IMG/VR virus record: IMGVR_UViG_3300032241_001788
Location: 1 to 32,261 of that record
Direction: 5' to 3' (one strand)
Origin: a virus
DNA length: 32,261 bases
A program made the position numbers and the translations under genes. The notes below the pieces were generated by a model. That model was not told the DNA's origin, searched no databases, and saw only the letters and a list, made by a program, of their open reading frames with translations. This document shows, in pieces, positions 1 to 32,261 of this stretch. Position 1 is the first letter of the stretch. Each line of letters starts with the position of its first letter.

Positions 1-1
1 G

Positions 2-193
2 GCATCTGATATGGAAATCTCCGTAAGAGAAATAAATAAACTCAAAAAAGAGTTATATAATATTATATCTTCTCATTCCGGACAACCATTCGAAAAAGTT
101 GAAAAAGATTCAGATAGAGATTATTGGATGACAGCAGAAGAAGCCAAGGCTTATGGTATGGTAGATGAAGTTTTGATAAAAAATAAAAAATAA
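2..193 (+). CDS. clpP: ClpP protease, C-terminal part (5' truncated by window edge)
   Basis: This is the C-terminal ~63 residues of an ATP-dependent Clp protease proteolytic subunit, open from base 2. The run ASDMEISVREINKLKK matches the ClpP segment GQATDIEI.AREI.K, and the stretch EKDSDRDYWMTAEEAKAYG matches the family's (E)xDTxRDxxMxxxEAxxYG region. The Asp at the start of SDRD should be the third member of the Ser-His-Asp triad; Ser and His lie outside the window. It ends GMVDEVL, the normal ClpP ending. It is on the plus strand, unlike most neighbours, and stops just before a strong bidirectional terminator. ClpP forms a barrel-shaped serine protease with an AAA+ partner. In a phage it could act in prohead maturation or turnover of host proteins; the role here is inferred. 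Confidence 0.9.
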   Translation, partial: ASDMEISVREINKLKKELYNIISSHSGQPFEKVEKDSDRDYWMTAEEAKAYGMVDEVLIKNKK

Positions 194-194
194 T

Positions 195-224
195 AAAAAG
201 TCGCTCAAATTGAGCGACTTTTTA
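195..224. terminator. Bidirectional rho-independent terminator
   Basis: The hairpin GTCGCTC-AAATT-GAGCGAC at 200-218 has an A-tract on its left and a T-tract on its right, so it can terminate transcripts from both sides. It lies just past the clpP stop on the plus strand and just past the stop of the converging minus-strand gene at 222. Confidence 0.85.
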
Positions 225-548
225 TTTATATCTTTTTGCATCTTCTATTTCTTTTTGATAAAAACCAGGTTGAGCAAATTGTGTAGCATCTTTGTCTTTA
301 GTTATATTTACACCAGTTTTAAATCTTATATTACATAATTTGCCAGTGTATTCTTGATAAATTTTTTTAATTAATTCTACTGTTTTTTCTGGTAAAGTAA
401 TATGCGATATGTCAACACCAGAGCCTTGTAATATAAATCCTATATTACCAACTCCTACCCAGCCGCCATTATCAGAATCAGGGTGAACAATTACTATTTG
501 TGCTTCTTCAAAATTAGTTGGAACATCACCAGTTAATCTTAAAATCAA
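222..548 (-). CDS. Hypothetical protein, C-terminal part of a probably frameshifted gene
   Basis: No family recognised. The frame encodes about 108 residues (RLTGDVPTNFEEAQIVIVHP at the start, then a Gly-rich GGWVGVGNIGF stretch). No ATG starts this frame; the first candidate is TTG at 548. The frame stays open a few codons upstream (FGQT) and abuts the end of the small gene at 545-700. The join reads naturally as one protein (ILRVSYSN then FGQTLILRLTGD) if one T is restored in the T-run near 557-560. The likely reading is one ~159-residue gene (222-700) broken by a 1-nt deletion, a sequencing error, or a programmed shift. It ends at the terminator shared with clpP. Confidence 0.55.
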   Translation of the reverse strand: MILRLTGDVPTNFEEAQIVIVHPDSDNGGWVGVGNIGFILQGSGVDISHITLPEKTVELIKKIYQEYTGKLCNIRFKTGVNITKDKDATQFAQPGFYQKEIEDAKRYK

Positions 549-700
549 AGTTTGACCAAATTAGAATAAGATACTCTAAGTATTTTTCCTAATGGAAACA
601 TACTTTCACCTTCATACTTTTTTATTGCTTCAACTTTGTCTTGAAATTTAGAGTAATCCGTTTGGTCGTTATATTCTTCAAATATTTTTAAATATTTCAT
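545..700 (-). CDS. Small protein with MKYLxxFEE N terminus (N-terminal part of frameshifted gene)
   Basis: A 51-residue ORF starts at ATG 700, begins MKYLKIFEEYNDQTDYSKF and ends at TGA 545. Its N terminus is nearly the same as those of the genes starting at 2966 (MKYLIKFNE), 3004 (MKYLKHYNS) and 2656 (MKWLKKFEA). This suggests a shared targeting or processing sequence, or paralogy. It stops where the 222-548 frame opens, so it is probably the 5' part of one broken gene. A TTTAATATATA element lies upstream at 719-730. Function unknown. Confidence 0.55.
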   Translation of the reverse strand: MKYLKIFEEYNDQTDYSKFQDKVEAIKKYEGESMFPLGKILRVSYSNLVKL

Positions 701-718
701 TATTTTATTTATTTTCTG

Positions 719-730
719 TATATATTAAAT
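719..730 (-). promoter_or_regulatory. AT-rich promoter-like element TTTAATATATA
   Basis: Read on the minus strand, this element lies 18 nt upstream of the ATG at 700. The same string recurs before several other minus-strand genes in the window. It may be a phage promoter, but this is inferred only from recurrence and position. Confidence 0.3.
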
Positions 731-1462
731 ATATGTAAAGTGCAATCCACTTACATGTGTTCTTTTCCCTTTAAGAAACTCAGATAAATTACCTTGACTT
801 ATATTTAACAATTTTGATGCCTCGGTAATAGAATTATATACTATATTATTTTCTATACAAATAATTTTTCTTCTCTTTGGCGAAATATGTCCTTTTAGTG
901 AATTAGAAATCTTTATCTTAGTTTCTGTAGTGTGTTCTACAACAGAGACTTTACCTTTATATGATTCACTAATTTTTTGTTTAGTTTCCTGGCTTAATTT
1001 TTTACCTTTATGTATTTTCCCTATCTTTTGTTTAGTTTCTTCAGTATGTTTTTTACCAAAATTTACTTTCGATAAGTGTTCTTTTATTTCTGGTGTATGT
1101 TTTTTGCCTTTATTAGATTCACTAATTTTATTTTTATGCAAATCGGTAAATATTATACCATTATTTCCATCTGAACCATTTGTCATATTTACTAAAGTTC
1201 CTTTATTCAAATCAATTCTTCCGTATAATTCTATAAACTCAATTTCCTTGTTATTTGCTTTGTCCGATGTTAAATTATCTATAACAATTTCAACCTCATA
1301 ATTAGTTTTATTGGTTATATTTTTCCAATAATTGTTTCTATTATGTTTGTCGTATGCTCGGTGATAAATATTTTTGTAGGATTTCTTATATTTACCTTTA
1401 CCAATATAAAAAACCTCATTTGTATCTAATCTTAAATGTCTATAAATAAAATATTCACTCAT
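725..1462 (-). CDS. GIY-YIG homing endonuclease with NUMOD3 repeats and NUMOD1
   Basis: A 245-residue free-standing, Seg-like homing endonuclease. Residues ~4-23 carry the GIY-YIG core (YFIYRHL...VFYIGKG), with Arg/Glu-containing segments following to about residue 90. Residues ~110-175 hold at least three NUMOD3-type DNA-binding repeats (KISESNKGKKH, KIGKIHKGKKL, KISESYKGK). The C-terminal ~48 residues resemble a NUMOD1 helix-turn-helix (NSITEASKLLNISQGNLSEF). Its ATG overlaps the TGA of the upstream gene at 1459-1962 (ATGA), so the two are translationally coupled. It encodes no recognisable host protein and is probably a selfish gene inserted among the small phage genes. Confidence 0.9.
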   Translation of the reverse strand: MSEYFIYRHLRLDTNEVFYIGKGKYKKSYKNIYHRAYDKHNRNNYWKNITNKTNYEVEIVIDNLTSDKANNKEIEFIELYGRIDLNKGTLVNMTNGSDGNNGIIFTDLHKNKISESNKGKKHTPEIKEHLSKVNFGKKHTEETKQKIGKIHKGKKLSQETKQKISESYKGKVSVVEHTTETKIKISNSLKGHISPKRRKIICIENNIVYNSITEASKLLNISQGNLSEFLKGKRTHVSGLHFTYI

Positions 1463-1962
1463 TTTAAATACTTAAGCTTATATGTGGTTCTATAAATAAG
1501 TCCCACCATTTCATCAATTATATTATGTAAATGAGAATCTTCTTCTAAAATAGCTGTATATCGTGTATCTTTAATAAATTGAGATAAATCTATAAAATAT
1601 TGTATTTTATCTACTGTTTTAGTACCATCTGTATCAATCTGATCATAATGTTCGATTATGTCATATTGTCCCTGATATGTCTCAATAAACTCATCTATTA
1701 AATCTAATATACCTGAATAGTATTCATCTAATGCTTTATGACCAGCATAAGAACCTTCACCTTTTATCTGTAAGTGATAAATATGAGCCATTTCTCTTGA
1801 TTCAAAAAGTTTTGAAACAAATTTAGCTGGCTCTGATTGAGTAACCTGATTATTTTGTGGTATAACTGCTGTGTTTACTGCTGTAGCCATATCAACTGGT
1901 GTTTCAGCATCTTCTTTTATTAAAATTGGTTTTATTATTTTAAAATCACTAAATTTTTCCAT
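1459..1962 (-). CDS. Predicted helical-bundle protein resembling Dps/ferritin (DUF5856-like)
   Basis: The protein has 167 residues. After a ~45-residue Gln/Thr/Pro-rich N terminus it has a helical region starting KLFESREMAHIYHLQIKGEG, followed by SYAGHKALDEYY and LIDEFIETYQG. The spacing of AHxxHL, then H-x-x-L-x-x-x-Y, then D-x-x-x-E resembles Dps and ferritin-like proteins (AHxxHWxxxG, HxxLxxxY, DxxAE). I believe it matches a phage family of unknown function, DUF5856, but that name is from memory. A Dps-like role in metal binding or DNA protection is only a structural guess. The N terminus MEKFSDFKIIKPI loosely resembles those of neighbouring small genes. Confidence 0.6.
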   Translation of the reverse strand: MEKFSDFKIIKPILIKEDAETPVDMATAVNTAVIPQNNQVTQSEPAKFVSKLFESREMAHIYHLQIKGEGSYAGHKALDEYYSGILDLIDEFIETYQGQYDIIEHYDQIDTDGTKTVDKIQYFIDLSQFIKDTRYTAILEEDSHLHNIIDEMVGLIYRTTYKLKYLK

Positions 1963-1969
1963 ATTTATT

Positions 1970-2161
1970 TTATTTTTTATTTAAAAAATTTTTAATAAGT
2001 TCTCCTTCAAAACCTCTTTCTCTTGCCTTATGATAGAATTCGAAAGAATCAATCTCAGTTGCTCTTTTATCTCCGTGATATTCATTCCAAAAATTTTCTA
2101 ACTCTTGATCTGGTGTTAATTTATTTTTATCACCTTCAACTATAAATGTAAATTTATTCAT
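1970..2161 (-). CDS. Hypothetical small protein (63 aa)
   Basis: Not recognised. A charged 63-residue protein (MNKFTFIVEGDKNKL...) with Glu/Asp/Lys-rich helices and no membrane segment. It sits in a tight minus-strand run, 3 nt after the 2165-2656 gene and 7 nt before the 1459-1962 gene, so it is probably cotranscribed. The ATG at 2161 follows an A/T-rich ATAATATATAAATA leader, as for other genes here. Confidence 0.6.
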   Translation of the reverse strand: MNKFTFIVEGDKNKLTPDQELENFWNEYHGDKRATEIDSFEFYHKARERGFEGELIKNFLNKK

Positions 2162-2164
2162 TAT

Positions 2165-2656
2165 TTATATATTATTTTTAACTTGCATAAAAATACACCT
2201 ATGAAAATTATCATAACCTAAATCAGTTAATTTTTTAATAGGATTGTCTTTTATTTCCAAATTCACTTTTAATTCCTTATTTAAAATTTTAGCTGCCCAG
2301 TATCTATGATGACCATCTTCTATATAAAATTTATTGTTTGTAAAAGAAATATCTATTGGTTCTGAAAGATTTATTCTAGAAGCCCATAATTTTTTTGATA
2401 AGCCACTTTTTTCTTGCTCCCATTTAACATTTTCTAAATCATCTTTCCATTTTATGTGTAATTTAGATGGTGAAATAGTTTTAATATCATTTTCAGAAAA
2501 TCCGTAAGCTAATCTATCAATCATTTCGTTAGGTAATCCACCAGATCTTAGTAATTCTTCATCAGTATCGAAACTATTAACATACCTGATAATTTCGTCA
2601 GTTAATTCTAAATTAGGACAATTATTATAAGCTTCAAATTTTTTAAGCCATTTCAT
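2165..2656 (-). CDS. ParB/sulfiredoxin-fold-like protein with DGHHR motif
   Basis: The protein has 163 residues. Residues ~100-125 read EPIDISFTNNKFYIEDGHHR followed by YWAAKIL. That pattern (a hydrophobic strand, then DG-H-HR, then AA) is the nucleotide-binding signature of ParB N-terminal/sulfiredoxin-fold proteins. No ParB helix-turn-helix is visible, so partitioning is unlikely; small phage proteins with this fold can be nucleases or nucleotide-hydrolysing enzymes. The N terminus MKWLKKFEAYNN belongs to the MK(Y/W)LxxF group nearby. It is 1 nt from the next gene upstream (2658-2966), so probably in the same operon. The fold call is moderately supported; the activity is not known. Confidence 0.65.
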   Translation of the reverse strand: MKWLKKFEAYNNCPNLELTDEIIRYVNSFDTDEELLRSGGLPNEMIDRLAYGFSENDIKTISPSKLHIKWKDDLENVKWEQEKSGLSKKLWASRINLSEPIDISFTNNKFYIEDGHHRYWAAKILNKELKVNLEIKDNPIKKLTDLGYDNFHRCIFMQVKNNI

Positions 2657-2657
2657 A

Positions 2658-2966
2658 TTAATTTAAATATTTTTCACCTTCTTCTGAATAATCTTTTAGT
2701 TTATTAGAAATTAATGATAATAATACTTTTGACTCATAGATTTTATCTATAAAAGTTTTTAAATTAACCCAAGCATCATCTATTTGATTATTAGTTGTTT
2801 TTTTAGTGGTAAATGGCTCTATTTCTTTATAAAATTTATTATATTTTTCTAATATTTGATCCAATTCTGATGAAGATAAAGAAATATCCTTATTTATCTC
2901 TTCTATCTTATCATTTGATAAAATCTTAGGTTGTTCTGCTTCATTAAATTTTATTAAATATTTCAT
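2658..2966 (-). CDS. Hypothetical helical protein with MKYLxKFNE N terminus
   Basis: Not recognised. A 102-residue, charged, probably coiled-coil protein (SSSELDQILEKYNKFYKEIE). It starts MKYLIKFNEAEQ. The first four codons and the whole leader are inside a perfect palindrome shared with the divergent gene at 3004, so the two genes have mirror-image start regions. It leads a minus-strand run through 2165-2656, 1970-2161, 1459-1962 and 725-1462. Confidence 0.6.
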   Translation of the reverse strand: MKYLIKFNEAEQPKILSNDKIEEINKDISLSSSELDQILEKYNKFYKEIEPFTTKKTTNNQIDDAWVNLKTFIDKIYESKVLLSLISNKLKDYSEEGEKYLN

Positions 2967-3016
2967 AAGGTATATATTAATTTATTAAATTAATATATAC
3001 CTTATGAAATATTTAA
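2954..3016. repeat. 63-nt perfect palindrome forming the divergent start region of two genes
   Basis: Arms 2954-2984 and 2986-3016 are exact reverse complements around one central base (2985). Each arm contains a TATATATTAATT-type element, ACCTT, an ATG and the first four codons (MKYL) of a divergent gene (2966 minus, 3004 plus). Each gene therefore has the same promoter-like element and the same translation start. It may act as a bidirectional promoter or operator, or form a cruciform. Confidence 0.9.
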
Positions 3017-3705
3017 AACATTATAATAGTTACAATTTAATCCGCGAATTTTCTGAATTTAATTTACAAAGATTTAATAGCGATAATACCGATGTTTCTA
3101 TAGGTTTAGCTCCTGATAATTCTTTAAGTGTTAATGCTTTTGATAGACAACAAGATGATATTAGGAGTGGTGTATCTAGATTAAATACTATTATGCGTTC
3201 TTTATCTAATTCAGCTGCTTATCGTTCTCTAAAAGGTAGTTTATCTTTAGAAGACCAATATCCAAAATCTATGAATGTCTTAAGAATTGTGCCAGCAAAT
3301 GTTGATTATGATGTTTATTTAACTTTCAGAATTGGTGAAAAAGAGTATAATGGTGTTATTTACAAAATTTTAAGTTTAAAACCAAAATTTAATTCTCCAG
3401 ATGTATTTAAAGATTTTAATTTAACACAAGCACCAGAATGGCAAATAAGATTAAAAGGTATTCTTATAAATAGTTTTAGAAAATTCTTAAATATAGAACC
3501 AGGCATTTATAAAGCAATCAAAGATAAAATATATGCTTTTAATACTAAAACCGGAAAAGAATTAGAAATAAGAAAAGATGATCAAATAGAAGTTTTAGAA
3601 ACTATAATAGACGAAAATAGAATTATTATTAGATATAATAATGATTCTTATAATCTTCGTAATGATTCTTTCATTTATTTTAATTATTGGTTTATTATCT
3701 TGTAG
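3004..3705 (+). CDS. Hypothetical protein (233 aa), MKYLKHYN N terminus
   Basis: No family recognised. One of only a few plus-strand genes. The start MKYLKHYNSYNLIREFSEF is followed by a Ser/Asn/Asp-rich region (~20-70), then a mixed alpha/beta part with hydrophobic strands (NVLRIVPANVDYDVYLTFRI). No catalytic motif, signal peptide or membrane segment is visible. The MKYL...EFSE start could be a capsid-targeting-like sequence cut by a prohead protease, which would make this an internal virion protein; that is speculation. Its 3' end overlaps the end of the converging gene at 3695-4960 by 11 nt. Confidence 0.7.
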   Translation: MKYLKHYNSYNLIREFSEFNLQRFNSDNTDVSIGLAPDNSLSVNAFDRQQDDIRSGVSRLNTIMRSLSNSAAYRSLKGSLSLEDQYPKSMNVLRIVPANVDYDVYLTFRIGEKEYNGVIYKILSLKPKFNSPDVFKDFNLTQAPEWQIRLKGILINSFRKFLNIEPGIYKAIKDKIYAFNTKTGKELEIRKDDQIEVLETIIDENRIIIRYNNDSYNLRNDSFIYFNYWFIIL

Positions 3706-4960
3706 AAACAAAAATATTATAATCTACTTTAGAATGTATATCAAAATTAGTTGATGGTGGTGGTGTATTTACAATTTGTTTAAATTTAATAGTATAAACA
3801 TTTGATACATCAATTATACCATCCTGTCCTATAGAATGTACAGTATCATTATTATATGAATAAATAGAAGAAGAATTTGCAATTGTAATATTACCAAGAG
3901 AATCTACTGTTAGTGTATAGACTATTTTATTTTGTCTATACCAGCTTAGTGATGAACCAAAAGGCGAGGTTGAATAATAGCAAATTGAATTATATATAAA
4001 TTCTACATAAATATAACTATTTGCCGGAACAGCAATACTACCATATGTTTGTGACGATGCTCCTGTAGGTGAAAGATTATGTATATAAATTATACCAGTA
4101 GCAATGCCTTTTATTATATAATTATAAGAATCTATATAATAGATACTCTGATTATTACTTGGAATTATATTTAAATAATTACCAACACTAAATGTAGAAG
4201 TAACATATGATGATGTCATTTCTACCATATTATTTATTGTAATTGGATATGAGGATGTTGCTCCTACAGATGTTATGCTCTGTAATGATAACATAGAAAC
4301 AGTTGCAGCTAATGTATTAACATCACTAGTCATTGCTAATGTTCCAGTTTTATTTGGTAAATAATAAATATTATTTGCCATTATATTAGAAGAATTTAAA
4401 TCAATAGAATATGTTGGGCTCCATAATCTTATTATTCCATTATTTGTAATTGTAAATCTTCTTGTATTCGAAGTTCCAAAATCTATACCACCAATAGATA
4501 AACCAAATGGATCGCTTGGGTTAAAAGAGATATAAGCATTATTGTTACTATTTGAGTCATGAGAATACTGCATAATATACTGAACATTTTGCCAATCTGA
4601 ACCAAATACAGTTCTATTGAAATATGAACTAAAATATATGCCAGAAACAGAACTAGAAGCAGATAATATTAATCTATTTGAAATAGATCCAGAAGTATTA
4701 GGCATATTACCCGTAAAAATATATGTATCCCCATTTAGAGCACCATTACCACCATATATGCCATTGCCGAACAAAATATTACTCCATGTAGCAGAATTTG
4801 CATTATAAATCCAATTTGTTCTGTCATCGGTTTTAAAGATAGTTAAACCATCATACTTATAAACAATAGAATCTCTTGATGAAGAGTTAGTAACAACTAA
4901 TCTATCATCTATTGGGGAGTTTTGATTTATCGTAAAATTTGTTATTAATGGTATTGACAT
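3695..4960 (-). CDS. Adhesin/tail-fibre-like structural protein
   Basis: The protein has 421 residues and is rich in Ser, Thr, Asn, Ile and Tyr with very few charges, typical of beta-structured phage fibres. Repeated short beta patterns occur (GIYGGNGALNGDTYIFTGNM; NIYYLPNKTGTLAMTSDV). The phrase LPNKTGTLAMTSDV resembles the stem-to-tip phrase LPxxxGTLA found in many phage fibre proteins. The C-terminal ~100 residues probably form a receptor-binding or trimerising domain. It lies 17 nt downstream of the larger structural gene at 4977-6533, so the two probably work together in the tail or baseplate. The family call is by composition and one motif, not by a full domain match. Confidence 0.65.
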   Translation of the reverse strand: MSIPLITNFTINQNSPIDDRLVVTNSSSRDSIVYKYDGLTIFKTDDRTNWIYNANSATWSNILFGNGIYGGNGALNGDTYIFTGNMPNTSGSISNRLILSASSSVSGIYFSSYFNRTVFGSDWQNVQYIMQYSHDSNSNNNAYISFNPSDPFGLSIGGIDFGTSNTRRFTITNNGIIRLWSPTYSIDLNSSNIMANNIYYLPNKTGTLAMTSDVNTLAATVSMLSLQSITSVGATSSYPITINNMVEMTSSYVTSTFSVGNYLNIIPSNNQSIYYIDSYNYIIKGIATGIIYIHNLSPTGASSQTYGSIAVPANSYIYVEFIYNSICYYSTSPFGSSLSWYRQNKIVYTLTVDSLGNITIANSSSIYSYNNDTVHSIGQDGIIDVSNVYTIKFKQIVNTPPPSTNFDIHSKVDYNIFVSTR

Positions 4961-4976
4961 TTTAGTTAGTTATTTT

Positions 4977-6533
4977 TTAAAATAAAAATTGGTAAGTTGC
5001 TGAATATAACGGATAACTTCCAATTGTAGTTATTGTTGGCATTCCATTTGGTGAATATATATAACAATTATAAATAATACTAGACCAAATACTATCTGGC
5101 GAATTTAGCGACATAGTAAATGGGGTTCCATTTCCTCTAAATACCAAATTTTGATTTAACGAAGCTGAATATCCGGAATATAGTCCAGACATACTTCCAC
5201 TTATATTATAAATTTGAGGCACTAAATAATAAATACAAACTCCATTACCATTTAATGAAATTGTTTGATTTGGATTAATATTTAAAATTTTACTAAATGT
5301 GCCTAAGATAGATTGAACACCTGTTTGAGAACTAGTAGCAACTGTAGTTGTCCCATAAAATATAGGATAAACTGGTATGACAACTGAATTAGTTGAATAA
5401 GTTGCAGTACCATCATTAACTGATAATGTAAAGCTTAAAGGACCAGATACAACAGAATTATAAGAAGCTGTGCCGGTATAAATCCTTGGTGTTGTTGGCG
5501 CAGCATTCAAATAAGTTTTTGCAGTTGTCAAGTCAGAACTAGTAAAAATAGGTGTGCTATAAATATTACTAATCGAAGAATTAGCAACATATTTAGTTAT
5601 TGTATAACTAAATGTTAAAGTTATAGTATTACTTGATGCTTCAACAATTGGTGTATAAGCAGTAAGACTTAAAGTAGGTTGTATATAAGGATACAACATT
5701 TGTCTTATTATTTCTGTCACAGCAACATTGCTAAAAGTGCTACCAGCTGCTATACCACCAAACGCGGTTGGTGTAGGCACATTACTGCTAAACATCGCAT
5801 TATAACCATTTATATAAAGAGGATTTGCAGAAATAGAAAATGTACCTGATTGACTTATTGAAGTTACAGTAACAGTATTTGGGCTCCATTGTAAATAACC
5901 ACCGCTTTGATAAGTCAATATATATCCAGGTGTAATTCCTGAATTTTGTGTTAATGTTGGAAAAAATAATCCATTCAAAGCAACATATCCATAATTGCTA
6001 TAAATATTAATATTACCACCGTAAGAAGTTAAACCAGAAGTTACATAGGAAAAATTTTTAATATCTAAATCTATAACATTTCCACCAGTAGTTACAACTA
6101 CTTTACTTTCAATTAAAGGCGTTGAAAGTGTTGAGCCGTAATAGAATAAAGAAGTATCTGCGCCAGCTAAAAATCCTATTCTTGTATTTTGATTGGCTAA
6201 ATCAACATCAGTTTTGGTATTATATAAGAATATATCAACATCGGAATTTAATAAATTAGCACTTAAAACATCTACTCCAGATATTTGTTTTTTACCAAGA
6301 AATATCTGTTCATAAAAGTTAGTCTTATCTATACCAACATACTCAATGGCGGCATTATTGGTAGTAGGCTTAAATATAATATTCTCCCAGGATGTATAAA
6401 CAGCATCTCTAATATCGTGTGGATTAATTAATTTCTGCGTATTATCAGGCAATTCATTTAATACTGAATTAATATCAGCTAATTTAAAAGCTTCTGTTGG
6501 AGTTCCAGGATTTATCGAATATGTTGATGACAT
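4977..6533 (-). CDS. Large Ser/Thr-rich structural protein, probable tail fibre or adhesin
   Basis: The protein has 518 residues. The N-terminal ~60 residues (ADINSVLNELPDNTQKLINP, HDIRDAVYTSWENI) look like a baseplate or fibre attachment region; the phrase NTxKxIxPxDIRDAV is common in phage tail-fibre N termini. The rest is Ser/Thr/Tyr/Asn-rich beta structure with Ig-like or bacterial-surface-like pieces around residues 290-390 (SLTAYTPIVEASSNTITLTF; LSFTLSVNDGTATYSTNSVV). It is the first gene of a two-gene unit with 3695-4960 and is preceded by a TTTAATATATA element at 6556-6567. Role in host recognition is inferred. Confidence 0.7.
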   Translation of the reverse strand: MSSTYSINPGTPTEAFKLADINSVLNELPDNTQKLINPHDIRDAVYTSWENIIFKPTTNNAAIEYVGIDKTNFYEQIFLGKKQISGVDVLSANLLNSDVDIFLYNTKTDVDLANQNTRIGFLAGADTSLFYYGSTLSTPLIESKVVVTTGGNVIDLDIKNFSYVTSGLTSYGGNINIYSNYGYVALNGLFFPTLTQNSGITPGYILTYQSGGYLQWSPNTVTVTSISQSGTFSISANPLYINGYNAMFSSNVPTPTAFGGIAAGSTFSNVAVTEIIRQMLYPYIQPTLSLTAYTPIVEASSNTITLTFSYTITKYVANSSISNIYSTPIFTSSDLTTAKTYLNAAPTTPRIYTGTASYNSVVSGPLSFTLSVNDGTATYSTNSVVIPVYPIFYGTTTVATSSQTGVQSILGTFSKILNINPNQTISLNGNGVCIYYLVPQIYNISGSMSGLYSGYSASLNQNLVFRGNGTPFTMSLNSPDSIWSSIIYNCYIYSPNGMPTITTIGSYPLYSATYQFLF

Positions 6534-6555
6534 TTTTAAGACTAATTTCTTTCTT

Positions 6556-6567
6556 TATATATTAAAT
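6556..6567 (-). promoter_or_regulatory. AT-rich promoter-like element TTTAATATATA
   Basis: The element lies 22 nt upstream of the ATG of the structural gene at 6533 on the minus strand, and matches the copies near 719, 10434, 18715 and 20095. A late-promoter role is inferred from recurrence before a structural gene. Confidence 0.35.
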
Positions 6568-6572
6568 CTTTA

Positions 6573-7358
6573 TTACTTAATATCTGGTATATATTTTTTT
6601 AAAACTTCAATTATATTATATTGCTTAATTCGCAACATAGCTATAAAATTTAATTCTTTTTTCCAATCAATATTAGATAAAACTTCAATAATTTTTTCTT
6701 TTAACTCTAAATTTTTGATTTGTATTTTATATTCTCCCGAATATGATTCTCCTTCTTGAAGAATTTTTCCAGCAGAGCCATTACCCCAGTAACACATTCT
6801 TAAATCAAAATTTAAATTATTATAATTTTTTGCATCTTGTCTTATAATAGCAATATCATTTAATTTATCGGATTGTTTCCGATTCAAACCATTTTGAGGT
6901 CTTTCATAAATGTTAAAACAACAATGTAATTTTCTATCAGAAAAATTAATTTTGCCTAAATCCTCACTAAAAACCAAATCAAATTCAAACATTGAAGAAG
7001 TGTTATTCAATTGACTTATTGGTAAAATAAATGCAATATAATCAGCAATTTCAATAGATTTCTTAAAAAACTTTTGAGCCAAATTCATTCTTAAACCAAA
7101 TGGTGGATTTCCAATTATTAATCTTCCTTTTAAATAATTAATATTTAATTCTAAATAATCTTGCATTATTATATTATTTGATTCTGGTGCTATATCATAC
7201 GCAATACAATTTATCTGAGAACTAAAAGAACCATCTCCTGCTGATGGTTCTATTATTTCTGAAATATTTTCATTTCCTATAATTTTTAATGTTTTATCTA
7301 TACACCATTTAGCAATTAATTTATCTGTGTAATATTTATCTAAATCAAGTTTAGCCAT
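6573..7358 (-). CDS. SAM-dependent DNA methyltransferase (NPPF type)
   Basis: The protein has 261 residues. Motif I (SAM binding) is IIEPSAGDGSF at ~35-45, and catalytic motif IV is GNPPFG at ~83-88. The order (I then IV) fits gamma-class or N6-adenine methyltransferases. The C-terminal part (NLNFDLRMCYWGNGSAG...) is a short putative target-recognition region. No restriction partner is adjacent, so it is probably an orphan phage enzyme that modifies DNA to evade host restriction. Its ATG overlaps the end of 7358-7756 by 1 nt, and the 7768-8493 methyltransferase lies just upstream, so these are probably cotranscribed. Confidence 0.85.
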   Translation of the reverse strand: MAKLDLDKYYTDKLIAKWCIDKTLKIIGNENISEIIEPSAGDGSFSSQINCIAYDIAPESNNIIMQDYLELNINYLKGRLIIGNPPFGLRMNLAQKFFKKSIEIADYIAFILPISQLNNTSSMFEFDLVFSEDLGKINFSDRKLHCCFNIYERPQNGLNRKQSDKLNDIAIIRQDAKNYNNLNFDLRMCYWGNGSAGKILQEGESYSGEYKIQIKNLELKEKIIEVLSNIDWKKELNFIAMLRIKQYNIIEVLKKYIPDIK

Positions 7359-7756
7359 TATGAAAATATAAAATCAATTTTTAATAAATCTTTTATTTTA
7401 ATAGTTTCAAGACCTAAATCTTCAAATGGAATAGGCTCAAAATTTAATGAGGTTTCGGAAGTTAATAAAGACTGCATCTCATCTTGAAATGCATTTATAT
7501 CTTTTATTTTAACCGCACCTTCAACTTGTTTATTATTCTCATCATAAACTGGCAATGGCTGCCCATCTAATCCTCTCTCTAAATATTTATCGAGTATTTT
7601 TTGCTCCATTTTCAATTTATCTTCAACAAGTGTTGATATTTCTTTAATAATTCTCATTAATTTAAATGCAGCACCTGCTTTGATATCCATTTCTATTAAA
7701 TTATTTAATGCAGCAACGGCATCGTTATTTAATTGAGCATTTTTAATTTTTATCAT
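7358..7756 (-). CDS. DUF1617-like phage protein
   Basis: The protein has 132 residues. It begins MIKIKNAQLNNDAVAALNNL, then KAGAAFKLMRIIKEI, a helical EDKLKMEQKILDKYLE, an acidic loop with PVYDENNKQV, and ends with short strands (PFEDLGLETIKI). This order (K-I-K-N-A-x-L, A-x-K-L-x-R-I-I-K, then Y...G, then F...E-x-x-x-L-L) matches my recollection of the phage DUF1617 family, of unknown function. It sits between two DNA methyltransferases and overlaps the downstream one by 1 nt, which does not by itself show a shared role. Confidence 0.6.
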   Translation of the reverse strand: MIKIKNAQLNNDAVAALNNLIEMDIKAGAAFKLMRIIKEISTLVEDKLKMEQKILDKYLERGLDGQPLPVYDENNKQVEGAVKIKDINAFQDEMQSLLTSETSLNFEPIPFEDLGLETIKIKDLLKIDFIFS

Positions 7757-7767
7757 AATTTAATTTT

Positions 7768-8493
7768 TTATTTATATATTTCTGATTTATTCAGAAGTTT
7801 AATTCTATCTTTAGATAATTTACAATACCATTCATCTTTTTCTATTGAAATAAAATTTCTCTTAGTTTCAATAGCAGCTACAGCAGTTGTGCCACTACCT
7901 CCAAAAGTATCCAATATAATTTCTCCTTCTTTTGAATGTTTCGAAATTAAGTCTTTAATTAGAGATAATGGTTTTTGAGTTGGATGCTCGGTTCTTTCTC
8001 TACCATGGCAAATTGGATAATTATAAATTCCTTTATCATATGTTGAATTAAATGTAGGTTTACCCACTTTAACAAAGGTGAAAAAAAATTCAATAGCGTT
8101 GGAGAGATAATTATTTTTTGAATTAATCGGGACTGGATTAGTTTTAACCCATTGACAAACCCTTGGTTGTTTAAATCCATTTTTTTCTGCGGCATCTTTT
8201 AATTCATTACATTTCCAAATATCGTAGAATATAATCAGTGTTCCACCAGGTTTCAATACTCTTTTCCATTCTATAAAAAGTTTTTGAAAATCTAATTCTT
8301 GTTTATCCCACTCACCAAAGTCAATTGAAATAACATTGAATTTCTTATTTATAGAACCTTTTGAGAAATTAGAATCTCTTGAAATAAGATATGGCGGGTC
8401 AGTTAAAATCAAATCTATTGAATTAGATTCAATTTTAGAAAGTATATTTAAACAATCATCATTTATAATTTTATTAAGATAATCTTGATTCAT
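7768..8493 (-). CDS. Beta-class DNA methyltransferase (DPPY), N4-cytosine or N6-adenine
   Basis: The protein has 241 residues. Catalytic motif IV DPPY is at ~32-35 (LILTDPPYLIS). SAM motif I comes near the C terminus as LDTFGGSGTT at ~194-203. This circularly permuted order is diagnostic of beta-class methyltransferases. HPTQKP at ~170-175 is the conserved motif just before motif I, and RVLKPGGTLIIF at ~78-89 fits motif V/VI. A target-recognition region lies between. No endonuclease is beside it, so it is probably an orphan anti-restriction or regulatory enzyme. It shares the minus-strand run with 7358-7756 and the 6573-7358 methyltransferase. Confidence 0.9.
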   Translation of the reverse strand: MNQDYLNKIINDDCLNILSKIESNSIDLILTDPPYLISRDSNFSKGSINKKFNVISIDFGEWDKQELDFQKLFIEWKRVLKPGGTLIIFYDIWKCNELKDAAEKNGFKQPRVCQWVKTNPVPINSKNNYLSNAIEFFFTFVKVGKPTFNSTYDKGIYNYPICHGRERTEHPTQKPLSLIKDLISKHSKEGEIILDTFGGSGTTAVAAIETKRNFISIEKDEWYCKLSKDRIKLLNKSEIYK

Positions 8494-8519
8494 TATCTTT
8501 ATATATCATAAAATCTCAA

Positions 8520-9275
8520 CTACATGAAAAGTGTTTCAAAATCAATTTTTAGGTCCAATTCAATAATTTTATTATTAAATTTAAGTGTATAACTAATTGC
8601 TGGATAAATTAAATCAATTATTTCTTTAATTTTTTGTTTTTCTTTATCATCTAAATCATCAGTAAATATAGTAATTAAATTTGCTATTTCTTTATCGGAA
8701 AGATAATTTTTATTTCCAAGAAAAAATAAAAAATCATAATTCTTTTTCAAATCTTCACCATTTAATTTATATAAATAATCGACTAAACAATTTTCAACAC
8801 CAACTGAAGGTAAAGAAAATCTATAACCATATTTTTCAAACTCAAGAGTCTGTGCGTTATAAACGCAACCTAATTTATCGTAGTTAAAATAGTTAAAATG
8901 TTTAGAATCAAAAGGTACATAACATATATTTTCAAAAATATCTTTAAATGGCACTAATATATCTTTATCCATAGTAAATTTTACTATTTCAAAGAAAATA
9001 TATAACAAATCATTAGATTTTATATCTTCATATTTATAATTCTTAGATAAAATAAGATTATTTTTTATTATCCTTTTAGTTTCATAAAGAATTGTGCTTA
9101 TATCATCTTTTATATAATTAAAATTATATAAAAGAATATCATCTGAACTAGCCTTCTTAATTGTTAAAGTAAAGTCTTTTGGATAAAAGAGACCTTGTGT
9201 AGGTAATTCTTTTACCGGAATAATTTTTTGATTAGTTAAACTATCTAAAATATCTAAAACACCAATTGGCATCAT
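8520..9275 (-). CDS. Possible T4-like baseplate hub assembly protein
   Basis: The protein has 251 residues. The N-terminal part reads VKELPTQGLFYPKDFTLTIK then KKASSDDILLYN. A LPS/TxGxFY phrase followed by a Lys/Thr strand and a D/E-x-x-x-L helix is seen in T4-like baseplate hub/assembly proteins. The rest is helical and charged with no catalytic motif. Position beside an SUI1-like gene and a lytic enzyme does not settle the role. An alternative is an unrelated virion or scaffold protein. The two first codons are both Met (9275 and 9272); either could be the start. Confidence 0.45.
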   Translation of the reverse strand: MMPIGVLDILDSLTNQKIIPVKELPTQGLFYPKDFTLTIKKASSDDILLYNFNYIKDDISTILYETKRIIKNNLILSKNYKYEDIKSNDLLYIFFEIVKFTMDKDILVPFKDIFENICYVPFDSKHFNYFNYDKLGCVYNAQTLEFEKYGYRFSLPSVGVENCLVDYLYKLNGEDLKKNYDFLFFLGNKNYLSDKEIANLITIFTDDLDDKEKQKIKEIIDLIYPAISYTLKFNNKIIELDLKIDFETLFM

Positions 9276-9281
9276 TAATTA

Positions 9282-9611
9282 TTATTTCTTGATATTATCA
9301 AATCCAAGTTTTTTGATAACATTATAAGCTTTCTCACGAAAGTCTCCTTGTATAAGGATTTCTCCATCCTTTACATTACCACCAGTTCCACAATTACATT
9401 TTATAATTTTGGCAATTCTATCTAAATCTTCTTTACAAGTGTCTATATTACTTATTATAGTAAGTAGTTTGTTATTTTTTGTTTTAGATAAAGAAATAAC
9501 CACTTGTTTTGAAAAATCAATTGATTTATGATAATTTGTATCATCCGAATCAATTTCTAAGGCGAAATTGGTAGAATAATATAATTCGTTTAAAAAATGT
9601 TTTTTGCTCAT
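9282..9611 (-). CDS. SUI1/eIF1-like (YciH-type) translation initiation factor
   Basis: The protein has 109 residues. The C-terminal half carries the SUI1 signature: CGTGGNVKDGEILIQGDF at ~74-91, then REKAYNVIKKLG. Residues ~36-70 form the preceding strand and helix (VVISLSKTKNNKLLTII, then DRIAKIIKCN). The family includes archaeal and eukaryotic eIF1 and bacterial YciH; it binds the small ribosomal subunit near the P site and affects start-codon and initiator-tRNA fidelity. The ~30-residue N-terminal extension looks unstructured. It lies 6 nt upstream of the 8520-9275 gene. A phage copy could favour phage or leaderless mRNAs; that role is inferred. Confidence 0.88.
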   Translation of the reverse strand: MSKKHFLNELYYSTNFALEIDSDDTNYHKSIDFSKQVVISLSKTKNNKLLTIISNIDTCKEDLDRIAKIIKCNCGTGGNVKDGEILIQGDFREKAYNVIKKLGFDNIKK

Positions 9612-9631
9612 AACCCTTATATAATTATATT

Positions 9632-10429
9632 TTAAAAAGTTAGATTATAACCTCCAAAATGTTGAATATATTCTGTAACAGGCACACCATTTGCATCTTT
9701 TGGTATAAATGACCCATTAGAATCTAAAAATTTTTTAACATTACTAGCACCTACCAAATGAGAACCAGCTAATAATCCAGATTTTGTTATATCTACACCT
9801 GCTATATTTTTGCCTTCATATTTATTTATATAATTACCTAAATAATCTTTATTAATTTTAAGCAAATTAACCATAGCTTTATCTTGCATTTTTTCTGGAA
9901 ATATTGCTGGATTTCTCTTAAATTTATGTGTATTTATTTTATCATCTAATTCTAAATCTTGCAAAGCCATATGTCCAAACTGATACTTACCAATATATCC
10001 TAATCTATTAATTGCTTTTGGATTAGATGTTGATTCTTTATTTGCTAATGCTTTTAGAAATTTATGTATTTCATTTTTAGTTTTTTTGACAGTATGATGT
10101 ACTTTTTCTTTTTCTGCTATCTTTATAATATCTTGTTGTTGTGTTTTTTCTACCCCAGCCTTATTCATTAAAGTAGATAATTTAGATATACCTATATAGG
10201 AACCAAGTAATAGAGAAGCAATTATAGTTAAAATTTTTAACTTTCCTTTAAATTTTTTAAATAAATTAGTTACTACTTCTTCAAATTTATAAGTATCTAC
10301 TTCATATTCTTTATCTAAAAAAACTTCAATCCTATCTACTAAACTATCAAATCCCTCGTTAGTAAATTCAGATAGTGTTTCCCATTTTTTAAATTCTAAT
10401 TCTAATAAATAATCATTATACTTTAACAT
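9632..10429 (-). CDS. Membrane-anchored lytic transglycosylase/lysozyme-like protein
   Basis: The protein has 265 residues. The N-terminal ~60 residues are charged and cytosolic-looking. One hydrophobic segment (KLKILTIIASLLLGSYIGIS, ~63-82) could anchor it. The C-terminal domain (from ~120) has FLKALANKEST then GYIGKYQFG (~144-152), a pattern of lysozyme-fold muralytic enzymes with a catalytic Glu (E132). Later GLLAGSHLVGASNVKKFL and TEYIQHFGGY fit the rest of that domain. It probably cuts peptidoglycan in lysis or DNA entry. It is preceded at 4 nt by a TTTAATATATA element. Divided from nrdB by a terminator at 10457-10486. Confidence 0.75.
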   Translation of the reverse strand: MLKYNDYLLELEFKKWETLSEFTNEGFDSLVDRIEVFLDKEYEVDTYKFEEVVTNLFKKFKGKLKILTIIASLLLGSYIGISKLSTLMNKAGVEKTQQQDIIKIAEKEKVHHTVKKTKNEIHKFLKALANKESTSNPKAINRLGYIGKYQFGHMALQDLELDDKINTHKFKRNPAIFPEKMQDKAMVNLLKINKDYLGNYINKYEGKNIAGVDITKSGLLAGSHLVGASNVKKFLDSNGSFIPKDANGVPVTEYIQHFGGYNLTF

Positions 10430-10433
10430 AAAT

Positions 10434-10445
10434 TATATATTAAAT
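10434..10445 (-). promoter_or_regulatory. AT-rich promoter-like element TTTAATATATA, 4 nt before ATG
   Basis: The minus-strand leader ATTTAATATATAATTTATG puts the recurring element only 4 nt before the ATG at 10429. If it is a -10-type promoter, the transcript would be nearly leaderless; otherwise it acts as an A/U-rich translation leader. Confidence 0.3.
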
Positions 10446-10456
10446 ATAATAAAAAT

Positions 10457-10486
10457 AAAAAACCGCTTATTTTTGTAAGCGGTTTT
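10457..10486 (-). terminator. Rho-independent terminator after nrdB
   Basis: The hairpin AAACCGCTTA / TAAGCGGTTT is flanked by A and T tracts. It starts 5 nt past the nrdB stop codon on the minus strand and separates nrdB from the transglycosylase-like gene. Confidence 0.85.
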
Positions 10487-10491
10487 AAAAA

Positions 10492-11565
10492 TTAAAAATC
10501 AAAATCACTAAAATCCGTGTCGTTTAAATCCGCTTTGACTGCGCCCTTGTTGTATGATTCCAGCTCTGTTTCCTGCGGAGCGGGTTGAATGCCACCAGAA
10601 TTAGTCCAAGCATTGATCCAATTGATAGGATTATTCACCTTCTCGAAGATAGGTTCCAAATCAATTGATTTCATTCGCTGATTACATAAAAACATCATAT
10701 ATTGTTTCAAAATATCAGCATTTAATCCAAGCATAGAACCATCTTTAAAAAGATAATCAGCCCACTGCATTTCTTCCTCAGCCGCATCTTTAAACATTTG
10801 AGTAACAACTGGCTCCAATTCTTTAATTACATCTTGAAAACCTTCATCTTCTCTATTACGAAGGTCTCTTAACATCTTTTGAGTAAAACCTAAATGTAAA
10901 TTTTCATCTTTATTAATTAAGGAAATAATTTTAGCATTACCCTCCATTTTGCCGTTCTGGGCAAAAGCATAAGAGCAAGCAAAACTTACATAGAAACGAA
11001 TGCCTTCAAGTATATTGACAGACATTAAAGTTAAATATAACTTTTTCTTTTTTTCATACTCAAAATCACCAAATGAATTAATTAATTCATCATAATATTT
11101 TGTAACAGAAGATGCCCTTTTTAAAATTTCCTCATCATTTAAAGTATTGTCAAATACTTCACCTGGGTTATGATATACATTCTTTATAATAAATGTATAT
11201 GCGTATGAGTGTATAGTTTCAAAGAACGCCCAAGCCGAACAAAATGCCTCCACTTCAAGATTAGAAAGATCTTCAGTTAAGTTAGGAATTCCTCTACTTT
11301 GAATAGAATCTAAAAGTATTTGATACTTTAAATTAGAGGTAAATATAAATTTTTCATTTTCTGTCAATGACTTATAATCCAAACGGTCTTTAGATAGATC
11401 AACTTCTTCTGGGAGCCAAAATGAATTGATTTGATTTTTAAATAATTCAAAAAATCCAGGATATTTAAATTTATCATATCTCTGTAAAGACATGCCATCA
11501 TTTCCAAAAAATACTGGAATTTTAGTATAGTCAATCGTGTTGTCTGTATTAATTATTTTATGCAT
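10492..11565 (-). CDS. nrdB: Ribonucleotide reductase class Ia, small subunit
   Basis: A 357-residue full-length R2 subunit. The di-iron ligands match E. coli NrdB: D86 in LLDSIQSR, E116 and H119 in FFETIHSYAY, E187 in ILEGIRFYVS, E221 and H224 in DENLHLG. Y123 (ETIHSYAY) is the radical tyrosine. The C terminus (DLNDTDFSDFDF) is the acidic, aromatic tail that docks on NrdA. It delivers the tyrosyl radical to NrdA for dNTP synthesis. A small membrane-protein ORF and a decayed ORF lie between it and nrdA. A possible host-type promoter and terminator lie at 11722-11762, and its own terminator at 10457-10486. Confidence 0.97.
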   Translation of the reverse strand: MHKIINTDNTIDYTKIPVFFGNDGMSLQRYDKFKYPGFFELFKNQINSFWLPEEVDLSKDRLDYKSLTENEKFIFTSNLKYQILLDSIQSRGIPNLTEDLSNLEVEAFCSAWAFFETIHSYAYTFIIKNVYHNPGEVFDNTLNDEEILKRASSVTKYYDELINSFGDFEYEKKKKLYLTLMSVNILEGIRFYVSFACSYAFAQNGKMEGNAKIISLINKDENLHLGFTQKMLRDLRNREDEGFQDVIKELEPVVTQMFKDAAEEEMQWADYLFKDGSMLGLNADILKQYMMFLCNQRMKSIDLEPIFEKVNNPINWINAWTNSGGIQPAPQETELESYNKGAVKADLNDTDFSDFDF

Positions 11566-11576
11566 ATTTTAATTTT

Positions 11577-11714
11577 TTATTTTGTTATATAGTATAATAC
11601 AACAGAACTTAACCATAAAATGAATATTATAGCTTTAAAGTAAAGTTTATATTTTTTATTATCATAAATAATATAAAAATATAAACATAAAAAGAATGAT
11701 ATTATACTAATCAT
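11577..11714 (-). CDS. Small two-segment membrane protein (45 aa)
   Basis: An ORF of 45 residues starts at ATG 11714 and stops at 11577. It has two strongly hydrophobic segments, MISIISFFLCLYFYIIYD and KAIIFILWLSSVVLYYI, separated by a short basic loop (DNKKYKLYF). That hairpin layout is common in small phage membrane proteins. It lies 11 nt before nrdB, in the same direction, and right after a TATCTTTG promoter-like box. AT-rich DNA gives hydrophobic ORFs by chance, so the call is moderate. No homologue is recognised. Confidence 0.45.
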   Translation of the reverse strand: MISIISFFLCLYFYIIYDNKKYKLYFKAIIFILWLSSVVLYYITK

Positions 11715-11721
11715 AGAGTTA

Positions 11722-11729
11722 CAAAGATA
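11722..11729 (-). promoter_or_regulatory. Bacteroidetes-type promoter -7 box (TATCTTTG)
   Basis: The minus-strand sequence TATCTTTG matches the Bacteroidetes sigma-A -7 consensus TAnnTTTG exactly and lies 7 nt before the ATG of the 45-aa ORF and ~160 nt before nrdB. No clear TTTG at the -33 position was seen, so confidence is modest. Confidence 0.4.
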
Positions 11730-11730
11730 A

Positions 11731-11762
11731 GAAAAAATGTCTGAAATAAAAATTATTTCAGA
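11731..11762 (-). terminator. Hairpin followed by T-tract downstream of nrdA region
   Basis: Arms 11740-11749 and 11753-11762 form a 10-bp perfect stem (TCTGAAATAA / TTATTTCAGA) with a 3-nt loop. Reading on the minus strand it is followed by CATTTTTTC. It could end transcripts from the nrdA pieces before the promoter-like box. The stem is AT-rich, so it may be weak. Confidence 0.5.
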
Positions 11763-11788
11763 TAATTTTTAATATTTAATATGTGTTA

Positions 11789-12122
11789 TTAGATATACAA
11801 AAGTTTTTTAAACTTTATTTCTAATTCGTTTTTAAATGCTTTTTCCACATCTAAATTAGTATCATTTTTAATGGCTCTATACCCAGTGCAGATCATTTTT
11901 CTCCAGTTAAAGGATTAATACCATCATATGGTGCTTTTTCTAAGATATCATAACCCAAATATTTTAGGAATTTTTCTTTTTTTTATATTTAATACCATAA
12001 TATTCTTCAATTAAAAAATTATCATCTTTAATTAATTCAATTTTTTCAATTTTCTTAATTAAAGATGATAATTTAATTTTGCTGTCTATTTCTTTACCAT
12101 TTATATATATAATATGATATTT
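11789..12122 (-). pseudogene. Decayed ORF downstream of nrdA (at least two frameshifts)
   Basis: Protein-like sequence runs through three frames. Frame 1 (from nrdA's end to ~11985) reads YHIIYINGKEIDSKIKLSSL and on to EEYYGIKYKK. After an A-run it continues in frame 2 as EKFLKYLGYDILEKAPYDG then INPLTGEK, ending at 11893. A third frame then reads ICTGYRAIKND, LDVEKAFKNELEIKFKKL, stopping at 11789. The frames join smoothly, suggesting one broken gene of ~110 residues. There is no clear ATG start; the only start-like codons are TTG inside nrdA. The original function is not recognised; a selfish-gene remnant is possible because a remnant also sits within nrdA. Confidence 0.5.
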
Positions 12123-12123
12123 A

Positions 12124-13218
12124 TTATAAATGACACGCTCCCCCTTCGCAACCAACAATATTAGGATCTTCTAATTCCATGTTTGCTTCGTCATTCTTGC
12201 TGATTACCTTTTCTGATATTATCATATCTTCTAATTTATCCGATTTGTAATCTTTACTATTTGCATAATAAATCTGCTTACCACCCCATTTATAGAAATT
12301 TAGTATATCTTTTGCCATTTCAGAAAGAGGTATGTTTCCATCTGAATAAACACGTTTATCGTAATAATGATTTACAGATATACCTTGATCAAACCATTTT
12401 TGTATAATAGATACAACCTTATTCATTGCAGTATTATCAAATTCATATGAAAATTGATACTTATTCTTTAATTTATTCATTTCTGGAACAACACATGGTA
12501 ATGGACCACCTGATTTAGATTTTTTAGTAGTAATTAACTTTCTCGGCGCTTCAATTCCGTTAGTAGCATTTGATACAACTGCTGATGATTCTGTTGGCAT
12601 TTGTGCAGTTAAAGTTGAGTTTCTTAATCCATCTCTTAAAATATCTGCTCTTAAATTTTCCCAATCTAATTCTAAATCTCTCTTAACTAATGTATCAACA
12701 TTTTTATTATAATGATCTATTGGAAGCAATCCTTTTGAATATTTAGTTCTGTCAAATAATTCACATGGACCAAATTCTTTTGCTAATTTATTAGAAGCTT
12801 TTAGTAAATAGTATTGCACATATTCAAATAATCTATCAATTTCAACCAATGATTTATCATTAGTATAAGTTAAATTATTCTTTGCTAACCAATAGGCAAA
12901 ATTAGTCACACCTACACCAATAGAACGTCTCTTTAACATTTTTTTAGCAGCTGGAACTGGATAATCTTGCATATCAATTACGAAATCAAGTATTCTAACT
13001 GCATATTCTGCCATTTCTTCTAATTCATCTAATGATTTAATTGCTCCTAAATTAAATGCTGCTAATACGCAAAGTGGAATTTCCCCAGGTTTATCACCAT
13101 AAACATATTCAAAATCTTGCTCTATATAAACATATTCATCACTTTCAACTTCGTCAGTATTACAAAATTGAACAATATTCTCGTATTGTGTTTCCACAAA
13201 TTTCATTTTTTCCATCAT
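12124..13218 (-). CDS. nrdA: Ribonucleotide reductase large subunit, C-terminal piece
   Basis: The protein has 364 residues and is the C-terminal part of a class Ia alpha subunit, separated from its N-terminal part by ~300 bp. GEIPLCVLAAFNLGAI (Cys at ~50) matches the E. coli strand with redox Cys462. NSTLTAQMPTESSAVVSNA is the substrate-phosphate-binding region. QIYYANSKD carries the radical-transfer tyrosine pair (E. coli Y730/Y731). CEGGACHL is the C-terminal cysteine pair that takes electrons from thioredoxin or glutaredoxin. The first ~40 residues (MMEKMKFVETQYENIVQFCN...) precede the recognisable core and may be insertion-derived or a native insert. It must pair with the 13521-14975 product to be active. 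Confidence 0.93.
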   Translation of the reverse strand: MMEKMKFVETQYENIVQFCNTDEVESDEYVYIEQDFEYVYGDKPGEIPLCVLAAFNLGAIKSLDELEEMAEYAVRILDFVIDMQDYPVPAAKKMLKRRSIGVGVTNFAYWLAKNNLTYTNDKSLVEIDRLFEYVQYYLLKASNKLAKEFGPCELFDRTKYSKGLLPIDHYNKNVDTLVKRDLELDWENLRADILRDGLRNSTLTAQMPTESSAVVSNATNGIEAPRKLITTKKSKSGGPLPCVVPEMNKLKNKYQFSYEFDNTAMNKVVSIIQKWFDQGISVNHYYDKRVYSDGNIPLSEMAKDILNFYKWGGKQIYYANSKDYKSDKLEDMIISEKVISKNDEANMELEDPNIVGCEGGACHL

Positions 13219-13520
13219 AATATTCTATTTCTTTTTTTAGGAATTCTTCGTAAGAAATTTCATTAAAACTCCATATTAATTTACCAAATCCACCTTTTAA
13301 TTTTTTTCTAATTACACCCAGAGGAATATCAGATTTAAATTGTATATTTGTTTCAATATGCTTTATTAAATAATAATTTCTGTTATGAACTTCTAATAAT
13401 AATTTATTTTTGTTATACCAATAAGGTATTCTTTTGTATATTTTTCTCCATTATATTCTATATAATCATTATATAAACTTAAATCAGAACAACTATTTAA
13501 ATAATCTATCTCTATGTGTA
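13219..13520 (-). pseudogene. Decayed insert between the two nrdA pieces
   Basis: This ~300-bp gap has no intact ORF. On the minus strand one frame reads EIDYLNSCSDLSLYNDYIEY then NGEKYTK and hits a stop. A second frame reads KIYKRIPYWYNKNKLLLEVH, later GGFGKLIWSFNEISYEEF, and runs into the next gene out of frame. There is no start codon suited to either. The pattern fits the remains of a homing endonuclease gene that once split nrdA; the family can no longer be told. A group I intron was considered, but no conserved core was recognised. Confidence 0.5.
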
Positions 13521-14975
13521 TTATTCGCCTTTAATTTTTATTTCTTTATTATTACCTAATAATTCTTTAAATTTATTAAAATCTTCTTTTTTAATTTTAA
13601 TTTTTCTTTTAACAATTTTACCATCATTTATATCATAAATAGGACTAGAGGGCAGTGTTATTTCTTGGCACAAATTACTCATATTTATTTTATCCAAAAA
13701 TGCTGAATGTGTATTGGCATTATCTATGTTTTGAATATAAATTCTACCATTTTCTAATCTTTCTTGTAAAAGAAGATTCATAACTTCACCAGCAGCAATA
13801 GTCGTTTTACTGATTGTAGGATCATTTTCGTATTTAACATATAATTCTTCAAACTTATCATTATCATAACCAAACCATTCATATAAATCTGGAACATCAT
13901 TTGCAGAAAATAAACTAATATTTTCTTTCTTAACAAATCGTGTATAGAATAATCTACATAATTGTATAGAATGATCCATTCTTCTTACACGTGCCAATTC
14001 ATTACCAGCATTATTCTTTAATACTAATATATCCATTATTTCTTTATGCCAGAAAGGATAGTGTGCAGTTGCAGCACCACCACGAATACCACCTTGTGAG
14101 CAAGATTTAACTGAAGATTCAAACATTTTTAAGAATGGGATAATGCCAGTGTGTATTTTTTCACCATTATTTACAGATGCACCGATTGCTCTTAAACGAA
14201 AGTTTAAACCAATACCTGCTCTATTAGAGATATATCTTAAAACTGCGTGATTAGAAGCTGCAATTGAATCCAAATCATCAGCAACATCAACTAAAACGCA
14301 AGAGGCGAATTGACGATTAGGAGTTCTAACACCAGCTAGAATTGGAGTTGGAAGAGATATTTTTTGTAAAGAAAGCATTTCATAACATTTTTTAACCTTA
14401 TCTAACCTATCTTCGCCAGAATAATTAGCAAATAAAGTCATGGCAATTAAAATATACATAAACTGCGGTGTTTCATAATGTTTGCCTGTTTTTCTATCTT
14501 GAACTAAATATTTATCCATTAATTGTTGAATACCAGAATAAGTTAAATCTTCATCTCTTTTATGTTTAATAAATTGTTCTATTTTATCCATTTCTCTTTC
14601 AGAATATTTAGTTAAAATAACCGAATCATATACATTTCTATCGACATTTTCTTTTATAAATGTTTTAAGCCTTGGAAAAGTACTGTAAGTATTAAATACT
14701 TCTTTCCTTAGAAGGAAGTTGAGTAATTTAGAAGCTACATATTGATAATTAGGTGTTTCTTCTGTAATCATATTTACAGCGGATTGAATAAGAACCTTAT
14801 GTATTTCGATAGATGTAATACCGTCATAAATTTGTAATTTGGCATTCATAGCAACGTCAGATGCCGAAACATTATTTATATCTTCCGTAGCCCATAAAAG
14901 AACTTTATTTATCTTTTCGTAGTCCAAAATCTCTCGCCTGTTGTCTCTCTTGACAACATAAATTTGTTTTGTCAT
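13521..14975 (-). CDS. nrdA: Ribonucleotide reductase large subunit, N-terminal piece
   Basis: The protein has 484 residues. It opens with an ATP-cone allosteric domain (VVKRDNRREILDYEKINKVL). RQFASCVLVDVADD carries Cys226, equal to E. coli C225 of the redox pair. SNRAGIGLNFRLRAIG and SCSQGGIRGGAATAHYPFWH are conserved core segments. MSNLCQEITLP carries the radical Cys436 with Asn434 and Glu438 (E. coli C439, N437, E441). After LPSSPIYDINDG the sequence leaves the family with a Lys-rich tail and stops. So the active-site Cys is on this piece and the partner redox Cys is on the other (12124-13218). This parallels the two-piece NrdA known from Aeromonas phage Aeh1. Confidence 0.93.
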   Translation of the reverse strand: MTKQIYVVKRDNRREILDYEKINKVLLWATEDINNVSASDVAMNAKLQIYDGITSIEIHKVLIQSAVNMITEETPNYQYVASKLLNFLLRKEVFNTYSTFPRLKTFIKENVDRNVYDSVILTKYSEREMDKIEQFIKHKRDEDLTYSGIQQLMDKYLVQDRKTGKHYETPQFMYILIAMTLFANYSGEDRLDKVKKCYEMLSLQKISLPTPILAGVRTPNRQFASCVLVDVADDLDSIAASNHAVLRYISNRAGIGLNFRLRAIGASVNNGEKIHTGIIPFLKMFESSVKSCSQGGIRGGAATAHYPFWHKEIMDILVLKNNAGNELARVRRMDHSIQLCRLFYTRFVKKENISLFSANDVPDLYEWFGYDNDKFEELYVKYENDPTISKTTIAAGEVMNLLLQERLENGRIYIQNIDNANTHSAFLDKINMSNLCQEITLPSSPIYDINDGKIVKRKIKIKKEDFNKFKELLGNNKEIKIKGE

Positions 14976-15005
14976 AACTTTTAGTTTATTTTTAATTTAA
15001 TTTCC

Positions 15006-15033
15006 ATTAACAATTATTTGAAAAATTGTTAAT
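15006..15033. repeat. Inverted repeat in the nrdA leader
   Basis: Arms ATTAACAATT (15006-15015) and AATTGTTAAT (15024-15033) are separated by 8 nt, in the 118-nt gap upstream of the nrdA N-terminal piece. There is no T-tract after it on the minus strand, so a terminator is unlikely. It could be an operator or an mRNA leader hairpin. Confidence 0.4.
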
Positions 15034-15093
15034 TATATATTGATTAATTTTATATCTAAAATTTTAAATGTTGAAAATTTTTCAAAAATCAAA

Positions 15094-16008
15094 TTATAAA
15101 AAATCAATATTATTTAATTTATTTAGATTGTATTTAAACTTAGTATTATTAAGTATCTTCGTAATTTGTTTTATATCCAAATTATAAATTTTTTCATAAG
15201 AATCTACAATAATTATATCTAAATCTATTTCTTGGACAACTCCAGTTATAATTAAACTTTGATTTGTAATATCGTCTATCCAATAGAATTCAACTTCAGT
15301 GCCAATACTTATATTTCTCAAAGAGACTTCGGGATTTGAACTATACTTTCCAATATGCTCTTGTAATTCATCAATAATTAAATTTCTCCATTTATTATCT
15401 AATAATTTAAACATATTAAATAAATTATCTGAAAAATATACTGCTAATTCATTAAAAAGTTCAACATTTGTAAAACTTTCATCTTTTAAATGTGTTTTCA
15501 ATAAGAAATAATAGTTATTAAAATCAGATTTAGAAGGCTTTCTTCTATTATTTAGGAAATTTAAATCAGTATTATTAACGAGGACATCATAAACTTTTTC
15601 TTTAATTCTTTTCTCTTTAATATAATTTTCATTATCTATTGACTCAAACCAATACATTGAACCCTTATCTACTTCAAAGTTTTCATTATAATAATTCGTA
15701 TTCATATCAAACTCATCTTCTAATAATGGATCTTCTTTTTTACCTTTAAAAATAGAATCATATTTTAAGCTATGCTTTCCTTGTATTTTATGTTTTGACA
15801 TAACAGGATCCTCTTCGTCTATCACGTCAGATAATTCAGAATCTTCAGATAAATCTTCCTCATATTCGTTGATTTCTTCTAAATCTTCATCCTCAATTTC
15901 TAATACTAATTCTATATCATTTTCTTCTATTATATCCTCTATATCATTTTCTTCTTTATCTGGATCTATTGGATCCACAGGATCGATATTAAATAGGTTT
16001 GTATTCAT
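15094..16008 (-). CDS. Hypothetical protein with highly acidic N terminus
   Basis: No family recognised. The protein has 304 residues. Residues ~10-70 are extremely rich in Asp/Glu/Ile (DIEDIIEENDIELVLEIEDE and similar), suggesting a disordered, DNA-mimic-like or protein-binding tail. Residues ~120-225 are helical (NFNNYYFLLKTH-like pattern, LFNELAVYFSDNLFNMFKLL). The last ~70 form strands (EVEFYWIDD, SLIITGVVQEIDLDIIIVDS), perhaps a small SH3-like barrel. It sits between the C-terminal helicase piece and nrdA, which hints at a replication-linked role but does not show one. Confidence 0.6.
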   Translation of the reverse strand: MNTNLFNIDPVDPIDPDKEENDIEDIIEENDIELVLEIEDEDLEEINEYEEDLSEDSELSDVIDEEDPVMSKHKIQGKHSLKYDSIFKGKKEDPLLEDEFDMNTNYYNENFEVDKGSMYWFESIDNENYIKEKRIKEKVYDVLVNNTDLNFLNNRRKPSKSDFNNYYFLLKTHLKDESFTNVELFNELAVYFSDNLFNMFKLLDNKWRNLIIDELQEHIGKYSSNPEVSLRNISIGTEVEFYWIDDITNQSLIITGVVQEIDLDIIIVDSYEKIYNLDIKQITKILNNTKFKYNLNKLNNIDFL

Positions 16009-16092
16009 TTTTAAATTTATTTTTATTTTTAAGGATTATATTAAGAATAAATAATAAGTTTCCAACTATTATATATTAAAAATTTGAAAAGG

Positions 16093-17256
16093 TTAAGCAT
16101 CTAAAAATTGGTCACCTTCTAATGTTAGAAATATTGGATTCAAATTAATTCTTATTTGTGATTTTAAAAAATCACCATCCCTTTGCTTTAACATTTTTAA
16201 TCTATATAAATTTTGCCTCTTCATTTCTTCATTACGGATGATTGCGAAGAAGCTATCAGCTGTTTCCGGTATAGCCTTTGATTCTGGCACAGATTCTAAC
16301 GATATATTAGTTGCATTCCAAGCATCTTTAGCAACTTGCAAAGCACTTATTACCGGCATTTTCCATTTAGAACCTAATGCTCTTAAACCTTCAGCAAGTA
16401 ATTTACCTTTTGTATAAAGAGTATCACCATTGCCATTTGTTTTTGGTGGCACCATAAGTGTTAAATAATCAACAATAAGTAAATCAATATTAATACCTTT
16501 TCTATCTTTTAATTTTTGTAAGAAAGCATCAAAATCATTTACATTTGCAGTTCCAGCCGCCCAAAATTTGGTATAAATTTTACCAACTTTTTTTTCAAAT
16601 AAATCAGATCCACCACCTGCAGATTTTTTTAATGAATCTATTTTTTTCTTCATAAATTCTGTATCCATCGATACAGTGTCATAGTCATTAATAGGAATTT
16701 TTAATCTCATAGAACCTAATCTTTTAAGCACTTTTCTTTCAGACATTTCAAGTGTTATATACAATACGTTATAACCTTGATTAGCTGAAGATACTGCTAA
16801 ATTCTGCATCCATAAAGAATTATGACTCAATATATCATTAGTATAATACTGTTTATTAGAACCTTCTGATAATTGTAGATCATACATATTGGATTTATTA
16901 CCAGTTTTATATAATTCCATAATCATTTCTGGGCCATCTTTTGTCATGATAAAATCTCCCAAATGAAGATCTTTGCAGAAAATTTCAGTTAAGTCACATT
17001 TTTTACTTAATAAATTCAAATTATCACATCTAAATAATATATGATTATCTGCACAGATTAATTCCTTTTCTTCAAAAGTAATTAATTTATACTCTTCATA
17101 TTCAATAGTTTTTCCGATGCCTTCTATGTTAATCCAACCGTTAGGGGTTAAAACTTCATACTCATCTACCTCATATGCTTCAATAAATTTATCATATAAC
17201 ACTTTATCATATTTGCCGTTTATTAAACTATCTGCTTCTATTATTTCAAATTCCAT
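16093..17256 (-). CDS. C-terminal split intein plus C-terminal half of gp41/DnaB-like replicative helicase
   Basis: The protein has 387 residues in two parts. Residues 1-146 are a long C-intein: EYEVLTPNGWINIEGIG (~32-48), a block-B-like CADNHILF (~68-75), a Gly/Asp turn (LHLGDFIMTKDG), and the ending NMYDLQLSEGSNKQYYTNDI then LSHN. The final His145-Asn146 followed by Ser147 is the normal C-splice junction. Residues 147-387 are helicase: SLWMQNLA finishes the Walker A motif, ITLEMS and LLIVDYLTLM (Walker B Asp263) are RecA-fold motifs. Ligation to the 18721-19449 product gives ~446 residues, near T4 gp41 (475). An endonuclease gene and an 83-aa ORF lie between the halves. Confidence 0.9.
   Translation of the reverse strand: MEFEIIEADSLINGKYDKVLYDKFIEAYEVDEYEVLTPNGWINIEGIGKTIEYEEYKLITFEEKELICADNHILFRCDNLNLLSKKCDLTEIFCKDLHLGDFIMTKDGPEMIMELYKTGNKSNMYDLQLSEGSNKQYYTNDILSHNSLWMQNLAVSSANQGYNVLYITLEMSERKVLKRLGSMRLKIPINDYDTVSMDTEFMKKKIDSLKKSAGGGSDLFEKKVGKIYTKFWAAGTANVNDFDAFLQKLKDRKGINIDLLIVDYLTLMVPPKTNGNGDTLYTKGKLLAEGLRALGSKWKMPVISALQVAKDAWNATNISLESVPESKAIPETADSFFAIIRNEEMKRQNLYRLKMLKQRDGDFLKSQIRINLNPIFLTLEGDQFLDA
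16819..17256 (-). mobile_element. C-terminal split intein segment (146 aa) of the replicative helicase
   Basis: This DNA encodes the C-intein fragment, ending with His-Asn before Ser+1. It is unusually long because the split lies early in the intein. It includes the block B region that normally belongs to the N-terminal part. Confidence 0.88.
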
Positions 17257-17275
17257 TTTTAATTATATTTTTTAT

Positions 17276-17527
17276 TTAAAATTCACGATAACCTTCTGTG
17301 TTATTATAAACTGGCTCTAATAATATTGATTTACCATTTTTCAATAATGCAGTTATAGTTAAACCTATATCTTCTGGATTATCACGATTAATAAACACAT
17401 CCTGTATTATACTTTTACGATAGATATTTCCTACAACTTTATTATTTTCTATTTCATAATAGTATGTATCAACCTCTTTGCCTATTAACCCATTCTCAAG
17501 TATTTTTTCTAAATTAATTCTCTTCAT
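17276..17527 (-). CDS. Hypothetical 83-aa protein between split-intein helicase halves
   Basis: Not recognised. An 83-residue, mostly beta-like protein (MKRINLEKILENGLIGKEVD; GLTITALLKNGKSILLEPVY). Its start overlaps the 3' end of the Vsr-like endonuclease gene (17514-18689) by 14 nt and its stop is 19 nt before the C-intein start, so it is coupled to both. It could be a passenger of the endonuclease insertion or part of the phage's original gene order. There is no intein motif in it. Confidence 0.6.
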   Translation of the reverse strand: MKRINLEKILENGLIGKEVDTYYYEIENNKVVGNIYRKSIIQDVFINRDNPEDIGLTITALLKNGKSILLEPVYNNTEGYREF

Positions 17528-18689
17528 TTTTTAAAAAATTTATACATTTTTTTATTGTTCCTTCTCTGTCTTTTTTATATTCGGATTCCCAAACAATTAA
17601 AACATCAAAACCTTTGTTTTTAGCAATATCCACTTTTATTTTATCTTTTTCCCAGAGACATTTTGCAGTAAATCCTTTTGATTTATTATATGGATGTGGC
17701 AAATCGTTATCATTATAAATCGCTGGATTACCATGATATTGATCTCCATTATATTCTATAATTTTTTTGTTTTTAATATCAGTAAAATCATATAACAAAA
17801 AAGATTTTTCTGTTTTTATAAAAAACTCCTTATTTTTAGTCCAGTAATAAATGTTATCTAATTCGACATCATTATAGTTTTTAACTAATTCATTAAATAA
17901 TGTCTGACTAATTTTAGAATATCCGCCTTTTATATTACCATTCTTTGATAGACTTTCTTGCCATCTTTCTTGTCTATCTATCCAAATATTTGTACCATCT
18001 TTTGTCCCATATTTTTCAATACAAATTTCAAGTGAAAATGTGGCTTGTCTTTTGGTTAAAAGTTTTAAACTTTCTTCTTCCGAATATCCTTTTTTTAAAT
18101 AATATTCTATATTAGTTGTATATTTATCTCTATACAATTCTGGATTAGATTTCTTCTTTATAGAAGTTTTCCTATGAATATCTTTCATAGACTCATAAGC
18201 TTTAATTTTAGCATCTTCTTCAGATAAACCTTTTTCTATCCAAAAAAGTTTGTTATTTCTACTTCTTTTTTTATCCCAATCTTTATCCTCAATTCTACTT
18301 TCTTGGAAAGTTTTCATCCTATTTTCCAATTGTCTTGAATTTTCTTCATCAAATCTTATTTCGGCTTCTTCTCTTGAAATCATTTCTCTATACATTATCC
18401 CTTCTATTGAATGAGACACAAAAGATTTTTTAAGACATTCTTGTGAAGTACAGAGATTTCTATAACCTTTCCCAATAGACATAAATAACCCCTCACTACC
18501 ACAGAAGAAACATGATTTATCTCTATGATTAATATACTTATCATAGTATTCTTTATGATCCATTTTAAGTGTTTTCGTGACATATATAGATATACCTTTA
18601 GTTGAATCAAATTTTCTATTATTTAAAGGGCATATAAAAGGTAATGGTATATCTTTATATCTCTTTGCTGCATTTATATTAGTTGACAT
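17514..18689 (-). CDS. Vsr-like (EDxHD-type) homing endonuclease inside the fractured helicase gene
   Basis: The protein has 391 residues. A Cys4 zinc-finger-like module (CFFC...C...C, residues 60, 63, 80, 85) lies near the N terminus. A Lys/Glu-rich helical middle follows with repeated short motifs (GLSEEDAKIKAYESM; GYSEEESLKLLTKRQ), likely DNA-binding spacers. The C-terminal nuclease domain has SKISQTLFNEL, then IIEYNGDQYHGNP (~310-322) and GFDVLIVWESEYKKD (~360-374), as in Vsr-related homing endonucleases. It is between the two halves of the split-intein helicase, the 'fractured gene' arrangement described for phage-like metagenomic sequences. It probably spreads the split-intein cassette. 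A TTTTAATATATA element lies 25 nt before its ATG. Confidence 0.85.
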   Translation of the reverse strand: MSTNINAAKRYKDIPLPFICPLNNRKFDSTKGISIYVTKTLKMDHKEYYDKYINHRDKSCFFCGSEGLFMSIGKGYRNLCTSQECLKKSFVSHSIEGIMYREMISREEAEIRFDEENSRQLENRMKTFQESRIEDKDWDKKRSRNNKLFWIEKGLSEEDAKIKAYESMKDIHRKTSIKKKSNPELYRDKYTTNIEYYLKKGYSEEESLKLLTKRQATFSLEICIEKYGTKDGTNIWIDRQERWQESLSKNGNIKGGYSKISQTLFNELVKNYNDVELDNIYYWTKNKEFFIKTEKSFLLYDFTDIKNKKIIEYNGDQYHGNPAIYNDNDLPHPYNKSKGFTAKCLWEKDKIKVDIAKNKGFDVLIVWESEYKKDREGTIKKCINFLKNEEN

Positions 18690-18714
18690 AATTTATTTTT
18701 CTTTTTATATACAT

Positions 18715-18726
18715 TATATATTAAAA
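18715..18726 (-). promoter_or_regulatory. AT-rich promoter-like element TTTTAATATATA
   Basis: It is read on the minus strand at the 3' end of the helicase N-terminal piece, 25 nt before the endonuclease ATG at 18689. The element overlaps the last intein codons, so the endonuclease may have its own transcript. Confidence 0.3.
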
Positions 18727-19449
18727 GTTGTTATGCCTCTGACTAATTTTGGAAAAGATTTTTTCACCGGTTGTATATATAATTTGTCCAGTTTTCTTAT
18801 TTCTCAATTCCAGTTTTGAATCACCAAAAAAACATTTTCCACTATTTGTCTCACCCATTAACATATTTAATGTTCCTATATCCCAGCCACCACCTAACAT
18901 ATGGTCAAGCGTTTCAAAACCGGATTTTATTTTAAATTTTGAAGAATCTTGAACGTGTGCTTCAACATCATCAAAATCCGAACCCATGCCATCTCCATCA
19001 TTAATAAAATTAACAGATGACATACTATCAACTATTTCTTTAATTTTTTGTGCAGTTTGATATGTAGTTTCAAAATCATTAATGACATCCAAGTTTCTTG
19101 TTTCTTCAACAATGTCAACAGTGCCCGCTTTTAAGCGGTTAGAAAGTATCCAAGCATTAAATCTTGGTATAATGAAATTAACTTCATCATATTCATCTAA
19201 ATTAACGGTAAGCATACTTTTAAGTATGTCCCTTGTAATAAGGCCTTCTTTATCTTCAAGACTTACCATTTCAAGTATTTGTTTTGGAGAAGGAATTTCT
19301 ATATCTCCATCAGTAAGCATGTAATTTCTAATTACATTATAAACGAATTGTATTTCGTTATTTTTGAAGAAATAAGGTTCAATTATGTGGAAGTATTTCT
19401 TATTTTGTAGTATATAGCCAAAAAAAATCTTTTCAATGCCGATAGTCAT
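18721..19449 (-). CDS. N-terminal half of gp41/DnaB-like replicative helicase plus short N-terminal split intein
   Basis: The protein has 242 residues. Residues 1-205 are the N-terminal part of a T4 gp41/DnaB-type 5'-3' replicative helicase: an N-terminal helical domain and the linker, then FKIKSGFETLDHMLGGGWD and NMLMGETNSGK, an incomplete Walker A motif. At residue 206 the protein switches to an intein start, CFFGDSKLELRNKKTGQII, running only 37 residues before the stop. Cys206 is the splice nucleophile. Joining to the C-half rebuilds GETNSGK-S, so the intein interrupts the P-loop. Neither half alone can bind ATP properly, so trans-splicing should be essential. Confidence 0.92.
   Translation of the reverse strand: MTIGIEKIFFGYILQNKKYFHIIEPYFFKNNEIQFVYNVIRNYMLTDGDIEIPSPKQILEMVSLEDKEGLITRDILKSMLTVNLDEYDEVNFIIPRFNAWILSNRLKAGTVDIVEETRNLDVINDFETTYQTAQKIKEIVDSMSSVNFINDGDGMGSDFDDVEAHVQDSSKFKIKSGFETLDHMLGGGWDIGTLNMLMGETNSGKCFFGDSKLELRNKKTGQIIYTTGEKIFSKISQRHNNF
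18724..18834 (-). mobile_element. Short N-terminal split intein segment (37 aa) of the replicative helicase
   Basis: The segment begins with Cys (CFFGDSKLELRNKK) directly after the P-loop Gly-Lys. Typical N-inteins are ~90-110 residues. At 37 residues this belongs to the atypically split class, as in AceL-TerL and VidaL. Confidence 0.88.
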
Positions 19450-19502
19450 AAATTAATATAATAATTTTTTATTATTAATTATATTAATTCAAATTTTTTA
19501 GT

Positions 19503-20090
19503 TTATTTGTTAAACTCATTTATCGTCATGACATTTGAAGATTTAGGCATATTTTTATTTACTACAGCCCCTTTATCTTTTAAGTAATCTGTTATAATCT
19601 CCAATTCTGTTATAGGAACTTTATATTTTTCTACAAAAGTTAAAACGGATTCTAAAGAATTAGTTAATTTAAATATGGATTTAAAGCAATTTGATAAATT
19701 TTTAACTATATTATTTCCAATTCCAAGTAATTTTAATTCCTCTAAAACTGATTTAATCTCTGTTTCAAAATCCGCTTTTTTAATTTTATTATCTATAAGG
19801 AATTTACTATTTTCTAATTCAGAAGCGGAAAAAGCAGCCACACAAAGTAAAATAATAGTTTTTTGGTCGTCACCTATATTTAAGTTTGAATTTTTAACTA
19901 ACTCTTCGGTAATTTTTTCTAATAAACCTAATTTTTCTTCGTTTTGATTAATAAGGATTTTATGAATTTTTAATTTATCTAAAAAGGTATTTTTTGGTAA
20001 AGCAAATTTAGTTTTTTCTAAAACCTGATTTGAAACCAAGTTTAAAAATTCATCGGCTAATTGAAGTTGTTTATAATTTAAAACTTTCAT
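19503..20090 (-). CDS. Hypothetical helical protein (195 aa)
   Basis: Not recognised. A Leu/Lys/Asn-rich, nearly all-helical protein (MKVLNYKQLQLADEFLNLVS; LLCVAAFSASELENSKFLI; LLGIGNNIVKNLSNC). No catalytic motif, signal or clear membrane segment is visible. The C terminus is polar and perhaps disordered. It lies 53 nt upstream of the helicase N-terminal piece and is preceded by a terminator and a TTTTAATATATA element at 20095-20106. It may be a replication accessory or structural protein; the sequence does not decide. Confidence 0.65.
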   Translation of the reverse strand: MKVLNYKQLQLADEFLNLVSNQVLEKTKFALPKNTFLDKLKIHKILINQNEEKLGLLEKITEELVKNSNLNIGDDQKTIILLCVAAFSASELENSKFLIDNKIKKADFETEIKSVLEELKLLGIGNNIVKNLSNCFKSIFKLTNSLESVLTFVEKYKVPITELEIITDYLKDKGAVVNKNMPKSSNVMTINEFNK

Positions 20091-20094
20091 TTAT

Positions 20095-20106
20095 TATATA
20101 TTAAAA
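20095..20106 (-). promoter_or_regulatory. AT-rich promoter-like element TTTTAATATATA, 4 nt before ATG
   Basis: The minus-strand leader TTTTTAATATATAATAAATG follows directly after the terminator hairpin of the preceding gene, so a new transcript probably begins here. Four nt separate it from the ATG at 20090. Confidence 0.4.
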
Positions 20107-20130
20107 AACATGCTAAAAATTAGCATGTTT
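20103..20130 (-). terminator. Rho-independent terminator of the 20129-20638 gene
   Basis: Stem AAACATGCTA (20106-20115) pairs with TAGCATGTTT (20121-20130) around a 5-nt loop, with T-rich sequence following on the minus strand. It overlaps the last bases of the gene's stop codon region. Confidence 0.75.
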
Positions 20131-20638
20131 AAAATTTTTCATCCACAACTTTTTTAATTGTTTCAAATAAATACTCTTTGTCTATGTAATCCTTATAGAT
20201 TACAAAAATTTGTTTATCATTTTCCACTTTTGTATAAAATTCGTAATTTTTTTCTTTAGCAAAATCTTTACTAAAAGATTCATACAATTTTTTTCTGCCT
20301 CTTGATGAATCTAAAGCGCCAAAAACTACAGCATCAGGAGTTTTTAAAGTATGTAAATAATATAATCCTTCCTTTACGGTAGGTAAAACTTTATATTTAT
20401 CGCTTTCAAGATTAGTCATATTTGGGCTCATTTCTTTATCTTTATAAAAATAAAAATCATATTTCCATATATTATTTCCCTTTTCAAGACAATCTATTTG
20501 ATATATATTTGTTCCAACTTGAAACAATCCAATAAGATGGTTTGGTTTATCAACCCAGTTTATTTTAACTGGATTTTGAAATGCCTCAAGAAGCATTTCA
20601 AAATATTCATCCATTTTTTTAATAAAATTAAATTTCAT
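20129..20638 (-). CDS. Hypothetical protein (169 aa)
   Basis: Not assigned. A mixed alpha/beta protein: an N-terminal helix (MKFNFIKKMDEYFEMLLEAF), strands (NHLIGLFQVGTNIYQIDCLE; WKYDFYFYKDKEMS), a helix with TVKEGLYYLHTLKTPDAVVF, then GALDSSRGRKKLYESF and a C-terminal helix-strand. The PDAVVFGALDSSRGRKKLY stretch looks like a conserved core of small phage proteins, but I cannot name the family. It ends in its own terminator. An endonuclease fragment (20643-20888) lies 4 nt upstream. Confidence 0.65.
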   Translation of the reverse strand: MKFNFIKKMDEYFEMLLEAFQNPVKINWVDKPNHLIGLFQVGTNIYQIDCLEKGNNIWKYDFYFYKDKEMSPNMTNLESDKYKVLPTVKEGLYYLHTLKTPDAVVFGALDSSRGRKKLYESFSKDFAKEKNYEFYTKVENDKQIFVIYKDYIDKEYLFETIKKVVDEKF

Positions 20639-20642
20639 ATTT

Positions 20643-20933
20643 TTATATATTAATTAATATATTATTGATTTCTTCAAATTTAAAATATGGTATTCTTATT
20701 AAGAATATATTATTTTTAATACAAAATTCATCTTTTATATTATCATTTATTTTTGTCTCTTTAAAAGATTTGTCACTAAATATATTTCGAAAATGTTGTT
20801 CGCCATCATATTCTATACATATATTTTTTTCTGGTAAATAAAAATCAAAAGGCAATTTATTTATATTTATACATCCATCAAATTTCATTTGAGGAATATA
20901 TTTTATATTATTTTTTAAGATATGGTGTTCCTC
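20643..20933 (-). pseudogene. Truncated Vsr/EDxHD-like endonuclease domain (homing endonuclease remnant)
   Basis: From ATG 20888 an 81-residue ORF encodes the core of a Vsr-like/DUF559-like nuclease: LPFDFYLPEKNICIEYDGEQ then HF, and later NDNIKDEFCIKNNIFLIRIP. The frame is open further upstream to 20933 with fitting sequence (EEHHILKNNIKYIPQMKFDG), where a TGA blocks it. Full-length homing endonucleases have a long N-terminal DNA-binding part that is missing here. It lies directly behind the C-terminal helicase piece, so it is probably a remnant of an endonuclease insertion. The active-site Glu-Tyr-Asp...Gln-His is still present, so residual nuclease activity cannot be excluded. Confidence 0.7.
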
Positions 20934-20940
20934 TCACATA

Positions 20941-22206
20941 CTATTTTATAGTTTTAATTGATTCCAAAACCCAGTTAGGGAAAAAATGGCTAGAATATTT
21001 CAATATATCTCCGAAACATGAATCAATTATTATTGTATCAGCATAATCTGTGTGAGAACGAATTGAACGTCCGCATGCCTGGATTATCCCCGCAATAGTC
21101 CTATATGCGTACCACTCTGGATAAGTTTTTTGCCTCATTTTATTTTTCTGCGAAGCTAACGAAGGATAAGGTATTTTTGCTATAACCTGAAAACGACTTT
21201 TTTCATGATCAAAACTTACTCCGGTTGATACAGAAGGACTTACAATAACGGTTGGTTTATCACTAGTAAAATGATGTCTTAACATTTCTTCTTTATTTGC
21301 CGAAGTATGAAATACTAATCTTGAATCTTTGACAGAATCTTCTATCCATTTAGACAATTCAAATGAATTAGTATGGATAATTCCTTTAACATCTGAATAT
21401 TTTTTTAACACCTTTGTAAAAAATGGCACATAACTTTTAAATGTTTCCTCTTTTTTAGTATAAGACATCTTACCAAGTGGCATATAATATATTTTCCTAT
21501 TTTCTAATGGAAAAGGAGATGGTGCAGAATAATAAACAGACCTTTCTACATCTATTCCATTTAAAGTAGCAAATAAAGTCTTATCTAAAATAGTTCCAGA
21601 CATTAGAATAACCATATCATAGTTAGACCAAACATATTTATCTAAATAATCTTTGGCCCAAATAGGTTCTAAAGATAATTCATTTATTTTTGTTTTCTCG
21701 TTATATTGCGATTCTACAACCCAATTAGAAGGATTAGCCTCATATTCCTTTAAGAATACTGCTATTTTAGTAGAATACTGTCGTAAATCAGTTACAAGTT
21801 GCATGAATTTAACATCATTAGATTCTAAATCTAGAATAGCATTAATTTTCATATCTCTCATATCTTTTTTACCAGAAAAAGAATTACCTCTTCCAGAGGA
21901 TAATGCGGCTTCAATTTCAGCCATAGTATTAACTATTTCATCTAAAAAGAAACGTAAAAATTCAATATAAGTTTCAATATTTACAACATCTTTTAATGCC
22001 TTTATTATTTGATTTTCATTAGCAAATTTAAACTTTTTTACTACAGTTTCGGTTATTTTAATAGAAATAAAATCCGACATTACATCATCAAATTCATGAC
22101 AATTGCTCACACAGTGATTATTTGCAAAATAATTGTGATTATCTTGTATATGAAGATTATAAACATCTTCCTTATAATCTATTTTCTTTATGCTTTTAAT
22201 CTTCAT
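20941..22206 (-). CDS. C-terminal split intein plus C-terminal part of DinG/XPD-like helicase
   Basis: The protein has 421 residues. Residues 1-35 are a standard-length C-intein (KIKSIKKIDYKEDVYNLHIQ then DNHNYFANNHCVSN), ending Asn35 before Cys36. The penultimate residue is Ser instead of the usual His. Residues 36-421 continue the helicase: CHEFDD completes the DEAH-type box, VILMSGTIL is motif III-like, IVSPSVSTGVSFDHE is motif V, and QACGRSIRSHTDYADTIIID is motif VI of the DinG/Rad3 (XPD) family. Ligation to the 23029-23874 product gives ~553 residues. This is a superfamily 2 helicase, probably 5'-3', for replication or repair. Its ATG overlaps the stop of the endonuclease gene by 4 nt. 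Confidence 0.9.
   Translation of the reverse strand: MKIKSIKKIDYKEDVYNLHIQDNHNYFANNHCVSNCHEFDDVMSDFISIKITETVVKKFKFANENQIIKALKDVVNIETYIEFLRFFLDEIVNTMAEIEAALSSGRGNSFSGKKDMRDMKINAILDLESNDVKFMQLVTDLRQYSTKIAVFLKEYEANPSNWVVESQYNEKTKINELSLEPIWAKDYLDKYVWSNYDMVILMSGTILDKTLFATLNGIDVERSVYYSAPSPFPLENRKIYYMPLGKMSYTKKEETFKSYVPFFTKVLKKYSDVKGIIHTNSFELSKWIEDSVKDSRLVFHTSANKEEMLRHHFTSDKPTVIVSPSVSTGVSFDHEKSRFQVIAKIPYPSLASQKNKMRQKTYPEWYAYRTIAGIIQACGRSIRSHTDYADTIIIDSCFGDILKYSSHFFPNWVLESIKTIK
22102..22206 (-). mobile_element. C-terminal split intein segment (35 aa) of the DinG-like helicase
   Basis: It encodes the 35-residue C-intein ending CVSN before Cys+1. Blocks F (DVYNLHIQDNHNYFANN) and G are present. The penultimate Ser replaces the common His. 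Confidence 0.88.
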
Positions 22207-23084
22207 ATAAATTGTTTTAAATTTTTACTCATTTTTTCTTCACAAGGTTGTCCTTTGATTAAATTTTCATCATAATTTTTTCTAAACCAATTATCATTTA
22301 TAATAATTAATTTATAACCATTATTTTTCGCCCATTTTCTCGCATATCTAATTTTTGCTTTATTTTTAGGTGTATTTATTGTAGAATTTGGTTTTATTTC
22401 ATAAATAATTTTATTATCATAATCGACAAAATCGACAATATAATTATGCTCTTCTTTATTAATTTTATAAGTAATTATTAATTTTTCATAGAAAATATTT
22501 TGATTATATAATTGAAAATAAGCATCCCATGTAGATCTAGTTTTTATTTTTACTATGTCATTATTTCTATAAAATTCTATATCACACCTTGATTTAGCCC
22601 AACTATTAGTTATATTTGGTATAAATTTACCTTCCTTTATATTTTGTTTCATTTTTAATGAATTTTTTAAACACATAGATTTAAAGGATTTCTCTGTCAT
22701 CCTATGACAGGTGTTGCTTTCACCACTCTGTCTATGTGAAATAGATTCATAATTACAAGATGTGTTATCGCAAAATTTATATATACCATACTTTTTCTCA
22801 ACATTAATAAAATCTATTCTATTAGGAAATAAACTACCGATTTTTCTGCTGCGATTACATTTTGAATTTTTACACTTTTTATCCCAATTTTCTGTAAGAA
22901 ATAAAAAACATTCTTCCAAAGTTTGGAATTGTAAATTACAAACTTTGTTTAATAAAACATTTAAAGCATTTACTTTATCATTTTCTTCCTTTTTATATAT
23001 AAATTTTACTTTATTTTTTGCTATGAAATCATATATTATATTCTTTTCCTCTATTGTCAAATTCATGTGATTCAATCTTTTCAT
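22203..23084 (-). CDS. PD-(D/E)XK-type (TnsA-like) homing endonuclease inside the fractured helicase gene
   Basis: The protein has 293 residues. A Cys cluster (C71, C76, C105, C110) suggests a zinc finger, followed by a linker (CHRMTEKSFKSMCLKNSLKM). The C-terminal domain (~180-268) reads TRSTWDAYFQLYN, FYEKLIITYK, HNYIVDFVDYDNKIIYEIKP and KIRYARKWAKNNGYKLIIIN. Asp218 and E229-x-K231 form a PD-(D/E)XK site, as in TnsA-like nucleases. It lies between the intein halves: its start overlaps the N-intein gene by 56 nt and its stop overlaps the C-intein start. The second Met (23066) is an alternative start. It is of a different nuclease family from the one in the other fractured helicase. Confidence 0.82.
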   Translation of the reverse strand: MKRLNHMNLTIEEKNIIYDFIAKNKVKFIYKKEENDKVNALNVLLNKVCNLQFQTLEECFLFLTENWDKKCKNSKCNRSRKIGSLFPNRIDFINVEKKYGIYKFCDNTSCNYESISHRQSGESNTCHRMTEKSFKSMCLKNSLKMKQNIKEGKFIPNITNSWAKSRCDIEFYRNNDIVKIKTRSTWDAYFQLYNQNIFYEKLIITYKINKEEHNYIVDFVDYDNKIIYEIKPNSTINTPKNKAKIRYARKWAKNNGYKLIIINDNWFRKNYDENLIKGQPCEEKMSKNLKQFI

Positions 23085-23874
23085 TTATATATAAAATCTC
23101 GTCATCTTCCTTCAAATCTTCGGCTTTTTTCCATGTACCGTCAATCAATTTAACTTTATGGTTACCAGTAATTTTTATAATATCACCATTTTCCATTTCA
23201 ATTTCATACATTTGAACGCCTTTATTTAAATTATGATGTAATTTTACTACAGGTTTAACTTCTAATTTGTTAGTTTCTTCATTTATAGTTATTACTAATT
23301 CACCTTCTACTATATCTTTTATTTTCTTTTTAGAACCATCTGACATAGTTATTTCTGTATCAGGATGCAGACATTCATCTACAATCAATAATCTCGATTC
23401 TCTTTCTTCAAACATTTTTGAACCATAGATGGCGTTTATCAAATAAAGATGAAAGTTAGTTAAATTAACTTCCGATGTCATGTATTGTATTTTAGCGGAA
23501 TCATAAGGACAAAACTCACATTTAGTTTTATTTAACCTATTAAATTCTTTACCTTTTTCACAAGAGCAGGCATACTGCACACACTCATAATTATCTTTAC
23601 CTCTTAATGATTTGATTTCATCGTAGGTTCCTTCATATTGATCTTGTAGTAATTTACCAGCAGTAATTATATCAACTTTAGCATCTTTAAAAACATGTGT
23701 AGTAATATAGTCAGCCGCCATAACTGCAAAGTGACTTTTGCCGATACCGACAGCCATATTAAACATGAAAAACTTATTATCAGGTTTTTTCTGTATAACG
23801 GTTTTAAGATATTCAAGTGCTTTTTGCTGTTCGACACGAGGTGTAAATTTTATTAAATCTTTTCTTATAGACAT
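23029..23874 (-). CDS. N-terminal part of DinG/XPD-like helicase plus N-terminal split intein
   Basis: The protein has 281 residues. Residues 1-167 are helicase: TPRVEQQKALEYL (Q-motif-like), NMAVGIGKSHFA (Walker A), a Cys-rich segment (C98, C103, C105, C119, C122) and RLLIVDE, the start of the DEAH box. The Cys cluster resembles the Fe-S insert of DinG/XPD helicases. Residues 168-281 are a 114-residue N-intein: CLHPDTEITMSDGSKKKIKD, then block B GDIIKITGNHKVKLIDG (TxxH pattern). Splicing joins VDE to CHEFDD and makes a DECH box. Both halves are needed for an ATPase site. Confidence 0.92.
   Translation of the reverse strand: MSIRKDLIKFTPRVEQQKALEYLKTVIQKKPDNKFFMFNMAVGIGKSHFAVMAADYITTHVFKDAKVDIITAGKLLQDQYEGTYDEIKSLRGKDNYECVQYACSCEKGKEFNRLNKTKCEFCPYDSAKIQYMTSEVNLTNFHLYLINAIYGSKMFEERESRLLIVDECLHPDTEITMSDGSKKKIKDIVEGELVITINEETNKLEVKPVVKLHHNLNKGVQMYEIEMENGDIIKITGNHKVKLIDGTWKKAEDLKEDDEILYINEKIESHEFDNRGKEYNI
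23032..23373 (-). mobile_element. N-terminal split intein segment (114 aa) of the DinG-like helicase
   Basis: It begins at Cys168 (CLHPDTEITM) within the DEAH box and includes intein blocks A and B (TGNHKV). The last ~15 residues (SHEFDNRGKEYNI) run past the canonical N-intein end and overlap the endonuclease start. Confidence 0.9.
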
Positions 23875-23904
23875 ACTAATTATATTCTTAAATTAAGTTA
23901 TGTT

Positions 23905-24531
23905 TTAATCTTCTAAAATCTTATCAATACTCATATCTCGCATCATAGATTTTACACATGAATTAATTATATTCTGGTAATATTTATTTGGATAATACTT
24001 AAATTCCTTATCAAAATCTTGACCATTGAAATTCCTCCTGAATAATACAAGATTAATAGTTTTTTTATTTCCTAATTTATCAGGTTTAGTGGTTATTTCA
24101 AATGATAATTCTGTTAATTCAATAGGAGAATTATACCAACGACCTACTATATCTACAAAATCGTTATTAGTATTTATCTTATCGTAAATACTTAAAGCAA
24201 ATTTTTTTCTCAAAGCCTTAAAAATTTTACGATTATTATTTTCTTTTATGGTGCATAATTCTAAATTAGATACATTATTATTGAATGTATTACCATCTAT
24301 ATGATTTATTTTATATTTTACATCAAAATTGTCAATAAAATATTCAGCTACTAATCTATATAATAGGTACTTCTTACCTTTACCATTAGATAAATTAATT
24401 CTTATATATCCTATTTTATTGTCATTTAAACTGAGAATACAATTATTTTTTATATTTTTAACAAAACCATATGATGATATCATATAGTTTTCATAAGGAT
24501 ATTTCATATTTACCCATATTTCTTTTTCCAT
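23905..24531 (-). CDS. HNH homing endonuclease (NUMOD4-like) after the polymerase fragment
   Basis: The protein has 208 residues. The N-terminal NUMOD4-like part is EIWVNMKYPYENYMISSYGF, then KNIKNNCILSLNDNKIGYIR. The HNH domain follows as LLYRLVAEYFIDN and INHIDGNTFNNNVSNLELCT (~75-95), with catalytic His77 and the following Asn ligands. The C-terminal half does not match a known domain. It lies between the truncated DNA polymerase gene (53 nt downstream of its stop) and the DinG-like helicase. It is a natural candidate for the agent that split the polymerase gene. Confidence 0.88.
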   Translation of the reverse strand: MEKEIWVNMKYPYENYMISSYGFVKNIKNNCILSLNDNKIGYIRINLSNGKGKKYLLYRLVAEYFIDNFDVKYKINHIDGNTFNNNVSNLELCTIKENNNRKIFKALRKKFALSIYDKINTNNDFVDIVGRWYNSPIELTELSFEITTKPDKLGNKKTINLVLFRRNFNGQDFDKEFKYYPNKYYQNIINSCVKSMMRDMSIDKILED

Positions 24532-24584
24532 AATATGTATATTAAAATGAAAATTTGTGTTTGTTACAAAAGTATATCATTCTC

Positions 24585-26108
24585 TTATATCATATTTTTT
24601 ATTTCATCTTCAAGTTTTTTTATTTCATCTTGAATTTTTTTATATTCCTCTTTTTTTGACATCATGACTTTCTTTGCTTTTTTTCTATCAGCATAAACAT
24701 CTTCAAGCATTTTTAAAGTCGGCGACATACGTTTCTTAAATACGACACCATTTACACAAATTACATGTTCATTTTTATTAATAACCGCCCCATTAGTGCA
24801 TACTGAAGGATTTTCTGGATTTTGAAGTCCAACAAAATTTTCAGGAGCAATAAAGAACTGACGTTGGGTTGTTGGGTACAAGCTCGAAAAATCGAAGCAA
24901 ACAACCCACTGCTGCATACCAGTTACAGGATCCTTAACCCAACCACCGGCAAGCCCGGCTTCACCATCATCAAATGATGCTCTATCTTCATTTTTAAAGA
25001 TTACAATATTTTCCATATCTCTAAATCTATCTCTCAAAACTCCTTCAGTAATAGCAAGAGAGGCTAATGCTCCTTTTGCAGAATTAATTACATCTTTAAT
25101 TTGTATTTTAGATAAAGAAGAAATCGCAAATACTATTGAAACATAATTTTTAGATTCATGTATTTTTTGAACCAAAACAGAGTCAACGCAGTTGTAATAC
25201 ATGAATTTTTCAAAATCTTCATCATATAATTTAGATAAACTACCACTATATTTAATTTTATTAACACCAACTAATTTACTAGACACATAATCTAATGAAG
25301 ATGATTCTTTAACTTTAATTGAAGTATCGCATATTTCATATAGCTGCATATAGTCAAATATCATCCTATGTGCTGGCAATTCATATTTAGTCATAAATAT
25401 ATTATTTAATCTTTTAGTAGGAGAAGAAACATTAGGATCAATTGTTAATTGCTCACCATTAACTATTTTATTAATTTTTCTAGCACGATTTACTAAATAC
25501 ATCCAGTCATAACCTATAAAGTTCCAACCTGTAATACATGTCATTTTTGGGACCATATCATAAAAAAAAGTTTTAAGCATATCAAATTCATCATCAAATT
25601 TTATATACTTAAATTTATAATGACTATTATAATTTTCGAAATACTCATTAGTGCCATCAATTATTCTTTTCTGCATATCTTGTGACATTTCTTTTAATCC
25701 CATTAGAATGATCTTATCAGCATAAACAACTGATATAGAAAGTATTTGTCCATTTGGGTCTTCTGGTTGAGAATAACCACCAGTAAGGGGATCCAGTGCA
25801 GTTTCTATATCGACAAAATATATTTCAGGTTCGTTATATTCAAATATTTCTTTTTTCTCATTTTCCGGTAAAGCATCTAAAAATTCATAAATTGCATATC
25901 TATCTGGATAGCCAGCAGAAACTTTTTTAACAGGTTTTCCTTCCCAAGAAGTTAAAGTTGGGTGTTTTTCTGGATCAGAAGCATCGCAGTTTTGATACTT
26001 CTGTGGATTAGGCCAGTCATATGTTTTTAATTTAATCTTACCCGTCTTATCAACAAAAGATAAAATTAATTTTTTAGTATGACTTAAATATTGACTTTCA
26101 ATTAACAT
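24585..26108 (-). CDS. T4-like family B DNA polymerase, N-terminal half (exonuclease and motif A only)
   Basis: The protein has 507 residues. The 3'-5' exonuclease motifs are all present: Exo I FVDIET (D100, E102), Exo II NFIGYD (N196, D201), Exo III YNCVDS (Y305, D309). Polymerase motif A is CFDFSSLYP (D406, SLYP 409-412). The protein stops soon after (YADRKKAKKVMMSKKEEY then Lys/Glu-rich), where the fingers would begin. Motif B (KxxxNSxYG) and motif C (DTD) are absent. T4 gp43 has ~898 residues. No C-half is found in the window. So either the other half is encoded elsewhere, as in some split phage polymerases, or the gene is broken. An HNH endonuclease lies just downstream. Conserved exonuclease and motif A residues argue for a functional subunit. 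Confidence 0.93.
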   Translation of the reverse strand: MLIESQYLSHTKKLILSFVDKTGKIKLKTYDWPNPQKYQNCDASDPEKHPTLTSWEGKPVKKVSAGYPDRYAIYEFLDALPENEKKEIFEYNEPEIYFVDIETALDPLTGGYSQPEDPNGQILSISVVYADKIILMGLKEMSQDMQKRIIDGTNEYFENYNSHYKFKYIKFDDEFDMLKTFFYDMVPKMTCITGWNFIGYDWMYLVNRARKINKIVNGEQLTIDPNVSSPTKRLNNIFMTKYELPAHRMIFDYMQLYEICDTSIKVKESSSLDYVSSKLVGVNKIKYSGSLSKLYDEDFEKFMYYNCVDSVLVQKIHESKNYVSIVFAISSLSKIQIKDVINSAKGALASLAITEGVLRDRFRDMENIVIFKNEDRASFDDGEAGLAGGWVKDPVTGMQQWVVCFDFSSLYPTTQRQFFIAPENFVGLQNPENPSVCTNGAVINKNEHVICVNGVVFKKRMSPTLKMLEDVYADRKKAKKVMMSKKEEYKKIQDEIKKLEDEIKNMI

Positions 26109-26166
26109 GACATGTATAGATATAGAAATTATTAAAGTTTAATTCTTCTTAAATACTTTTAAAATA

Positions 26167-26199
26167 AAGAAAAGCGACTAATTTTTAGTCGCTTTTCTT
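26167..26199 (-). terminator. Rho-independent terminator after the AsnA-like gene
   Basis: A 14-bp stem (AAGAAAAGCGACTA / TAGTCGCTTTTCTT) with a short loop, followed by T-rich sequence. It lies ~30 nt past the stop of the synthetase-like gene and ahead of the polymerase start on the minus strand. Confidence 0.85.
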
Positions 26200-26228
26200 A
26201 TTAATTTTAGCCTAAATTATCTTTTATT

Positions 26229-27059
26229 TTAAACTAATTCTAATTTTTCTTGCTTCAATAATTCATATGCTCTACTTAACCTGGTCATGCCTATACCACC
26301 ACCTGAACGCTCAAAGAAATTATATGAAAGAAAATCTTCTAATTCTTTTTCAACTCTTTCTTTTCCGAATAATTGAAATAATTTCGATGCATACTCACCA
26401 TCCATTATTGTATAGAACATTTCTCTCATTTCTTCTGGATTACAAGACCTCTCGGCTGAACCGATAGTTTCTTGTCCGTATAAAATGACATCTATTTTGT
26501 TAAATGTTCCATCACCTCTGGAAGCCATGTTCCAGAAGGGGTTCGTGCGCAAGGGAAATTCCTGTAATGAGATACATTTTCCAAGTTCATTTTTCATTCT
26601 TGTTTCATGTTCATCTTCTAAAATTTTAACACCACCATATTCTTCACATATTTCATCATATTTGACTTCAACTGGCGAACCAAAGCCAAGATAATTTAAT
26701 AATTGATTTTCAAGTTTTTTTAATTCTTCAAATCCACCTTTAAGTTCAAATTCAAACATAGGAAATATTTTTGCATGGCGACCTGAAATTGGATTTTTTT
26801 CATCTCTATAAGATGTAGTTAAACAGAAACATCCTGGCCATTCTGGATTCTTTAATAGTTCTTCTTCAAGATCCATTTGTCCTGTTTGTTTAAGTGGCCA
26901 TACTTGTCCGTCTAACTGGAAAGTCATAACAGAATGTGGATTTTCACACGCTGCTAAAATTGAAGTTCTTGACTGTGTTGGAACTTCCACGAAACCTTTT
27001 TCCAAAAAAAAGCTTCTCATTTTTTGAATGAGTTCGTTGTAAATTTTTGTGTTTTGCAT
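26229..27059 (-). CDS. Class II aminoacyl-tRNA synthetase-like, AsnA/AsnRS-related enzyme
   Basis: The protein has 276 residues from the ATG at 27059. The frame is open to a TTG at 27098 (13 more residues, MAVSKNSSKKKFL), so the start is uncertain. Class II motif 2 is CLTTSYRDE (~79-87) with HAKIFPMFEFE. Motif 3 is GGGIGMTRLSRA (~253-264). GQETIGSAERS resembles the AspRS/AsnRS family. There is no anticodon-binding domain. This layout matches the archaeal-type asparagine synthetase A related to AsnRS (AS-AR), which makes Asn from Asp and ammonia, or a stand-alone synthetase paralogue that modifies something other than tRNA. It is followed by a strong terminator. Confidence 0.82.
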   Translation of the reverse strand: MQNTKIYNELIQKMRSFFLEKGFVEVPTQSRTSILAACENPHSVMTFQLDGQVWPLKQTGQMDLEEELLKNPEWPGCFCLTTSYRDEKNPISGRHAKIFPMFEFELKGGFEELKKLENQLLNYLGFGSPVEVKYDEICEEYGGVKILEDEHETRMKNELGKCISLQEFPLRTNPFWNMASRGDGTFNKIDVILYGQETIGSAERSCNPEEMREMFYTIMDGEYASKLFQLFGKERVEKELEDFLSYNFFERSGGGIGMTRLSRAYELLKQEKLELV

Positions 27060-27192
27060 TAGGAATTTTTTTTTTGAGCTGTTTTTTGAAACAGCCAAAT
27101 AAGGAGTGATTAATTTTTCAATCTTTATTATATATTACATTTTTAAATAGAAGTTTAAATAAAATTAGCGAAAATTCGATAATTTTATTATT

Positions 27193-27762
27193 TTAAAGTT
27201 CTATATCATAATAATCCAATTTTTCTTCAGTTTTATCAATTGTTAAAATTAATTCACTTCTTTTAACTAATTCATATTCATAATATCTTCCTATTCTGAA
27301 TAATTTTCTAATAAAAGGTATATCATCTGAATTATAATTAATTCTTTCTTCATCAACCATTAAACAAAGGCATTTTGTATCATCTTCAGCATTGTAATTA
27401 GTCACAACTGGCTCGCCATCTTCATAGTCAATATGACCTGTGCCCTTTTTTGCATAACATATAAAGATTGTTTCTAATTCCTCTCCGGTTGTAATATATT
27501 TCATAGTAACAATATCACCAGGTTCTATTTTACTTTCTTTGGAAAGATAAACTCTAATCCAAAAATAAACTTTTTGTTTATCCTCTTTTTTGTAAATTTT
27601 ATCATAATCAGAATTTTCAAAATCTATTTTGTCTAATTCTAATTTTTTAGCTTGATCAATTAAATATTCATAGTTTACGTCCATATTAGTTTCTCCTAGA
27701 TTCAAACTCTTTTTTAATTGATTTCTAGGAGTAAACCCTAGATCATCATAATTTGTATTCAT
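27193..27762 (-). CDS. Hypothetical acidic protein (189 aa)
   Basis: Not recognised. The N-terminal ~70 residues are polar and Lys/Asp-rich (NLGETNMDVNYEYLIDQAKK). The rest looks like a small beta barrel: YFWIRVYLSKESKIEPGDIV, MKYITTGEELETIFICY, KCLCLMVDEE and LFRIGRYYEYELVKRSELIL. There is no catalytic motif. The gene leads the minus strand away from a shared leader with the divergent plus gene at 27840. Confidence 0.65.
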   Translation of the reverse strand: MNTNYDDLGFTPRNQLKKSLNLGETNMDVNYEYLIDQAKKLELDKIDFENSDYDKIYKKEDKQKVYFWIRVYLSKESKIEPGDIVTMKYITTGEELETIFICYAKKGTGHIDYEDGEPVVTNYNAEDDTKCLCLMVDEERINYNSDDIPFIRKLFRIGRYYEYELVKRSELILTIDKTEEKLDYYDIEL

Positions 27763-27839
27763 AAAATTTAATTATTTTTAATTATTTTAATTATATATAA
27801 AAAATAGTTTTCTCCTTTATATAAAAATATATATACTTA

Positions 27840-28526
27840 ATGAAAGTTTCAGAAATTAAAACATTATTTAAAGAAATATTCCAAGATGAGAAAGGACTTG
27901 TTAAAACCGTAGATACGGTTTATGAAAAATCAAAAGATGAAAAATTTTTAAAATTGGTTATTTCGATTCATGATTTACAAGTTCAAGACACTTTAATTAT
28001 ACACACAAAATTTATTTTCAAAACTGACTTAAATAAAGATCAAATTGAAGATAATTCATTTATCTATCTTTATGATATAAATTGTATTTATCACACAGTT
28101 GAATTTCAAGATACTTTTGATTTAGAAAGAAAAATTAAAAAAATTATTAATTCTAATAAATTTGGCAAAGACATACAAACGCTTTCAGAATTTATAGATA
28201 CACCTGGTTTATTAATTTCACATTATTTTAAATTAAATAATATAGAAAATTTCAGTATAGGTAATGTAAATTACAATCCTAAATTTAAAATTAGACCTTG
28301 TTATGAAACTACTTTTGATTTTGATATAAATGTGGTGAATAATAATAATGATTATAATTTTACTTTAACCATCTCAAAAGAAAAAGATGTTGATGATAAA
28401 GTATTTTATAGATTCATATTCAAATTATTTGATAAAACAAAAACTGTTGATGTTGATAAATTATTGAATATACATTTTTTAATCGGGCATCAAATAATAG
28501 ATATGTTAAATGCAATTTTAAAATAA
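27840..28526 (+). CDS. Hypothetical protein (228 aa)
   Basis: Not recognised. Mixed alpha/beta: MKVSEIKTLFKEIFQDEKGL, strands (KFLKLVISIHDLQVQDTLII; FIYLYDINCIYHTVEF), a helical EFIDTPGLLISHYF, then a strand-rich Asn/Asp region (FDFDINVVNNNNDYNFTLTI). It starts with an ATATATATACTTA leader, the same kind seen at other plus-strand starts. Its stop codon lies in the first copy of a 51-bp tandem repeat that carries the next gene's start. Confidence 0.65.
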   Translation: MKVSEIKTLFKEIFQDEKGLVKTVDTVYEKSKDEKFLKLVISIHDLQVQDTLIIHTKFIFKTDLNKDQIEDNSFIYLYDINCIYHTVEFQDTFDLERKIKKIINSNKFGKDIQTLSEFIDTPGLLISHYFKLNNIENFSIGNVNYNPKFKIRPCYETTFDFDINVVNNNNDYNFTLTISKEKDVDDKVFYRFIFKLFDKTKTVDVDKLLNIHFLIGHQIIDMLNAILK

Positions 28527-28619
28527 AATATATACAATATGGAAAAGACAAACACACCACAATATAAATTAAAATAAAATATATACAATATGGAAAAGAC
28601 AAACACACCACAATATAAA
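28518..28619 (+). repeat. Exact 51-bp tandem duplication over a gene start
   Basis: Units 28518-28568 and 28569-28619 are identical. Each holds TTAAAATAAAATATATAC, an ATG and ten codons (MEKTNTPQYK). The first unit also contains the stop of the upstream gene. The second unit begins the real gene; the first gives a 12-codon mini-ORF. Confidence 0.95.
28539..28577 (+). CDS. 12-codon mini-ORF made by the tandem duplication
   Basis: ATG 28539 reads MEKTNTPQYKLK then TAA 28575. Its first ten codons equal those of the gene at 28590. It is a duplicated start that could capture initiating ribosomes or couple translation to the real start; it may also have no function. Confidence 0.4.
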   Translation: MEKTNTPQYKLK

Positions 28620-29033
28620 ACAAAATATCTAAACCATTTTAGAGATTTTGATCCTAAAAAAGAAAAAGAAGAATTAAAAAAGATTAAAAGATCATTTAAT
28701 AAAAATGAAGATGACATACATGATCTTCCAAATATTAATAAACCACATTTTAATAATGTAACAAAAACTATGCAATTTTTATCTAAAGACGAAATAAACG
28801 ACAAAATTGAGGCGGCAGAGGAAACAGAAGAAAAGAAAGAATCTATTTTTAATGAATCCATAAGTTCGGTTGAAAGTTTCATGAAAATGATGCATAAAGA
28901 TGTTGAAAATCATTTAGAAGTTATAGAACCTTTACTTACTAAAACTCATAAAAAAGATATAGATTCTTATAATCAACTTTTACAAATAAAAAAAGATTTA
29001 GAAAATATCAAACACAATATTAAAAATAAATAA
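28590..29033 (+). CDS. Hypothetical coiled-coil protein (147 aa)
   Basis: Not recognised. The product is Lys/Glu/Asn-rich with long helices: KYLNHFRDFDPKKEKEELKK, DEINDKIEAAEETEEKKESI, then SFMKMMHKDVENHLEVIEPL and LLQIKKDLENIKHNIKN. The phrase KYLNHFRDF near residue 11 resembles the MKYLxxF N termini of genes at 545-3705. Its start region is duplicated (51-bp repeat). It ends at a strong bidirectional terminator. It may be a structural or internal virion protein; that is a guess. Confidence 0.65.
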   Translation: MEKTNTPQYKTKYLNHFRDFDPKKEKEELKKIKRSFNKNEDDIHDLPNINKPHFNNVTKTMQFLSKDEINDKIEAAEETEEKKESIFNESISSVESFMKMMHKDVENHLEVIEPLLTKTHKKDIDSYNQLLQIKKDLENIKHNIKNK

Positions 29034-29063
29034 AAAAATCCTCTCAAATGAGAGGATTTTTTT
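29032..29063. terminator. Bidirectional rho-independent terminator
   Basis: The hairpin AAATCCTCTCA / TGAGAGGATTT has A- and T-tracts on both sides. It lies between the converging genes 28590-29033 and 29062-29625 and overlaps their stop regions. Confidence 0.88.
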
Positions 29064-29625
29064 ATTCAAAGAATATTCTCGCACTTATTACATCGCAACA
29101 ATGACAAAAAGCACTTAAAGGTGACATAACTCTTTTATCTTTTCTGTAGTCATCACCTTCTACATGAATATATTTTAGTGCTAATTTATGTTCGTCATTT
29201 AAACGAATATCGAAACGATTTATTAAATTCGCTCTGATATCTGAATCCGAATTTGCTTCATATTCATAAATTTCTTCTTCAATAATACCATTTTCGTCAA
29301 CAAAGCCTGTTTTTACTAAAACAGGACAATATTTTATTGGTTTTTCAATATCATGTAGAAATAAAACTAAAATTGCATCAGATAAACTGAAATCTAATTT
29401 TCCTCTTTTTGAAAGATATTTATACATTTTAGCAGCATAATCTAAAATATCTGATATATGTTTATAATATCCACCATCATAAGATTGATGGTTATATGAT
29501 GAACCCGGAGCATCAGGATATTTATCTATAAAATAGTCCAATAAATTCATACATTTAAAACTATTAGCATCTTCGATTTTCAAGAGATGTGAAATAATAT
29601 TATTAACTTCGGGTTTTAATTTCAT
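29062..29625 (-). CDS. HD-domain phosphohydrolase-like protein
   Basis: The protein has 187 residues. H56 (GGYYKHISDILDYA), the H91-D92 pair (LFLHDIEKP), H154 (ALKYIHVEGDDY) and D178 (CHCCDVISARIFF) give the spacing of an HD-domain metal site. HD proteins cleave nucleotides, cyclic dinucleotides or (p)ppGpp. The substrate cannot be told. It could serve nucleotide metabolism or counter a nucleotide-based host alarm; both are inferences. There is a 31-nt gap to the 29657-29941 gene upstream and it ends at a shared terminator. Confidence 0.75.
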   Translation of the reverse strand: MKLKPEVNNIISHLLKIEDANSFKCMNLLDYFIDKYPDAPGSSYNHQSYDGGYYKHISDILDYAAKMYKYLSKRGKLDFSLSDAILVLFLHDIEKPIKYCPVLVKTGFVDENGIIEEEIYEYEANSDSDIRANLINRFDIRLNDEHKLALKYIHVEGDDYRKDKRVMSPLSAFCHCCDVISARIFFE

Positions 29626-29656
29626 AATTTTTTTTTATGTTTTTCAAGTTATATAT

Positions 29657-29941
29657 TTAATTAATTTTTTTTGTTTCTATCATAAACTTAAAAAAATCTT
29701 CAAAATTGATTAAATCAAAATTAATATTAATAACAGTTTCAGGTATTATTACAAAATTTAAAATATTTTGCCATCTATCATCTTTTTTTGACTTCATAAA
29801 TTTCCAAATTAAAAAATTCATAGCATATAATGCAGATTCTTCTTCTTGAAATTTAAATTTTTTTGAAGAAAAATTATATATTTCATAATTACCGTTATTA
29901 TAATCTTGTATTATATCTTTATATAACTTTTTTAAATTCAT
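29657..29941 (-). CDS. Hypothetical small protein (94 aa)
   Basis: Not recognised. Polar N-terminal helix (MNLKKLYKDIIQDYNNGNYE), then ESALYAMNFLIWKFMKSKKD and a hydrophobic strand (ILNFVIIPETVININF). No motif is visible. It abuts the stop of the 29941-31293 methyltransferase by one base and so is translationally coupled to it. It may be a partner or just a neighbour. Confidence 0.6.
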   Translation of the reverse strand: MNLKKLYKDIIQDYNNGNYEIYNFSSKKFKFQEEESALYAMNFLIWKFMKSKKDDRWQNILNFVIIPETVININFDLINFEDFFKFMIETKKIN

Positions 29942-31293
29942 TAGATTTTTAATAATTTTATATCTTCTTCTGTTAAGTTAAAATAATCAACTAAAATATC
30001 ATCTGTCCATATTCTATCAAAAGGAACTATTGGAATCCACTTTATAGTTTCAGAACTTATATCTTGACTTACCTTTCTTACTGAAAGTAAGTAATTAGCA
30101 AATTTAGTTTTTAAATAACTTTGAATAGATTTAGCTTCTAATTCACTTTCAGCAATAAACGAAATATAAGTATCGCAGTAAAATTCACCTGGCTCAGAGA
30201 TGAATATATTTCCAAATCCACTTCCAGATTTACCATTAGCTCTTGGTGTAAGGACTCTCCATTTATCAGAAATAGGATTTTTAAGTAAAGTTCGTTTTAT
30301 CCATTTAGTAAATCCATTTTTCTGCGAAACATAACATTTTACATAATCCATATTAATTTGATTATCATTAAGACGCTTATCGTTTGTTTGTATTTGATAT
30401 AATGATCTTGAGTTAAAAATATTTTTAATGCTCTGCTTGCCTATAAATTTAGTAATAAATTTTAATGAATCAGTTTTTGATACAATAACATCAAAATTAT
30501 CTAACTTTATATTAACACCATTAAATAAACAATTTCCATTATAAGATTTATGAAATCTAAAATATGATACTCCACCTTGTATACCAACATTTTTACCAAA
30601 AACTATCTTTTCATCTTCAAAATGTTTAATAAATGAAATTTTATTAGAGGACATCATTTTCTTTCTAAATGAATCTAATCCTTTGCCGCCGCCAAACCAT
30701 CTTGAAGGAGTAATAAATGATAAAACACCTTCTTTATTAAGAAGTTCAATAGAATTTTCTATAAAAAGATTATAAATAGGTTTAGCAGAAGCTTTTGCAC
30801 CACTATCTTTTTTTTGATAAGGTGGATTTCCTATAATTCTATCAAATTCTTTTAATTTCCAAACGGTTTCAACATGATTTTTAAAACTCTTATCTAAATA
30901 AGAACCAGTAAAATAATTACTATTATGTTCTGAATTTGGATCTATAAAATAGAGGTAAGCAAACATATTCATAGGTTGTATTTCACACACATAAATCATA
31001 TTCTCTATTATATGTTTATACCTTAATATTTCATCTTTAAAAGAAACTTCTAATCCAATAAGTAATTTTTGAATTAATCTTAATGTATAATTACCAATTC
31101 CATTAGATGGATCTAACCATTTAAGATTAGGATTTGAAAAATCATCTTTATGAAAACAAGTATCTAATTGCTCATCAATTAACCAAATAGGAGTGAAAAC
31201 TTCAGCATATTTTATTTTAGACTCTTCATTGACATCTAAATAAGGTATAGACATTTCTTTCAATATCTTCTCTATTTTATCATAAATGCTCAT
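29941..31293 (-). CDS. N6-adenine DNA methyltransferase (Eco57I-like), orphan
   Basis: The protein has 450 residues. It begins with a helical segment and EVFTPIWLIDEQLD, typical of gamma-class enzymes, then motif I WLDPSNGIGNYTLRLIQK (~59-76) and motif IV IIGNPPYQK (~153-161). LSFITPSRWFGGGKGLDSFR is motif-VIII-like. The C-terminal ~200 residues are a target-recognition region (RVLTPRANGKSGSGFGNIFI). An Eco57I-like or RM-type BamHI-class methyltransferase is likely; no nuclease is beside it. It overlaps the class II synthetase-like gene (31290) by 4 nt. It is the third DNA methyltransferase in the window. Confidence 0.88.
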   Translation of the reverse strand: MSIYDKIEKILKEMSIPYLDVNEESKIKYAEVFTPIWLIDEQLDTCFHKDDFSNPNLKWLDPSNGIGNYTLRLIQKLLIGLEVSFKDEILRYKHIIENMIYVCEIQPMNMFAYLYFIDPNSEHNSNYFTGSYLDKSFKNHVETVWKLKEFDRIIGNPPYQKKDSGAKASAKPIYNLFIENSIELLNKEGVLSFITPSRWFGGGKGLDSFRKKMMSSNKISFIKHFEDEKIVFGKNVGIQGGVSYFRFHKSYNGNCLFNGVNIKLDNFDVIVSKTDSLKFITKFIGKQSIKNIFNSRSLYQIQTNDKRLNDNQINMDYVKCYVSQKNGFTKWIKRTLLKNPISDKWRVLTPRANGKSGSGFGNIFISEPGEFYCDTYISFIAESELEAKSIQSYLKTKFANYLLSVRKVSQDISSETIKWIPIVPFDRIWTDDILVDYFNLTEEDIKLLKI

Positions 31294-31835
31294 TCCTTAC
31301 TAATTGCTTTGCTTAATCTTGGTTCAGCCAAACCTGTCCCAAATACATAATCACCTACTATAGTTTTTCTAATTCCATAAGAACCTAATTCTATTCCAGA
31401 TTCAGTTTCTATATCATATAGGTTGTCACCTATTTCAATAGTTTTTATATTAATATACTTTTTATAAAAATTTTCCGCACAAAAAATCATTTGTTCTAAA
31501 CCATTCTTATTTGAATTTAAAGTATCTATTAATTCAACTTTCATAAAATAATTTAAATGTAATTCATCTGGTATTTCATCCCTAAAACAAGGTGTTATAC
31601 CACAATATTTACCTGATTCTAATTCACCATCAAAAATCATCTGTAAAAATGATTGTTCCGCTGATGCAACTAAAACTTTATCATTTATATAAAAATCTTT
31701 TTTATAATCTGGTTTCGTTATAGCAGAAGTTTCAACATCTACACACCAATCTAAATCTAAAAATTTATATCCAAATTGATTATTATAATCAATTGCAGAC
31801 ATTAATCTTTTCCAATTTATTTTACCTTCTTCCAT
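31290..31835 (-). CDS. Small class II aminoacyl-tRNA synthetase-like protein
   Basis: The protein has 181 residues. LVASAEQSFLQMIFDGELES leads to CGITPCFRDEIPDELH, a class II motif 2 (R84-D-E). Then HLNYFMKVELI, the strand DIETESGIELGSYGIRKT and FGTGLAEPRLSKAI give a motif 3 with its Arg. It is only the catalytic-core size, with no anticodon-binding or editing domain. Motif 1 is not obvious. It may be a stand-alone enzyme that activates an amino acid for a non-tRNA acceptor, or a remnant. It overlaps both neighbours (MazG-like 14 nt, methyltransferase 4 nt), so it is in one operon. Confidence 0.65.
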   Translation of the reverse strand: MEEGKINWKRLMSAIDYNNQFGYKFLDLDWCVDVETSAITKPDYKKDFYINDKVLVASAEQSFLQMIFDGELESGKYCGITPCFRDEIPDELHLNYFMKVELIDTLNSNKNGLEQMIFCAENFYKKYINIKTIEIGDNLYDIETESGIELGSYGIRKTIVGDYVFGTGLAEPRLSKAISKE

Positions 31836-32070
31836 TTTTAAATGCTCTTTTTGTTATATCTGAAAATATTTTCAAATCTTCCATAGTTATATTTTGCTGA
31901 TTACAATATTCTTCTATTGCTCCATATAAATCCGATAATTCAACCATCATCATTATTTTTGATTGTTGTTTTTCAGCATCTTTTAATTCATCTAATTCTT
32001 CTTGAATTTTAGATATAGTTCCAAGTTTACCCTTTTGTATTTGACTTAAATGATATCCATTTTGGCTCAT
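31822..32070 (-). CDS. MazG-like nucleotide pyrophosphohydrolase
   Basis: The protein has 82 residues. GKLGTISKIQEELDELKDAE then MMMVELSDLYGAIEEYCNQQ gives the helical MazG core with the E-E-x-x-E and E-x-x-D metal-binding pattern. The C terminus, TMEDLKIFSDITKRAFKNGRR, matches the phage single-domain type. It hydrolyses NTPs or dNTPs, or may lower (p)ppGpp effects in infection. Its ATG overlaps the TGA of rpiB upstream (ATGA), so the two are coupled. Confidence 0.75.
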   Translation of the reverse strand: MSQNGYHLSQIQKGKLGTISKIQEELDELKDAEKQQSKIMMMVELSDLYGAIEEYCNQQNITMEDLKIFSDITKRAFKNGRR

Positions 32071-32261
32071 ATATTTGGATTTATTTTATTAATTCTATTT
32101 TGATGTCTTCCACCTTCAAATTCTGTTTCTAAAAATACTTCTACTATATTTAAAGCTTCTTCTGTTTCTAAAAACCTTGCTGGTAAGCACAAAACATTTG
32201 CATCGTTATGTTGTCTTGCTAAAATTGCTATTTCTGCTTTCCAACATAATGCTGCTCTTAC
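32067..32261 (-). CDS. rpiB: Ribose-5-phosphate isomerase B, C-terminal part (5' truncated by window edge)
   Basis: The last 64 residues are visible, open to the window end. VRAALCWKAEIAILARQHND, ANVLCLPARFL and EFEGGRHQNRINKI match the RpiB C-terminal half (AALCW..E.A.LAR.HNDANVL.LPAR; F.GGRH..R). The enzyme interconverts ribose-5-phosphate and ribulose-5-phosphate. In a phage it would feed ribose-5-phosphate to nucleotide synthesis alongside ribonucleotide reductase. It ends with an ATGA overlap into the MazG-like gene. Confidence 0.88.
   Translation of the reverse strand, partial: VRAALCWKAEIAILARQHNDANVLCLPARFLETEEALNIVEVFLETEFEGGRHQNRINKINPNI

What the first reader, a model, noticed from the sequence alone, without database searches (positions are those of the whole stretch)
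16093..26108. Cluster of fractured replication genes: two split-intein helicases and a half polymerase, with nrdA broken next door
Within ~16 kb (12-26 kb), four genes for DNA replication or dNTP supply are broken at catalytic landmarks: gp41-like helicase (P-loop), DinG/XPD-like helicase (DEAH box), NrdA (active-site region, 12124-14975) and family B polymerase (between motifs A and B). Three have an adjacent endonuclease of three different families (Vsr-like, PD-(D/E)XK, HNH), and the fourth a decayed insert. Fractured genes with split inteins are known from environmental phage sequences, but this density and mix are striking. The phage may depend on several protein-assembly events to replicate.
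Basis: partly seen in the sequence, partly recalled or inferred. Interest (0 to 1): 0.88.

Follow-up and report, generated by a model that had tools for sequence, protein, structure and literature searches.

The report
Mobile split inteins fracture phage helicases
In a fragment of a giant bacterial virus, two DNA-unwinding enzymes are each cut into two genes by a mobile element that should stitch the two protein halves back together; near-identical viruses without the element show that it really jumps, whereas the 'half' polymerase next door is simply how this virus group always builds its polymerase.

Summary
The sequence observation holds. The window is a 32-kb linear fragment related to the 635-642-kb huge phages LR745206/LR756502. 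gp41 is split at the P-loop (GK|S) by an atypically split intein (IntN 37 aa, IntC 146 aa) around a Vsr/EDxHD-like endonuclease. A DinG/XPD-like helicase is split at DE|CH by a canonical split intein (114/35 aa) around a TnsA-like PD-(D/E)XK endonuclease. nrdA is split by a GIY-YIG endonuclease gene that has since lost about 650 bp.

The shared story is only partly right. Orthologous loci show the intein cassettes are mobile: 11 of 53 gp41 and 7 of 41 DinG alleles carry them, needing at least 9 and 7 changes on the trees. One gp41 occupied/empty pair is 98.5-99.6% identical outside the insert. The sister contig (80-86% DNA identity) lacks all three insertions. The 'half polymerase' is not a break: every relative's N-half stops at the fingers tip, and where found the C-half is a separate gene 11 kb to 282 kb away. 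The HNH gene is incidental.

These are new members of a known kind. The DE|CH cassette has a relative in cultured Salmonella phage S16 (UvsW), with an empty-site sister phage, so homing is testable. Interest 0.5.

The parts
18835..19449 (-). gp41-like (DnaB-type) replicative helicase, N-extein, 205 aa, ends at P-loop GETNSGK
   Evidence: phrog_19; contiguous orthologues in L045, L048, L002, L003 and others
18724..18834 (-). gp41 intein IntN, 37 aa (CFFGDSKL...HNNF)
   Evidence: Begins with Cys1; IntN of 35-39 aa at the same place in 9 other distinct carriers
17514..18689 (-). Endonuclease ORF inside the gp41 cassette (391 aa), Vsr/EDxHD-like C-terminal domain
   Evidence: Profile hits Vsr weakly, E 0.036; model matches 1vsr prob 0.98 and I-Bth0305I 3r3p prob 0.97, E about 0.2; orthologues in 5 other carriers, invariant E312, D316, H319
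17276..17527 (-). Extra 83-aa ORF between the endonuclease and IntC, not seen in other carriers
   Evidence: No tblastn hit in any fetched locus
16819..17256 (-). gp41 intein IntC, 146 aa, ends SHN
   Evidence: Profile with IntN hits TerL-derived CatC intein 6dsl E 8e-7; 38-40% identity to TerL P-loop inteins
16093..16818 (-). gp41-like helicase C-extein, starts SLWMQ
   Evidence: PF03796 E 4e-14; 90% to contiguous L045
23374..23874 (-). DinG/XPD-like helicase N-extein, 167 aa, ends LIVDE
   Evidence: PF04851, phrog_2488; contiguous in L045, L048, L002, L003
23032..23373 (-). DinG intein IntN, 114 aa
   Evidence: PF14890 E 6e-12; 6 other carriers
22203..23084 (-). Endonuclease ORF in the DinG cassette (293 aa), PD-(D/E)XK, TnsA-like; start overlaps IntN, stop overlaps the IntC start (ATGA)
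   Evidence: PF08722 E 1e-5; model best hit TnsA 1t0f prob 0.99, E 0.02; 29% to S16 gp114.1, 47% to Lak-B4; DNA
22102..22206 (-). DinG intein IntC, 35 aa, ends CVSN
   Evidence: PF14890 C-end E 1e-4; 83-97% identical in 6 other carriers
20941..22101 (-). DinG/XPD-like helicase C-extein, starts CHEFDD
   Evidence: PF13307 E 1e-14
13521..14975 (-). NrdA N-piece (484 aa; NLCQEI active-site Cys) with an insert-derived tail
   Evidence: phrog_84/phrog_3987; same piece 94% in L050
13219..13520 (-). Remnant of a GIY-YIG homing endonuclease gene, catalytic part deleted (about 650 bp)
   Evidence: L050 carries a 323-aa ORF here, GIY-YIG E 6e-4
12124..13218 (-). NrdA C-piece (364 aa; GEIPLC ... CEGGACHL)
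   Evidence: PF02867 E 1e-61; contiguous nrdA in L045
24585..26108 (-). Family B polymerase N-half (507 aa; exo + motif A + first fingers helix): normal N-subunit of this phage group
   Evidence: PF03104, PF00136; RB69 alignment ends at residue about 495; same C-terminus in all relatives
23905..24531 (-). NUMOD4-HNH endonuclease, free-standing, not tied to the polymerase split
   Evidence: PF13392, PF07463; no equivalent between pol and DinG in relatives

Best explanation
Three different things lie side by side in the replication/dNTP cluster of a huge phage. (1) gp41 and a DinG/XPD-like helicase are each fractured by a mobile cassette IntN-endonuclease-IntC, inserted exactly in Walker A (GK|S) and Walker B (DE|CH). 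The two precursors are made from adjacent ORFs, the intein halves dock, and trans-splicing joins the exteins into an intact helicase with no scar. The internal endonuclease cuts empty alleles in mixed infections, and repair copies in the whole cassette (homing). (2) nrdA was invaded by a GIY-YIG endonuclease gene without a splicing element; the endonuclease has since been deleted and the two pieces most likely assemble non-covalently, as in phage Aeh1. (3) The polymerase is a clade-wide two-subunit enzyme split at the tip of the fingers, whose C-subunit is encoded elsewhere. Shown here: anatomy, precise insertion, empty sites, conserved splicing residues, phylogenetic scatter. Inferred: trans-splicing, endonuclease activity, homing direction, NrdA and polymerase assembly.
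For: Precise junctions restoring GETNSGKSLW and VDECHEFDD. Cys1, block-B His, terminal Asn and +1 Ser/Cys invariant in 10 gp41 and 7 DinG carriers. Contiguous empty alleles in 42 of 53 gp41 and 34 of 41 DinG loci; scatter needs at least 9 and 7 changes. L044 versus L074: 99.6% and 98.5% identical flanks, differing by the 1.8-kb cassette. L095 versus L098: 85% identity over the 1.6 kb upstream of the DinG site, 98.9% beyond, the mark expected of co-conversion. Closest sister L045 (80-86% DNA) lacks both inteins and the nrdA insert. L050 retains the full nrdA endonuclease. Polymerase N-end identical in position in all relatives; separate C-half in 8 genomes.
Against: No splicing or cleavage assay. 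IntN of gp41 is poorly conserved (18-43% identity, pN/pS about 1 at saturated distances), so its fitness is not proven from sequence. The DinG intein has Ser instead of the usual penultimate His (VSN|C). Some carriers have lost the endonuclease, so mobility is not universal now. L044/L074 shows no co-conversion tract, so that pair could also be a precise loss. The structural matches of both endonuclease models are low-confidence (E 0.02-0.2).
Confidence: 0.88

Rival explanations
1. One common wave of fracturing: all four genes, polymerase included, were broken by endonuclease insertion and the phage must reassemble four enzymes as a result.
For: All four genes are discontinuous within 14 kb and have endonuclease genes or remnants nearby.
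Against: The polymerase N-half ends at the same residue in every relative, without HNH neighbour or intein, and its C-half is a separate gene in all complete relatives. Lak and several Bacteroidota jumbo phages also have two separate pieces. The nrdA insert has no Hint sequence.
Confidence: 0.04
2. Degenerate or pseudogene state: the helicase halves are dead and the phage uses other helicases or host ones.
For: A decayed insert is present in nrdA; IntN of gp41 is highly variable.
Against: No frameshift or stop in exteins or IntC; extein pN/pS 0.28-0.52 and IntC 0.23-0.35 between the window and other carriers; splicing residues invariant in all carriers.
Confidence: 0.04
3. The halves work as non-covalent split enzymes and the intein parts are vestigial.
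For: Non-covalent split NrdA and gp43 are documented for phages Aeh1 and 25 (PMC2988022).
Against: The breaks fall inside Walker A and the DExH box, where leftover 114-146-aa intein parts should block ATP binding; the intein catalytic residues are conserved.
Confidence: 0.03
4. The nrdA insert is (or was) a group I intron rather than a free endonuclease insertion.
For: GIY-YIG endonucleases often sit in group I introns.
Against: No intron family found in the window or in the intact L050 insert; both NrdA pieces carry in-frame tails, ending in a stop or starting at ATG, that are conserved 93-94% between window and L050.
Confidence: 0.08

Closest known systems
Fractured genes with split inteins and EDxHD/Vsr-like homing endonucleases (Dassa et al. 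2009, doi 10.1093/nar/gkp095; seen here only as a reference in PMC13014065)
   Same: Two gene halves ending and starting with intein halves, free-standing endonuclease ORF between, replication genes as hosts.
   Different: gp41 intein here is atypically split and sits in the P-loop; a DinG-type helicase is a host; orthologous empty alleles, including a 99%-identical one, are shown.
Atypically split TerL inteins (AceL TerL, GOS TerL; consensus CatC, PDB 6dsl) and Kuttervirus TerL intein
   Same: Short IntN and long IntC; profile match E 8e-7; Kuttervirus TerL intein sits at P-loop GK|T and is 38-40% identical.
   Different: Host is the gp41 helicase; IntN is 37 aa, at the top of the reported 15-37 aa range (PMC13014065).
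Salmonella phage S16 UvsW (gp114 - gp114.1 - gp115) and Prevotella phage Lak-B4 UvsW
   Same: Canonical split intein at DE|CH with a related TnsA-like endonuclease (29% and 47% identity).
   Different: Host gene is UvsW, not DinG; S16 intein ends AHN|C, the window's ends VSN|C.
Phage Aeh1 split nrdA (mobE insertion)
   Same: Endonuclease gene inserted in nrdA; two pieces without intein; in Aeh1 the enzyme is fully functional (PMC2988022).
   Different: Endonuclease was GIY-YIG and is deleted in the window.
Aeromonas phage 25/44RR split gene 43 (gp43A/gp43B)
   Same: Family B polymerase in two intein-free polypeptides; phage 25 pieces co-purify with activity (PMC2988022).
   Different: Here the two genes are 11 to 282 kb apart and the split is fixed throughout the group.

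Membership tests
Split intein (gp41) | Nucleophile Cys/Ser at position 1, terminal Asn, +1 Cys/Ser/Thr | tested here: met
   C1 and N183 invariant in 10 carriers, +1 Ser
Split intein (gp41) | Block B and block F/G intein motifs | tested here: met
   Invariant CADxH; YDLQL...YYTNDILSHN; profile hits inteins 6dsl, 6qaz
Split intein (gp41) | Removal restores an intact conserved host protein | tested here: met
   GETNSGK|SLWMQ equals contiguous orthologues
Split intein (DinG) | Hint/intein profile match on both halves, Cys1, terminal Asn, +1 Cys | tested here: met
   PF14890 E 6e-12 on IntN and 1e-4 on IntC; C1, N, +1 C in 7 carriers
Split intein (DinG) | Penultimate His (usual, but not essential for all inteins; own knowledge) | tested here: not met
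   Ser in all 7 carriers (VSN|C)
Split intein (both) | Trans-splicing activity | not testable with these tools
   Needs expression of the two halves
Fractured gene / homing cassette | Endonuclease ORF between the halves | tested here: met
   Both cassettes in the window; lost in some carriers (L035, L037, L041, L042 for gp41; L096 for DinG)
Fractured gene / homing cassette | Occupied and empty alleles in close relatives | tested here: met
   L044/L074, L095/L098, S16/CGG4-1
EDxHD/Vsr-like homing endonuclease (gp41 cassette) | Vsr fold with E-D-H catalytic pattern | tested here: inconclusive
   Invariant E312, D316, H319; Foldseek 1vsr prob 0.98, 3r3p prob 0.97, but E about 0.2 and low-confidence model
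PD-(D/E)XK, TnsA-like endonuclease (DinG cassette) | D...E-x-K core in a TnsA-like fold | tested here: inconclusive
   Invariant D218/D221, E229, K231; TnsA 1t0f prob 0.99, E 0.02; Pfam just under cut-off
Aeh1-like split NrdA | Endonuclease gene interrupts nrdA, no intein or intron, both pieces intact | tested here: met
Aeh1-like split NrdA | Pieces form an active enzyme | not testable with these tools
   Needs purification and a reductase assay
Two-subunit family B polymerase | Separate C-half with motifs B and C encoded in the genome | tested here: inconclusive
   Present in complete relatives; not on this fragment, which is incomplete

The most novel reading that the evidence does not exclude
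Two split-intein families follow an ATPase motif rather than a gene: one moves among P-loop GK|S/T sites (TerL and gp41), the other among DE|CH boxes (UvsW and DinG), each with its own endonuclease family. In huge phages they co-occupy the replication cluster so that helicase supply depends on two trans-splicing events, possibly used as a timing control.
Probability: 0.2. Interest if true: 0.75.

Novelty: new member of a known kind. Interest (0 to 1): 0.5.

Why it matters
Fractured split-intein genes have been described as gene arrangements and used as protein-ligation tools. Here their movement can be read: occupied and empty alleles of the same gene in near-identical phages, a likely co-conversion tract, and endonuclease loss with the split kept. 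The same element type in a cultured phage (S16) with an empty-site sister (CGG4-1) makes homing of a split-intein cassette directly testable. The carriers also supply ten natural gp41 inteins and seven DinG inteins as possible new ligation tools. The polymerase result corrects a likely misreading for this whole phage group.

Tried and rejected
Group I intron in the window or in the nrdA insert: none found. Polymerase C-half on the fragment: none, single PF00136 match. HNH as the cause of the polymerase split: rejected because absent in relatives. Intein in Vibrio phage D506 helicase suggested by the tblastn span: rejected, the gene is contiguous DECH. VidaL as the closest relative of the gp41 intein: weak (6vgv E 0.22) versus TerL/CatC E 8e-7. 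Solved-structure search with the single gp41-cassette endonuclease gave only a spurious spliceosome hit; the profile and model searches were more useful. gp41/DinG intein co-occurrence (5/5/1/30, Fisher p 0.0018) ignores relatedness and is not leaned on. Dassa et al. 2009 full text is not held. Papers describing split inteins in this huge-phage group or in S16 UvsW were not found in the held library; that is not proof of absence.
Full report
What the window is. It is a 32,261-bp linear viral record with no other sequence held for it. Its closest named relatives are the unannotated huge phages LR745206.1 (634,780 bp) and LR756502.1 (642,428 bp), then the 735-kb LR756501/503, LR756504 and LR756500. 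Gene order in the polymerase-DinG-gp41-nrd stretch is conserved with them.

gp41. The N-half (18721-19449) ends GETNSGK + CFFGD...HNNF; the C-half (16093-17256) begins with 146 aa ending TNDILSHN + SLWMQ. Joining the exteins gives an intact Walker A motif. Among 53 distinct orthologues 11 carry the intein and 42 are contiguous with no gap at exactly this point. IntN is 35-39 aa and IntC about 146 aa in nearly all carriers. This is an atypical split; natural ones are reported with IntN of 15-37 aa (PMC13014065). The intein profile matches the TerL-derived consensus CatC (6dsl, E 8e-7) and gp41-1. In public phages the best matches are TerL inteins, which in Kuttervirus also sit in the P-loop, QARQSGK|C...HN|TT. 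IntC is under purifying constraint (pN/pS 0.23-0.35 for the pairs printed). IntN is so divergent (18-43%) that only Cys1 and a few hydrophobic positions are kept.

DinG/XPD-like helicase. The N-half ends LIVDE + CLHPDTEI... (114 aa, PF14890 E 6e-12); the C-half starts with 35 aa ending HCVSN + CHEFDD. This is a canonical split at the DExH box. Seven of 41 orthologues carry it, all with +1 Cys; empty alleles have Ala, Ser or Cys there. Intein identity exceeds extein identity for the window against every other carrier and in most, though not all, of the remaining pairs (window versus L104: 86% intein, 65% extein). This points to horizontal movement. The endonuclease ORF starts inside IntN and its stop overlaps the IntC start codon (ATGA), suggesting translational coupling.

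Mobility. On the gp41 tree the carriers need at least 9 gains or losses, on the DinG tree at least 7. L044 and L074 are 99.6% (upstream) and 98.5% (downstream) identical, yet L044 has the 1.8-kb IntN-endonuclease-IntC cassette and L074 is empty. L095 and L098 differ by the DinG cassette. The 1.6 kb upstream of the insertion is only 85% identical while the next 1.8 kb is 98.9% identical, as co-conversion would leave; other recombination could also do so. In four gp41 carriers and one DinG carrier the endonuclease is gone but the intein halves remain separate genes, so the split state appears hard to reverse.

The same DE|CH element in culturable phages. Salmonella phage S16 has UvsW split as gp114, gp114.1, gp115: NDE|CFDGDT...AHN|CHLATGKS, with gp114.1 homologous to the window's DinG endonuclease (29%, E 4e-12). 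Lak-B4 has the same in its UvsW, endonuclease fragment 47% identical. Salmonella phage CGG4-1 has the contiguous gene (NDECHLATGKS) with 95.3-95.5% flanks, a cultured occupied/empty pair.

nrdA. The two pieces are separated by 305 bp. In L048-L050 (94% and 92% identical pieces) the same place holds a 953-bp gap with a 323-aa ORF, GIY-YIG E 6e-4. The window keeps only its 5' edge and 3' third. The closest contig L045 has contiguous nrdA (PTSPIHDINSEEGEIALC). There is no intein or intron signature. By E. coli numbering (own knowledge) Cys225 and Cys439 lie on the N-piece and Cys462 on the C-piece, so activity needs both. Aeh1 sets the precedent (PMC2988022). Other relatives (L063, L075) carry a true split intein in nrdA at NL|C with a GIY-YIG ORF between.

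Polymerase. The N-half aligns to RB69 polymerase up to residue about 495, in the first fingers helix (helix assignment from own knowledge of RB69). It stops at the same place in all relatives examined. Complete or long relatives encode the C-half, which begins with the second fingers helix and motif B (KLVLNGSYG), as a separate gene far away: LR745206, 131 kb versus 234 kb; LR756502, 121 kb versus 255 kb; LR756501, 710 kb versus 90 kb; LR756504, 539 kb versus 257 kb; LR756500, 11 kb apart; and three long IMG/VR contigs. No intein is present at the break. This is the normal state of the group, shared at least with Lak phages, and it explains why no C-half is found here.

Endonucleases. The gp41-cassette protein matches Vsr and I-Bth0305I by structure with high Foldseek probability but poor E-values. 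The DinG-cassette protein matches TnsA. The two do not align significantly with each other by sequence. The HNH gene next to the polymerase is free-standing and specific to the window among fetched loci at that place.

Verdict. The striking density is a mixture of two mobile split-intein cassettes, one old endonuclease insertion and one ancestral two-gene polymerase. Dependence on trans-splicing and subunit assembly is a sound inference but is untested.

Noticed in passing
L063:5350-6700 and L075:5000-6500: nrdA in these relatives is fractured by a canonical split intein at the active-site Cys (NL|C) with a GIY-YIG ORF between the halves.
   Followed up: partly
window 20643-20888; also L002:29045-29284, L007:12564-12773, L048:11375-11584: A short ORF with a Vsr-like EYDGEQHF motif recurs at many different places in this phage group, perhaps a minimal free-standing endonuclease.
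   Followed up: no
L048:11375-11795 (also L049, L050): A second, partial copy of the gp41 3' end (55 codons, 89% to the window's) follows one of those short ORFs, suggesting insertion with gene-end duplication.
   Followed up: no
L014 (LR756500, about 252 kb): The polymerase C-half of LR756500 appears interrupted by an intein at motif C (YIDTDS); that genome has eight intein-profile matches.
   Followed up: no
window 17276-17527: An 83-aa ORF lies inside the gp41 cassette and has no counterpart in other carriers.
   Followed up: no
DinG IntC, window 22102-22206: Penultimate residue of the DinG intein is Ser in all seven carriers, His in the related S16 UvsW intein.
   Followed up: partly
window 725-1462: A further endonuclease-like gene (GIY-YIG-like start, three NUMOD3 motifs) outside the cluster.
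   Followed up: partly
window 26229-27098, 7768-8493, 29941-31293: A core-only class II (D/K/N) tRNA-synthetase-like gene, an N6/N4 DNA methylase and an Eco57I-type methylase.
   Followed up: partly
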